A stretch of DNA of 49,192 bases from a virus, in the IMG/VR virus record IMGVR_UViG_3300031885_000026, positions 1 to 49,192 of that record, one strand, 5' to 3'. A model generated the notes under the pieces. The model had not been told where the DNA came from and did no database searches. It was given only the letters and a program-made list of their open reading frames with translations. Position numbers and translations under genes: made by a program. How positions within the stretch are numbered: position 1 is the first letter of the stretch; every line of letters begins with the position of its first letter. Shown piece after piece: positions 1 to 49,192 of the stretch.

Positions 1-465
1 CCTCACTACAAGTACTTGCTCTTAGGACAGTCGCTGATCGCTGACCCAGTTGGTCGCCTTCAGTTCCTGAATAAGACCATTCCTACCAACCCTAACGCTA
101 TCGACTGCATCAAGAACACCCGCTTGATCATTGAAGTCGTGGCACCAACCAAAGGCTATACTGCGGTTGACGTAGCTGGCGGCAAGATGCTGCTGGATCT
201 TGAGACAAATGAGTACTACACCGACGACGTGTACGCTACGTTTGAGGATGCTAAGAAAGCTGCTGAGGCAATGGGCATCAAGCGCGGTTTCAACAAGGTC
301 AAGTCCTTCTCAGCTATCAGTGCTGAAGTTCAAGCCGAGAACCTTGCTATCATGCAGCCGATCCTCGACATGTACAACAAGGCCGCTGCAACTCCAGCAC
401 CCAAAGCTGCCGCAACACGCCCCGCCTCTACCCTCCAACAAGCTCGTGCGGCTCGACCGACATAA
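1..465 (+). CDS. Hypothetical protein, 5' end outside window
   Basis: The reading frame is open from the first base, so the start lies upstream; 154 residues are visible. I do not recognise the family. The visible part is mixed alpha/beta with a stretch rich in charged residues, and ends in a low-complexity Ala/Pro/Thr/Arg tail of about 25 residues, probably disordered. It lies directly upstream of the split DNA polymerase, where many phages carry a single-stranded DNA-binding or recombination protein, but I see no motif to assign that role. A hairpin terminator follows the stop codon, so this gene probably ends a transcription unit or is attenuated before the polymerase. Confidence 0.6.
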   Translation, partial: PHYKYLLLGQSLIADPVGRLQFLNKTIPTNPNAIDCIKNTRLIIEVVAPTKGYTAVDVAGGKMLLDLETNEYYTDDVYATFEDAKKAAEAMGIKRGFNKVKSFSAISAEVQAENLAIMQPILDMYNKAAATPAPKAAATRPASTLQQARAARPT

Positions 466-486
466 GCTGACTCCTTGATTCCTCAC

Positions 487-514
487 AAGGGCTTGCTGAG
501 GCAGGCCCTTTTTG
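487..514 (+). terminator. Rho-independent terminator or attenuator before polymerase
   Basis: A 10-bp stem (487-496 with 501-510, one G.U pair) closed by a TGAG loop is followed by TTTTT. It separates the upstream gene from the polymerase start at 526. The polymerase Shine-Dalgarno GGAG (517-520) begins just after the T tract. I see no promoter between them, so it may act as a partial attenuator rather than a full stop. Confidence 0.75.
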
Positions 515-525
515 TTGGAGACGTT

Positions 526-1707
526 ATGACTGATTACATCCTGCTCAGACGTCAGCAGTATGAGCAGCAACCAGTGAACCTATACAGGCCGCAGACGGTG
601 GACGAGCTGCTAGGGGTTCTTAGCGCCTTTGACTGCCGCGATGAAGTGGCGTATGACTTTGAAACTACTGGAGTTTCTGTACATCTAGACGACATTGTAT
701 CGCTTGGTCTATCCGACGGCCAGACATCTGTGTCTATATGGCTGGTTGATCCAGAGTTAAGACTGGCGGCCTGCGAGTGGCTGCTGACTAAGAGACTGAT
801 TGCACACAATTATATCTTTGACGGCCTATTCATTACCAAGTACACCGGGCAGGTGCCGTGGCCATACCGCGATACACTGATCATGTTCAAGAGCTTGGCT
901 AACGAGGGCATCAAAGGCCAGAAGTGGACGCTCAAGACTGCCATGACAGACGTATTGGGCTGGCCAACAGCCAACAATGACGAGCTAAAGGCTTACATGA
1001 AGGAGCATCGCTGCCAGTTTCACGAGGTAGACTGGGCAATCCTGGGCAAGTATAACGGCTTAGATGCGCTGGCGACGTGGCAGCTGTGGGAATATTTTGA
1101 GACTTTTACTGACCAATTTCCAGCGCTGTCGGACTTTTGGGACACCGAGTGGTGCCATCTGCTGGCCCTTCTAATGGAGCAGTGTTGGAATGGCCTTACC
1201 GTGGATGTTGACAAGTACATAGCCCATGACAAGGCCCTATCAGAAGAGCAGGGCGAGTTCCTGGGGCTGTTCTTTGTGGAAGTACAGCCTCACATTGATG
1301 CATATAATAAGGCCGTTGTGAGTCAGATTCCGCCGCCCAAAAAGCCGACCAAGAAGGACGGATCAGACTCGGCCGCAATGGCTAAATACCACGCCAAGAT
1401 GCAGGCCGCAAAGGAGGCTAACCACTTCAGCGTGGACAGCAATGACGCCCTATGCTGGCTGTTCTATGATAGGCTCGGCTACCCAGTAGCGGCCAGGACT
1501 CCAGCCGGCAAGCCCTCGGTGGATAAGAAGAGTTTAGGAAAGCTGGGCAAGCCAGGGCAGCTGCTTGCTAAGTACCGCAAGAAGAGGGACGAACGTAAGC
1601 ATATAGTAGGGTTGCTAGGATCTAAGATTGGTGCTAGAGTACATCCAGACATTAGGCCACATGGCACTGTCACAGGCCGATGTAGTTCAGGAACGGAGTT
1701 GACATGA
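526..1707 (+). CDS. polA: Family A DNA polymerase, N-terminal piece (3'-5' exonuclease and start of polymerase domain)
   Basis: This 393-residue piece carries the proofreading exonuclease of a T7/Pol I-type polymerase. Exo I is DFETTG (D44, E46), Exo II is HNYIFD (N95, D99) and Exo III is YNGLD (Y176, D180). The final segment reaches GTVTGRCSSG, the start of the conserved TGRxSS...QxIP block of family A polymerases, then adds TELT and stops. The rest resumes at 2174 after an HNH endonuclease gene. The ATG at 526 is chosen over an upstream TTG because GGAG sits 5 bases before it and the terminator ends there. Together the two pieces are about 686 residues, close to T7 polymerase size. The stop codon overlaps the HNH start (ATGA), so translation is probably coupled. 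Whether the pieces assemble as separate chains is inference. Confidence 0.9.
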   Translation: MTDYILLRRQQYEQQPVNLYRPQTVDELLGVLSAFDCRDEVAYDFETTGVSVHLDDIVSLGLSDGQTSVSIWLVDPELRLAACEWLLTKRLIAHNYIFDGLFITKYTGQVPWPYRDTLIMFKSLANEGIKGQKWTLKTAMTDVLGWPTANNDELKAYMKEHRCQFHEVDWAILGKYNGLDALATWQLWEYFETFTDQFPALSDFWDTEWCHLLALLMEQCWNGLTVDVDKYIAHDKALSEEQGEFLGLFFVEVQPHIDAYNKAVVSQIPPPKKPTKKDGSDSAAMAKYHAKMQAAKEANHFSVDSNDALCWLFYDRLGYPVAARTPAGKPSVDKKSLGKLGKPGQLLAKYRKKRDERKHIVGLLGSKIGARVHPDIRPHGTVTGRCSSGTELT

Positions 1708-2173
1708 GTATGTTTGTTGAGCATCCTATCTATAGAGGGTATTTGTTCTATGATGACGGCACAGTTGTGTCACTTAAATGGGGAAAGTGGAGAAAACTTA
1801 AACCATATGCAGACGGACCTGGGTATGCTAGGCTGTCTATAGGCACTGATAGAATGTGTATCAGGGTGCATAGAGTTATTATGGAGTTATTTAAGGGACC
1901 TTCTGACTTATACGTTGACCATATAAATGGTATAAAGATGGACAATAGACTAGAGAATCTAGAATATGTAACAGCATCTGAAAATGTTCGCCGTGGGTAT
2001 GAGTTATCGAAGAGACAAGGAAATTATATAAAATATACGGATGAGCAAATAAACCATGCTATAGGACTTAAGGGGACTATGACTGGAACAGAGGCAGCTA
2101 GAATTACCGGAATAAGTATGTGGTATATCTATGATTTATGGACAGGTAATCACAGAAAGTATAGGAGTAGGTA
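1696..2173 (+). mobile_element. HNH homing-endonuclease insertion splitting the polymerase
   Basis: The inserted DNA lies between the codons for TGRCSSG and those for PFAILQIP, which are adjacent in uninterrupted family A polymerases. It is about 480 bp and almost entirely coding for the HNH protein, leaving no room for a separate group I intron core. It is AT-richer than the polymerase DNA on its left. Exact ends are uncertain by a few codons. Comparable arrangements where a homing endonuclease splits a gene into two functional polypeptides are known, for example nrdA split by mobE in Aeromonas phage Aeh1. Confidence 0.6.
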
Positions 2174-2174
2174 A
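1704..2174 (+). CDS. HNH homing endonuclease
   Basis: This 156-residue protein has the usual order for intron- or insertion-associated HNH enzymes. The N-terminal part (about 10-45) resembles a small beta module of the NUMOD4 type. The HNH core follows: H56 in the VHRVI segment, D72-H73 in VDHINGIKMDNRLENLE, then N81/N85. A C-terminal helix-turn-helix (about 111-150, with TGTEAARITGIS) probably reads the target site. It should nick or cut a polymerase gene lacking the insertion and so promote its own spread. Its ATG overlaps the stop of the upstream polymerase piece (ATGA) and its stop overlaps the next start (TAATG), so all three reading frames are probably translated as a coupled set. Confidence 0.9.
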   Translation: MSMFVEHPIYRGYLFYDDGTVVSLKWGKWRKLKPYADGPGYARLSIGTDRMCIRVHRVIMELFKGPSDLYVDHINGIKMDNRLENLEYVTASENVRRGYELSKRQGNYIKYTDEQINHAIGLKGTMTGTEAARITGISMWYIYDLWTGNHRKYRSR

Positions 2175-3055
2175 TGCCTTTCGCAATACTGCAGATCCCT
2201 AAAACCAAAAACTTTTTTGCGGGATTGCAAGCATCGCCAGGATGCTCGCTTATATACAGTGATGCTGCCTCGCTTGAACCGCACTGCTCAGCCTATTACA
2301 CTAGAGACAAACGACTGTTGCAGCTCTATGGGCCAGGTGCCAAGGCTAATGATATCTACATTTTTTACGGTAGCGCTACTCCTCAGTATGGTGCAAAATT
2401 TGCAGCATTAGGATATGATGCAAATAATCCAACCAAAGAAGCAATGAAGGCTATAAAACAGCAATTGCCAGACGACAGAAACGTATGCAAGAAAGTGACA
2501 CTTGGCTGTAATTACGGAATGGGACCGGGAAAATTACAGACTGAGATGTTGCTGGCTGGCTTTAACGTATCACTCGAAGACGCTGAGCTACTTCACACCA
2601 CATACTGGGACTTCTTTGGCGGCATCAAAGAGTTTCAGCAGAAGCTGAAGCGCCAATGGCAAGCTAACGGCGGGTATATCCTGGGCCCTAGAGGTGAGCC
2701 TATCACAATACCCAAGCCATACAAGTATTACGACAGCACTAAGGGCAAGACTATCACGATCGACTATACCAAGGACATCGTCAATAGGTTTATCCAGCGC
2801 GCAGGCCATGATGTACACATGCGGTTCATATATAATATCAACCAGTTGCGATTAACTAGGTCTGTGCCAATGGTTCCGTTTCATGTGGACTGGCATGACA
2901 GTTCGTGCTTTGAGGTTCCGGACGAGCATGTACAGGACGCGCTGGATGTTTACGTCGAGGCAGAAACTATCCTAAACCATGAGCTTGGATGGGATGTAAA
3001 AATTCGCTATGTGCCTAAGGTAGGCAAATCACTATCTGATTTTATAGAGGACTAA
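2174..3055 (+). CDS. polA: Family A DNA polymerase, C-terminal catalytic piece
   Basis: The 293-residue piece starts with the second half of the TGRxSS/QxIP block and contains the palm and fingers. Motif A is YSDAASLEPH (D30, E35). Motif B on the O helix is RNVCKKVTLGCNYG, with R102, K106 and Y114 in the canonical spacing. Motif C reads WHDSS with H241 and D242. Two residues are unusual: the position equivalent to E. coli Pol I F762 is Leu (L110), and the Glu after the catalytic Asp of motif C is Ser (S243). The helix with N204/Q208 that precedes motif C is present. No exonuclease is present here; it is on the upstream piece. The start is the ATG in TAATG. Translation presumably depends on coupling to the HNH gene, because there is no strong independent Shine-Dalgarno. 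Confidence 0.9.
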   Translation: MPFAILQIPKTKNFFAGLQASPGCSLIYSDAASLEPHCSAYYTRDKRLLQLYGPGAKANDIYIFYGSATPQYGAKFAALGYDANNPTKEAMKAIKQQLPDDRNVCKKVTLGCNYGMGPGKLQTEMLLAGFNVSLEDAELLHTTYWDFFGGIKEFQQKLKRQWQANGGYILGPRGEPITIPKPYKYYDSTKGKTITIDYTKDIVNRFIQRAGHDVHMRFIYNINQLRLTRSVPMVPFHVDWHDSSCFEVPDEHVQDALDVYVEAETILNHELGWDVKIRYVPKVGKSLSDFIED

Positions 3056-3057
3056 AA

Positions 3058-3249
3058 ATGTTTTACGTTTGGCGTTGCACTAAATGCAAATTTGAGTTAG
3101 AAGTAGAGAGGTCAGTGGCGGATCGGAATACCGAACCGGAAGTTGACAGATCGGAATGTGACCATGAAATGTATAGACCTATCCTGCCGAGTTCGTTTAT
3201 ATTGGCCGGCGGCGGATGGTTCGCGGATGGCTACTCTAAACCAAAGTGA
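3058..3249 (+). CDS. FmdB-type zinc-ribbon protein
   Basis: A 63-residue protein with CTKC near the N-terminus, a single Cys (in SECD) about 24 residues later and a C-terminal Phe/Gly-rich segment (LAGGGWFADGY). This is the pattern of the small FmdB-like zinc-ribbon proteins common in phage replication operons, where the role is unknown (putative regulatory). The second Cys pair is degenerate (C-D-H instead of CxxC), so metal binding would use one Cys plus a His if it occurs. Two bases separate it from the polymerase stop, so it is co-transcribed. A second zinc-ribbon protein of similar design lies at 9676. Confidence 0.7.
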   Translation: MFYVWRCTKCKFELEVERSVADRNTEPEVDRSECDHEMYRPILPSSFILAGGGWFADGYSKPK

Positions 3250-3257
3250 GGTGCGGC

Positions 3258-3494
3258 ATGACATTACTTAAGCGCCTTAGGGGTATAGTAATTGAGGCTC
3301 AGACAAAGGGCTATTATAGCAAAGACGCAGACGGAGCTATGTGGTTGGGATTGCCTGCTCTTTTAGATGTAGCTGTTGCGGCTAGAGATTTTATGGACTC
3401 CGATGGCGACTACTTCAGCTGGACTGAAGATGAGCGACATTGTTTCTCAAAGTTGCGAGATGCAGTAATAAACTTAGAGGAGACTGAGATATGA
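3258..3494 (+). CDS. Hypothetical small protein
   Basis: 78 residues, no recognised family. The N-terminus is basic, followed by a helical segment rich in Ala/Val and an acidic C-terminal half (DSDGDYFSWTEDE region). I start it at the ATG at 3258 because TGAGG at 3247-3251 gives a good Shine-Dalgarno spacing; a GTG at 3246 inside the previous stop region is an alternative. Its last codons overlap the next gene by 4 bp (ATGA), typical of coupled translation in this operon. Confidence 0.6.
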   Translation: MTLLKRLRGIVIEAQTKGYYSKDADGAMWLGLPALLDVAVAARDFMDSDGDYFSWTEDERHCFSKLRDAVINLEETEI

Positions 3495-3874
3495 GCAACA
3501 AAGCGTATTTGCGGTACGAGTCTGCAGTTGAGATAGCTCCATATTTAGTGGGATGGTATAGACAAGGAGAAAAACTTGGCGTGCGCATATACCATAATGA
3601 CCCGCTAATACTAGAAAAAGTAGCAAATAAGCTGCACTTGAGACTGATAGGTGAGATTGAGGCGCAGCAGCATAACAATTATACAGAGATGCGCTGCTCT
3701 ATTTTTGAGTGGTCAGATACAGGATGTGTAATAAACTTTCCAGTGAGCGCGCCAGCAGGATTCGCATATCACGTGCTGCCCGCTAGCGGCTGCGTGCATG
3801 AGTTTGAAGCTGTGCACCTGTTTACTAGCAGTTATCAGAAGTGCATCAAGTGCGGTAAGGAGGTTGAACTATGA
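3491..3874 (+). CDS. Hypothetical protein with C-terminal zinc-knuckle-like segment
   Basis: 127 residues. The body is unrecognised. The last 27 residues carry C-x-H-x-F followed by YQKCIKCGKE, a short metal-binding arrangement (Cys, His, CxxC) seen at the ends of many small phage proteins. Start and stop overlap both neighbours by 4 bp. A strong AAGGAGG just before its stop serves the next gene. Function is unknown; a nucleic-acid or protein-interaction role for the zinc segment is inference. Confidence 0.6.
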   Translation: MSNKAYLRYESAVEIAPYLVGWYRQGEKLGVRIYHNDPLILEKVANKLHLRLIGEIEAQQHNNYTEMRCSIFEWSDTGCVINFPVSAPAGFAYHVLPASGCVHEFEAVHLFTSSYQKCIKCGKEVEL

Positions 3875-4032
3875 ACTACGACCAGTACGTTAGGATACAA
3901 ATAGAGATGATGGTACGTGCCGCTGTACGCAAACAAGACAGAGCTATTAAGTCCTTAGAGCGAGCCACTAAGAATCTTGAACTGGCCAACAAGGAAGTTA
4001 AAGACCTTGTTAAAGCCCTGGAGGCGTTATGA
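3871..4032 (+). CDS. Small coiled-coil protein
   Basis: 53 residues, preceded by a perfect AAGGAGG (3857-3863) seven bases before the ATG, and overlapping both the upstream stop and the downstream primase start by 4 bp (ATGA). From about residue 17 it is a continuous charged helix with heptad-like Leu/Val spacing (RAIKSLERATKNLELANK region), so a short coiled coil is likely. The function is unknown. The position immediately before the primase suggests a replication accessory role, which is inference. Confidence 0.65.
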   Translation: MNYDQYVRIQIEMMVRAAVRKQDRAIKSLERATKNLELANKEVKDLVKALEAL

Positions 4033-4841
4033 TTCAGTATGAACATCGATCAACCAAGATTCGACAAGGGCCGCCCAAACTTACGGCTCATGCCAATCTT
4101 GAACTTTTGCGAGGATTCCGTTCTGTTTATGGGTGGCCCGCCGATGCAGCTCAGCATGTGATGTCCACACGCTCGTCGGCCGGCCTTAAGTATTTCGCTG
4201 TCTATAGTAACGAATTGCTTCTAGATTTTGATGACCAGCCAGAGGCTGCGGCCCAGTGTGAGCAATGGCTACTGGACAATAACCACACGTACACCATGTG
4301 GAACAGCGGCGGCAGGTCAATTCACTTCCACATTAGGTGCTGCGACATGGAAGGTACTACTGTACCGCAGAGCCAGAAAGCTTTTGTCGCGCGGCAATTT
4401 CCTAAGGCCGACCTATCTTTCTACCATGCTGCAGGAATGTACCGATTGCCGGGCACCGCACACGAAAAGAATCCTGGCCGCTATAAAGTGATGCTTAGCC
4501 ACCACTACGGCGTACCATTGGATATTCCACTGTTATCTAGTATGCCTGTGTTTAGATCTGCTGCTGTAGATTCGGACACAGACAAACAGGAATGCGAAAG
4601 ACTGTTGACAGTGATGATGTTTAAAGTTATAAGTGAGGGCGAGGGGAGAAACCAACATGCATACAAACTTGCTAAGATTGCTCAAGACTGCGGATATGAC
4701 TATGATCGCGCGCTGGAAATTGTGGCTGCATGGTCCGACACCTGTGCTCACCCAGGCCTTGGAGTTGATGAACTCGAAACCACAGTCAGAAGCGCCTATC
4801 GCATACAAGCACACGCGAATCTTTTGCGGCGGACCACTTAA
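4029..4841 (+). CDS. AEP-type DNA primase (archaeo-eukaryotic primase fold, PriCT)
   Basis: 270 residues. The AEP core shows LLLDFDD (D66, D68: first metal motif), SGGRSIHFHI (residues 93-102, the sxH nucleotide-binding motif) and KADLSFYHAAGMYRLPGT around 127-143, the usual third conserved stretch. Residues about 195-262 match the PriCT-1 domain (EGEGRNQHAYKLA ... LETTVRSAY). It should make primers for the polymerase upstream. There is no fused helicase; a separate helicase is two genes downstream. The gene overlaps the coiled-coil gene by 4 bp. After its stop comes a 119-bp gap, unusual in this tightly packed operon, that stays open in another frame (see findings). Confidence 0.8.
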   Translation: MIQYEHRSTKIRQGPPKLTAHANLELLRGFRSVYGWPADAAQHVMSTRSSAGLKYFAVYSNELLLDFDDQPEAAAQCEQWLLDNNHTYTMWNSGGRSIHFHIRCCDMEGTTVPQSQKAFVARQFPKADLSFYHAAGMYRLPGTAHEKNPGRYKVMLSHHYGVPLDIPLLSSMPVFRSAAVDSDTDKQECERLLTVMMFKVISEGEGRNQHAYKLAKIAQDCGYDYDRALEIVAAWSDTCAHPGLGVDELETTVRSAYRIQAHANLLRRTT

Positions 4842-4960
4842 TTGTGGCGTAGAGGAGCGCGGCGTACATTATAAAAGTGACGCTGATCCAGTTGGTAACT
4901 ATAAGCTACGCAGAGTGACCAGACATCAGTGGCGCAATGGTGTAGAAATCAGGAGCGAAT

Positions 4961-5422
4961 ATGTTTACCGCCCAGCCAAAGTTCACGCCGGAGATGCGCA
5001 AGTTCCAAGCCAGCCTGAGACCACATCGGACAGCGATTCTGTCTGGATCGTTACTAGCGGTAGACCCAGGGAGTATCAGCCTGGGATGGGCATGGTTCCT
5101 GACTGGGGAACTGGTCATATCTGGAGAATATCAGGCACCTCGCACAACTTCTCCGCACGCGCGGTTGAGCCTTATAATGGATCAACTGCAACAGTGGGCG
5201 CAGCCACAAACCTTGTGTGTGGAGAGAATGTTCCGCTACAATCCGTCGCTCGTATGGGCAGTAGGCGCAGCTATTGTTACGGTCCGCCCAGCTTCCCTTA
5301 TTGAGATGCCTATAAGAATCTGGCAAGCATTCCGTGATGACACGTATGAGAAAAGCGATCAAGCTGATGCTGAGTTGATCGGCAGGTCTCTTATCTATTT
5401 AGCAAAGGATCTAAAGGTATGA
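4961..5422 (+). CDS. RuvC-like Holliday-junction resolvase / RNase H-fold nuclease
   Basis: 153 residues with the RuvC-type acidic motifs: LLAVDPGSISLGWA (D35), CVERMFRYN (E88) and KSDQADAELIG (D133/D136). The spacing and the central amphipathic segment fit phage RuvC-like endonucleases that resolve branched DNA during replication and packaging. The ATG has AGGAG 5 bases upstream. The stop overlaps the helicase start by 4 bp. It lacks the extra basic C-terminus of bacterial RuvC, as is common in phage versions. Confidence 0.8.
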   Translation: MFTAQPKFTPEMRKFQASLRPHRTAILSGSLLAVDPGSISLGWAWFLTGELVISGEYQAPRTTSPHARLSLIMDQLQQWAQPQTLCVERMFRYNPSLVWAVGAAIVTVRPASLIEMPIRIWQAFRDDTYEKSDQADAELIGRSLIYLAKDLKV

Positions 5423-7956
5423 GTATATTTGCCCACGTTCCAGAAGGTACTACGCTAAGGCCTGTACAAATAAAAGTGCTGTCTGAGGTAGAAGCCAATT
5501 GGAACAAGTACGACTGCTTTGTGGTCCCCGCTATGGTCGGATGCCATGCAGCTGGAGAGCGCGTGCTTATGTACGATGGTACAGTTAAGTATGTTGAGGA
5601 TGTTGTTATTGGCGACAAACTGATGGGACCAGACAGCAAACCAAGAAATGTTTTGAAATTATGTAGAGGCACAGACACCATGTATAAGGTAACTCCTGTT
5701 AAAGGAGACCCTATGATTGTAAATGGTGAGCATATACTAAGTTTCAAGATGACTCCGCACAAAGCTGGACAGGAGCATGTAATTAAAAACATGTCTGTTA
5801 ATGAGTATCTCAGGCTAACTAATAGTGCGACTAGATCGTGTAAACTCTGGAGAACTGGAGTAGAATTCAGTAATATAAAGTACATCCTACCTATAGATCC
5901 ATACATACTAGGCATATGGCTTGGCGATGGATCGTCTAGCCAGACGTCTATCACAACTATGGATGCAGAAGTTGTGGAAGCTTGGACTACTTGGTGTAAC
6001 AGCTTAGGACTAGTTGTTAGGGAGCACATAAAAGATAGCGGCGATAATTTAGCTAAAACTTACAGTGCAGTAACTCAAACTTTTATCGATGGAGGAAAGG
6101 CCACTAATGCTGGCGCTGCAGCTCTCAGAGATTTAGGTGTTCTGGATAATAAGCATATACCGCAACAGTATCTGTCAGCATCTAAAGAAGATAGACTTAA
6201 TTTGTTGGCCGGCCTACTGGACACAGATGGAAGTCTTGCTCATGGCGGATTTGACTTTATTCAAAAGAGAAAGAATATAGCTGATGGGATAGCATTCCTA
6301 GCTAGATCCGTAGGCTTGGCTGCCTATGTATCGGAGTGCAGAAAGGGATGCCAGACCGGATATGTCGGCACCTACTATAGGGTGTCTATATCAGGGCACT
6401 GCGACATAATTCCTACAAGAGTCAGACATAAGAAGTGCGGACCTAGGCTGCAAAAAAAGAGCGCGCTGGTCACTGGATTCAAAGTGGAAAAACTTGGCAC
6501 TGATAATTATTATGGCTGGAAAGTAGACGGGGACAATCTATACTTGATGCACGATTTCACTGTTACGCACAACTCAGGCAAGTCCGTCATAGCTATGACC
6601 ATCCTTCAGTGGCGCAAGTCTCTTAAGCAGATAGTGTCCATTGTCACGCCGCAAGTTATGCTGCAAGAGCAATATGGTGCCGACTTTCCAGATGTGGCTG
6701 TGCTGAAGGGTAAGAGCCGGTACGAGTGCTCGGAGTCTACTGACAAAGTTAAGTATACGTGCGAAGATACGCACGACATGTGCGAGAACTACTGCGAGTC
6801 TTGCCCATACCTGGCTGCCAAAAGCAAGGTGGATAGGGATGGAGCTGGCGTATTCAACTTCCATTCATTCCTATTTGGCAGCGCCGAGCCCGATACGCTG
6901 ATCGTAGATGAGGCTCACTGTATATTTGACGTACTATCCGACTACTACACTAAGCATATGTACAAGAGCCAGGATAACTATGGCAACGTGCAGACCATCG
7001 GCGATGCTATGATATTCCTTGAGAAAAAACTTAAAGATCTGCGGCCCCAACTGGCTCAATTGAAAAAAGATAAAAATCCGGAGGACGCTAAGGAGATACG
7101 GCAACTAAGCCGTGAAATAGCTAACCTTAATACCATAATTGGTGGCGTGCAAGCTAACCCCAAAGAGTTCTTCTTTGAGCGCAAAGATACCGAGTTCCGA
7201 CGCCAGCCGACTGAGGAGATTAACATCAAACCGCTGGATCTTGGTAACCTTAGCGCTGTGCTGTGGCCCAAGAAGGGTAAGGTTGTGCTGATGTCAGGAA
7301 CCATCAACTCGCTGGATATTCAGAAGCTGGGCCTAGGTATGCGCCGCGTGTTGACTATTGACTGCCCTAGCGCTATTGATCCTGGTCGTCGGCCTGTCGA
7401 GTTTATACCAGTAGCTAACATGAGTTACAAATATCAGGAAGTTAGTGTACCTATCATGGCCAAGTACCTACTCGCTCTGCTTGATAAGCATCCAGATGAG
7501 AAGGGTCTGATCCACGTGCCATACCAGTTGGCTGTTAAATTGCGTCCGCACCTGAAGCATAAGCGCCTAATGTGGCATGACAACAAGGATAAAGAGGATG
7601 CCTATAAAGCTTTCCGTGCAACTACCCAGCCGGCTGTCCTAGTGGCATCAGGCATGGCAGAGGGCGTGGATCTTCCATATGACGCAGGTCGATGGCAAGC
7701 TATCATCAAGATCCAGTACCCAAGCTTAGCTGATAACCTTATGAAATACTTCATGAACAGTGAGCCGTCGTGGTATTCCTGGCTAACGATCAGAACGCTG
7801 GTACAGCAGTGTGGTAGGATATGTCGAGGGCCGGATGACTATGGCGTGTCCTACATTTTGGATGTTGCTTTTGAAAACCTTCTTAGGTATAATAAAAGAC
7901 TGATGCCAAAGTATTTTCTTGACGCTTTACATATTCATAAGAGGCCTACAAAATGA
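5419..7956 (+). CDS. XPD/DinG-like SF2 helicase with Fe-S cysteines, interrupted by an intein
   Basis: 845-residue precursor. After removal of the intein (residues 42-385) the 501-residue mature protein reads AMVG-SGKS, rebuilding Walker A. Motif II is IVDEAHC (DEAH at 497-500). Between Walker A and DEAH lie five cysteines (C437, C448, C455, C459, C462), the position of the 4Fe-4S domain in XPD/Rad3/DinG helicases. Later motifs are MSGTI, ASGMAEGVDLP and QQCGRICRGPDD (about 796-807). The likely role is 5'-3' unwinding of branched or replicating DNA. Both ends overlap neighbours by 4 bp. A role as the main replicative helicase is inference, because no RepA/DnaB-type helicase is visible in the window. 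Confidence 0.85.
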   Translation: MSIFAHVPEGTTLRPVQIKVLSEVEANWNKYDCFVVPAMVGCHAAGERVLMYDGTVKYVEDVVIGDKLMGPDSKPRNVLKLCRGTDTMYKVTPVKGDPMIVNGEHILSFKMTPHKAGQEHVIKNMSVNEYLRLTNSATRSCKLWRTGVEFSNIKYILPIDPYILGIWLGDGSSSQTSITTMDAEVVEAWTTWCNSLGLVVREHIKDSGDNLAKTYSAVTQTFIDGGKATNAGAAALRDLGVLDNKHIPQQYLSASKEDRLNLLAGLLDTDGSLAHGGFDFIQKRKNIADGIAFLARSVGLAAYVSECRKGCQTGYVGTYYRVSISGHCDIIPTRVRHKKCGPRLQKKSALVTGFKVEKLGTDNYYGWKVDGDNLYLMHDFTVTHNSGKSVIAMTILQWRKSLKQIVSIVTPQVMLQEQYGADFPDVAVLKGKSRYECSESTDKVKYTCEDTHDMCENYCESCPYLAAKSKVDRDGAGVFNFHSFLFGSAEPDTLIVDEAHCIFDVLSDYYTKHMYKSQDNYGNVQTIGDAMIFLEKKLKDLRPQLAQLKKDKNPEDAKEIRQLSREIANLNTIIGGVQANPKEFFFERKDTEFRRQPTEEINIKPLDLGNLSAVLWPKKGKVVLMSGTINSLDIQKLGLGMRRVLTIDCPSAIDPGRRPVEFIPVANMSYKYQEVSVPIMAKYLLALLDKHPDEKGLIHVPYQLAVKLRPHLKHKRLMWHDNKDKEDAYKAFRATTQPAVLVASGMAEGVDLPYDAGRWQAIIKIQYPSLADNLMKYFMNSEPSWYSWLTIRTLVQQCGRICRGPDDYGVSYILDVAFENLLRYNKRLMPKYFLDALHIHKRPTK
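5542..6573 (+). mobile_element. LAGLIDADG intein in the helicase P-loop
   Basis: 344 residues. Block A begins with Cys (CHAAGERVLMYDG) and block B contains VNGEHIL with its conserved His. The DOD endonuclease motifs LGIWLGDGSS (residues 164-173) and LLAGLLDTDG (262-271) both keep their catalytic Asp. Blocks F/G end FTVTHN, followed by Ser as the first C-extein residue. All splicing residues (Cys1, His-Asn, +1 Ser) are present, so splicing and homing activity are both plausible. The site, inside the GxxxxGKS loop, is a typical conserved intein target. Codon use is AT-richer than in the exteins. Confidence 0.95.
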
Positions 7957-8663
7957 AACTTAAGTACGAGTACAAAAAGAAAAGCATCCTGTGCATTTCA
8001 GATATGCACGTTCCTTATCATCATCAGGATGCCTTCAAGTTTCTATCAGCGCTCAAGGATAAGTACAAGCCAGATCTTGTGGTATCTCTTGGGGACTTGG
8101 TGGATTGGCACTCTATTAGCTTTCACCCTAAAGATCCAGAACTGGCCGCAGCTGGTGGAGAACTTAAGCTCATTCGCAAGCATGTAGCTGTACTTGAAAA
8201 AGTATTTCCTTCAATGATTATCATAGGTTCTAATCACGGAGATCTCCCTCTGCGTAAGTTCAAAGACGCAGGCCTGCCTAAAGAACTGCTGCGAAACTAC
8301 AATGACATCTATGGTGTCAGCAAAGAGTGGAAGTTTGTTGACGATCTGACGCTGGTCGATGGCCAGGATATTGTGTACTTCACACACGGAATATCCAAGA
8401 ACGGTCTGAAGCTTGCTACCCAGCGTGGAATTAACGTGGTGCAAGGTCACCATCATACTGAGTTTAGGGTAGACTACGCCTCTAACCCTCGCAACTTAAT
8501 ATGGAGTCTGCAGACTGGCTGCCTTATTGACAAGGAGTCTTTAGCCTTTGGCTATGACAAGCTTAACTTACAGCGCCCTATTATCGGCACAGGCGGAATC
8601 TTTAAAGGATTTCCTACGCTGTTGCCAATGATTCTGAATAGTGAAGGAAGGTGGGTAAAATGA
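7953..8663 (+). CDS. Calcineurin-like metallophosphoesterase
   Basis: 236 residues with the metallophosphoesterase signature: SDMHVPYHH (D17, H19), SLGDLVDWH (G46-D48, D51), GSNHGDL (N94, H95), FTHG (H145) and GHHHTEF (H166-H168). It is a di-metal phosphoesterase acting on nucleotides, phosphoproteins or DNA ends. Phage members are frequently found in replication operons but their substrates are mostly unknown. The start overlaps the helicase stop (ATGA). Confidence 0.85.
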   Translation: MKLKYEYKKKSILCISDMHVPYHHQDAFKFLSALKDKYKPDLVVSLGDLVDWHSISFHPKDPELAAAGGELKLIRKHVAVLEKVFPSMIIIGSNHGDLPLRKFKDAGLPKELLRNYNDIYGVSKEWKFVDDLTLVDGQDIVYFTHGISKNGLKLATQRGINVVQGHHHTEFRVDYASNPRNLIWSLQTGCLIDKESLAFGYDKLNLQRPIIGTGGIFKGFPTLLPMILNSEGRWVK

Positions 8664-9283
8664 TTCAATACGTCGCGCTTGATATCGAGACCTCTGACCT
8701 AGTACCGCACCCTAACAATGTGCTCACACTGTCGCTGGTTGTTGACCCTGACGATGCCATACCTACTAATGAGTTGCCATGCCTGAACCTGCTGTTCTTG
8801 CATAAGCCCAGCACCACGTCGGACTTTGCACTGTCGATGAACAGGGATATATTCATGGCCCGAGCCCTAGTCTCCGGCTCTGATCCATGGTATGCAGCAT
8901 CAATGTTTGACATTGAGATTGCTCAGGACATCTTGGCTGACTATAAAGTAGTCAGTGGTTGGGATGAGGCTATACCTATGGTCAAGTCATTCATCAGCCA
9001 GCATGGCGTCAAGACTTTAGCTGGTAAGAATGTAGCCAGCTTTGATCTGCAGTTCATGCCGCCAGTTATTAAGAAGCTATTTAGTTCAAGGGTCTTGGAT
9101 ACTGGCAACATGTACGTGCGTTATGACGACACCAGAATACCGGACCAGGGCGAATGCCTTAGGCGCGCCCGACTTAACCATCTGATTACTCATGACGCAT
9201 ATGAGGATAACATCCAGACTGTGCTGCTTATCCGTAACTACTTTACGCAACAGGAGGTTCAAGATGGATTACGTAGCTTATGA
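8660..9283 (+). CDS. DnaQ-like DEDD 3'-5' exonuclease
   Basis: 207 residues. Exo I is ALDIET (D8, E10), Exo II is KNVASFDLQFM (D129) and Exo III is HDAYEDN (H178, D183), so it is DEDDh-like. It is separate from the exonuclease domain on the split polymerase, so the phage has two such activities. The ATG at 8660 overlaps the previous stop (ATGA) with AAGGAAGG eight bases upstream; a GTG nine bases earlier is less likely. Possible roles are RNA primer or DNA end trimming, or host DNA/RNA degradation. Confidence 0.8.
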   Translation: MIQYVALDIETSDLVPHPNNVLTLSLVVDPDDAIPTNELPCLNLLFLHKPSTTSDFALSMNRDIFMARALVSGSDPWYAASMFDIEIAQDILADYKVVSGWDEAIPMVKSFISQHGVKTLAGKNVASFDLQFMPPVIKKLFSSRVLDTGNMYVRYDDTRIPDQGECLRRARLNHLITHDAYEDNIQTVLLIRNYFTQQEVQDGLRSL

Positions 9284-9686
9284 AAACTGGGTCAACTCTC
9301 GATATCCAGCTGACCGTATACCAACCAGGGCTGCCAACCTAGCAGCTAACGCCGAGTTGATTAATGCGGTGCTCGGACTTAGCGGCGAGACTGGCGAGCT
9401 GGTCGATCTGGTTAAGAAGTGGACCTGCCATAATCAGCCGCGCAATGATATGAAGTTGTTGGCAGAGGCTGGCGATTTATTCCATTACTTCACAAGGGTT
9501 ATCCACTTGCTTGGATTCTCGCTGCCAGTGGTTATGGACCACAATCGCGAGAAGCTGCTGGCCCGCGATGCAGCTGAGCCTACTCGTTACATGAATGACG
9601 AGAAGCTGGTGGATGATCTCAATACAATCCTTCAGCTGCAACTGGACTACGCTAAGCAGCAAAAGGAGCAACAAGATGGCGTATGA
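9264..9686 (+). CDS. MazG-like nucleotide pyrophosphohydrolase
   Basis: 140 residues. The all-alpha NTP pyrophosphohydrolase motif is present: LSGETGELVDLVKKW (E42, E45, K51-K52) and LAEAGDLFHY (E68, D71), giving the metal-binding ExxE...ExxD pattern. Such phage enzymes hydrolyse (d)NTPs or alarmones and modulate host nucleotide pools. I start at the ATG preceded by AGGAGG (9252-9257); frame-open sequence further upstream is inside the exonuclease gene. The C-terminus is a Gln/Lys-rich helix not needed for the core. Confidence 0.75.
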   Translation: MDYVAYENWVNSRYPADRIPTRAANLAANAELINAVLGLSGETGELVDLVKKWTCHNQPRNDMKLLAEAGDLFHYFTRVIHLLGFSLPVVMDHNREKLLARDAAEPTRYMNDEKLVDDLNTILQLQLDYAKQQKEQQDGV

Positions 9687-9966
9687 GAGCATGGATCTTG
9701 GGTGTTTAATGTGTGGGTATAAGCATACCGACCTTATAGACCGCGCACATAGGGACGAATGGTTCACGTGTCCAGCTTGTAGCGAACAGTCCTTTCGCCG
9801 CATGCTGTCAGCACCCAACATCAGGACGTCAGACTCGGCCACATTCCTGGATGGTACACGCAAGTTCACAGGACTTAAGGAGCAGGTGGCCCTCAAGAAA
9901 GAGGCCAGGGCACAAGTGGCCGCTGAGAAGAGAGCTAAGTTAACTTTACATAAGGAGCAGAAATGA
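9676..9966 (+). CDS. FmdB-type zinc-ribbon protein, second copy
   Basis: 96 residues. CLMCGY and CPACSE form a CxxC...CxxC zinc ribbon in the first 40 residues, followed by SFRRMLSAPNI, a typical FmdB-like ending of the ribbon. The C-terminal half is a basic helix rich in Lys/Ala/Arg. The start has AAAGGAG at 9662-9668 and overlaps the MazG-like gene by 11 bp. It resembles the protein at 3058 in layout but keeps both Cys pairs. Role unknown; nucleic-acid contact through ribbon and basic tail is inference. Confidence 0.7.
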   Translation: MAYESMDLGCLMCGYKHTDLIDRAHRDEWFTCPACSEQSFRRMLSAPNIRTSDSATFLDGTRKFTGLKEQVALKKEARAQVAAEKRAKLTLHKEQK

Positions 9967-10319
9967 ATACACTTGACCACACCGGCCTGAAGCTGGCACT
10001 CAAGAACAAGTGGCTTAAGGTTAATGGTGAGTATGAGGTGCTAGACGCCATATACATACCCCTGCTGGAGTCCACACCAGCTAAAGCTAAAAAGCCCCTC
10101 ATTGTCAAGCTGGACGTTAGCGTCAACTTGTCTGATAGGTTCACAGCCTTTGTCGAATACCATCCATCTCTAAGAACCAAGGGTACGCTTAACGGCCCAA
10201 CCATACTGCACGGCAGTCACCAGGAACTGATCGAGTTCCGATTTATGGCTGATGAGGATATGGATCTTGGAGAGTTGCCCTGGATTGCCAAACTTATTAT
10301 TGCCAAAGTTCAAGCTTAA
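9963..10319 (+). CDS. Possible dUTPase-fold protein lacking catalytic residues
   Basis: 118 residues. The second half aligns by eye with the trimeric dUTPase core: a beta strand, then RTKGTLNGPTILHGSHQELI in place of the usual ...G.I..PGTIDsdYrGEI, then a strand, acidic turn, and PWIAKLIIAKV in place of ...G.riAQlvi. The catalytic Asp and Tyr of motif 3 are absent, so dUTP hydrolysis is not expected. Degenerate dUTPase-fold proteins acting as structural or regulatory factors are known. It overlaps the zinc-ribbon gene by 4 bp. An unrelated beta protein remains possible. Confidence 0.6.
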   Translation: MNTLDHTGLKLALKNKWLKVNGEYEVLDAIYIPLLESTPAKAKKPLIVKLDVSVNLSDRFTAFVEYHPSLRTKGTLNGPTILHGSHQELIEFRFMADEDMDLGELPWIAKLIIAKVQA

Positions 10320-10334
10320 TTCAAAGGAGACGAT

Positions 10335-10580
10335 ATGAATATTGATACGAGTACGCTGGAACAGTGGATGGAAGTACAGTTTCAATCACTTACAGCAGAA
10401 CAGAACAAACCAATTACTAGCGAAGCTCAGGCCTCCTTCTACCTCAAGTGTCAAGGAGCCATTGAGCTTCTTGTAGAGCTACAGAAGGCGGTCAGTCGTG
10501 CCAAGCAATATAGTGAGTCTGTCGGACAAGAGGAAGCAGAGGGCGGAGAGCCAGCGGGCGAAATCCTCGACATCAATTAG
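10335..10580 (+). CDS. Hypothetical small protein, last gene of the replication block
   Basis: 81 residues preceded by AAAGGAG with good spacing. A helical N-terminal half with hydrophobic spacing (IELLVELQKAV) is followed by a Glu/Gly-rich disordered tail. Family unknown. Its TAG ends where the convergent minus-strand gene stops, so the two operons meet tail to tail with no spacer and no obvious bidirectional terminator. Confidence 0.55.
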   Translation: MNIDTSTLEQWMEVQFQSLTAEQNKPITSEAQASFYLKCQGAIELLVELQKAVSRAKQYSESVGQEEAEGGEPAGEILDIN

Positions 10581-10728
10581 CCTAGATCAGAATCAGATTC
10601 GAAGTCTCGTTTCTTCAATTCAGGAATTACAGGAAGAACTCTTAGAACAGCGCCAGCTGCTTGATAGAGTTTTTCTTCTTTTGCGTAAGCACCACAGCAA
10701 GGACACTTCCTTAGATCGGGACGTTTGA
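10498..10728 (+). CDS. Possible overlapping coiled-coil ORF (GTG start)
   Basis: A 76-residue frame with a basic N-terminus and a convincing heptad stretch (IQELQEELLEQRQLLDRVF region). It overlaps the preceding gene by 83 bp and runs antisense to the minus-strand zinc-ribbon frame at 10577-10777. The GTG start has only a weak Shine-Dalgarno. Antisense frames of real genes can mimic coiled coils, and the opposite frame has a stronger motif, so this is the less likely of the two. Confidence 0.3.
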   Translation: MPSNIVSLSDKRKQRAESQRAKSSTSISLDQNQIRSLVSSIQELQEELLEQRQLLDRVFLLLRKHHSKDTSLDRDV

Positions 10729-10777
10729 AGTTGTCCACCACTAGCATGTACCCGCTGTAGCACTTCCTGCAAATCAT
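10577..10777 (-). CDS. Small zinc-ribbon-like protein
   Basis: 66 residues with CRKC at residues 3-6 and CPCCG about 20 residues later, a compact two-knuckle zinc ribbon, then a basic/hydrophobic C-terminus. Its ATG lies in TAATG at the end of the upstream acidic gene, which supports translation as the last gene of the late operon. It is antisense to a weaker plus-strand frame. Function unknown; it is the fifth small protein in the window with a clustered Cys pattern. Confidence 0.55.
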   Translation of the reverse strand: MICRKCYSGYMLVVDNFKRPDLRKCPCCGAYAKEEKLYQAAGAVLRVLPVIPELKKRDFESDSDLG

Positions 10778-10983
10778 TAATAAGATCCCTCAATATTAAA
10801 GGGTGGGCTAACGCGCTCCTCTTCATCGTCCTCTTCTGGCGTAGGCATCTTGGGCATCTTAGGTGGGATCTTAAGGCCATCAATGTCCTGTTGAGCTGGG
10901 TCTGAGCCAGGCATGCCGCCAACATACAGCTCGTCTAGGAGCTTGAGCAGGCTGCTACTTTTAGATCTGTCATCAGCGGCCAT
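10777..10983 (-). CDS. Small acidic Pro-rich protein
   Basis: 68 residues: a short helical N-terminal half (LLKLLDELYVGGMPG) and an acidic, proline-rich C-terminal half containing PPKMPKMPTPEEDDEEE. Family unknown. It lies in the distal part of the late operon after the ejection-type genes, with AAGGAA ahead of the ATG. Its stop overlaps the next ATG. Acidic Pro-rich small proteins at this position may be virion accessory or lysis-timing factors, but there is no direct evidence. Confidence 0.5.
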   Translation of the reverse strand: MAADDRSKSSSLLKLLDELYVGGMPGSDPAQQDIDGLKIPPKMPKMPTPEEDDEEERVSPPFNIEGSY

Positions 10984-10987
10984 GTTC

Positions 10988-11155
10988 TTATTCCTTGTTG
11001 AGGTGTTTCTTGACTAAGTCCAGGAACTCGTCATCAACCACGGTGTCTGTGTGTTCGACAACTTTAGTTGACACAAATAGAAGCAAGTCCTCTAGGGCGG
11101 CGGCGGTCAGTAGCTTCATTCCAAGTGCCAACAGGGTTTGTACTACAAAGCTCAT
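10988..11155 (-). CDS. Small helical protein, possibly membrane-associated
   Basis: 55 residues starting one base after the stop of the 1006-residue protein (TAATATG) and ending just before the next gene. The N-terminal 30 residues are hydrophobic and amphipathic (LLALGMKLLTAAALEDLLLF). The C-terminus DDEFLDLVKKHLNKE is charged. Small phage proteins with this hydrophobic-head and DDE.L..VKK tail pattern are frequent near structural or lysis genes; the role is unknown. The N-terminal segment has two acidic residues and is not a clean transmembrane helix. Confidence 0.55.
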   Translation of the reverse strand: MSFVVQTLLALGMKLLTAAALEDLLLFVSTKVVEHTDTVVDDEFLDLVKKHLNKE

Positions 11156-11156
11156 A

Positions 11157-14100
11157 TTAATCCTCAGGTTTATCTAGCACACCCGCACGTTGCAGGCGCT
11201 TGGTTGTTGCGTTGTACATACCGTAAGCTGGTATGAACGGAGCGGCGGCATTTAGTATCTTACCGCCAGCTTGCTGAATTCTAGCTGGCATCTCTTCCGG
11301 CTCTAACTCAGGCAAGTCTGTGACAGTCTTTACGCCTTCCTTGGCCATGTCATATCCTGCCTTGAGTAGCGGCGGTGGCTGAACCATCACGCCAAGCACA
11401 GGAGATATGTCCCTAAGTTTATCGCCAAAAAACAGTTTTGCTGTAGGAGGTAAGTCTTCTCTTTTATCTTTTAGCATGTAGTCGCCGGCGCTTAGTGCTG
11501 CCAATGGGAACAGGTATTTACGCACCATAGGGAATGCTGCGCCAAGCCCCTTCTTGTAGACCTCCTGCTCAATGTCGGAAGCTAGCGTCAGTGGGAACTT
11601 GGTGAAGGCTGTAAGCATAGACCCATACTCACGACCCAGCCGGCTCATGTCGGCATTAGTGTAGGAATATTGGTGCTTTATATTGTAGTGCTGGCGCAGT
11701 AGATCTCTGGCCTGCTCGACCTTTCCACTACTTAGGCCTCTCTCTATGCTGGACCGGATGCCTACCGGTATCTCAGCTAGCAGCTTCAGTGCTTTGGGGT
11801 TACCCTTCTGCACATCTGCCAACACCCTGTCCGCCATATGCATAGTCCAGGTACGGTTAACTTTGTCAGCTTCGCTATACAGGTGCATTAGGTTCTGTGC
11901 GAACTTGTCATAGCCGCGCAGTCCCTTAACAAAGGCATCAGGTATGCCCGACTCTTTAAGGCCCTGTACAATAGCTTCAGTAGACGGACTCTTCATAGGT
12001 CCCTCATTAGCTAGGCCAATCACGTTGGGGTCGGCACCCTTCCAGCCTTTGGTCATGAGGTCCTTGAAGCTTAGCGCAGTAATCTTAGCGGCATATGGCT
12101 CGCCGGCAATGGACGCAATGTCGGTGGATCCTGACATCACCGGCTGCGTTAAGTTACGCATAGCTGAATATGGATTTAAATTCAATAAGTTATGGTACAT
12201 ATTGCCCATAGACCACGGCACAAACTCAGGAGCCATGCGCTGCATAAAGCCTTGCATCTTGCCAATCGGCGTCTTGGCGTCGTCCATAGTGCGTTGGCCT
12301 ATCAGTCGCCACTGGCTAGCCTTTTCTTGGAAGCGGGCCTTTGTGGCGGACGGAGCGCCCATCAGGTTCTCATATATATTCTGGAAGTACTCAGCGGTCT
12401 TGGGCATACCCAGCGTCCTGGCTGACTCAATCTGAGCACTCAGGCGCGCCATTGGCACTTGATATAGGCCGGCCTTCATGTTGCCGTTGATATAGTTGGC
12501 CATCATTTGTGGTATGTCACGGTTGACTAGGTAAGGAGGTATATCGTGGTCGCGACCAAAAGCAGCAGACGCCTCCAACGTTTTGGTTGCGCCTCGCTCC
12601 TCAGACTTGCGCACCAGTTGATTGGTAATAAACTGCTTAACTTCCTGGCGAGTAGAGTCCGGACCCAGCTCCAGGCCATACTCTTTACCCAAATAGCGCA
12701 TGCCATCCCAGAAGTGCTTCTGCTCTTTGTCTGACATGTTGCCGTCGAACAGACGATCAGCGGCGCGATCTAGCTTCAGGCGCATTGTATCCGTGTCCAT
12801 CATGGAGCGTGGCAGATACACCGACTGCTTGCCGTATGGCTGAAACTCTTGTATATTTAAACCATACTCTTTATTTAACGCGTCTTTGGCAGTTTTGAAA
12901 TAGTTAACAATATCCTCCTCGACACTACCTTTCTTGTATTTACCTTGAGTTACTCGCTGATACACGTCTCGGCTGAAGTCATCAAAATTATTATACTTAC
13001 CAGGCGTGCGCTTATTGGCCTCAGCCATAGCTGTGTACATCTTGCTCTCAACATCCAAGGCCTTCTGCAGGAATGGTCTGGCGCCAGACGCCAGCTTGTT
13101 CTCGGCCTCGATAGCTCCCATGATGGACCCTGTGAAATCTGATCCGTACTTAGCGTCCACGCGCTGGGCGTTGAAGTTGGCAGGGCGTAGCCATGACATG
13201 AATCCCTGCACTGGATCCGACTCATTGACGCGCAGTTTGTTCATGAACTCTGACTTAGTTTCGCGAGCTGCTTGTAAAAATGCCTGTGTATTCCGGTACT
13301 CAGCATATAGTTTCTTCTGCATGTCTGGCGAGAACTGACTCATATTTTTTTGAAAGTCTTCAAGGTTATCAACAGCTCGCTCCATTATCTTGGCAGCTCT
13401 GGAATTTTGCTTGCCCTCTGTGCGAGTAAAGGCAGCCTCGACAGTTTCGGGAGCCTTATTAAGCTTTAATTGGTATTGCATAAATAAAGGATCTTGGCCT
13501 TTGATAGCCTCATCCAAGTTGTCAGGTATGGAGTCTAGGATCTTGTGGGCCTTAGGTGCCAACTCTGGCAAATCATTAATCACGGCGGTCGACGCCTTGG
13601 GTCCTAGTAGTGCAGACACGCCCTTAACAACGCCATGCAACGTTCCGCCAACTGCGGCACCAACTCCGGCACCGACTGCGGTCTGTGCTAGTTGCTCTTT
13701 AACATCTCCCTCAGCCCCACCGAATCCGCCAAGTGCTCCAGCAGCTGCGCCCGCCCTAACAGCCGCGCCTAGAGTCTTGCCTCCAGCTAACCATCCAGCT
13801 CCAGGCAGTGCCAGCCCTGCGGCCAATCCCGACGCCATGAAGGTCTTTGGGTTAGCCTTCTCAGCGGCGGCATATTTAGCGCGGGCCTCGTCGCGAGATC
13901 TAGTATATATCTCTGAGAAACTTTGAGTATCGCCATTAGCTTTATGAGCCAGGGCTTCGGACAGGCCGGTCAGTTCGTCTGCAGTATTAAACAACACGCC
14001 CTGAGCAGCACCACGCAAAGCTGATTCAGTATAACTAACTGATCCGGCTGAGGGCTGTCCAGGACCTATGTCCGCTAATGGATCTCCATAAGATTCCGCA

Positions 14101-14177
14101 GGTCCAAATGCGTCCCCTAGCGGATCGCCCTCTATAGGTGCAGGACCTGGACCAATCTCGCTCAGTGGATCTCCCAT
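11157..14177 (-). CDS. Large internal virion / DNA-ejection-type protein
   Basis: 1006 residues. The N-terminus has three GDPL-containing repeats (residues 2-5, 17-20 and 31-34, each followed by an I/F-GPG-type stretch), then a segment of the type ESALRGAAQGVLFNTADEL that I associate with large phage internal proteins. A long Gly/Ala-rich hydrophobic region (about 112-190) could insert in membranes. The C-terminal half is helical (for example around NPYSAMRNLTQPVM and the FTKFPLTL segment), as in ejection proteins that form or fill the trans-envelope channel. No lysozyme or transglycosylase catalytic motif was recognised. The start overlaps the upstream stop (TAATG). Confidence 0.55.
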   Translation of the reverse strand: MGDPLSEIGPGPAPIEGDPLGDAFGPAESYGDPLADIGPGQPSAGSVSYTESALRGAAQGVLFNTADELTGLSEALAHKANGDTQSFSEIYTRSRDEARAKYAAAEKANPKTFMASGLAAGLALPGAGWLAGGKTLGAAVRAGAAAGALGGFGGAEGDVKEQLAQTAVGAGVGAAVGGTLHGVVKGVSALLGPKASTAVINDLPELAPKAHKILDSIPDNLDEAIKGQDPLFMQYQLKLNKAPETVEAAFTRTEGKQNSRAAKIMERAVDNLEDFQKNMSQFSPDMQKKLYAEYRNTQAFLQAARETKSEFMNKLRVNESDPVQGFMSWLRPANFNAQRVDAKYGSDFTGSIMGAIEAENKLASGARPFLQKALDVESKMYTAMAEANKRTPGKYNNFDDFSRDVYQRVTQGKYKKGSVEEDIVNYFKTAKDALNKEYGLNIQEFQPYGKQSVYLPRSMMDTDTMRLKLDRAADRLFDGNMSDKEQKHFWDGMRYLGKEYGLELGPDSTRQEVKQFITNQLVRKSEERGATKTLEASAAFGRDHDIPPYLVNRDIPQMMANYINGNMKAGLYQVPMARLSAQIESARTLGMPKTAEYFQNIYENLMGAPSATKARFQEKASQWRLIGQRTMDDAKTPIGKMQGFMQRMAPEFVPWSMGNMYHNLLNLNPYSAMRNLTQPVMSGSTDIASIAGEPYAAKITALSFKDLMTKGWKGADPNVIGLANEGPMKSPSTEAIVQGLKESGIPDAFVKGLRGYDKFAQNLMHLYSEADKVNRTWTMHMADRVLADVQKGNPKALKLLAEIPVGIRSSIERGLSSGKVEQARDLLRQHYNIKHQYSYTNADMSRLGREYGSMLTAFTKFPLTLASDIEQEVYKKGLGAAFPMVRKYLFPLAALSAGDYMLKDKREDLPPTAKLFFGDKLRDISPVLGVMVQPPPLLKAGYDMAKEGVKTVTDLPELEPEEMPARIQQAGGKILNAAAPFIPAYGMYNATTKRLQRAGVLDKPED

Positions 14178-15418
14178 TACCTAACCTCGAAATCTGGGTT
14201 ATTTCTGACTGCTGGCAGCCTTGGGTCATTAGCTGAATACTTACCAACCACACCGGTCTTCTTGTTGCGCACAGTGACCATATTTGCACCAGGAGCGGTC
14301 GATTGGCCGGCAGCTGTGGCCGCCGCATTAGCTGATGGCGTATTGGCTATAGCTAACTCGCTAAGCTTCTGCGTCAAACCGACTAGTGCTTTATCGGAAG
14401 ACTTGGGGTTTTTACCATACAACATACCGGGTTCTGTCAGTATGGCTTCCCACTCTTCTTTAGGTATGCTCTTTGTTAGCGGACTGGTTTGCAAGACAGC
14501 CAGCGCCTTAGCAGACTTCATCTCTCTGGTGCCCTTAGACCCAAAGATACCGTTTACAGTTTGAGCCAGCTTGGCATACTCTTGCTCGCGCTTAAGGGCA
14601 GCCTTGTCAGCAGTGGCTCCGTCTTTGCCGGCTGTCTTAGCTCCGGCTATTTCGCGTTTAGCCTTAAGTTGTTCTGCGGTCAGAAGGCCTTTAGCTTCCA
14701 TGTCCAGGCCTTTTAGGCGACCCTCTTCAGTAGCCTTGAACTTATCCAGATTATAGGCGTTGGTGTCGCCGGCATCACGGTCCAGGCGATCAGCTCTGCG
14801 CAGCTTATCCTTCATGCCCAACTCTGCATTGTCGCGCGTGTCCTGCTTGCCAGTCTTATACTTATTCAGTAGGCGCTCGTATTCATTCTCAAACTTAGGC
14901 GCATCTGGCTTAAGACCGGCCATGTCCACATCATTCTTTAGCCCGTATTGCGCTGCAGCAAATTTGCCCAACTGCGTAGCTATTTCACTATAGAGTTGTC
15001 GTTTCTCAATATCTTTGGTATCACTCTCTTGTTGTTGATCTAGCTGTGCCAGGCGATCTTTAAGGTCAGCAATGTCGGCAGTAAGATCCACGCCCTCGCC
15101 GCGCTTCTGCTGAGCAGGAAAGTTGGTCTTAGCCATCTCCTTAGCTATAGCGGCCAGCCTGGTTGATATATAGTTGGGATCCATATTGATGTTGATTGGG
15201 CTGCCGCCGTTGCCTTCAGCTATTAGCTGCTCAGCTGACTCATCCGCTGGCGCCGGTTGATTGAGCGCAGCTTGTTGCGAATCTTCCACTGGGATCAGCG
15301 GACCATCTGGAAAGTTGGCTACACGCTTACGCAGCTCATCGTCTGGTATATCATACGGATCTGCTGAAGGTAGTGCTATTCTATCAGACGGACGCGGGGG
15401 ACGAGTATAACCTGCCAT
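14177..15418 (-). CDS. Internal virion-type coiled-coil protein
   Basis: 413 residues. A Pro-rich N-terminus (MAGYTRPPRPSDR) leads into a long charged helical middle (about 90-290) with Gln/Lys/Glu-rich segments, and the protein ends in a compact domain (MVTVRNKKTGVVGKYSANDPR). The start is placed at MAGYTR because GAGG lies six bases upstream; an in-frame ATG 30 bases earlier lacks one. It belongs to the run of five large helical proteins after the tail protein, a typical location for podovirus ejection proteins. Exact family not recognised. Confidence 0.55.
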   Translation of the reverse strand: MAGYTRPPRPSDRIALPSADPYDIPDDELRKRVANFPDGPLIPVEDSQQAALNQPAPADESAEQLIAEGNGGSPININMDPNYISTRLAAIAKEMAKTNFPAQQKRGEGVDLTADIADLKDRLAQLDQQQESDTKDIEKRQLYSEIATQLGKFAAAQYGLKNDVDMAGLKPDAPKFENEYERLLNKYKTGKQDTRDNAELGMKDKLRRADRLDRDAGDTNAYNLDKFKATEEGRLKGLDMEAKGLLTAEQLKAKREIAGAKTAGKDGATADKAALKREQEYAKLAQTVNGIFGSKGTREMKSAKALAVLQTSPLTKSIPKEEWEAILTEPGMLYGKNPKSSDKALVGLTQKLSELAIANTPSANAAATAAGQSTAPGANMVTVRNKKTGVVGKYSANDPRLPAVRNNPDFEVR

Positions 15419-15428
15419 TGAATACCTC

Positions 15429-16409
15429 TTATGAATTAGCTGATCCAACAGCTGAACCTAATGCATTTCCTACTGAAGCGCCCAATGCGCCGCCAGCTGC
15501 AGCGCCGGCAGTTCCGCCTACCGGTCCGCCGCCATATATTGCGCCGACAACCGCACCGGCCACAGTACCAACAGTCTGGAATATCACCATACTATTGCGC
15601 TTTTTGGCTGCCTCTTTCTTCATCTTCTTTTCTATCTCAGCCTTCATAGTAGCTAGCTCAAGCGCAGTCTGGCGATCCAAGTCGCCCTTTTCCTTGATAT
15701 ACCCCTGCTGTAGCGCCTGACTAATACGCTTCTCCATAGCATCCAGCGTCAGTATATACTGATCGGTCTCTTTCATTAGGCCGCGCATCTCGCCCTCAAA
15801 CTCTTGCTGAGTCCTGGCATTACTGATCACATAATCCTGCAACTGACGCTCATTGGTAAACTTGCGGCCCATCTCGTCTTTCTCGAAACGAATGCGGCTG
15901 TCGATCAGCTGGTCCTTCACATCACTACCAAGGCGCATGAGGTCTTTGCGCTGCTGGATGGTAGCCATTTGCAAAGAGTTGTCTTGATCAATACCAAGCT
16001 GAGCTAAGTCATTAGTATCTTGGATCTCTTTGTCCATTGTACGCTTGCGCGACTGTAGCATAGCGTTGGCCATCTCGTCCTGCTTAAGGGAGGATAGGTC
16101 GGCAATGGCTTTGTTTTGCACAAGTTTGCGCTGCGCAAGTTGACTTTGCGCTCCGTTCTGAAGATTGGCGTTGCTCACTTGCTGAGCCTGGCCGGCCTGC
16201 TGGACTTGAGATTGCTGCATCTGAGCTGCATCCTGCCCCTGCATTTGAGCAGCTTGCTGAGCCAGTTGCTGACTAGCTGCCGTCTCTGCCTGTTGCGCCG
16301 GTAAAGCTCCAACTTGGCGCTGAAGCATAATATCTCTTGCGGCTTGCCGCTGTTTGGCTGCCTCTTCATTTACACCTGGTGTTGTTTGAGCCAATGCGTC
16401 AAAATCCAT
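15429..16409 (-). CDS. Gln-rich coiled-coil protein with C-terminal glycine zipper
   Basis: 326 residues. Residues 1-110 are Gln/Ala-rich, 110-270 are a charged coiled coil, and the last 55 residues are Gly/Ala-rich with a repeated small-xxx-small pattern (GAVVGAIYGGG, then GGTAGAAAGGALGAS). That ending is typical of membrane-inserting glycine zippers. It is a candidate ejection protein that crosses the host inner membrane. Upstream and downstream neighbours share the Q-rich/coiled layout, suggesting a duplicated family. The start has GAGG five bases away. Confidence 0.55.
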   Translation of the reverse strand: MDFDALAQTTPGVNEEAAKQRQAARDIMLQRQVGALPAQQAETAASQQLAQQAAQMQGQDAAQMQQSQVQQAGQAQQVSNANLQNGAQSQLAQRKLVQNKAIADLSSLKQDEMANAMLQSRKRTMDKEIQDTNDLAQLGIDQDNSLQMATIQQRKDLMRLGSDVKDQLIDSRIRFEKDEMGRKFTNERQLQDYVISNARTQQEFEGEMRGLMKETDQYILTLDAMEKRISQALQQGYIKEKGDLDRQTALELATMKAEIEKKMKKEAAKKRNSMVIFQTVGTVAGAVVGAIYGGGPVGGTAGAAAGGALGASVGNALGSAVGSANS

Positions 16410-16411
16410 AC

Positions 16412-17386
16412 TTACCTCGTCACGGAGAATTGGTCTACACCGGTTGGGTCAAACGTGCTAGCTGCCATATCTGAACTTAGCTTACCACTAGACCCAGTGG
16501 TAGTCGTGGTAGATGAGTCTTTAAACTTACCCCAATCAGTGCCAGCTGCAGTACTTATTGCTGATACGCCAGCCGTAGCCATCTCACGTTGAGCATTGTC
16601 CCTCATGTTGGCTCTTGCCATCTCTAAGGCTGTGTTAATATCCAGCGAAGCTAGCTGCCTCTGAAAGTCTCTATTGGTTATATCTTCTCCGCGCTTGAAT
16701 TGCAAGTCGCTCATTAGCGCGTCAAGGCTATCGCCATATACAATTCTAGACTTCTCTTTGGCCCAATTAGATTGGTCGTACAGTTTGCGCTTTTCGCCAA
16801 TGCGATTTAGCTCATCAATGTACTTTCGATCTTGCAGTGCAAGAAGCGTGCCAAACTGCTCAAGCTGAGCCGCGTCTTTGCGGAAGGCCAGCTCTTGGTT
16901 GGATCTTGCGAAGTCCGCAAATAGATCATCGACTTCCATGCGGCCCTGAGCGGCCAGGCCTCGCAACTGAGACTCCGCTTGTGCGCTAATACCGCGCAGC
17001 TTACGTTGTTTAGCGGCGTCCAGTTCGACATTCTGCATCTGCTCCTGAGCAGCCAAGCCGCCCTGGTTCCTGCTAGCGTCGGACGTAATTCCTTGTCTAT
17101 TTAAATCAAAGGCTTGCTGCTGAGCTGCTCCAGCCTGTTGAATTTGGTTCTCAAGTCCAGTACGTTGGGCTTGTTGGCCGGCACCTTCGATGGCAGTAGA
17201 TACGGCGGCCTGTTTAGCTTGCGCCTTATTCTGATCCTGCGTTGCCTGCTCTAGCACGTTAGACGCAGCCGGAGAGGCCGTGCCCATCTTGCCCTTTTTA
17301 GCGGCTAGCAAGGTCTCTATGCGGCTCTGGTTGTTAACCGGAAGCTGCGTCTGAGACTGGGATAGCTTGTCAAATAGTGTAGCCAT
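16412..17386 (-). CDS. Gln/Ala-rich internal virion-type protein
   Basis: 324 residues. Same layout as the next gene: Q/A-rich N-terminal third, long helix with charged heptads (DLFADFARSNQELAFRKD, LNRIGEKRKLYDQ), then a Thr/Ser/Gly-rich tail (STTTTTGSSGK) instead of a glycine zipper. Probably a structural or ejection component. The two genes are separated by two bases (TAA GT ATG). Family not recognised; the similarity to the neighbour is in composition and length, not a verified alignment. Confidence 0.5.
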   Translation of the reverse strand: MATLFDKLSQSQTQLPVNNQSRIETLLAAKKGKMGTASPAASNVLEQATQDQNKAQAKQAAVSTAIEGAGQQAQRTGLENQIQQAGAAQQQAFDLNRQGITSDASRNQGGLAAQEQMQNVELDAAKQRKLRGISAQAESQLRGLAAQGRMEVDDLFADFARSNQELAFRKDAAQLEQFGTLLALQDRKYIDELNRIGEKRKLYDQSNWAKEKSRIVYGDSLDALMSDLQFKRGEDITNRDFQRQLASLDINTALEMARANMRDNAQREMATAGVSAISTAAGTDWGKFKDSSTTTTTGSSGKLSSDMAASTFDPTGVDQFSVTR

Positions 17387-17402
17387 TACTTACGTCCTGT
17401 TA

Positions 17403-20189
17403 TTAGCCGAACCCATTGCTTTTCATATAAGCTGCCAAATCCTTAGCATTCCTACTATTAGGATCGGAGAAATCTGCGACATATGAAGGATCGGCTTTTA
17501 TTTTATCAGATATAAATGTCTGATATGCCCGCGCTTCTGTTGCGGGTATTGCAATATTATAATATCCACTAATATTAGATTGCGTTCCTTTATATGCCTT
17601 ATAGGCTTGCCATGCGGACCCACTAGCCCACGGCGCCCAGCCGTCGCGGGTCTCAACTATAGGGCCTAACTCGGTCTTTAGTCTGGTCTCCCCATGCGAG
17701 CGCAATGCGCCATTTAGCTTTTTAATTGTATCGGCAGCTTTGGGATCACTAGAGTTTCGCAAATTGTCAATATAATCCATCACAGCTCTAATACTCTGCG
17801 GCCCCTCTTTCCCAGCAAATTTACTTTGTAGATCTCTAGTGTACGCTCTCAGGCTGCTCTCTATACTGCTAACTACTCCGATAGCTCTAGGATCTGTGGA
17901 TTTACGCAAAGAGTCCAGTTCACCCATGACAGTTTTAACACTCTGCGGAGTAGGTCCGCCACCAGCATCAAGTCTAGTTTGTAGATCCTTAGTACGCTCG
18001 GCTACATATTTGTTGCCCATATCCTGAATAGCTCGATTAAGTGCAGCATACTTTTCTGTTTTTGGCATACCACTATTCTTATATGTATCTCGTAACTTAA
18101 TAAGATTGTTGTATGATTTCTCATCACTGTACAACGTGTTTATGTATGGCGAGAAGTCTCCTGTCTTCATAGCTGTCTGAAGTCCAGGGTCAGCGTATAT
18201 ACCTGAACCAGTAGCCGATGCAACTTTCGTGCCAGTGGCCGCGTTCTTCTCACTCAGGGTCTGATAGCCATTTGCGCCAGTGCCATACTGCTCTGCACCT
18301 CTGAAATATTCTATGCCTTTGCCGGCTAATTCAGTTTTGCGGGCAGCGGCCAGCTTGCGTGCGTCATTTGCATCAATTACGCCATCAGGCTTGCCATCTG
18401 GCCCAGTAACATCCATAGCGGCAAAATCTTTAAGTGCTGCAGCTGCTTCAGGATCGCCGTATTCGGCTCTGGATTTGAGGTCAGCATAGCGAGAGTTAAG
18501 AGATGCCGCTTGGCCGCCAAACACATCATTGACTGCGGCTGCGTCATTGTCAGACAATGCTGCTTTCTGTTCAGTGAGGAATTGCTTGAACTCCTCGACC
18601 ATCGGCTTATTTAGCTGGCCATCTTTATCAAAATACTTCAGCTGATCAATTGTAAGTCCCTTAAAGTCTGGATCCGTTCCGACAGTTTGTATATAGCCAG
18701 GCAAATTAGAGAAATTCTCTACAGACTGAAGTTCGGCCGGAGAATACACTTTCTTATTAGGGTCTAAGTCGTATCGTGATTGTAGCCCAGGGCTGGCCTT
18801 AACTTTATTATACGTAGTGGCTTGCTGTTGCAACTGCTGCGTGCTCATTCCAGCAACCTGATCAAGCTCGTCAGGCTTGAAGCTATTGATATAAGTCCGG
18901 CCTTCAGGGCTAGACTGTGCAAACTGGTACACAGGACTGGCTTTAAGTTTAGTATCCATATCAGCCAGTTCGGCCGCAGTATACGCCCTGCTTGGGTCAT
19001 AGCCAGGAACCAGCTTAGACAAAGCCGCCTTATCTTGTAGCACATCTTTACCTAAAGCCTGGACGCCGGCTTGGGTAGTATTGAATGCGGTCTGTGATTG
19101 CTTACCGGCCTGAGCCGCTTGCTTTATAGACGACTCATTCTGCGTCATCCACTGCACAAGCGGCCCGAACTGAGCAGATGGTATTAGCTTTTCGCGCTCT
19201 TCTGGCGACGAGATTGCCCACTGCTCAATAAGATCTGAAAATTCCTGATCTTGCAGTAACTGATCCACGCGCATGTCCTGGTCGCCAACCTTGACGGTAG
19301 ACGCCATGTCGATAGGCTGGAGGGCCTGCTCTACCTGCTGCTCTTGGCCGACACCGCCGGCTTGAGTAAACGTCTTGAGTTGGCCCATTGCGGCCTGCTG
19401 TTGCATACCAGTCTGGTTGAGCGCTTGTGCCTCAAGGTTCTCTTTCTCGCTGGTTACTTTGGTGCGGTAGGCCTGAATCTCTTTAGTCAGGTCTTCAATG
19501 CTTAATGATCCGACGTCCTTACCTAGCTGTTGGCTCAGTTCTAGCACGCCACCGGCATAACCCATGTCGCGTATGTCAGCATCCAGATCGCTGCCTTTGA
19601 GTTGAGTAACATCGGCTGCGCGGCCAAGGGCGGCATCTGTAGTTTCGAGTAGGTTGTTAATTTGAGCTGGAGCAATACCAAGATTCTGAAGAGTTACAAG
19701 AGCCTGTTCTTGCTTGCTTGGGTCATTAGCATAGTCTGTCAGCGCCTGAGTAGCCTGAGCATACCGTGGATCGGTAACTGGTATAGTCTTACTTAGTTCT
19801 GATTCATTAGTTGATCGCTGCACAGGTTGTGCGCCAGCCTGGTTGATGCGATTCTCGGCCAGCTTCTGGACGCGAGTATCCAGGCCGGCCAACTTAGCTA
19901 GCTTCTGGGCGTCATCTAACTGCGCCTGTTGTTGGTTACTTACCGTAGCAGACTGCTGAGCATATCTATCAGACAGACTAAGTTGATCCTGCTTAGGCGC
20001 AAGATTCTCTTTTATTACTGCATTCTTACGGACCTGAGTGCCAGCCATATCCTGTTGCTTAGGAGTAGCACCCAAAGACTGAGCGGCTGCCGCGCTGGTT
20101 ACTTGTGGTGCGTTGAGTTGTGCCAAGCGATCACGGAGCGTCGTGTCCTGCACTTCTTGCAATCCCTTAGCTGTTCTAATAATTGCCAT
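17403..20189 (-). CDS. Large internal virion-type protein with tandem helical repeats
   Basis: 928 residues, mostly helical and Q-rich at the N-terminus. The C-terminal part holds two similar 44-residue units at about 747-790 and 796-840 (each starting PQSVK/PQSIR, with a central STDP/SSDP). A further pair around 402-412 and 480-490 shares AYTAAEL/VYSPAEL. Residues 593-609 (DVTGPDGKPDGVIDAND) resemble a calcium-binding Asp-rich loop. Its position between the giant tail protein and the smaller ejection-type proteins suggests an internal core protein. No muramidase motif seen. It starts immediately after the upstream stop (TAA ATG). Confidence 0.55.
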   Translation of the reverse strand: MAIIRTAKGLQEVQDTTLRDRLAQLNAPQVTSAAAAQSLGATPKQQDMAGTQVRKNAVIKENLAPKQDQLSLSDRYAQQSATVSNQQQAQLDDAQKLAKLAGLDTRVQKLAENRINQAGAQPVQRSTNESELSKTIPVTDPRYAQATQALTDYANDPSKQEQALVTLQNLGIAPAQINNLLETTDAALGRAADVTQLKGSDLDADIRDMGYAGGVLELSQQLGKDVGSLSIEDLTKEIQAYRTKVTSEKENLEAQALNQTGMQQQAAMGQLKTFTQAGGVGQEQQVEQALQPIDMASTVKVGDQDMRVDQLLQDQEFSDLIEQWAISSPEEREKLIPSAQFGPLVQWMTQNESSIKQAAQAGKQSQTAFNTTQAGVQALGKDVLQDKAALSKLVPGYDPSRAYTAAELADMDTKLKASPVYQFAQSSPEGRTYINSFKPDELDQVAGMSTQQLQQQATTYNKVKASPGLQSRYDLDPNKKVYSPAELQSVENFSNLPGYIQTVGTDPDFKGLTIDQLKYFDKDGQLNKPMVEEFKQFLTEQKAALSDNDAAAVNDVFGGQAASLNSRYADLKSRAEYGDPEAAAALKDFAAMDVTGPDGKPDGVIDANDARKLAAARKTELAGKGIEYFRGAEQYGTGANGYQTLSEKNAATGTKVASATGSGIYADPGLQTAMKTGDFSPYINTLYSDEKSYNNLIKLRDTYKNSGMPKTEKYAALNRAIQDMGNKYVAERTKDLQTRLDAGGGPTPQSVKTVMGELDSLRKSTDPRAIGVVSSIESSLRAYTRDLQSKFAGKEGPQSIRAVMDYIDNLRNSSDPKAADTIKKLNGALRSHGETRLKTELGPIVETRDGWAPWASGSAWQAYKAYKGTQSNISGYYNIAIPATEARAYQTFISDKIKADPSYVADFSDPNSRNAKDLAAYMKSNGFG

Positions 20190-23100
20190 TTATGGGCGCT
20201 CCGTAACTTGCTGTGTTCCTAGGTGAGACAGGCCGGATACAGTATAGTCTATTCCAGCTAAAATAACACCCTCGTCTTTTGTGCTGTTGACATACTTGAT
20301 TTGCATGTAGTTAGACTTGCGTCTAGGCATAGATGCTTCAGCAAATACCACTTTAGTATCGGCACCTTTGACAAAATTAAGCGTGCCAGCAGACTCAAAT
20401 GGTGACTGCAAATCGTATGCAACATATATGCCAGTATTGGTAGTACTGCTATCTTTTAACTGAAAGTGCGATGTTACATATGGCACAACCTTGCGTACGC
20501 CCGACGTGCCAAAGTCTTCGGCTCTAAGTAGCATAACCATCTCGGCCACTGCTTCGCCGTCGTCGCGGTAGTCAGTTGAGTCGCCCTCATTGCGCACCTT
20601 AAACACAGACCCGGTCGAGGTAGCGAAGTAGGCATTAGCACCCAAGTTAGCCCACCCAGTAGCTGGGTGATTGGTGTACTCAGTCCATGCGCCAAATGGT
20701 CCTTCATCTTCATTTTGATGGTTGTATACCAGCACGTTAGAGTTCTTCTCGTTACCAACCAACGGAACTGACAGCTTGTACGTTGTGCCTATGGCGTAGT
20801 GGGTTGCGGTGGCTGCTGATAGGGCGTCCACGTTGATCTCGTCCTGATACAGGTTTTGTATGTACAGGCCGGCAAACACGATGTTGAGGCCGCTATCCAA
20901 CTTATACACACCGCTGTTGTTAGCGAACATAATGCCATCGCGCGTAGGAGCGATAGAGTGCGGCGCTGTACATCCAAGGCCGCGACTACGCAGCTTGCTG
21001 GATACTCCGGTATTCATATCAACAGCATAGATGGAGTTCTGCTTGAATATGATCAGCAGTTGTTCTTGCTGAGATGCAGAGAATGCGGAGGCTCCGAAGA
21101 ATGGCAGCCCTCCAGTTATTTCTTCTCCATCTGCTGCGTTAACATCGATAACATTAACAGCAGGACTGTTACTAAGGTCAGGACCATAAAATATCTCAGG
21201 ATAATTCTCGTATGAAACGATGGCGCGCGATGGAAAGATAGGCGTGCTTGCCTGAGCTTCTGAACTAGCCGATCTCTTGCTTCCATCAACATACCAACTT
21301 GCTCCTGTTATTGCTGTGGTCAGCGTGACTTCAAACGTGGCAGACTCCACGAGGTCTTGTCTAAACACGATGCGTCCAGGCCCCTGAGTAGTTCCTGCTG
21401 CGGCGGATATCCACGGCGTGAATGTCGTTTGTCCGGTTAGTGTGACATCCGTCATACGCATCACAGAGTTTACTGCAGCCGCTAGGCGCTGTATAGCTGT
21501 AAGTTCATTAGGGACGTTGCCGCCAATTTGTGCATAGTTTCCATCAGTGCTGATAAACACAGGCACGTCAGAGGCTACTGTAGCCTTAACCCATGAATCT
21601 GGATAGTCTGCACTTGCGGCCACGTTTGCATTGACTCTGAATTCAGTTGAGCTGAGTACAGAAGCCACTTGATACCAGCCGGAGAACCTCAGGCCTTGGT
21701 CGTTACCGGTGGCAGCATAGAATAGGTATACCCAGTCCTTGGCTGCCAATCCGTGCGCCGCACCAGTGGTAACATCGAACCTATAAGATCCAACGTTTAC
21801 AGAACTTACTGTGCCAGATCTGGTATCTAGGAATTCAAAATTTACCCGATCGACCATGTTGGTTGTTGGTGCTGTGTCTGTAGAGTCTCGTCGCAACAAC
21901 ACAGTCTTATTATCTAGAGCGGATACAGCCAGCGAGCCGAAGCCTTCATCTGCTCTCAGCACTGCATCTAGTTGCGGGTAGCCTTTAACATTCATTAAAA
22001 CAAGTTTGTTGTTCATGGATGTCACGTACTTAGCACGCAGAGGTTGTGACCATAGCGTGCCTATCTCAGCGCCCACCAGTGCGGTGTTAACTGGGTCTAG
22101 CGTCGACAAGAATGTGTCAGACGTGGCGTCAGTGAACTCTATATAACCCATGCTATTGTTAAAGTTGAGGTCAACGACTCCAACGCGATAGTATGGCCCA
22201 TTGGATCCTGCTAGCGTGCGGTAGACTTCGATGTCGAGCGAGTCATAGTTATACATGTCAAACGCAGGCAAGCCGACCATCTTGTGTTTAATCTGTCCGG
22301 TAGCTGACATGTCGATAACGTAATCATCCAGGCCAGTTGCGGCACCTGCTACTATGTTACCGTTGGCGTCGATTGCATTCAGTCGGAAGTAATATTTGAA
22401 TCGATTAACCAGCGACACTGAGGTCACAGATCCGGATGACGCGATGGCTGCAGCAACTGTTATAGTCCCGCTACCTCCGCTTGAGCTGATTGTGGACACA
22501 ATATAAATGTAACCAAGGTTAGACTTGACCGTATCACCAACAGAGAAGGCAGCCTGTGCTCCCAGCGCTACTGTAAATGTCGAGCCAGAGGCCGTTGCTG
22601 AGGCCGTGGTTGTGTTCTGTGGAATGGATGGCGTAGTTGTATCCACATTACAGAATAGCTGCGGAGCCCAGTACTGCAAGCCTGCGCGGTACACATTAGT
22701 GCCGTCGTATTTTAATACTTCATCGTCGCCGTTGGTGAAGTACATATTATTAGCTATGACGGTAGACCGTACAATAGATTGGTCAGTGAATCCGCCAGAT
22801 GGCAGATCCTGGTATGTGGTGTTAGGCGGCAGATCATCAGTAGTTACTGGAGCTTCCAGCGGTACCCAACGCTCGGCTGTGTACAGCTCCATTGGCGACG
22901 AGTCGTCATAGATCTCAAGGGCCTCATCCAGCTCTAGCGTAGGGCCGACGATAAATCCAGTATCTCCTGAGTCATTATAAGAAGATAGGAATTTGAATAT
23001 CTTAGATGTCACAGTCTCAGTTATAACATACTCGCCATTGATGCCTGGATAGTCTGTAGATATCAGGATTACTGACATACCAACAACAAAGTCTGTGTCG

Positions 23101-25163
23101 TTAGTCATAGTTACCGTGGTAGTGGTTCCGTCGCCAGCAAACGAACACGGATTGGATGTTGTGTTAGTTGGGTTGATGTACAATACCCTAGGCTGCCTAG
23201 CTATACCAGTCACGCTCAGCATGTCGCCGCGCACAAAATTAGTGGCCACGCCAACAGGCACTAGGGCTGACGTCCTGGATCCATACACTTTGCTCGATAG
23301 CGCTATGGTATAGTAGGCAGTTACGCCCTTGAGCAGCACAGTGTAGTCGTTATGCCCGCCGCACTCAAACGAGGAGTTGGAGGATATAGACACCATGTCG
23401 CCGTCCAACAGCGCACTGGTTGGTGAGTTGCTGGTGAACTTGTCAGTGAACACGGCCGCCCTAGCCAACATACCAGACTCATTGTATCTGGCTGATGTCA
23501 TTAGGGCGTTAGTAACTTCTATATAATTATCAGTATCATCAACACTAATAATTGCAAACGTCCCATTGTGTATAGATCTTGCACATCCTGTCGTAGTCAG
23601 GTAATCATACGACGAGTTTATGCAGCCAGACAGCGTGCCGGACTTGTTAGTTAATGCTAGGTAGTATCTAGCTACCCCTGAGGATACGTACTCAACGGAT
23701 GTCACTAGCGCGTAGTTAGTAGATGATATATTGTCCGCTCGCAATAGGCCGGCAGTTCGGGCTGCTGTAGCTCCAGTTGCAGCAAAGGCCGGCCCTATTG
23801 ACACACTGCTACTATTACGAGTATCCAGCACTACCTGCGTTGCGCCGAACTTGTAGGATGTCGCGGCCTCATCATAGGTTGCCGCTTTCATAAGCACGCC
23901 GTTGATGCCGGCCATCAGCCTAGCTTCACCTTCGCGCTTGTACGAGTCAATATGCATGACCTTGGCGCCGTTGGGCGTGGAGCTGTCGTACAGATCATCC
24001 TGGTTGAATCCCCACACAGTCAGCTGCGGACTGGTGTCGGTGTACACAGATGTGTCGTCTGGAGTAGGCAATGTAATGAAGTTGGCTTGCACGCCCATGG
24101 GAGCTAGCACTATAATCATGCTGGTGTCTGTAAGTAGCGAGCTGAACGTGAGGGTAATTTCACCGGCCACTGAGTCATAGCTGACATCGTCAGGTATAAT
24201 CATAGCATTGGTATTGTCATAGCAAGTGAACGCAAAGAAGTCGTAGTTGCTTGTAATCGTAACTATGCCAGTGGTATATGGCACTGTTACTGATGTTATA
24301 TCAGTAGGCGCAGGGGACAGCATCAAGGCCTTGATGGATGTTGTTACCGGCAGTGATGTGGTAACAGTTAGCACAGGCGTGGACTGATCCAGCACTACTG
24401 CGTCGGGGATAAACTGCTCCCATACACCGGCGTTGTCCAGATAGAACTGCAAAATCGGTATGACTGTATCTAATGCCGATATATCTATTATTTCTGGCGA
24501 GCCTGTCTCAGTATATGTATATACTAACTCTTCTCCAGACACACCAGTTACTTCGAAACTTGAGACAAATACGTCTATATCAGACGCTAGGCCCGACCAA
24601 TCTATGCTGGCATCGTATGGCACTGTGCTATCAATATTATAGTCGTCTGCCCAGAACCACGAGCTGGACGCAGATCCGGCTAACGTGTTGCGCTGAGTCA
24701 TCAAGAACAGGTCGTCTGAAGATCCTGGGTTAAATCCTGTGCCTGTGCCTGATGGAGCTGAGAAGGTATAGGGTATGGAGCCGGCAAAAGTTGAGTAATA
24801 GTGCCCAGTGTCAGAAGCCCTGACAAACTCAACAGCTTCTCCGAACACCGATGTAGCATTGGACAGATGACCATAAACAACCACAGGGCGCGCGCCGGCA
24901 TTTACAAAAGATACGTTGGCATCAAAGAATAGCTTAAGCTCGCCGACGCCGCCAGATCCGGCCGTATGTTGCGCCTCTAATACACGCAGTGGCAGCCATC
25001 CGCCAAAGCCCTGATAGCCTTGGCGCTTGGTCATTGACTTGTTGTATATATCCACGTTGGTAAGGCGCTCTGAATAGCCAACATCCAGATCATTGGGCGA
25101 CGACTTGGCATTGATGCCCTTACCAAAATCTTTATTTGTAATGGTCTGGAAATTATATGACAT
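20190..25163 (-). CDS. Giant tail (nozzle/hub-like) structural protein
   Basis: 1657 residues. The N-terminus (TNKDFGKGINAKSSPND, then NVDIYNKSMTKRQGY) follows the pattern of podovirus tail tubular B / stabilisation proteins: a short basic strand, then nnVdi..ks..kR.Gy. The body is beta-rich with Thr/Ser-rich strands. The C-terminal third has repeated blade-like stretches (FANNSGVYKLDSG, YFATSTGSVFKVRN) suggesting a beta-propeller. T7 gp12 is about 790 residues, so this is roughly twice as long, with extra Thr-rich domains between. It lies next to the head-tail adaptor, as expected for a nozzle protein. Confidence 0.55.
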   Translation of the reverse strand: MSYNFQTITNKDFGKGINAKSSPNDLDVGYSERLTNVDIYNKSMTKRQGYQGFGGWLPLRVLEAQHTAGSGGVGELKLFFDANVSFVNAGARPVVVYGHLSNATSVFGEAVEFVRASDTGHYYSTFAGSIPYTFSAPSGTGTGFNPGSSDDLFLMTQRNTLAGSASSSWFWADDYNIDSTVPYDASIDWSGLASDIDVFVSSFEVTGVSGEELVYTYTETGSPEIIDISALDTVIPILQFYLDNAGVWEQFIPDAVVLDQSTPVLTVTTSLPVTTSIKALMLSPAPTDITSVTVPYTTGIVTITSNYDFFAFTCYDNTNAMIIPDDVSYDSVAGEITLTFSSLLTDTSMIIVLAPMGVQANFITLPTPDDTSVYTDTSPQLTVWGFNQDDLYDSSTPNGAKVMHIDSYKREGEARLMAGINGVLMKAATYDEAATSYKFGATQVVLDTRNSSSVSIGPAFAATGATAARTAGLLRADNISSTNYALVTSVEYVSSGVARYYLALTNKSGTLSGCINSSYDYLTTTGCARSIHNGTFAIISVDDTDNYIEVTNALMTSARYNESGMLARAAVFTDKFTSNSPTSALLDGDMVSISSNSSFECGGHNDYTVLLKGVTAYYTIALSSKVYGSRTSALVPVGVATNFVRGDMLSVTGIARQPRVLYINPTNTTSNPCSFAGDGTTTTVTMTNDTDFVVGMSVILISTDYPGINGEYVITETVTSKIFKFLSSYNDSGDTGFIVGPTLELDEALEIYDDSSPMELYTAERWVPLEAPVTTDDLPPNTTYQDLPSGGFTDQSIVRSTVIANNMYFTNGDDEVLKYDGTNVYRAGLQYWAPQLFCNVDTTTPSIPQNTTTASATASGSTFTVALGAQAAFSVGDTVKSNLGYIYIVSTISSSGGSGTITVAAAIASSGSVTSVSLVNRFKYYFRLNAIDANGNIVAGAATGLDDYVIDMSATGQIKHKMVGLPAFDMYNYDSLDIEVYRTLAGSNGPYYRVGVVDLNFNNSMGYIEFTDATSDTFLSTLDPVNTALVGAEIGTLWSQPLRAKYVTSMNNKLVLMNVKGYPQLDAVLRADEGFGSLAVSALDNKTVLLRRDSTDTAPTTNMVDRVNFEFLDTRSGTVSSVNVGSYRFDVTTGAAHGLAAKDWVYLFYAATGNDQGLRFSGWYQVASVLSSTEFRVNANVAASADYPDSWVKATVASDVPVFISTDGNYAQIGGNVPNELTAIQRLAAAVNSVMRMTDVTLTGQTTFTPWISAAAGTTQGPGRIVFRQDLVESATFEVTLTTAITGASWYVDGSKRSASSEAQASTPIFPSRAIVSYENYPEIFYGPDLSNSPAVNVIDVNAADGEEITGGLPFFGASAFSASQQEQLLIIFKQNSIYAVDMNTGVSSKLRSRGLGCTAPHSIAPTRDGIMFANNSGVYKLDSGLNIVFAGLYIQNLYQDEINVDALSAATATHYAIGTTYKLSVPLVGNEKNSNVLVYNHQNEDEGPFGAWTEYTNHPATGWANLGANAYFATSTGSVFKVRNEGDSTDYRDDGEAVAEMVMLLRAEDFGTSGVRKVVPYVTSHFQLKDSSTTNTGIYVAYDLQSPFESAGTLNFVKGADTKVVFAEASMPRRKSNYMQIKYVNSTKDEGVILAGIDYTVSGLSHLGTQQVTERP

Positions 25164-25172
25164 TTCAACACC

Positions 25173-26132
25173 TTATTGGAAATATCGCAGAAGGCTTCCA
25201 GCTGGATTGACGTATGCAGAGTTAGCTTTTCTGATGCGTCCTGGAGGATTGCGGCCGGCCCACATAGCCTCGAGTTCCTTACCAATCTTATCGAGCGCAA
25301 TCAGCTCTTCCTGTAGCGGCTCGCCAAACCGACGCCTAACGTCAACTACTGCATATTGCAGCAGATAGTCGCAGTATACATCGTCTAGCTCCGGAACGCA
25401 AGTACCAGTGACCAGACAGATGTAGTCGTCGGCCGCCAAGTCGGTAGGTATTGCGGTGGACACTGTTAGGCCTAGCACTTCAGTCCTAGTTAGGCCAGAC
25501 GTTTTAAAGGTCAGTTCATTATTTGTAGTATCAATTGCAGCTACTTGGCACGTGCCTTTGATAGCTCCTGTGTTATAATCTATGAAATTTACATAGGACC
25601 CAAAGCCGGTGCTTATGGTGCTGATGGATGAGCCAATGGCGTCCAGCGCTATGAGATTATTGACTGTATCAATCTCCACCACGCGGCCCTGTTGCTGTAC
25701 CAAAGGCTGGCTGCGCTTGAGGTAGTACAACTTAATAACCACGCCGGCGGTCGGCCTGGGTACTAGTTGTATGTGGTTCTTATACATGATGTAATACAGC
25801 GGCCTGGATGTTTGGGAATTAGATCTATACAGTGTGGCCTGCTGTTCACTGATGCGCTGCAGTGGATAGGCTATTTGCTGCTGGTAACTTTCAACGTGCG
25901 TAATCCTACGGCCGGCCGCTGATGTGGGCAATGAGTAATTGTACTCGCCGTCAGTCGTAATGTCAACAGACTCCGTGAATAAGTCTGGGTACTTACGCGA
26001 TATGATGTTTGTAGCATTGCGTTGACCACGATCCAGAGCCTTGAGGATCTGTTCAGTCGTCAGGTAATCCTGGTTATCTTCGTCAGTTGCGTCTCTAACT
26101 GACTGAATCAGATCATCAACAGTGGTGGCCAT
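25173..26132 (-). CDS. Head-to-tail adaptor (tail tubular A / P22 gp4-like)
   Basis: 319 residues. The N-terminus VDDLIQSVRDATDEDNQDYL followed by TTEQILKALDRGQ matches the helical start of portal-associated adaptor proteins that form the first ring under the portal. A beta-rich middle (LYYIMYKNHIQLVPRP) and a C-terminal helical segment (LLQYAVVDVRRRFGEPLQEEL) are usual for the family. It is encoded immediately upstream of the nozzle-like protein in transcription order, in keeping with adaptor-nozzle assembly. Confidence 0.7.
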   Translation of the reverse strand: MATTVDDLIQSVRDATDEDNQDYLTTEQILKALDRGQRNATNIISRKYPDLFTESVDITTDGEYNYSLPTSAAGRRITHVESYQQQIAYPLQRISEQQATLYRSNSQTSRPLYYIMYKNHIQLVPRPTAGVVIKLYYLKRSQPLVQQQGRVVEIDTVNNLIALDAIGSSISTISTGFGSYVNFIDYNTGAIKGTCQVAAIDTTNNELTFKTSGLTRTEVLGLTVSTAIPTDLAADDYICLVTGTCVPELDDVYCDYLLQYAVVDVRRRFGEPLQEELIALDKIGKELEAMWAGRNPPGRIRKANSAYVNPAGSLLRYFQ

Positions 26133-26149
26133 AGTGTAACCCCTTTGGG

Positions 26150-26389
26150 TTAGTACATTGATTCTTCGTCATCTTCTTCAGCAGGCTCTTCCTCATCCAT
26201 CAACTCTTTGGGAATTGGCTTGTGCATGCCAGGCTTGATCTCAATTTCTAACTCGCCGCCCTCTTCTGGTTCTGCTTTATCCATGCCAGCCTCAGCTCCG
26301 TCAACCTTAGCCCGCAGAGCTTCGATCTCGTCAGCAGCTTGTGGGTATTGATCCATAAATTCGTCTAGCATAGCGCCTATATCCATCAT
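26150..26389 (-). CDS. Small acidic protein
   Basis: 79 residues, strongly acidic, ending in a Glu/Asp-rich tail; basic residues are confined to IKPGMHKPIPKEL. AGGAG precedes the first ATG. It lies between the holin-like gene and the adaptor gene. Function unknown; it could be a packaging or tail assembly factor. The composition and lack of Cys argue against a shadow frame, because the coding strand and operon order are consistent. Confidence 0.5.
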   Translation of the reverse strand: MMDIGAMLDEFMDQYPQAADEIEALRAKVDGAEAGMDKAEPEEGGELEIEIKPGMHKPIPKELMDEEEPAEEDDEESMY

Positions 26390-26402
26390 GACAATCTCCT
26401 AA

Positions 26403-26693
26403 CTATTTGAAAAGTATGTCTTTAAATGCACTTACTATAGCGGCAACAGCTAGTAGTACGCCTGCGATCCACTTAACACTCTTTATCGGCAAAAGCGCCA
26501 TTTCTAAGTTCTTCTTCATATCTTTATGCTCAGCTTCCATATGGGCTTCCAGCAGATTGGTACGTGCTATATGTACACGCAGCTGCTCCGCATTACCCTC
26601 GTGGAGGACGCCGTGGCGCTCTAGTGTCACGGAGTGCTCAAACATCTTGTCGAGTATCTTATCTAACTTCTCTTCGATGCGACTTTCTTGCAT
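26403..26693 (-). CDS. XhlA/holin-like membrane protein
   Basis: 96 residues. The first 65 residues form a charged coiled coil (IEEKLDKILDKMFEHSVTL, then RTNLLEAHMEAEHKDMKK); residues 70-90 form a single hydrophobic helix (VKWIAGVLLAVAAIVSAF) with a short Lys-containing tail. This N-coil/C-transmembrane layout is that of XhlA-type and related phage membrane proteins near lysis genes. A role in lysis is plausible but no endolysin is visible in the window. Its Shine-Dalgarno sits in the 3' arm of a hairpin (see 26703-26725), which may limit translation. Confidence 0.5.
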   Translation of the reverse strand: MQESRIEEKLDKILDKMFEHSVTLERHGVLHEGNAEQLRVHIARTNLLEAHMEAEHKDMKKNLEMALLPIKSVKWIAGVLLAVAAIVSAFKDILFK

Positions 26694-26702
26694 GTTGTCA
26701 CG

Positions 26703-26725
26703 CCCTCCTTCAGAGCGCGGGAGGG
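26703..26725 (-). promoter_or_regulatory. Hairpin that can hide the holin-like gene's Shine-Dalgarno
   Basis: Directly after the tail-fibre stop, CCCTCC pairs with GGAGGG over an 11-base loop. The GGAGG of the 3' arm is the only good ribosome-binding site for the gene starting at 26693. No T tract follows, so it is not a standard terminator. Sequestration of the ribosome-binding site is inference from the pairing. Confidence 0.45.
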
Positions 26726-29700
26726 TTAGGCGATGCGACGAGCATAAAACCTAGATTTGCTGCTTCCTGAATTGAGTATTGAAGCTGTACCCGTACCGGC
26801 ACCGCCAATTGAATAAGCACCTTGCACTGTGTAAGTCGTGGCCGACGATATATTAACAAACGCACTTGTTCTAACTTGTTGCTGCATAATAGCGTTAACG
26901 CCAACAACAGCCACTTCTCGATTGAATAGTAGACGGCCCGAGTTATCTACTTCAGTACCACTTTGAGCGATAATAAACCACGCAGAGACTTCAGAGAAGT
27001 TTGGTGCACTTGTGGTTAGTCCGTTGGTTAGGGAGACACTTAAATCGTAGACTATCTCCCAAACACCCGGTTTCAGAGTCAGTGTGCCGTTGCCTAAATT
27101 TGAAAGTGTTGTTAATGATAGTGTGCCTGCCGTCAAAGCAGAAGCAGTGTTAACTACTTCTCCGACATAACCATCCGCAATAGCTGCACCAGTCGTCAAG
27201 CCCGGCGCTTGTCCAGCTTTATACAACCCACTACTACCGTCTGTGCCCGCGAGACCGAACCCGACTGGGGAGGATGCTTTAGCTTTGCGTACGCGCCAGC
27301 GGTAAGTCTGGATACCTGCGTTGTTCCAGTCAGTACCCGCTGCACTATATGCGCCTGTGGCTGCTGCATACCTACCAAAAGTTACTGTAATATCAGTGCT
27401 GTTAACATAGGCAACATCTAATCCAATACCGTAGGACGCACCGTTTTGGTTTATAAACGATGTCAAACCATTTTGAAAGTTAGCCGTCTCAATTGCTTGC
27501 CAAACTCCACTACTTTTCTGTACTTCGAGGAACAGAACGTCATCAGATTGGATAGGATATTGGAACCTGACAGCTTTAGTGAAGTAGGTCGCAGCTGCAC
27601 CAGTTGGAACAATACTACCATTAGGCCCTGCTACTGAAGTTGAGACTGTTACAGAGCCGGTTACTGTCACATCACTGTTACTTGCATACTCCACCTGAGC
27701 GCCCGCGCCTAAGTTCACAGTGCCGGAACCGGACCATTCGGCGATGGGGACTTCAAAACGTACCGTTACGTAATCACTAGCTCCGAACGTTATTGGTAAA
27801 GCTTGTGTCACTGTCTGAGGTGCGGCGTAAGTTGAACTAGCATTAAGAGCAAACACCCTAACACTTGTTGTTGAGTTATAGCCGATTACACCTGGATAGT
27901 TTGCCACGCCAGAGTCAAGGATAGTAGCCTGTCCAAGCTGTACGTCATCGGTTGGTCCTGTTCCAATTAGGGCCGAAGTGTCAATTGTCATACCACTGGG
28001 CATGTTAATTGTCAGGCCAGCTGAAGTTGGAGCGCCGCTACATAGAACCTTAGCTTCTATTTGTGCCCACGAGCCAATACGCCGATAGAACCCTGTGTAA
28101 GTTACGTTGGTAACCCACGAACCTGTAGGTGTCCACGCTACTGAGTTGCTCACCGCCGCGCCTTGCGTGATGGTGCCGTTGCCGATGACGATGTTTGTCA
28201 CATATAGCGTGTTGGCACTTGAGCGCGTGGTTTGTGTCAGCGAAACTGTGTAAGTTGCACCAGTGTCGCCGTCAAACGTACAGTTAAACTGGCCAGTAAA
28301 TCCTGCTGGTAGTGTCGTAACAGACGAGCTATCAGAGCTGAGGGAAACGCGTGTGCCGCCGGAGTTATAGACAGACAAACGCCAAACACCCAGCGAGGAT
28401 GCCGGCACTATCACGTACATGGATAGCTGCAGCTTGGTGGAGCGGATGGCAGTCGGGCACGCGAGGCCGGCCATGTAAAAGCCGCTAGTGGAAGTCTCAC
28501 TGGACGCGGTAGTGGTGGATATTTCGAAGCAAGTGTCGATGATACCAGCCAGCGGACTTGTAGATGTGCCGCGCGCAGCTGAGTAGTTAGTAGCCAGCGT
28601 GACGCCAGTGGAGGCTGACGAAGTCGCGCTTGGGTTGTCGACGATATTAAGCTGGCCAGACCCTGAGCCGCTACCTGAGCCTACCGCTGTCAGGGTGGAG
28701 CCATCGTCAGCAAAGAAGGTATCGAGGTCGGTGGCGTAAAGGAGCGTGCCCTCTTTGCGTGTAAGTGTCAGGAGGTTGGCGTAAGTGGCTTTAGGCACTG
28801 TAATACGCGAGGTGTTGCTTGCAGTGCCGCCGTCTATGTCTTTGTTGGTGAGGACTACAGCGGCTGCATTCTTAGTTGCATCCGAAGTATTGTCAACGTT
28901 GCCTAATCCGACGTCGCCCTTGACTATGCCAGTAGGTGTAGTGATCGCCGGAGATGTACCCCTTACGATGGCTCCAGTGCCAGTAACTCCAGTAGATCCT
29001 GCTATATATCCAAGCTCTGCGGCTGTGGTGGCTGAAGATATCAGGCCCTTACTGCCGTCAGTAACCAGCGCCATCGACGCCGTAAGTCCCGATATCTGCA
29101 CAGATCCTGCAGCAGTGATTCGCATACGTTCAGCTGGAGCGCCGGCATTGGATGTTTTCCACACCCAGTCGGCCAATCTAGTAGTGCCGTTGCCTGTATA
29201 GATAGCCAGTTGTTCGGCGGCAGAATGAATTGTACTATTGTGTCTTGGGTGGGCATTTATTCCGCCTATCTCATCGCCATTAACTAAGTTGGCGTTAGCT
29301 GCACCAGCTTTGCGGAATTCGATATGAGGATGAGACGTGGACGTGCTGTTTCTATTCTCCAACTGTATCATATTACTAGCTGGAGTAGTCAAGTCGTCAT
29401 CATTGCGTATCTCAAGCGTCTTAAGGCCTGACGTATTTCCCAAGTCATCAACAACAATCGACGAATTCTGTGCCAATTTCCCAGTAGTTAGGTCATATCT
29501 AACCAGGGCATTGTCAGTGGCGCTGGCCGGCCCTGTGATCTTATTAGCTAGTCCGGCGGCGGATACACTGTCGGCATACGTCTTGGCGGCCAGGGCGCTG
29601 GGCACCTGAGCGTCAGTCGCGCCTGTGAATGTGCCATCTGTATTAAGTACGCCAGCAGCCAGCATTGCCAGCGTCAGGTTGCTGATAGTGTTGTTGGTGG

Positions 29701-29887
29701 CGTTGATAGTTTTGTTTGTAAGTGTGTCAGTAGTACTTGATCCGATCAACGTGGTCGCTACGGTTGGCAAATTGACAGTAATATTGCTAGCTGGCACGCC
29801 GGCCAGAAGTGTAGTCTTAGCTGAGGCTGACCCCTGATTGAGAACTATGGACAGACCGTCTAGTGAGATTATACCAGCAATTCTCAT
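26726..29887 (-). CDS. Tail fibre / receptor-binding protein
   Basis: 1053 residues, Thr/Ser/Ala/Gly-rich and beta-dominated. The N-terminal part contains TLTNKTI, a motif repeated in phage fibres, with a second copy (LTNKDIDGGTASNTSRI). The middle has GSGSGSG linkers. The C-terminal third has modular domains such as WTPTGSWVTNVTYTGFYRR and a jelly-roll-like end domain (GVWEIVYDLSVSL ... FYARRIA). It should bind the host surface. It sits between the small head-type protein and holin-like genes. A terminator-like hairpin precedes it, suggesting it is made at a lower level than the capsid gene. Confidence 0.7.
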   Translation of the reverse strand: MRIAGIISLDGLSIVLNQGSASAKTTLLAGVPASNITVNLPTVATTLIGSSTTDTLTNKTINATNNTISNLTLAMLAAGVLNTDGTFTGATDAQVPSALAAKTYADSVSAAGLANKITGPASATDNALVRYDLTTGKLAQNSSIVVDDLGNTSGLKTLEIRNDDDLTTPASNMIQLENRNSTSTSHPHIEFRKAGAANANLVNGDEIGGINAHPRHNSTIHSAAEQLAIYTGNGTTRLADWVWKTSNAGAPAERMRITAAGSVQISGLTASMALVTDGSKGLISSATTAAELGYIAGSTGVTGTGAIVRGTSPAITTPTGIVKGDVGLGNVDNTSDATKNAAAVVLTNKDIDGGTASNTSRITVPKATYANLLTLTRKEGTLLYATDLDTFFADDGSTLTAVGSGSGSGSGQLNIVDNPSATSSASTGVTLATNYSAARGTSTSPLAGIIDTCFEISTTTASSETSTSGFYMAGLACPTAIRSTKLQLSMYVIVPASSLGVWRLSVYNSGGTRVSLSSDSSSVTTLPAGFTGQFNCTFDGDTGATYTVSLTQTTRSSANTLYVTNIVIGNGTITQGAAVSNSVAWTPTGSWVTNVTYTGFYRRIGSWAQIEAKVLCSGAPTSAGLTINMPSGMTIDTSALIGTGPTDDVQLGQATILDSGVANYPGVIGYNSTTSVRVFALNASSTYAAPQTVTQALPITFGASDYVTVRFEVPIAEWSGSGTVNLGAGAQVEYASNSDVTVTGSVTVSTSVAGPNGSIVPTGAAATYFTKAVRFQYPIQSDDVLFLEVQKSSGVWQAIETANFQNGLTSFINQNGASYGIGLDVAYVNSTDITVTFGRYAAATGAYSAAGTDWNNAGIQTYRWRVRKAKASSPVGFGLAGTDGSSGLYKAGQAPGLTTGAAIADGYVGEVVNTASALTAGTLSLTTLSNLGNGTLTLKPGVWEIVYDLSVSLTNGLTTSAPNFSEVSAWFIIAQSGTEVDNSGRLLFNREVAVVGVNAIMQQQVRTSAFVNISSATTYTVQGAYSIGGAGTGTASILNSGSSKSRFYARRIA

Positions 29888-29900
29888 AACGTAGCTCCAG

Positions 29901-29922
29901 AAATAAGGGAGGGTGCCCTCCC
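29901..29922 (-). terminator. Terminator-like hairpin before tail fibre gene
   Basis: GGGAGGG and CCCTCCC are separated by two bases (effective loop GCAC), followed on the coding strand by TTATTT. It lies in the 42-bp gap between the small structural gene and the tail fibre start and probably reduces readthrough into the fibre gene. The T tract is interrupted by one A. Confidence 0.6.
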
Positions 29923-29929
29923 ATTCTAA

Positions 29930-30286
29930 TTACCCAACTCGTGTCCAAGTAGTGCCATCACAGAAGTAGGCATAAGCTCCTACTACGGTAATAGTAGCAA
30001 CTGCTCCGCCAGTACTAGTTTGCACCAGCACGGTGCCGGCCACACTGGAGGCATAGACATTAACTACTCGGCCTAAACTAGCTGCCGCTAATGGTAGTTT
30101 AAGTGTAGTTGTGCCAGAGGATCCGGCCATAGTAACAAACGTATAGCTATCGTCGGTAGCCATGGCAAACGTTTCCGTTGCTGCCAGAGCAAGTAGAGAG
30201 TGACCGCAAGCCAAAAGGCGAGCTTCGCGTTTATTAAAGTTTTCTGGGTAGTTACCAAATTGTTGAGCATGGGTTTTTGTAGCCAT
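29930..30286 (-). CDS. Small structural protein (head decoration or fibre-type domain)
   Basis: 118 residues. The N-terminal 35 residues are helical (HAQQFGNYPENFNKREARLL), and the rest is a beta domain (KLPLAAASLGRVVNVYASS, then YAYFCDGTTWTRVG) like those on phage head-decoration or fibre proteins. It directly follows the major capsid gene after a terminator hairpin, which favours a head-associated role. AAAGGAA precedes the ATG. Confidence 0.5.
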   Translation of the reverse strand: MATKTHAQQFGNYPENFNKREARLLACGHSLLALAATETFAMATDDSYTFVTMAGSSGTTTLKLPLAAASLGRVVNVYASSVAGTVLVQTSTGGAVATITVVGAYAYFCDGTTWTRVG

Positions 30287-30310
30287 AATACATTTCCTTT
30301 GTAGTTCTAG

Positions 30311-30343
30311 AAAGAAGGGACTGAGCCGTCATGACCCAGTCCC
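30311..30343 (-). terminator. Terminator after major capsid gene
   Basis: A 7-bp stem GGGACTG/CAGTCCC (13-base loop) is followed by TTCTTT on the coding strand, 14 bases past the capsid stop. It would let the capsid message accumulate above that of downstream genes. The T tract contains one C, so termination is probably partial. Confidence 0.65.
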
Positions 30344-30357
30344 CATGAGGAGCGAGA

Positions 30358-31713
30358 TTACGAGACGGTGAAATTCGTGACAAGGCCAACCGCAGCTGGA
30401 TGCACGCAAGTCAGAGTTCCGTGACCTTCCATGTAGGAGCGGATCGAGCGGTCATGACCTGAAGCGTTTGGCTTCAGCATGAATTTTTGGCCAGCTTGTG
30501 GCTCAACAAATTCAAAGTCCGAGCCCCAGAACTGGAGGACGTCGCCTTCTGGCACGCACCAGATAGCTTGTTTTGGGCAGAATTCGTCAGCTTCAAAGAT
30601 CAACGTGTCTTTGCCATGGACATAGCCCAAGACGTCAACACCGCGTTTGTTGTCTTTGATGCTGATGAACCGGCGGTCAGTCTCGCGACTTTCAACCAAA
30701 GCATCCAAGGTCTCCCACGCCATCATTGCGCGTGTGTACTTATAGCGATTAGCGCCGACGTTCAATTTGACTTGGCTCATCAGTTTTTGGAAGTCGGAAC
30801 TATCGATTGGCTGGCCGCCAACATCTCGCTGAGTTCCCTTTACTGCGCCAGTCATGTTGATGCCGTTGACCTTACGGCCATCGTTAGCAGCCAAAGATTG
30901 GAGGCCTGGGTAGTAGTACGACAGGGCGTTGTAGTCGTCAGTGGTGGCGACAGAGGCCAAGTCATTCAGCTGTGAGCCATACTTCAGGATAACCATGGTG
31001 CTGAGGATGTTAGTAGCAGTTACAGTCAAGGCTGTACCGCTGGAGTTTTGAGCTTGGAGGGTGACAGTGTCGTTAGCCCGATCTTTGTCATATACAGAGT
31101 ACCATGCAAACGTGCCGGAAGAGACAGTTGGATCAGTCTGTACACCGGCTGTGGTAGCAACAACCACGCGGTCGCCGTACTCAAGCCAGCCCACAAATCC
31201 ACGGCTGGTGGATGCTGTGCCAAGTGGGAGAACGATTCGGCCAGAGCCGATGGTGCCTGCGCCAGTTGCGGCAGCCAACACGCCAGTACCATCAGCATAG
31301 ACAGCGGCAGAAAGCTGACGGCTAAGGGTGATAGTCTTGGCTCGGATCTCTTCTGCAAGTGGCTCGCCGTATCGGCTAAAGTCACTGATTGCGCGCTCGA
31401 TGATAGTTCTTTCAACTTCGATCGTCAAGGCAAAATCTTTGTACTGAGCAGTTCCTTCGCTCAAAGAAGATTTCTGCGCGTTAGGGTATGCTCCGCCGCC
31501 TACTGCGACGAAGTTGGCTGCAGATGCGCCGTATGCAGAACGGAGCAGGTATCGCAATTCGCGACCTTCGTCTGCACCCTTCTTTTTCTTCTGGATGTTT
31601 TCCCACATCGAGCTATCTTCAGGCAAGTTATTGTAAACTCCGCCTTTGGAGATAATCTTGAGGTACTTACCAATGTCCAATCCACCTAGGTTCGTTACTG
31701 CTGAAGTCGTCAT
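30358..31713 (-). CDS. Major capsid protein (HK97-like fold)
   Basis: 451 residues. It follows the scaffold gene in transcription order and has the usual composition and segment order: N-terminal arm (TNLGGLDIGKYLKII), E-loop region around YLLRSAYGASAANF, a long helix with EERxxxxSRQ-like spacing (AEEIRAKTITLSRQLS), a central A-domain with beta hairpins, and a C-terminal FEFVEPQAGQKFMLKP strand. A short spacer (11 bp) to the scaffold gene and a terminator after its stop suggest high expression. The call rests on context and fold-like features, not an alignment. Confidence 0.75.
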   Translation of the reverse strand: MTTSAVTNLGGLDIGKYLKIISKGGVYNNLPEDSSMWENIQKKKKGADEGRELRYLLRSAYGASAANFVAVGGGAYPNAQKSSLSEGTAQYKDFALTIEVERTIIERAISDFSRYGEPLAEEIRAKTITLSRQLSAAVYADGTGVLAAATGAGTIGSGRIVLPLGTASTSRGFVGWLEYGDRVVVATTAGVQTDPTVSSGTFAWYSVYDKDRANDTVTLQAQNSSGTALTVTATNILSTMVILKYGSQLNDLASVATTDDYNALSYYYPGLQSLAANDGRKVNGINMTGAVKGTQRDVGGQPIDSSDFQKLMSQVKLNVGANRYKYTRAMMAWETLDALVESRETDRRFISIKDNKRGVDVLGYVHGKDTLIFEADEFCPKQAIWCVPEGDVLQFWGSDFEFVEPQAGQKFMLKPNASGHDRSIRSYMEGHGTLTCVHPAAVGLVTNFTVS

Positions 31714-31724
31714 CGTTTAGATCC

Positions 31725-32822
31725 TTATTTTGATTTACTATTCTGAAATCTGAATGCGCGGAATAAGTCCGTCGGGTTAAGACTAGCTAACTTAGCTAAG
31801 TCTGCGTCGCCCTGATAATTCTTGGTAGAAGCTGCTTGAGCGGCTGCTGTTGCCGTCTGCTTCTTGCTATCTAGAGCCTTTGATACCTGTGTCTCTACAG
31901 CCTCTTGTTGGAAAGACTTCAGTCTCTTGCTGTTCTCAGAGAAGGTTTTCTCGACCATCTTGTTGGTCACCTTGCCGTACTGCTTATGCAACTTCTTGAG
32001 ATCAAGGATAGATTTCTGATAAACCAGTTCCTTAACGTCGTCAGCCATCGAGTCGTCAACGTTCTTAAAGAACTCGCGGTCGATGCTTGTCTTAAGTTGC
32101 TCTTGTTGAGCAGCTAGTTGGGCTTTCTCAGCAGCGTCTTTCTGCTTAGCTGCGGCAGCCATCTCTTTGGCAGTCTTCTCTTCACCAAACTTAAGTCTTT
32201 CTTCTAGGGCCTTGATACGCTCTTGTTGTGTGAGCAACTGGCGCTCTTCGTCTGTTCCCATCGTCTTGATGTTGTGTTTAGCAACTTCCTCTTGGATGAG
32301 ATCATCGTACTTCTGGCCGGTTAGCACTTCAATCAACTTGGACTTATCGTACCGAAGTTGTTCAAGTTTGTCCCAGCTTTCTTTAAACTCACGAGCCTCA
32401 GCTAACTGTGTTTGCATTTCGGCCATCTGTTGCTTAACTTTGGCTTGTTCGGCAAAGGCTTTCTTCATGCCGTCAGCCATAGCGAGCTTGCGCTGTACTT
32501 CAGCCACTACTTCTGGTTTACTAAGATCCAGTGTGTGCTCTTTACCGTTGGCTTTGTAGGTCAGGGCTGCGGACTTGGCCGCCTCGTCTGCGCGATTAGT
32601 CGCAGTCTTATTAGCGTTGTCTGGAGCTACTGCTTCATCAAAACCCAGGTCTCCAAACTCTTTGTTCGGATCCGACCAGAATGGCGAATCAGGAGCCTCA
32701 AAGCCGTCTGCCGCGTCTGGTTGTGGTACACTACTGTCCTGAGTGGGTTCAGGAGTTGGACTAGAGAATGCACTTGCTTCCTTCATAACAGAGGACATGT
32801 CAACACTTAACTCATCTCGCAT
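31725..32822 (-). CDS. Scaffolding protein
   Basis: 365 residues. An acidic, Pro/Ser-rich N-terminal 90 residues is followed by a long charged coiled coil (about 100-300, Gln/Lys/Glu-rich with repeated AEKAQLAAQQ-type stretches) and a basic C-terminal segment near FRAFRFQNSKSK. Location just upstream of the capsid gene and downstream of the portal gene in transcription is the canonical scaffold position. The start is set at MRDELSVD because GGAGAAG precedes it; an ATG 27 bases earlier lacks a good ribosome site. Confidence 0.8.
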   Translation of the reverse strand: MRDELSVDMSSVMKEASAFSSPTPEPTQDSSVPQPDAADGFEAPDSPFWSDPNKEFGDLGFDEAVAPDNANKTATNRADEAAKSAALTYKANGKEHTLDLSKPEVVAEVQRKLAMADGMKKAFAEQAKVKQQMAEMQTQLAEAREFKESWDKLEQLRYDKSKLIEVLTGQKYDDLIQEEVAKHNIKTMGTDEERQLLTQQERIKALEERLKFGEEKTAKEMAAAAKQKDAAEKAQLAAQQEQLKTSIDREFFKNVDDSMADDVKELVYQKSILDLKKLHKQYGKVTNKMVEKTFSENSKRLKSFQQEAVETQVSKALDSKKQTATAAAQAASTKNYQGDADLAKLASLNPTDLFRAFRFQNSKSK

Positions 32823-32877
32823 ACTTACTTCTCCATTTGCATCCTGCACCGTGACAGGGTAGCTTTATATCTCGAAT

Positions 32878-32892
32878 CCTGGGATACCCAGG
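32878..32892. other. Short perfect hairpin between portal and scaffold genes
   Basis: CCTGGG-ATA-CCCAGG lies in the 76-bp gap after the portal stop. No T tract follows on either strand. It may stabilise or process the late mRNA; no promoter-like hexamers with proper spacing were found in the gap. Confidence 0.4.
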
Positions 32893-32898
32893 GTATCT

Positions 32899-34845
32899 TC
32901 AAACTACGCCAGCTTGCTGTAAGGCCGCACCTGGATCTATCGCCCCGCTTACTCCTGGCATGCCGGCCACTTCTGTGGGAGCTGCTGGTGCCGCTGGCTG
33001 CTCATTAGCTAAAAGTTGCTCGCGCTCAACAATCTGCTGCCGGATAAGGTCTTGTAGCTCCGGCTCTAAGTACTTAAATTCGGAAGTTTCCAGATATTGC
33101 TTAGCCCAAGCCAGCCTTGGAACGTGCTGCTGCATCTCTTTTGGCGGTATATACGTGGGTTTGCCGGATCTGAACAGCGCGACCATTTCTTCAAAATCTT
33201 CCATTTGACGATCTGCAGCCATCTCATTGATATCGTACAGAGTTTCAAGTTCGTTAAGTTTGAGATGCTTGAGGATAGTCTGAGTAGACACGCCGGCTTT
33301 CTCAAACATAGGCATCATCAGCATGATGGCTTCGCGGCGCATGTTAGGATCAATAGGCAGACTGGTGCCGTATTCAGCAATAATGTCGTAGCCGCCAGCA
33401 ATGTCTGCGCCCTTTAGCTTAATAGATTCAAAGGCTTTATCTCTGCCGATTACCTGCACGATGCGTGGAGTGGTCCAGTGCTGCTTAACGAGTTCCAGGT
33501 AGTCTTTATAGATCTCTCGTACCACAGTCTCATATTTCTTGAGAAGGCGGCGATGGATAGCAGTTCCAGCCTGGATGGCTGTTTGCTGAGATACAGCTGA
33601 CTGCTCACGTTGCTGAATGCCCAGCATGGAGTCGTTTATGCCATACAGGTCCTGCAGCTCGGAGCGGTAGCTGTCGCGAAACTGCCATGCATCTGGCATC
33701 AGTGTGGGAGGGCTGACAAACCTGATGGAGTTGGTATCTTGTACGCCAGTGGCCTTGACCCAGTCCCACGAGCTGTTGGATATATCATCGTCGCCGATAT
33801 CCGCACCATCTGGAATAACCATGCGCACAACGTTGTGGGCTTGAATTGCGTCGAGGGTGTTGCTATCAATTCGGTTGAGCATGTCCTGGATCCTAGCGGC
33901 GTACTCTGCTACGGATTTGGCGTACACTGATCCAGGGATATCAACATAAGTAAAGAACTTGTAAGGAAGTCCTTTAGTTGGGTGCGGATTCTTGCATGGC
34001 TTTTCAAGGAAAGTGTAGTCGCCTAGGAAGCAAGCATAGCGGCCGGCCATACCATTAACAGGTGAGGCAACTTCCACATAGTGGAATACCTCAACCATCG
34101 GCTCCCTAAAGGCTGCATGCTTATACCCAACTACTGGATCGCAAGAGACGGAAGGATCGAAAGTATATTGATTCTCTTTAACCTTATCTTCAAACTCAGG
34201 CCATCTATAATTGGCCTCCTCTACTGTAATAAGCTCACGCTCAAACACATGACGGATAGTCTTGAGGCTGGTTGCTTTAGGATCCAGCCACAGGTCAAAC
34301 ATATTCTTCTGGACTACTTCGATCTCGCCTGTCATCTTAAGTTCGCCAGACTCTTCATCAAAGTCTAGAACTTCGCCTTTGTCCTTCTCATACGACACTT
34401 TAGTGCAGCCAATGCCGCATATCAGCGTGGATAGATTCATCATATCCACTTGTTCAGGTATGTCCTTGGTATCGCGGGCATTACGTACTACACGGTCGGC
34501 GGCATCAGCCTTCTGGCGGTCAGCTGCGTCTGTGGTGGCAGGGCGAATGATAACGCTAGGCGGATTGGCTGATAGCTGTGATTGCACAAAGCGAGTGTAC
34601 TTGAAGATATAGTTGATGCCTATCGCAGAGTCGCCAGAGTCCACAGATCCCGACGCCAGCTGCGAAAGGTTATCAAATGTTATATTGACATCGCCATTAT
34701 TGCGGAAGCCTAAGTTACCGGCGTACTGACGAATGTTAGCTGCCCACGTGTTCTCATACACAGCTCTATAGGCCTTAGCCTCAGAGAAGGCGTCTTCCAT
34801 CTTTTTCTTCCACTGATCCGGCGTCCAACTTACGACTTTTGCCAT
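32899..34845 (-). CDS. Portal protein
   Basis: 648 residues, the size of podovirus portals. The N-terminal helical part (WTPDQWKKKMEDAFSEAK) is followed by clip/stem-like segments with VIIRPATTDAADRQKADAAD and a long wing region. It contains YGINDSMLGIQQREQSAVS and AIQAGTAIHRRLLKKYETV, typical of the portal stem and crown helices. The C-terminus is Pro/Ala-rich. It lies one small gene downstream of the large terminase and is followed by scaffold and capsid genes, the standard packaging-head order. Confidence 0.85.
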   Translation of the reverse strand: MAKVVSWTPDQWKKKMEDAFSEAKAYRAVYENTWAANIRQYAGNLGFRNNGDVNITFDNLSQLASGSVDSGDSAIGINYIFKYTRFVQSQLSANPPSVIIRPATTDAADRQKADAADRVVRNARDTKDIPEQVDMMNLSTLICGIGCTKVSYEKDKGEVLDFDEESGELKMTGEIEVVQKNMFDLWLDPKATSLKTIRHVFERELITVEEANYRWPEFEDKVKENQYTFDPSVSCDPVVGYKHAAFREPMVEVFHYVEVASPVNGMAGRYACFLGDYTFLEKPCKNPHPTKGLPYKFFTYVDIPGSVYAKSVAEYAARIQDMLNRIDSNTLDAIQAHNVVRMVIPDGADIGDDDISNSSWDWVKATGVQDTNSIRFVSPPTLMPDAWQFRDSYRSELQDLYGINDSMLGIQQREQSAVSQQTAIQAGTAIHRRLLKKYETVVREIYKDYLELVKQHWTTPRIVQVIGRDKAFESIKLKGADIAGGYDIIAEYGTSLPIDPNMRREAIMLMMPMFEKAGVSTQTILKHLKLNELETLYDINEMAADRQMEDFEEMVALFRSGKPTYIPPKEMQQHVPRLAWAKQYLETSEFKYLEPELQDLIRQQIVEREQLLANEQPAAPAAPTEVAGMPGVSGAIDPGAALQQAGVV

Positions 34846-34849
34846 GATT

Positions 34850-35002
34850 TCACTTCCTTAGCTTTACTCGAATAAGCAGACGACGAATGTCTTCTTCTTT
34901 AGCGGCCAATTCACGAGCCTTATTATTTAAGGCAATAAGTTGTAGGCCGTTGAAGGCAAAGACTAAAAGGCCTAAGTAGTATCCCAGAATCACAGTGATC
35001 AT
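34850..35002 (-). CDS. Small single-TM membrane protein between terminase and portal
   Basis: 50 residues, starting in TAATG at the end of the large terminase gene and ending five bases before the portal start. The first 25 residues form one clear hydrophobic helix (ILGYYLGLLVFAFNG), followed by a charged helix (NKARELAAKEEDIRRLLIR). Layout is like a small holin, pinholin or Rz-type inner-membrane anchor, but no partner is visible. Translational coupling to terL would tie its level to packaging enzyme production. Function unknown. Confidence 0.6.
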   Translation of the reverse strand: MITVILGYYLGLLVFAFNGLQLIALNNKARELAAKEEDIRRLLIRVKLRK

Positions 35003-36465
35003 TAGTATTCTCGCTTATGAATTCGTGACTTACGCGATCCGAAGGTAAGCTTGGGCTTGACTTGTGCCTTTCTTTCTGCAGACTTTCTAGCATGATGGGC
35101 TAGATGTATCTGCTTTTCCCAAGTCATATCGGCAACAACAGCCTCAGGCTTAGGGATAGCGTCGCAAAAATATTGCAGACAATCTAGCATATGGTAGTCT
35201 GACGAACGGACAATCTTATCTTCGCGCGTCTCTGACCACTGGCATGACATGAACTGCTCGATCAGAGCGTCGCCTGCCCAATTAGTAATTTTTACGCGAC
35301 CGTCGTCTAGTCGCTCTTGCAACTGCTTGATAAGTTCAAGCTTTCTATTATTGTTTTTGTTGAACACGCCGGCATAGAATATCTTAGCTTTGGCTGCCTC
35401 TTTGATGAACCAGACTTCGTGCGGGTCGCTTATGCGCTTGACTAGGTTGACGCCCTCGCTGCGCTTCACAAACTCAGCTAGTAGTTCGGTAGCAGAGTCG
35501 CCCTTAACATTCTCGGCCCGCACCACATACCAGCGCTTGGTTGCTGGGTGCTCGGCAAACAGGGCGTATCCCGCATAGCCGGCCGCCGCTGGATCAACTA
35601 CCTCAACGTGTCGCCACGATGCGTGGTACGTGGCCGGATCCTCGACATGGTCGTCTGGATCAAAGCGGTACACTCCACGATCGCCGATGTACCATTCGCC
35701 ATACAGACGAGCATTCCTCTCACCTTCAGGTAAAGTCGAGTAGCGGGCTAGCAGCTCCTCCTCTCTACCCTTGTATATAGGGTTATCTAGCATAGCAAAT
35801 TGGTACTTCTTGCCATACTTAGCGTCCACCGTCTCAATCTTATTCTTGATTTGGAGATTGCGTATGAGTGGCGTAAAGGTACACATAAAGCGGCCCTTGG
35901 TAGCAATAGTACGTGTCTCTAACTCGGAAAATAGAGACAGCGAAGAGGGCATTTCGTCAAGCCACACCCACTGCGCAACGAAGGCCTGTGAGTTCTTACG
36001 AGCGTCGTTGGCATTATGGTGAGAGATGAAGATCATGCGGTTGCCGTTCTTCTTATGGCTTACCGATTGCAATGATCCGCCGGAGCTATGGACTTGGTAG
36101 GTGCCCACTTCAAGGTGAGGCATGATCTTATTGGCCCAGATCTCGGACTCAAGCTGCTTGGTCGTCTGGCCAAGTATCAGCATGGTAAGTGGGCGATCTC
36201 CCCATACCTCTTTGGTATCAAAGAATGGGTGAGTGTTGGTGAATATCCAGACGGCCTCGCGTGCTCCTAATAGCGACTTACCTGTTTGGTTAGCTGCTAC
36301 CACATACCGAGAGTAAAAGTCCCCAATATCCTGTAAAACTGCCCACTGCTTCTCGGTCGGCCTAGATCCTAGGCTATAGGGATCGAAGCTCTCTTTGCGC
36401 TGCATCGACTCTTTACGTAAGATGGCCGCAGCCAGCAGCTTTTTGTCCACAGCACTCTCAAGCAT
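35002..36465 (-). CDS. terL: Terminase large subunit
   Basis: 487 residues. The ATPase domain has Walker A AANQTGKS (57-64) and Walker B WVWLDEMP with D170 and E171, followed by TFTP (motif III-like). The nuclease domain begins near VEVVDPAAAG (D291) and later has RSSDYHMLDCLQYF, giving the RNase H-like acidic residues. It is the motor that packages DNA into the prohead through the portal. Start in TAATG overlaps the upstream gene. The probable small terminase is 6 kb away (42349), an unusual separation. Confidence 0.9.
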   Translation of the reverse strand: MLESAVDKKLLAAAILRKESMQRKESFDPYSLGSRPTEKQWAVLQDIGDFYSRYVVAANQTGKSLLGAREAVWIFTNTHPFFDTKEVWGDRPLTMLILGQTTKQLESEIWANKIMPHLEVGTYQVHSSGGSLQSVSHKKNGNRMIFISHHNANDARKNSQAFVAQWVWLDEMPSSLSLFSELETRTIATKGRFMCTFTPLIRNLQIKNKIETVDAKYGKKYQFAMLDNPIYKGREEELLARYSTLPEGERNARLYGEWYIGDRGVYRFDPDDHVEDPATYHASWRHVEVVDPAAAGYAGYALFAEHPATKRWYVVRAENVKGDSATELLAEFVKRSEGVNLVKRISDPHEVWFIKEAAKAKIFYAGVFNKNNNRKLELIKQLQERLDDGRVKITNWAGDALIEQFMSCQWSETREDKIVRSSDYHMLDCLQYFCDAIPKPEAVVADMTWEKQIHLAHHARKSAERKAQVKPKLTFGSRKSRIHKREY

Positions 36466-36788
36466 TAGGGCACCATTTTGTTGAGTAAGTCTCGCAGGGT
36501 AGCAAGTATTCCAGTTACGCCATGATTCTCAGCGTCCAGCACATCAGGGGCCTCTGGTGCTCGGCCTAAGTCGTACTGGTCGCCAGCTTCGTCTAATTTG
36601 TTGATATACGCGGAGTCTGACTTGCCCTCTTCTTGTTTCCACTTAGGACCAAGAAGGCGAGTCATGATAGAGTCGGCCTGTTCTTGCTGAGCTTTAAACG
36701 GCCGCTTAGGGTCCACGTCGGCCATGACCATATCGTATAGCCGCTTCTCGTAGGCCTCTATTTTGACGTCTTGTCCAGACTTTGCCAT
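36465..36788 (-). CDS. Hypothetical protein preceding terL
   Basis: 107 residues, helical N-terminal half (YEKRLYDMVMADVDP, RPFKAQQEQADSIMTRLLG) and an acidic linker. It overlaps the terL start by one base (TAATG). A gene directly before terL is often terS, but no clear HTH is seen here and a better terS candidate lies at 42349. It could be a packaging accessory. GAGG precedes the ATG with 7-base spacing. Confidence 0.5.
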   Translation of the reverse strand: MAKSGQDVKIEAYEKRLYDMVMADVDPKRPFKAQQEQADSIMTRLLGPKWKQEEGKSDSAYINKLDEAGDQYDLGRAPEAPDVLDAENHGVTGILATLRDLLNKMVP

Positions 36789-36797
36789 AGCAAAACC

Positions 36798-37097
36798 TCA
36801 TTGAGGGGTAAACACTTTACATGCAGTTGCGGTACCGGCTGTGGCTACCACTCTGGCTAATGGATAGGTCACATAGGATCCGGACCAGCCGAAGAATCCT
36901 GCGGCCGGTGCGGTCAGCGCGGTAGCATGTCCGACCCAAGTAGTGCCACCATCAAAGGAGAATTCCAGCTTAACTGCTGTCGCGCCCGGCATATACACAG
37001 ATCCGCCGTAAGACTTAGCGTCGCCGCTGATTGTGAACGGAGCGCTAGTGTTTACAGAGGCAGCTTGAAAAATATCTTTAGTTACGTGACCTAACAT
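36798..37097 (-). CDS. Hypothetical small beta-rich structural protein
   Basis: 99 residues with a beta-sandwich-like pattern (VKLEFSFDGGTTWVGHAT, SGSYVTYPLARVV). AAGGAGAT precedes the ATG. It lies in a run of small structural genes between the repeat protein and the pre-terL gene. Carbohydrate-binding or decoration-type beta domains are compatible with this, but the family is not recognised. Confidence 0.45.
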   Translation of the reverse strand: MLGHVTKDIFQAASVNTSAPFTISGDAKSYGGSVYMPGATAVKLEFSFDGGTTWVGHATALTAPAAGFFGWSGSYVTYPLARVVATAGTATACKVFTPQ

Positions 37098-37106
37098 ATC
37101 ATCTCC

Positions 37107-38042
37107 TTACGTGGGATCTAGAGTTATTGCAGTTCTTTCACTATTTGTCATGTCCGCGTCTATGCGGCTCTTGGTGCCATCTTGGCTCTTAAAGACAACC
37201 GTGGCGGTGCCTGTGCCAGTAGAGACTATGGTCGTTTTGCCGGCTGCGTAAGCTAGCAAGATTCTGAGTATCTCTTCGGCTGTGTAGCCGCTTTCTATAA
37301 CTTCGGTCCATGGGTTGCTAGCCGATCCAGCATCATTGAGCTTTTCGCCCATAGTGCCAGATGCGTTGTAGTCTGCTGCTACTGAGTTCCACAGTGATGC
37401 CGCCAAGGACTCTGGTGATAGTGGAGTTGAAGAGGATATGTTGGCAGATAGCGCGGCTGTAGCAAAATCGCCTATATTTGTAAAGTGCCCTTCAGCACTA
37501 AGTGCAGCAATCATGCTAATTATTGCGCCTATGTCAGTGGTCGTAAAGGACCCAGATGCACTTAGTGCTGCTTGAATGGCATATTGCGTTAGGAATGTGA
37601 GGTCCGCCGCAGTAATGGCCCCAGTGGCCGATACTGAGGCCTCTATCAGAGCTAGCCTAGACATGTCAGCATTTGTTATGGTGCCAGATCCAGTAAGCGC
37701 CGCAATCATGTTAAATATTTGACTTAAATCAGCATTGGATATTGTGACCGATGCTGATAACCCAGCGTCGATACCTATACCTGATGCTAACAGAGACGAC
37801 GTTGTACTTACTGTTCCATCTAAATATTTGTAGGAAGCTATACCGCCAGCCTTTTGGGCAGGAGTGAATGAGTACCCAGGAACATATCCATTAGGGACTG
37901 ACATAAATGATGCCATAGATAGGAACTTGTTACGATCCATGCCGGACTTATTGAAATTTGCGCGATCTCCAGACAAGGAGGTGCCTGACAGAAATCTGCC
38001 GGGCGTCTTGTTGATCACCGCATAGTTTCCAATCAGCGACAT
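37107..38042 (-). CDS. Virion-type protein with five tandem helical repeats
   Basis: 311 residues. Start set at MSLIGNYA, just after the upstream stop (TGA T ATG) with GGGG upstream. Residues about 95-199 contain five units of 20-23 residues, each pairing a polar T-x-x-D turn with an Ala/Ile-rich helix (for example GTITNADMSRLALI, GAITAADLTFLTQY, GSFTTTDIGAIISM). The C-terminal domain (SASNPWTEVIESGYTAEEIL and the DGTKSRIDADMTNSERT strand) belongs to a widespread phage virion-protein type of unknown detail. Likely structural. Confidence 0.5.
   Translation of the reverse strand: MSLIGNYAVINKTPGRFLSGTSLSGDRANFNKSGMDRNKFLSMASFMSVPNGYVPGYSFTPAQKAGGIASYKYLDGTVSTTSSLLASGIGIDAGLSASVTISNADLSQIFNMIAALTGSGTITNADMSRLALIEASVSATGAITAADLTFLTQYAIQAALSASGSFTTTDIGAIISMIAALSAEGHFTNIGDFATAALSANISSSTPLSPESLAASLWNSVAADYNASGTMGEKLNDAGSASNPWTEVIESGYTAEEILRILLAYAAGKTTIVSTGTGTATVVFKSQDGTKSRIDADMTNSERTAITLDPT
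37446..37760 (-). repeat. Five tandem protein-coding repeats of about 63-69 bp
   Basis: Within the gene above, units beginning at the residues for VTISNADLS, GTITNADMS, GAITAADLT, GSFTTTDIG and GHFTNIGDF recur every 20-23 codons. Conservation is clear at protein level and moderate at DNA level, suggesting old duplication with divergence or copy-number change by recombination. Confidence 0.6.
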
Positions 38043-38043
38043 A

Positions 38044-39201
38044 TCAACCCCACCCTGTGTCCAAGTGTCCATAGATAGCACTGTTTGTTGGTGTGTTAGC
38101 TCCGGAGTACACTAACCAGTACAGCGCGGCTCCGTCATACACACGAGGCAAGCTGGGCATCTGGTTCATCAGGTCGCGCTCTGCAGCAACGCCAAGTGTC
38201 GTAATTGGTAATGTTAACAGAGGCTTAACTAGTGCCACCGAAAACTCACCGCTAACATAGGAAACGGAGATCTGGATATTCTCGACTGACCTAATACCCT
38301 TGTCGCCAGCAGCAAGAGGCATAAATGGTCCGTACTTGCCTGACCCTGTGCCGGAGTACAAAATTTGGCCATTAGGACAAGCCGTCTTACCTATAGGCAG
38401 GGTGGCTGGAGTAGCCTTGGCGGCAGTTGCGGTAGAGTTAGTGTATGACGCCAGGGATAAGTTGGGGGTAGCTGCGCCCAGGGCCGTGGCGTTTGTATTC
38501 CACATCATGGCCTGCACACCGGCGCCATCAGTATACCGTGGCAGCAGTGTGTTGATTGTGTGCGTTCCAGTACCAGCAGACGTAATGTCAATGGCTGTGG
38601 ACGACTGTGCGTTGGCGTACGTTGTTGCTAGCTTGCATGTCGTGTCGCTAAGCTTGATGACAAAATAATTAGTCGCTGCAGATAGGCCGGCCGGCAGGGT
38701 AGTAGTGGAGGACACTTGTATTGTAGACAAGTTGAGCAAGTTGATATTGGTGTGCGTGATGATGTCTGTACTGGCGTCAGCGGTGAAGTTACTGAATGCT
38801 ACCAGCGTGTTAGTAGTTGCCTGCGATGTGGTTGTAGTTACAGAGGTTACGCGATAGAACCCAAGTAAATCAACCAGCATCATAATGCATGGTGCTGTGG
38901 TGGCCGCTGCTGTAAAGGCGCTAGCGTTGATGATGGACTTGTAGTCAGGAGATACGTTGCCGCCGTGCTGAATAGATGCAGCATTGGTCGTAGTGTCTGA
39001 TACTTGCTGCCACGTTAAGTTAGTGCCTGCATTGAATATAGAATCTGCGCCTGGGTTACCGGCGCCGCGAGCTAGGCAGTGCCACTCACCTGCAACAGCA
39101 GCTGTGGTAGGTAAGAAGTTTTTATTCCAGTCAGATCGGAAGAACTTACCGTTCTGAGATACTTCGCTAATAAAGTCGTCCATCGAAGAAAATCCTGGCA
39201 T
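38044..39201 (-). CDS. Structural protein, paralogue with inserted beta domain
   Basis: 385 residues. It begins MPGFSSMDDFI and ends IYGHLDTGWG, closely paralleling the next gene (MPGFKSTKELV ... IHGLIETVWG). Relative to that paralogue it carries an inserted domain of about 95 residues after GFYRVTSV, with the pattern LPAGLSAATNYFVI ... GTHTI, a module also found in other phage surface proteins. The start follows the previous stop as TGA T ATG. Probably a virion surface or tail-associated protein; function unknown. Confidence 0.55.
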   Translation of the reverse strand: MPGFSSMDDFISEVSQNGKFFRSDWNKNFLPTTAAVAGEWHCLARGAGNPGADSIFNAGTNLTWQQVSDTTTNAASIQHGGNVSPDYKSIINASAFTAAATTAPCIMMLVDLLGFYRVTSVTTTTSQATTNTLVAFSNFTADASTDIITHTNINLLNLSTIQVSSTTTLPAGLSAATNYFVIKLSDTTCKLATTYANAQSSTAIDITSAGTGTHTINTLLPRYTDGAGVQAMMWNTNATALGAATPNLSLASYTNSTATAAKATPATLPIGKTACPNGQILYSGTGSGKYGPFMPLAAGDKGIRSVENIQISVSYVSGEFSVALVKPLLTLPITTLGVAAERDLMNQMPSLPRVYDGAALYWLVYSGANTPTNSAIYGHLDTGWG

Positions 39202-39202
39202 A

Positions 39203-40075
39203 TCAACCCCATACGGTTTCAATTAATCCATGAATTGGAGCGGCGGAGAGAGTTCCACCTGGATGGCATATAAAATTCAAGTAAGCGTCATCTTTGATCT
39301 CAGGCATATTTCCAAAATCAACAAGATACTCAACCTCTACTGGCGCGTCTATGCCTCTGATGGACATCTGAGCTAGAGGTTTAACTAGAACTAGAGTTAT
39401 CAACCCCACGTCAGTAGTTCCAGTGAATGTTACTGACTGTATAGATCTTACACCGGAATCGCCAGACTGTAAAGGAAGAAATGGTCCGGAAGTTGCAGCG
39501 CCCGCTGACGACGATGTCGCTAGCGTGCCAGTTACAGTTTGAGTAGTCAGCGCAACAGGCTGAGTGACTCTGTCGGCCACTCCGGCCGAGTTTGTGTATG
39601 TGCAAGTAAACGTATGTACAGCTGCAACGCCGTCGCCAGCAGCGACAACCACAGGCATGATCCCTACGCCTACGCCATCTGCGTATCTGCTTAAGGTTGC
39701 GGTATTGTCCAACGGCTGCACGTCATTGGTGCCCTCGTCGATAAAGGGGTAGAATAGTAGGTAATCTAATAGTATCATTGGCATCGGTACGGCAGTAGCT
39801 AGTGTGGTGAATGCCATGATCTTTTTAAGGAACTTCTTTTCTGGGCTGACAGCTAGGCCGTGAACCAGGCCGCCATCGGTACTGTACGCCATACGCACGG
39901 CAGTTAGTGGAGCGGCGGCATAGTATTGTGGATTTGGATTACCAGGGGACATGGATAAGTCAAACCAGAAGCCAGACGCGGTAGTCTGCGACGGTGTCTT
40001 TCTCCATGTTGAAATCTTGTTGGCGCCAGATAATTCAGCGTCCACAAGTTCCTTGGTACTCTTAAATCCAGGCAT
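39203..40075 (-). CDS. Structural protein, shorter paralogue of the neighbour
   Basis: 290 residues. N-terminus MPGFKSTKELVDAELSGAN, C-terminus GLIETVWG. Shared landmarks with its neighbour include GPFLPLQSGDSGVRS versus GPFMPLAAGDKGIRS, and LVLVKPLAQM versus VALVKPLLTL, so the pair arose by tandem duplication. It lacks the inserted beta domain. Likely a virion structural component, perhaps alternative subunits of one structure (inference). Confidence 0.55.
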   Translation of the reverse strand: MPGFKSTKELVDAELSGANKISTWRKTPSQTTASGFWFDLSMSPGNPNPQYYAAAPLTAVRMAYSTDGGLVHGLAVSPEKKFLKKIMAFTTLATAVPMPMILLDYLLFYPFIDEGTNDVQPLDNTATLSRYADGVGVGIMPVVVAAGDGVAAVHTFTCTYTNSAGVADRVTQPVALTTQTVTGTLATSSSAGAATSGPFLPLQSGDSGVRSIQSVTFTGTTDVGLITLVLVKPLAQMSIRGIDAPVEVEYLVDFGNMPEIKDDAYLNFICHPGGTLSAAPIHGLIETVWG

Positions 40076-40078
40076 GTA

Positions 40079-40486
40079 TTAGTCCAATGTAAAGACAAGT
40101 GCGCCGGCGCTAAACTGCGGCTGTATACCTGTGGTTACTGCCACTGAACTATTGAGCGCGCCAGACACAATGATAGTGCCTGCTCCTGATGACGTGGTTA
40201 CAATGCTAACGTAAGTACAGGTAGAGGAGCCTGAGCTACATACTGGAAATTGCTCAAGGTTGGCGTTTGCTACCGTGGCGCCAGTGATAGTGAAGTCAGA
40301 GGCTCTGGCGAGGGTAACGCGAGCATACCCGCCGTAAGTAGCTTCAGATGTGATAGCCGAGCCGGCCTCACCTGGGTCTGCGGTGTGAAGGGCCAGCCAC
40401 AGGTCTGTGTTTGCTGACCAGCTTACTGCTGTCCCCGCAAAGATGTAATTGTTGATTGCTGTTTCTGAGGTATTGGAAAAGCTCAT
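40079..40486 (-). CDS. Phage structural protein (DLWLALHTADPG family)
   Basis: 135 residues. The stretch WSANTDLWLALHTADPGEAG followed by ITSEATYGGYARV is a conserved signature of a phage virion/tail-associated protein type common in siphoviruses and podoviruses. The rest is a Thr/Ser-rich beta domain. It sits within the small-structural cluster. Precise role unknown; often found near tail or head-tail genes. Confidence 0.55.
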   Translation of the reverse strand: MSFSNTSETAINNYIFAGTAVSWSANTDLWLALHTADPGEAGSAITSEATYGGYARVTLARASDFTITGATVANANLEQFPVCSSGSSTCTYVSIVTTSSGAGTIIVSGALNSSVAVTTGIQPQFSAGALVFTLD

Positions 40487-40498
40487 GGTATCCCCTAA

Positions 40499-40897
40499 TT
40501 ATGTCCATCCGCCGGGCGAATAGTTGTTTACTGCTGTAACGCCGCCGCTGCCGCCAGATCCACCACTGGTGCCTTTTACTAGCACCTCGACTGTTGCATC
40601 GCCCACCCATGTAACTATTACGTAGCAGTTTGACATGGATGCCTCCGGCGAGTATATCTGCAGCTCTGCTGTTGGCGCAACAATCGAAGGCACATCTACA
40701 ATTTTGACAGATCTGTCTGGCGATCCTGTGTACATATCTATCTTCACTGACGTAGTTACCGCCGACACAAATACAGACAGAACTACGTTGCTTGCCTTGG
40801 AAACCAGCGTGTAGGTGGATGTGCCTGAGCCGGCCAGCGATCCGCTAACTATGGCTCTGGTCTTGCCCTCTTCAACTATGCTGGTAGCCTGCGACAC
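40499..40897 (-). CDS. Hypothetical beta-rich structural protein with Gly/Ser tail
   Basis: 132 residues. Beta-rich sequence (VVLSVFVSAVTTSVKIDMY, SNCYVIVTWVGDATVEV) ending in a GGSGGSGG linker and a short tail NNYSPGGWT. Such C-terminal linkers occur in virion decoration proteins. Family not recognised. It is separated by 12 bp from the gene after it and touches the gene before it. Confidence 0.5.
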   Translation of the reverse strand: MSQATSIVEEGKTRAIVSGSLAGSGTSTYTLVSKASNVVLSVFVSAVTTSVKIDMYTGSPDRSVKIVDVPSIVAPTAELQIYSPEASMSNCYVIVTWVGDATVEVLVKGTSGGSGGSGGVTAVNNYSPGGWT

Positions 40898-41254
40898 TCA
40901 CTTACCTCTTACTCTAAGGTAGGTATCATAGACGGCGTCTGCCTCATTGCTGCTGACGTCGCCAATCTTCATTCTGCCCAGAAGGTTTTTAGCTTCGGGC
41001 GATCCCTGCTCAGCTAATTGAACGGTCTGTTTGAACATAGACTTGGTCATAAACGGCTTCTCTGGTACACCCTTATCCGACGACGCACCTAGATCCAGCT
41101 CACTCTTAGACTGCTCGCGCATGGTGCGAAACGGATTGACCGGACCTTTGCCTACAAGCTGTGATGTGCGCTCAGCGCTCATCTTCTTGTGTAGCGGAGT
41201 CTTATCATCCTCAGGAGAGGATAGCTTTTTCTTTATGTCGTCCAGCCAGCTCAA
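40898..41254 (-). CDS. Hypothetical protein
   Basis: 118 residues, basic N-terminal helix (MSWLDDIKKKLSSPEDDK) and a helical C-terminal half with LLGRMKIGDVSS; no motif recognised. It overlaps the upstream gene by 44 bp and abuts the downstream gene. Its charged, low-hydrophobic composition is compatible with a DNA-binding or assembly factor, without direct evidence. Confidence 0.5.
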   Translation of the reverse strand: MSWLDDIKKKLSSPEDDKTPLHKKMSAERTSQLVGKGPVNPFRTMREQSKSELDLGASSDKGVPEKPFMTKSMFKQTVQLAEQGSPEAKNLLGRMKIGDVSSNEADAVYDTYLRVRGK

Positions 41255-41465
41255 TGGTATTTCCTTTTACTTTAGGAGTAGTGACCAGGCGCATGCCTTT
41301 GAATCTAGAATAAGGCACGGTCAGCGCGGCCGTACCTCTAGCCCCTATTACCGAAAATAGAGCGCCCTCGATGGTGTCCGTCGTCATAAAACTGGAACCC
41401 TCGACTGTGATCTTTTCGGTTTTATCAGACATACTGTTAATGTACAGCTCAATCTCATAGGTCAT
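41211..41465 (-). CDS. Hypothetical small protein
   Basis: 84 residues, mixed beta with a basic C-terminus (KVKGNTIELAGRHKEKA). It overlaps the metallopeptidase gene by 4 bp (ATGA) and the next gene by 44 bp, so it is translationally embedded in the cluster. No family recognised. A decoration or assembly role is only suggested by position. Confidence 0.5.
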   Translation of the reverse strand: MTYEIELYINSMSDKTEKITVEGSSFMTTDTIEGALFSVIGARGTAALTVPYSRFKGMRLVTTPKVKGNTIELAGRHKEKAILS

Positions 41466-41818
41466 TTGCGTCTCCTTTTGGCGGCCTTCTTTTTATCTCT
41501 AGCTGGCGTCAGTAGGGACGAACCAAGCACTTGCGCAACTGCGGGCAAGAACTGCCTTTCGATGGCGAGCACTAGGGCCTCCTCCCGCTCCGCTGATAGA
41601 CTAAGTACTAGGCCAAATGAGCTAACATCCAGCCAGGCGTGGGCCATCTCATGGAGTAGGGTAGATGTAGCTTCGTGATCCTGAAGTCCGGCCACTACCT
41701 CGATCACTCGCGACTCGTAGTCAAAGGATCCGTCAGCAGCCTCGCCATCGGCCATTATGGTCTTGGGCCTCTTAATTTCAAAAACTTCGCCGAGTATAGT
41801 AACCTTAGTGGGTAACAT
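41462..41818 (-). CDS. HExxH zinc metallopeptidase-like protein
   Basis: 118 residues. The catalytic motif is STLLHEMAHAW (H56, E57, H60) with a downstream Glu-rich helix (AEREEALVLAIERQF) that may supply the third ligand, as in ImmA/IrrE- or SprT-like gluzincin folds. The C-terminus is Lys/Arg-rich. It is the first clear gene downstream of the leftward promoter at 42025-42053. Possible roles are cleavage of a repressor, scaffold or host protein (inference). Confidence 0.7.
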   Translation of the reverse strand: MLPTKVTILGEVFEIKRPKTIMADGEAADGSFDYESRVIEVVAGLQDHEATSTLLHEMAHAWLDVSSFGLVLSLSAEREEALVLAIERQFLPAVAQVLGSSLLTPARDKKKAAKRRRK

Positions 41819-41934
41819 GCTAACTCCACTGCGTAATATAAATAGTCAATGATTATGTAGTCGCTTTTGGGCAACACTTGAGATATATCGGCAGCCTCAG
41901 AGATTTGCCTATATCCAATTATTCGATACCCCAT
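41755..41934 (-). CDS. Possible small protein overlapping the metallopeptidase gene
   Basis: 59 residues (MGYRIIGYRQISEAA ...), ending 64 bp inside the metallopeptidase gene. The residue pattern is protein-like (Tyr/Ile-rich with SDYIIIDYLYYAVELA), but there is no clear Shine-Dalgarno. The start lies between the leftward promoter and the metallopeptidase ATG, so it would be the first translated frame of the late transcript. Confidence 0.25.
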   Translation of the reverse strand: MGYRIIGYRQISEAADISQVLPKSDYIIIDYLYYAVELACYPLRLLYSAKFLKLRGPRP

Positions 41935-42018
41935 GACGAATTTTGTTGCTATCTGAGGGCGAGTGTGGTACGCTGAGGGCTGTGGTGGGAGGGCATAGAA
42001 AACTCATCCCATAGTCAT

Positions 42019-42046
42019 ATGTTCATTATAGCCAATAATTGAACAT
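42019..42046. repeat. 28-bp near-perfect palindrome over the late promoter -10
   Basis: Arms ATGTTCAATTAT and ATGTTCATTAT (as read inwards from each end on the minus and plus strands) differ by one extra A. The right arm overlaps the -10 of the leftward promoter. An operator for a dimeric repressor/activator is likely; the HTH-like protein at 43275 is a candidate binder (inference). Confidence 0.55.
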
Positions 42047-42053
42047 TAGTCCA
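42025..42053 (-). promoter_or_regulatory. Leftward sigma70-type promoter for the late operon
   Basis: On the minus strand TGGACT, 17 bp, TATAAT; predicted start near 42018. The -10 is perfect and the -35 matches 4 of 6 positions. It faces the metallopeptidase and downstream structural genes. It may be read by host RNA polymerase or by the phage sigma factor encoded at 42758. Confidence 0.6.
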
Positions 42054-42083
42054 TAAAATAGTGTCAGTAATCTACAATAAAAA

Positions 42084-42107
42084 AGTGTTGACAGGTTCTG
42101 TAACACT
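42084..42107. repeat. Imperfect palindrome over the rightward promoter -35
   Basis: Inward arms AGTGTTGACAG and AGTGTTACAG differ by one base (extra G). The left arm contains the -35 hexamer TTGACA. Same design (one-base asymmetry) as the palindrome over the leftward promoter, but a different sequence. Confidence 0.5.
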
Positions 42108-42116
42108 CAGTATAAT
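42088..42116 (+). promoter_or_regulatory. Perfect-consensus sigma70 promoter, rightward
   Basis: TTGACA, 17 bp, TATAAT: 12 of 12 matches with optimal spacing. Start predicted near 42123. Nothing coding on the plus strand lies downstream; the transcript would enter the structured segment and then run antisense to the small terminase and sigma genes. Confidence 0.8.
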
Positions 42117-42122
42117 CGAACT

Positions 42123-42330
42123 AGAAGTGAGCGTTAGCCACGATTAATATAATATATGTAGTGTGTTAGTTATGAGGAATTAGTATGTGAGAGATTAGTA
42201 TGGTAGCTACCCCGATCGGCCTTCGGCCTCCTCTGCAGAAGTAGGTGTCAGGGGATACACGCTAGTGTCGAGGCTGTCAGCCGAACTGAATCCTCTCGAC
42301 CTTAAGCTAAACCAACGCCTCCCTGACAAT
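42123..42330 (+). ncRNA. Candidate structured noncoding RNA / antisense leader
   Basis: Downstream of the perfect promoter, TGTCAGGG (42246-42253) pairs with CCCTGACA (42321-42328) and encloses ACAC-GCTA-GTGT, a GTCGAG/CTCGAC stem (42267-42272 with 42295-42300) and GGCT-GTC-AGCC. No frame above 15 codons with a ribosome site is present. No terminator follows, so the RNA may extend into antisense of the genes at 42349-43294. The same fold on the minus strand could instead be a packaging or processing signal. The end shown is where the outer stem closes, not a mapped 3' end. Confidence 0.4.
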
Positions 42331-42348
42331 ATTCAATATCGGAATAAT

Positions 42349-42795
42349 TTAAGTCTTCTTTAATTTCCGCACCTTAGAGTCAATAAAATTATCCAGTTCG
42401 TGGCTGGTCATGTTATTGATATCTTTAGCATTATCGGCCTTGGCGTTGGTTGGTCCATAGCCAGCATAACGTAGCAGAATCTCAGCGGCGCGCACCTGAT
42501 CGCTGGTCTTAGCCTCAGCTTCCTTGCCTATAAGATCTGCACCGTTCATCTCACAAATATCAATCAGGCGCTTTATAGCAGCGTCCACGCCGACTTCCAG
42601 CATGGCCTGGTTGATGGAGGTGTCGAGGAACCACTCGCGGAAATCAGCCTTCTTGAGGGCCATCTGCAACTCTAAACAACCAGACACACGCGCTATTTCG
42701 TGGTCGTCCATCTCGTCGGGCAGAAGGGCCTGGTTGCTTTTAATACGCTGCCAAAACTTAGCCTTGGCTATTTTCTGCTGGCGTGTTGGTGTCAT
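42349..42795 (-). CDS. Probable small terminase subunit (TerS-like)
   Basis: 148 residues. The central part FREWFLDTSINQ ... GVDAAIKRLIDICEM ... KTSDQVRAAEILLRYAGYG follows the pattern of small terminase or related phage DNA-recognition proteins (HTH-like segment, then a helical oligomerisation part with AAEiLL.yAG). N-terminal residues are basic. It overlaps the sigma gene by 38 bp. Separation from terL by about 6 kb is unusual. An alternative is a phage regulator of similar helical design. Confidence 0.45.
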   Translation of the reverse strand: MTPTRQQKIAKAKFWQRIKSNQALLPDEMDDHEIARVSGCLELQMALKKADFREWFLDTSINQAMLEVGVDAAIKRLIDICEMNGADLIGKEAEAKTSDQVRAAEILLRYAGYGPTNAKADNAKDINNMTSHELDNFIDSKVRKLKKT

Positions 42796-43294
42796 ACTGA
42801 CGCATCCTTTCGATGATGCCGCCCATCAACTGCGACACGCGGCTTTCGGTTACCTTGAGCGCTCTGCCTATATCCTTGAGGGTAAGGCCGCTAATATACA
42901 GGCCGACGATGTGCTGATCCTTCTCGCTGAGTTGACTAGACAGCTGGTTAATAAGAACCATGTCGTCTATATTCGAATCGCTACCACGGTTAATTGACGC
43001 AATGTGCTGATTAAACACAGCTCTTGTGTGATCGCGATCCTCGTCCTTGCTGCCACGGGGTTTATAGTATTTGCGGTACCAATCCATGAAGGCTGACTGT
43101 ACGCAATGATCCACGTAAGTCCGCAGCTTACATCTCTTTTCGTCAAAGCGCACCATTCGCTCAAGCACGGTGACCCACGCCATCGACTGCATATCTTCCA
43201 GCTCCTGAGGACCCACGCCCACCCAGTGACGGCTGCGCGCATTGATGACGCCCTGGATGATCTTGACCTCAGCGTCAGTTAATTTTTTGCTCAT
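42758..43294 (-). CDS. Phage-encoded RNA polymerase sigma factor (sigma70 family)
   Basis: 178 residues with two sigma domains. Region 2 (about 30-76: ELEDMQSMAWVTVLERMVRF, DEKRCKLRTYVDHC) binds the -10 and core polymerase; region 4 (about 119-165: LSSQLSEKDQHIV, GLTLKDIGRALKV, then SRVSQL) is an HTH for the -35. The protein is small (region 1 and most of 3 absent), as for phage and ECF-like sigmas. Start set at MSKKLTD because GAGGG precedes it. It probably redirects host polymerase to late promoters. It overlaps both neighbours. Confidence 0.85.
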   Translation of the reverse strand: MSKKLTDAEVKIIQGVINARSRHWVGVGPQELEDMQSMAWVTVLERMVRFDEKRCKLRTYVDHCVQSAFMDWYRKYYKPRGSKDEDRDHTRAVFNQHIASINRGSDSNIDDMVLINQLSSQLSEKDQHIVGLYISGLTLKDIGRALKVTESRVSQLMGGIIERMRQYDTNTPAENSQG

Positions 43295-43547
43295 TGTCGT
43301 GGCCCTCATTGGTGGGAAGAGCTATGTCGAAGCTCCAGATTTTATAGCGTTTTTTGATATTAGTAAAGATTGCGAGATCTTGACCGGCCAAGAGGTATTG
43401 CTGTAGTCGTTTGGAAGAGAAGCCGAGGTGGCGTGCGGTAGAGGGGACGTGCATAAAGACGCGCGAGCCGCGACGTTCAGCTCCGCCGATTTTGCCGACG
43501 ATCAGTAGCGTGTATAGTTTGTAGGGCCAGAGCGAGGCCAGCGCCAT
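43275..43547 (-). CDS. Small HTH-like protein
   Basis: 90 residues. The segment PSTARHLGFSSKRLQQYLLAG resembles a helix-turn-helix (small residues at the turn, hydrophobic i, i+4, i+7). The N-terminus is hydrophobic. AGGAGAGGAAG precedes its ATG. It overlaps the sigma gene start by 20 bp and the previous gene by 46 bp. A transcription-factor role beside the sigma factor and operator-like palindromes is attractive but not shown. Confidence 0.5.
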   Translation of the reverse strand: MALASLWPYKLYTLLIVGKIGGAERRGSRVFMHVPSTARHLGFSSKRLQQYLLAGQDLAIFTNIKKRYKIWSFDIALPTNEGHDNEQKIN

Positions 43548-43687
43548 AGACTTCCTCTCCTGAATGCGGTCAATGCAATGACAAAGAGTGCGAGGGCTAC
43601 AATTAGGGCCATTGTAGGAAGTTGGCCGTGCAGCAGGAGCACTATAGTAAAGCCGCCGATATTATAGAGCAAACCTTGAATTAACAT
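43502..43687 (-). CDS. Small two-helix membrane protein
   Basis: 61 residues, starting 11 bases downstream of the predicted transcription start of the leftward promoter at 43705-43733, with GAGGTGGAG upstream of the ATG. Two hydrophobic stretches (LLYNIGGFTIVLLLHG and MALIVALALFVIALTAF) then an Arg/Trp-rich tail. As the first gene of the regulatory operon it could be an early membrane or superinfection-exclusion factor; unproven. Confidence 0.55.
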   Translation of the reverse strand: MLIQGLLYNIGGFTIVLLLHGQLPTMALIVALALFVIALTAFRRGSLWRWPRSGPTNYTRY

Positions 43688-43704
43688 AACTCCACCTCTT
43701 ACAC

Positions 43705-43733
43705 ATTGTAACAAAACCACTACGTATTGTCAA
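43705..43733 (-). promoter_or_regulatory. Strong leftward sigma70 promoter
   Basis: On the minus strand TTGACA, 17 bp, TACAAT (11 of 12 consensus matches). Start near 43698 gives an 11-nt leader carrying GAGGTGGAG before the ATG at 43687. It drives the membrane peptide, HTH-like, sigma and small-terminase genes. Confidence 0.75.
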
Positions 43734-43891
43734 GCAACTATTATGCCAATATTCACGGCAAGATATATGCCAAACTCATCGCAGAAACGCTCCGGATGAG
43801 GAGGGGGAAATTCACTCTCCTACCCACCCCCCCAACCCCACTTCCTTGTATATAATAGTAGCAAGATTCGTGCCATGCCACAAATCGTCCA

Positions 43892-43953
43892 TACTCTATA
43901 CAGAGGCAAGAAGTATGCCATAGTATGCAGCTGACTATATACTATATACAGAG
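43892..43953 (+). repeat. Direct repeat pair TACTMTATACAGAG
   Basis: TACTCTATACAGAG at 43892 and TACTATATACAGAG at 43940 match at 13 of 14 positions, 48 bp apart. Between them AGTATGC occurs twice ten bases apart. The pair could be binding sites for an early regulator upstream of the plus-strand block. Confidence 0.4.
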
Positions 43954-43973
43954 CGCACGGCGGGTGGGGTGAT

Positions 43974-44003
43974 GAGAGGGGGGTAAATTCCCCATGCCCT
44001 CTC
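43974..44003. repeat. Inverted repeat GAGAGGG...CCCTCTC
   Basis: A 7-bp outer stem with an inner GGG/CCC pair around TAAATT. It lies 30 bp upstream of the rightward promoter at 44034. No T tract; may be a protein-binding palindrome rather than a terminator. Confidence 0.4.
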
Positions 44004-44033
44004 TGCCTACCTATACCCCTATCCTATAAATGC

Positions 44034-44062
44034 TTGACTTTCCCTTGCGGATGTGATATAAA
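44034..44062 (+). promoter_or_regulatory. Early rightward promoter with extended -10
   Basis: TTGACT, 17 bp, TATAAA preceded by TGA (extended -10 TGn). Start near 44069. Drives the first early gene at 44299 through a long leader. Confidence 0.65.
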
Positions 44063-44226
44063 TAAACTCAACTAACAACATGAGAGAGGGCCGAGGTCTG
44101 AAAAGGTTCCCTTTTCCTTTTACTAATCAGTTGCGAGCCGCCTACATAATAGACACTGCCTAATCCTATATACGCGCCATCGCTGGCTGCTATATAATAA
44201 CTCGACACCCGACCATCCCTAACCGC

Positions 44227-44255
44227 TTGACAGTACGTGCGGCATACTGTATGCA
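44227..44255 (+). promoter_or_regulatory. Second rightward early promoter
   Basis: Perfect TTGACA, 17 bp, TATGCA (3 of 6). Start near 44262, 37 bases before the first ATG. The weak -10 suggests activator need or lower strength. Confidence 0.45.
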
Positions 44256-44298
44256 AAGGACTGACTGTACCTTTCCCTCATTAACCAACGGAGTGTCT

Positions 44299-44487
44299 AT
44301 GACTAAGTTTACTGATGCCGACCTTGAGTGTATGTTTGACGACTGGTTCGATGAGAACTATAAGCCGGTGTCCTTTGGCAAACTATCGTATCCAGCGTCT
44401 ACGGTCCTGCAGCGCGTCGATCCTATCGCGTATGGCCAACTGATGAGCGACTGGCTGGATGTTAACTACGGAGACTTACATGACTAA
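44299..44487 (+). CDS. Hypothetical early protein
   Basis: 62 residues. A motif is repeated within the protein: DDWFDENY near residue 14 and SDWLDVNY near 50. Small phage proteins with a F/W-Lde-Y ... D-P-x-A-Y pattern (here VDPIAYGQ) are common in early regions of unknown function. GGAG lies five bases before the ATG. It overlaps the next gene by 8 bp. Confidence 0.6.
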   Translation: MTKFTDADLECMFDDWFDENYKPVSFGKLSYPASTVLQRVDPIAYGQLMSDWLDVNYGDLHD

Positions 44488-44692
44488 CACAATTACTGGC
44501 CCTGCTACTAAGATTCGTCCTATTGCCCTCGAGATGTTATTACTAGGTGTGCCAGTTGGCATGAGACAGCTCGACGACGACCTATACAGTCTAGAGTTAC
44601 CAGCGGAGGACTGGCTAGCCGTCGAGAAGATCCACGTGTCCTGGTTCGTTAATGCCCGCAACACCACTGTAACTGGAGGTATGGCTATATGA
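44480..44692 (+). CDS. Hypothetical early protein
   Basis: 70 residues. The middle is hydrophobic (IALEMLLLGVPVGM) followed by an acidic turn and ELPAEDWLAVEKIHVSWF. No family recognised. The ATG lies in the end of the upstream gene with GGAG six bases away, and its stop overlaps the next ATG (ATGA). Confidence 0.55.
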   Translation: MTNTITGPATKIRPIALEMLLLGVPVGMRQLDDDLYSLELPAEDWLAVEKIHVSWFVNARNTTVTGGMAI

Positions 44693-44859
44693 GACCTCTA
44701 GCCGAACGTATGTACGATAGTTGCACCAAAAAGACGCGCTACTTTACACTCGACCGTGCCATGCTGGTTGCTAAGTCTATATACGTGAAACAGGGCACTA
44801 TCCTCCGCGTATATCAGTGTGATTTTTGTCACTCTTTCCACCTGACGCACAAGATCTGA
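44689..44859 (+). CDS. Small Cys/His protein, zinc-finger-like
   Basis: 56 residues, beginning in the stop overlap of the previous gene. One Cys near residue 12, then CDFCHSFHLTHKI at the C-terminus, giving CxxC-x-x-x-H-x-x-H, a compact metal-binding pattern found in small phage proteins whose tail reads C..C..FHLT. Followed 24 bases later by a terminator. Role unknown. Confidence 0.6.
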   Translation: MRPLAERMYDSCTKKTRYFTLDRAMLVAKSIYVKQGTILRVYQCDFCHSFHLTHKI

Positions 44860-44882
44860 TCACTGCCAACTTTTCGACACCG

Positions 44883-44912
44883 ACCCAAATCACTAGCTGG
44901 TTTGGGTTTTTT
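44883..44912 (+). terminator. Strong rho-independent terminator
   Basis: ACCCAAA pairs with TTTGGGT around an 11-base loop, followed by six T. It ends the first early mini-operon; a new promoter begins 10 bases later. Confidence 0.85.
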
Positions 44913-44921
44913 CTTTTCACC

Positions 44922-44951
44922 TTGACACTAATACGCGCGCCACGATATACC
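44922..44951 (+). promoter_or_regulatory. Rightward promoter after terminator
   Basis: TTGACA, 18 bp, TATACC. Start near 44958; serves the gene at 45038 with an approximately 80-nt leader. The -10 is 4 of 6. Confidence 0.55.
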
Positions 44952-45037
44952 GCGTTAGTGCTGACAGTGGGTTGCAGTCTGGCACTATCCTTGCAAAGTC
45001 TCACTTGTCTAATTAACCAGCGAATGGAGTATACAAA

Positions 45038-45532
45038 ATGAAAATGACAGCAAACCGTATAGAAGTGACCACTTACCTGTCAGTATATACTGAAGATTCG
45101 ATCAGTAATGGCGAAAGAGACCGCGTTGACCAGGATGAGCGCTGGGTGTTTAATAACCTTGAGGATGCGGCCGAGTATATCGCTAGTGAGATTAACTATA
45201 AGGGGTACAGCGCATATGATAGTGGCACCGATTTTATGTCCATGCATACTGAATTTAGTATGAACTTTCGAACTGGCGAGCAAGAGGAGTATTCTATGTA
45301 TACTCACTTCGGAAAAAACATAGACTGCTACGACGTGCGCAATAAAGTCGAGGCCCTGATATATGACTGTTTGGTCAACCAGCATCAATTTAATGATCAA
45401 CAGGCCTCGCGCGTAATAGGTTATCGTCAAAAAGCTAGTGCAGTATCGGGACAGTCCTATCAGGGCACCGAGCCAGGATTTTGCGGTGCCACGCACCCCG
45501 ACAGCAGGCCGCGCCTGTACTTAGTCAAATAA
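45038..45532 (+). CDS. Hypothetical early protein
   Basis: 164 residues, rich in Tyr/Asp/Glu/Ser with no hydrophobic core suggestive of a membrane; looks cytoplasmic. Repeated acidic-aromatic stretches (EEYSMYTHFGKNIDCYD). No family recognised. GGAG precedes the ATG at 10-base spacing. Its stop codon is followed at once by the hammerhead ribozyme, which begins one base later. Confidence 0.55.
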   Translation: MKMTANRIEVTTYLSVYTEDSISNGERDRVDQDERWVFNNLEDAAEYIASEINYKGYSAYDSGTDFMSMHTEFSMNFRTGEQEEYSMYTHFGKNIDCYDVRNKVEALIYDCLVNQHQFNDQQASRVIGYRQKASAVSGQSYQGTEPGFCGATHPDSRPRLYLVK

Positions 45533-45586
45533 AGACGAAACGGCCACACGGCCGTCTATAGGCATGGTGCCTATACTGATGAGTCT
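45533..45586 (+). ncRNA. Type II hammerhead ribozyme
   Basis: All conserved nucleotides are present in permuted type II order. The stem II 3' strand AGAC (45533-45536) is followed by GAAA (45537-45540). Stem III is ACGGCC-ACAC-GGCCGT (45540-45555, A15.1 pairing with U16.1). C17 is at 45556 with the predicted cut after it. Stem I is TATAGGCA-TGG-TGCCTATA (45557-45575). The core CTGATGA lies at 45576-45582, and the stem II 5' strand GTCT (45583-45586) pairs with AGAC. The G10.1-C11.1 pair is satisfied. It lies in the 71-bp gap between two early genes; the 3' product carries the ribosome site (GGAG 45595-45598) and gene at 45604. Confidence 0.92.
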
Positions 45587-45603
45587 CAGCCAATGGAGTA
45601 TTT

Positions 45604-45921
45604 ATGTTTAACAGGCCGAAATTTATTGACAAGTTCCGCAACAGTACGCCGCGCAAGGGCCGCGTAAAGCTCAAGGACAACTGCTATAAAATCGAAAACG
45701 TGGGCGTGCAATTATTTAATACTATAGTTGTGGACTATAGCAAACCATTCGAGACGCGGCTATACACTGGAGAGTACCGCACTACCTCAACCAAAGGAGT
45801 CATTAATGCTACAATGCAGGCGCTAGAGTTGCCGGTACATATAATCCAACGTAAGGGCCAGTGGATAGTTGTTATCGACGAAACTGAAGTCGAATTTACT
45901 GAAGGGATGGTGGTCGCATGA
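45604..45921 (+). CDS. Hypothetical phage protein (early)
   Basis: 105 residues. Contains LFNTIVVDYSKPFETRLYTG, EYRTTSTKGVINATMQ and HIIQRKGQWIV, matching a widely distributed small phage/plasmid protein type (pattern: ..T.v.v.....L.....w.T.tTk..mN......v.q..g.W.v). Function unknown. It follows the hammerhead ribozyme, whose cleavage would leave this gene's 5' end close to its Shine-Dalgarno. It overlaps the next gene by 4 bp. Confidence 0.6.
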   Translation: MFNRPKFIDKFRNSTPRKGRVKLKDNCYKIENVGVQLFNTIVVDYSKPFETRLYTGEYRTTSTKGVINATMQALELPVHIIQRKGQWIVVIDETEVEFTEGMVVA

Positions 45922-46262
45922 AAGATTCATATAAAAAAGACAGCATGTTGACTGGCTATTTAGCGGCGGCTATATGGGCAGGCCTGGACGAAGACAGATA
46001 CACACTAGACGATATAGCGTATGGCAGTATTATGTGCGCAAGTCGCGAAATTGGCAGATTTGTTGAGCTAGCTGGATCGCTATTAGACAGTGAAGATCCG
46101 TCGCAAGTGGGCCACGACTTTTGGCTTACACGAAATGGCCATGGCGCCGGATTTTGGGATGGCGACTATGAGGACAGTAAAGGCAGACAACTGACAGCTA
46201 TATCTAAAGGATTCGGGACCAGCGATATTTATGTGCGCAATAATAAAATATACTTAACCTGA
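45918..46262 (+). CDS. Conserved phage hypothetical protein (HDFWLTRNGHGAGFWD type)
   Basis: 114 residues. The stretch VGHDFWLTRNGHGAGFWD is a hallmark of a conserved family found in many phages and plasmids. An acidic N-terminal helix precedes it and a short strand (SDIYVRNNKIYL) ends it. Function unknown. Starts in the ATGA overlap with the upstream gene. Confidence 0.7.
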   Translation: MKDSYKKDSMLTGYLAAAIWAGLDEDRYTLDDIAYGSIMCASREIGRFVELAGSLLDSEDPSQVGHDFWLTRNGHGAGFWDGDYEDSKGRQLTAISKGFGTSDIYVRNNKIYLT

Positions 46263-46273
46263 AAGGCGACAAA

Positions 46274-46672
46274 ATGAAACACTTACTGCCGCGTATGGTT
46301 TTTGTTAGTGCATACAGACCAACTAATACTGCCGATCAAAATCACGATGCCCAATTTGATTTGATCAAACGCATCGGCCGCCTCGAAATGAAGTATATAC
46401 ACTGTCGCGGAGTATATCAGGGTATTGGTGAGGCATCACTCGGGGTTGTATGTGAACGCCCCTGGTCTGTTGGCCGCGTATATGACTTAGCCAAAAACTA
46501 TTACAGTCAGGACAGCGCGCTATTACGTGAGCCCGATGGCTCATGCTGGCTGCTGTCTAATAGTTCAAGTCAGGGCGACTATATAGGCCAATGGTCCGAA
46601 ATAACCGGGGGTCAGGCCACACGTTTAGGCGGATATACTTACTATATGGGCAGGTTTTTCGCCGCAAGGTGA
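46274..46672 (+). CDS. Conserved phage hypothetical protein
   Basis: 132 residues. The segment HCRGVYQGIGEASLGVVC is characteristic of a recurrent phage early-protein type of unknown function, followed by a Tyr/Gly-rich C-terminal half. GAAAGGCG precedes the ATG. It is the last gene before a strong terminator at 46691, closing this early operon. Confidence 0.6.
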   Translation: MKHLLPRMVFVSAYRPTNTADQNHDAQFDLIKRIGRLEMKYIHCRGVYQGIGEASLGVVCERPWSVGRVYDLAKNYYSQDSALLREPDGSCWLLSNSSSQGDYIGQWSEITGGQATRLGGYTYYMGRFFAAR

Positions 46673-46690
46673 TGTGCATAGAGGCATAGT

Positions 46691-46723
46691 GGGCTAGACC
46701 GCATTTGTGGTCTGGCCCTTTTT
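46691..46723 (+). terminator. Strong rho-independent terminator
   Basis: Ten-base-pair stem GGGCTAGACC / GGTCTGGCCC (one G.U) with an 8-base loop, then TTTTT. It lies between the two early genes flanking it; transcription of the next gene needs readthrough or a promoter I could not find. Confidence 0.9.
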
Positions 46724-46751
46724 GGTGCCAACTGGTGGAGGACTATAGCTA

Positions 46752-47156
46752 ATGATCAGAGTATACAGAGTAAGGCGGCCGCTTGACGGTGCCGGACCCT
46801 ATCGCGCTGGACCCAGCTTTCAGGAAAAGTGGACAACTACGTGGCACGGCAATGCCAAACACCGACCAACGCCCTGCCATGATCCCGGTCTGCAGCGTTA
46901 TCCGGCAGGTGAGGTGTGTGCCTTTACTACTCTTAAGGCAGTATACCGCTGGTTCGGGCGCGGTAACTTAACACGCTTATATGCTATGGGGTTCAGGATA
47001 GAGTCGGCATTGGTGCCCAACACGTTTGTCGATCGCGGCAAACACCAATGCCTAGTGCTGGACAGCAAAAAGGTACATTGGTGTCCTATATTAGTGAGTT
47101 ACCGCACCGAGCGCGGCTCGTGGAAACGTGAACCAATACGGCCTGATTCATTTTGA
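46752..47156 (+). CDS. Conserved phage hypothetical protein
   Basis: 134 residues. The N-terminus MIRVYRVRRPLDGAGPYR and the central region HGNAKHRPTPCHDPGLQ match a phage small-protein type common in early regions, of unknown function. A Trp/Cys-containing C-terminal half follows. GGAGG is seen seven to eleven bases upstream. Its TGA is overlapped by the Fur-box-like palindrome at 47155. Confidence 0.6.
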   Translation: MIRVYRVRRPLDGAGPYRAGPSFQEKWTTTWHGNAKHRPTPCHDPGLQRYPAGEVCAFTTLKAVYRWFGRGNLTRLYAMGFRIESALVPNTFVDRGKHQCLVLDSKKVHWCPILVSYRTERGSWKREPIRPDSF

Positions 47157-47173
47157 GAATGATTCTCATTATC
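47155..47173. promoter_or_regulatory. Fur-box-like palindrome
   Basis: GAGAATGATTCTCATTATC matches the 19-bp Fur consensus (GATAATGATAATCATTATC) at 16 of 19 positions. TGAGAAT-G-ATTCTCA (47154-47168) fits the 7-1-7 form with 13 of 15. No typical promoter overlaps it. If functional, host iron status could repress transcription through the repeat region. Confidence 0.5.
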
Positions 47174-47185
47174 CTGTCCAAGCTC

Positions 47186-47216
47186 CAGTCACTGGCCAAC
47201 TTTTAGGCGGTGACTG
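47186..47216 (+). other. Hairpin CAGTCAC/GTGACTG
   Basis: A 7-bp stem with a 17-base loop following the Fur-like site. No T tract follows. Confidence 0.4.
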
Positions 47217-47318
47217 ATCCCTAAACTCTGCTGGGCAAATTTAAAAATTTATCCTCAAAAGTTCTGGCTGAATTCTCCACAAATTCCAAAATTTATCTAG
47301 AAGTCAGTCAGCATAACC

Positions 47319-47341
47319 AAACCACAAGAAATTTGTGGTTT
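47319..47341 (+). terminator. Bidirectional terminator-like hairpin
   Basis: AAACCACAA pairs with TTGTGGTTT around GAAAT (9-bp stem). Short A/T runs inside the stem ends could help termination on either strand, but no long T tract follows. Confidence 0.45.
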
Positions 47342-47350
47342 ACTATAAGT

Positions 47351-47377
47351 ACCCAACAACATTGGCTGGGTGCTTTT
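47351..47377 (+). terminator. Weak terminator-like hairpin
   Basis: ACCCA/TGGGT stem with an 11-base loop, then GC and TTTT. Weak because the stem is only 5 bp. Confidence 0.35.
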
Positions 47378-47391
47378 GGTAAGTTACTAAT

Positions 47392-47940
47392 GCATCCGTG
47401 TAGGACTATTAGCGCCACATTTGGCTGTTAATATACCAACATAGGACTATTAGTACCGAAAAAGTACATCACCTGCACATTATACCCCCCATAAAAGTAC
47501 AGTTGCCGCTGATTATAACCGCCATAAATAACCAACGGCGCTTGTCCAATAGGTTGTACAATAAACTGTCCAATAGCCAGCTGCAAATGGCTGATATAGC
47601 ATCCGTAAAGGGTGCTAATGGCTATTATAGGACACTATTAAAGTACGTTATTTTATTCTTTAGGCCCATTATAGTATGTTGAGGGATACTATAAGATACT
47701 TTATGTCCACTTTAGGTACCTAAATCACCCCATAAGGGTATTTAAGAGCACATTTGCCTAAATGCATGGGCAATTCTCAGTGCGCCGGTTGTTCAGTATG
47801 TTGGTCATATGTCCACATATTGGCTATTTATGTGTACATTATGTCTATATGTATACAAATTGACCACATTTGTATGCTTTGTGGTATATTATTTACACCC
47901 GATCGGGCATATGACCAATATTCCTTGGCTATTTAGCAAT
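47392..47940 (+). repeat. Iteron-like cluster of short repeats
   Basis: Direct repeats: GCATCCGT at 47392 and 47599; TAGGACTATTAG at 47401 and 47442, with a third TAGGACAC-TATTA at 47628; TGTCCAATAG at 47543 and 47567; a 33-bp tandem unit from 47461 to 47526 with AAAGTACA, ATTATA and CCATAAA at fixed spacing; TTGGCTATTTA at 47820 and 47925. Inverted repeats: GGTCATATG at 47802 with CATATGACC at 47908, ATACAAAT/ATTTGTAT (47852-47874), and palindromes TTTAGGTACCTAAA (47711-47724) and CCCGATCGGG (47898-47907). This density suggests initiator- or repressor-binding sites. Confidence 0.6.
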
Positions 47941-47964
47941 CTGCAGTCCCGAGCAGGAATATAC

Positions 47965-47993
47965 TTGACACACATTAGCAACAGCGGTACAAT
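47965..47993 (+). promoter_or_regulatory. Strong rightward sigma70 promoter
   Basis: TTGACA, 17 bp, TACAAT (11 of 12). Start near 48000, just past the repeat cluster, leading into the small genes from 48203. Confidence 0.75.
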
Positions 47994-48080
47994 CGCCGTA
48001 GGCGTTCTATCTGGTCGAGGCGGGCACAGGAGCACTCGACATCTAAGGTTCGCTGGATTGCTGAGTTCGCGAAGCGGACG

Positions 48081-48188
48081 ATGCAAGACAAGAACAAGCG
48101 GTCTGAGGCTAAGTCGCAGATAATTAATAATTCACGTTTTGTGAACTTGAGGCTTGACGTGAACGGCATGGGCGTTGCATGGGGATAG
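48081..48188 (+). CDS. Possible small basic peptide
   Basis: 35 residues (MQDKNKRSEAKSQII ...), in the leader of the 47965 transcript. The in-frame upstream sequence remains protein-like (RWIAEFAKR), so the true start may be earlier at a non-ATG codon. Only a weak ribosome site; treat as tentative. Confidence 0.3.
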   Translation: MQDKNKRSEAKSQIINNSRFVNLRLDVNGMGVAWG

Positions 48189-48202
48189 CGTGGAGGCGGC
48201 AT

Positions 48203-48496
48203 ATGAGACTAATCAAGCCTGTGACAGATGATCAACAAATGCATACGTTGCTGCTAGCTCTTCTGGAGTGCAAGTTCCGCTACTACTATCCAAGCTACGT
48301 GCATAATAGTTGGACAGTGTTGTGGCCGAATGACCACGAGTACGACGCCATGGAGTTGCTTTATGAGCAGCGCTGTGGTAAAATGCCAGCTGGCTATCCT
48401 CACGAGACTTATGAAGGATCTGTAGTGGCGCGGTGCATGGAGATGGAGTACGTGAGGGGTAGCTTTCTGGAGCTTTATAGGAGACAGTATGGTTGA
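48203..48496 (+). CDS. Hypothetical early protein
   Basis: 97 residues. Tyr/Trp-rich (CKFRYYYPSYVHNSW, LYEQRCGKMPAGYP). No family recognised. GGAGG lies six bases before the ATG. Overlaps the next small gene by 8 bp. Confidence 0.55.
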   Translation: MRLIKPVTDDQQMHTLLLALLECKFRYYYPSYVHNSWTVLWPNDHEYDAMELLYEQRCGKMPAGYPHETYEGSVVARCMEMEYVRGSFLELYRRQYG

Positions 48497-48590
48497 GGCT
48501 ATCGGCTGGATCGGCGCGCAGTTGACAGTTAACTACGTGTTCAATTTAGCTTGCTTACTACCCATCGTTTGGGTAAAATGGAGGACGTGA
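48489..48590 (+). CDS. Tiny hydrophobic peptide
   Basis: 33 residues, one hydrophobic helix (VFNLACLLPIVWVKW) after a short amphipathic N-terminus. GGAG lies five bases before the ATG; start and stop overlap both neighbours, which supports real translation. May be a membrane peptide affecting host physiology; role unknown. Confidence 0.55.
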   Translation: MVEAIGWIGAQLTVNYVFNLACLLPIVWVKWRT

Positions 48591-48712
48591 TGGACGAGAT
48601 GTACATTCAGTGGCAAGAGTCAAAAGAAGAGCAGGGAACTGACGAGGACTTCGGCGACTGGCTGCATGATAAGTTGACAGATGCTGCAGACTTTTACAAA
48701 GATGGTGAATAA
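48590..48712 (+). CDS. Small acidic peptide
   Basis: 40 residues, acidic with Trp/Phe (DEDFGDWLHDKLTDA). GGAGG precedes the ATG, which overlaps the previous TGA. Last gene before the promoter at 48716. Function unknown. Confidence 0.55.
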   Translation: MDEMYIQWQESKEEQGTDEDFGDWLHDKLTDAADFYKDGE

Positions 48713-48715
48713 TAC

Positions 48716-48744
48716 TTGACCCCCAGACGTGTTCTTGGTATAGT
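48716..48744 (+). promoter_or_regulatory. Rightward sigma70-like promoter
   Basis: TTGACC, 17 bp, TATAGT (10 of 12). Start near 48751, leading into a region without a convincing gene and then a terminator at 49011. Confidence 0.65.
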
Positions 48745-48750
48745 TTGAAT

Positions 48751-49037
48751 AGACGGAAGCTTGGCCCTGTCTTTAAATAAAGAGCTAGGTAGACGCAGTA
48801 GTTCAAAGTTAGAATGGAGCGCAAGCTCCGGATGTGGAGTACGACACCCACCTGCGCAAACCAGAGGAGATCTAATGGGCTTTCAATTAGATCACAGAAC
48901 AAGGCGTTGAGCAGCAACCACGCCTACAGGTCTGGCGAGATGGCACCCTCGAAAAACGGGCCGCCCTACCCACAAATATCCAATATCTGCACACACTTCC
49001 TACCACATTGGCCCGCCACTAAGCGGGCTGTCTTTTT
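48751..49037 (+). ncRNA. Candidate structured noncoding RNA between promoter and terminator
   Basis: The predicted transcript from the promoter at 48716 to the terminator at 49011 is about 287 nt. It contains three successive hairpins: GGAGC-GCAA-GCTCC with a GNRA loop (48816-48829), GATCTAAT/ATTAGATC (48869-48893) and AGGCGT/ACGCCT (48902-48925). No frame inside has a good ribosome site except an 11-codon one (GAGGAG before an ATG at 48875) that the second hairpin would mask. No small-RNA family recognised. Confidence 0.45.
49011..49037 (+). terminator. Strong rho-independent terminator
   Basis: GCCCGC-CACTAA-GCGGGC perfect stem, then TGTCTTTTT. Ends the preceding transcript; a promoter begins five bases later. 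Confidence 0.85.
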
Positions 49038-49041
49038 GTTG

Positions 49042-49070
49042 TTGACAGTTGGCTCGGATAGTGCAATAAA
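49042..49070 (+). promoter_or_regulatory. Rightward promoter for the last gene
   Basis: TTGACA, 17 bp, AATAAA. Start near 49077, 30 bases before the ATG at 49107. The -10 is 4 of 6. Confidence 0.5.
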
Positions 49071-49106
49071 TAAAGAGCTGTATGAAGCAGCACAAAGGAG
49101 TCAGAA

Positions 49107-49192
49107 ATGAAATATGTACTAGCCTTAGCCTTATTAACCACAGCTGCAGAAGCCAAAGTGCGCGACCTATCGCTGGATCTTAAGCGTATGCC
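49107..49192 (+). CDS. Secreted/periplasmic protein, 3' end outside window
   Basis: 28 residues visible. The N-terminus MKYVLALALLTTAAEAKV is a clear signal peptide: Lys, a hydrophobic core, and AEA before a likely cut site. AAAGGAG is six bases before the ATG, and a promoter lies just upstream. The mature part begins KVRDLSLDLKRM. A secreted phage product in the early block may act on the envelope; function unknown until the rest is seen. Confidence 0.6.
   Translation, partial: MKYVLALALLTTAAEAKVRDLSLDLKRM

Follow-up and report, generated by a model that had tools for sequence, protein, structure and literature searches.

What does a small ribozyme do when it lies exactly at the boundary between two genes of a phage? 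This question is raised by an element at 45533-45595 of a viral contig from IMG/VR, in which a reading made from the sequence alone had seen a complete type II hammerhead. When the window (the whole 49,192-nt stretch of DNA that was analysed) was compared with all 4227 Rfam families using cmscan, the type II hammerhead model RF02276 (Hammerhead_II) matched this element on the plus strand with 45.2 bits (gathering score 37; E 3.8e-6) and a full-length alignment over all 66 model positions (model 1-66). The covariance-model search for which the sequence-only reading had called bears out its identification. No other Rfam family exceeded its cut-off in the 49-kb window, and a permissive Rfam setting applied to 43300-49192 returned the RF02276 match alone and no further family. 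In a structural scan, the type II core with its three helices occurred once on the plus strand of the window and not at all on the minus strand, and no second hammerhead was found in the window by either Rfam or the structural scan.

The invariant core (CUGANGA ... GAAA, an H17 other than G, A15.1-U16.1 and G10.1-C11.1) is present in full at 45533-45595, and the stem, core and cut-site elements each lie where they had first been placed (Table 1). Stems I (8 bp) and III (6 bp) are closed by loops and stem II (4 bp) is open, which is the type II permutation. Judged by these features, the element is a type II hammerhead ribozyme, a known ribozyme class, and it is probably active in self-cleavage. 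The small size of the motif is the one point in favour of a chance fold in a phage genome; the E-value of 3.8e-6 against all of Rfam, the exact fit to the gene boundary and the absence of the motif from all 600 windows resampled with a first-order Markov model make such an origin extremely improbable.

Table 1. Features of the ribozyme and of the genes around it (window coordinates).
Feature	Position	Strand	Basis or remark
Type II hammerhead, whole Rfam match	45533-45595	+	RF02276, 45.2 bits
Stem II 5' strand AGAC, C11.1 = 45536	45533-45536	+	pairs with GTCT 45583-45586
GAAA = G12, A13, A14, A15.1	45537-45540	+	sequence, Rfam alignment
Stem III hairpin ACGGCC-ACAC-GGCCGT, 6 bp, A15.1-U16.1 closing pair	45540-45555	+	in all predicted folds
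Stem III strands ACGGCC / GGCCGT	45540-45545 / 45550-45555	+	sequence
Predicted cleavage site, after C17 (45556)	45556-45557	+	hammerhead consensus position
Stem I hairpin TATAGGCA-TGG-TGCCTATA, 8 bp	45557-45575	+	in all predicted folds
Stem I strands TATAGGCA / TGCCTATA	45557-45564 / 45568-45575	+	sequence
Core CUGAUGA (C3-A9)	45576-45582	+	sequence, Rfam alignment
Stem II 3' strand GTCT, G10.1 = 45583	45583-45586	+	pairs with AGAC 45533-45536
3' tail CAGCCA	45587-45592	+	matches RF02276 tail
Upstream gene, 164 aa	45038-45532	+	ORF
Downstream gene, 105 aa, weak match phrog_554 / Kyano_Gp96	45604-45921	+	
Second downstream gene, 114 aa, phrog_1915	45918-46262	+	
Third downstream gene, 132 aa, S-adenosylmethionine lyase family PF23780	46274-46672	+	E 1.8e-17, 64 bits vs cut-off 28; phrog_2226
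Shine-Dalgarno GGAG of gene 45604	45595-45598	+	5 nt before ATG
Terminator-like hairpin before unit	44882-44908	+	11-bp stem and T run, consensus scan only
Terminator-like hairpin closing unit	46691-46718	+	12-bp stem, 8 GC pairs, T run, consensus scan only

Some details of the sequence-only reading required revision. It had ended the element at 45586, whereas the ribozyme reaches to about 45592-45595 and includes the pseudoknot tail CAGCCA. It had also described stem II as "only" 4 bp; across 100 type II motifs among the matches listed, stem II has 2 bp in 15, 3 bp in 42 and 4 bp in 38, so that 4 bp falls at the long end among natural type II hammerheads. The suggestion that a tertiary contact is relevant stands, but the partner, a pseudoknot between loop I and the 3' tail, had gone unmentioned. 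Pairing of the 3' tail with loop I as a pseudoknot is described for type II hammerheads in PMC3088659, and this RF02276 feature is common in type II, not universal. Across the 100 distinct motifs listed, the complementarity of loop I to its own tail scored 3.62, compared with 2.92 for tails permuted among motifs (200 permutations, sd 0.09, maximum 3.16); as the own-tail score lies above all permutations, the contact is real for the type II family.

In the window copy, the candidate pseudoknot joins UGGU (45565-45568) to GCCA (45589-45592) through three Watson-Crick pairs and one G-U. Its tail strand starts 6 nt past CUGAUGA, compared with 3-5 nt in most other motifs among the matches listed, which makes the geometry doubtful here. 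Being short and oddly spaced, the pseudoknot is the least certain part of this ribozyme, which for the same reason may have little activity at cellular Mg2+. Stems I and III are present in every predicted fold. The minimum-energy fold replaces stem II with a CUGA/UCAG hairpin; its energy is -22.2 kcal/mol and that of the active secondary structure -20.7 kcal/mol, a small difference that leaves the pseudoknot and the junction contacts uncounted.

The ribozyme fills the gap between the TAA stop codon of gene 45038 (45530-45532), which adjoins its first nucleotide with a 0-nt spacer, and the GGAG of gene 45604. The product of the upstream gene has no PHROG or Pfam match, and the consensus scan found no plus-strand terminator between genes 45038 and 45604. 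The bracketing terminator-like hairpins would bound a four-gene unit (45038, 45604, 45918 and 46274), with the caution that such sites number 6 in the window versus 4.7 in shuffles and so occur at about chance level; given hairpins flanking the unit, a cut at 45556/45557 should split the first gene from the other three. The 45038/45604 region plausibly holds early genes, on the basis of its small co-directional genes beside a divergent region and of the SAM-lyase-family gene at 46274. The SAM lyase of T3 is an anti-restriction gene and, by analogy, the gene at 46274-46672 possibly has an anti-restriction function; it stands two genes past the first gene behind the ribozyme. The leaders of 45038 and 45604 (45018-45032 and 45587-45601; CAGCGAATGGAGTAT and CAGCCAATGGAGTAT) are identical at 14 of 15 nt, and part of the ribozyme tail together with the Shine-Dalgarno sequence therefore resembles a duplicate of the 45038 leader.

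It seems likely that the hammerhead cuts a four-gene phage transcript into two messages at the gene boundary. We are led to this reading by the sequence, the fold match, the position and the recurrence of the arrangement in other phages. From these we infer cleavage, the chemistry of the ends in vivo and an effect at the mRNA level, as follows. The ribozyme would be transcribed within the four-gene unit and fold in the nascent mRNA, and a constitutive or near-constitutive cut after C45556 would leave gene 45038 on an upstream message and genes 45604, 45918 and 46274 on a downstream one. The stem III hairpin, with a 2',3'-cyclic phosphate, would close the upstream message 24 nt past the stop codon; the downstream message would open with the stem I hairpin and a 5'-OH, at a distance of 38 nt from the Shine-Dalgarno sequence. 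Such ends should slow both 5'-monophosphate-dependent and 3'-exonuclease decay, so that the use and breakdown of one message could be independent of the other, whichever genes they carried. A division between the 45038 and 45604 messages had already been proposed, and this is still the best reading of the sequence, the Rfam match and some 100 comparable boundary motifs from other phages; the distance of 40 nt then given from the new 5' end to the ribosome site becomes 38 nt, since GGAG starts at 45595.

Transcript splitting as a hammerhead role is a proposal of Perreault et al. 2011 (PMC3088659). According to that paper, clustered hammerheads of phages and prophages cleave in vitro, a triple hammerhead of A. 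tumefaciens cleaves in E. coli, and a mapped transcript 5' end of haloviruses HF1/HF2 lies no more than 3 nt from the hammerhead cleavage site; as a counterpoint, 4 of the 18 consensus hammerheads assayed were inactive. We regard it as unlikely that 45533-45595 has lost its activity, or that its fold persists for the sake of the hairpins alone, as an mRNA stabiliser or a minus-strand terminator. The weak pseudoknot spacing and a minus-strand terminator-like site listed at 45557-45538 would fit such an origin, but the core nucleotides are all intact, CUGAUGA, GAAA and stem II would be superfluous for hairpins alone, the locus has no convincing minus-strand gene, and terminator-like sites are hardly enriched in the window (again 6 versus 4.7 in shuffles).

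Message splitting at a boundary leads to the question of where other type II hammerheads lie. IMG/VR was scanned with a pattern limited to the core and free of any pairing requirement; after a helix filter, this gave at least 100 distinct type II motifs in at least 69 contigs, the window copy included; as the scans demand exact CUGAUGAG and CGAAAC, these counts describe a sample. A second pattern, ACTGATGAGNNNCAGCCA, was rejected, with at least 56 chance matches and no full hammerhead among the matches listed. Counting a stop codon if the frame it closes has 50 codons or more, and taking the 95 other phage motifs with enough flank, we found a stop within -4 to +6 nt of stem II in 66 of the 95 among the matches listed, compared with 8 of 95 on the antisense strand (likewise among the matches listed) and about 5% at random positions. 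A Shine-Dalgarno sequence and ATG follow 10-40 nt after stem II in 70/95, versus 1 antisense, and when one well-formed motif was taken per contig the stop abutted in 35/51 versus 6/51 antisense (both among the matches listed). Since the stop distances span all three frames, the stop is no constant element of the motif. In GTDB genomes at least 13 motifs pass the same filter; among those listed, all 8 whose stems I and III both reach 6 bp or more have an abutting stop and the other 5 of the 13 do not, the 6-bp limit having been chosen after viewing the GTDB list and then used on the viral set too. The tight stop-codon fit of type II hammerheads is general and recurs in unrelated phages; no statement of this rule was found in the open-access literature searched.

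A rough gene caller placed 55 of 102 motifs among the matches listed inside spurious, mostly antisense ORFs, and for this reason the boundary statistics rest on the caller-free tests. Where this simple caller left motifs intergenic, and for those motifs only, the ribozyme is co-directional with the preceding gene in 43/47 and with the following gene in 44/47 (among the matches listed). The genes flanking type II motifs mostly differ and are unrelated to each other, with no recurring flanking family found beyond small groups among the matches listed. What the element serves is therefore apparently the boundary itself and not any one gene family, and the window copy is most likely a gene-neutral mRNA cutter. 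One 67.6-kb phage contig (L074) carries at least eight type II hammerheads within 4 kb (892-4790, minus strand), at nearly every gene boundary, and would make a good natural test system. In further contigs (L037, L054 and L109), three genes upstream of hammerheads are related to each other and three upstream genes match HU-like DNA-binding families; on the downstream side, GemA and Mor families are represented among the more distant genes. This gene content suggests that type II hammerheads are present in the early operons of Mu-like phages.

Abutment of the stop codon also suggests that ribosomes may gate the cut. On this account the ribozyme would cut only when neither flanking gene is being loaded, coupling cleavage to translation: a ribosome terminating on 45038 would cover the AGACGAAAC strand and an initiating 30S on 45604 the pseudoknot tail, the ribosome footprint size that this presupposes being general knowledge. 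The 0-nt gap here, the gaps of -4 to +6 nt in 66/95 other motifs among the matches listed, in all frames, and the abutting stop in 8/8 well-formed bacterial-genome motifs among the matches listed are consistent with gating. So is the greater distance from the stop of terminator-like hairpins in the same viral contigs (median 12 nt, 14/54 within -4 to +6 nt), compared with hammerheads (median 2 nt, 70/95 among the matches listed), although this contrast draws on a crude, consensus-based terminator scan. Compact phage genomes would, however, favour tight packing anyway, with a median gap between gene pairs of 10 nt in the same contigs. We consider gating improbable for the window ribozyme, hold its detailed form, with terminating and initiating ribosomes covering the two ends, to be just as doubtful, and give a similarly low rating to the general claim that type II hammerheads of phages cut mRNA under translational gating, with such ribosomes keeping them uncut. 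If gating were true, cleavage would report how heavily the boundary is translated.

On balance we favour genome economy, a variant of message splitting opposed to ribosome gating, in which cutting is constitutive and stop-codon adjacency reflects a lack of spare DNA. It is the simpler account and we rate it higher. It agrees with the 10-nt median gene gap and with a 3' side that is likewise as short as Shine-Dalgarno spacing permits; against it stands the greater distance of terminator-like hairpins from stop codons in the same genomes.

Comparison with known systems places the window ribozyme among type II hammerheads (RF02276; PMC3088659), with which it shares the core, the open stem II, U16.1-C17, the AGCCA tail and an intergenic place in a phage. 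It differs in combining a 4-bp stem II with an AGCCA tail 6 nt past the core, a combination found in no further full hammerhead elsewhere in IMG/VR among the matches listed. The ardA-flanking clusters of Agrobacterium tumefaciens and Legionella (PMC3088659) likewise lie upstream of phage genes, some of which may act in anti-restriction, whereas the window has a single copy and other gene families, and its SAM-lyase role is drawn from Pfam only. The HHphage of HF1/HF2 shares a short distance to an early-gene start codon and a polycistronic transcript, and is consistent with in vivo processing; it differs in being a core variant with a high Mg2+ need and in belonging to an archaeal virus (PMC3088659). 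Theta ribozymes of gut phages (PMC10879173) are also small self-cleaving phage RNAs with a cleavage site exactly at a gene boundary, but have an HDV-like fold and lie beside tRNA genes.

A terminase search identified two relatives of the window, G003 (45.3 kb) and G002 (35.7 kb). Synteny with it starts in the polymerase or tail genes and runs as far as the sigma-factor gene, and identity is 56-88% for most structural genes. Neither contig extends to the ribozyme and early region; neither has an RF02276 match over the cut-off, and sub-threshold matches occur in control genomes too. A search of related loci found no homologues of the 45038 and 45604 proteins or of the 845-aa helicase, and one distant relative of the 45918 protein. 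Closely similar DNA was not found among phages, and tblastn with 45604 and 46274 gave no matches.

Elsewhere in the window, the DNA polymerase matches phrog_17 in two separate ORFs (475-1707 and 2174-3055). An ORF for an HNH_3 endonuclease (1704-2174) lies in the middle, and the polymerase gene (475-3055) is apparently split by a homing endonuclease. The 845-aa protein (5419-7956) is possibly a fusion: its C-terminal half matches a phage helicase profile and its N-terminal half resembles Vibrio and Klebsiella phage proteins labelled helicase, hypothetical protein or homing endonuclease. Near the divergent region lies a small sigma-70-like factor (42758-43309, minus strand; region 2 weak, region 4 clear), kept in G002 and G003 at 46%. 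CTGANGA occurs 45 times over both strands versus 25 expected in shuffles, and 0 of 100 shuffles reach 45; as one alone of the 45 belongs to a hammerhead, codon usage probably accounts for the excess.

The abutment of a stop codon, seen in about 70% of the type II motifs listed, which come from dozens of phage contigs, and seen again in a second collection, is a simple rule. It offers a concrete clue to the role of phage hammerheads, a question that dates from 2011, and turns that question into a direct test.
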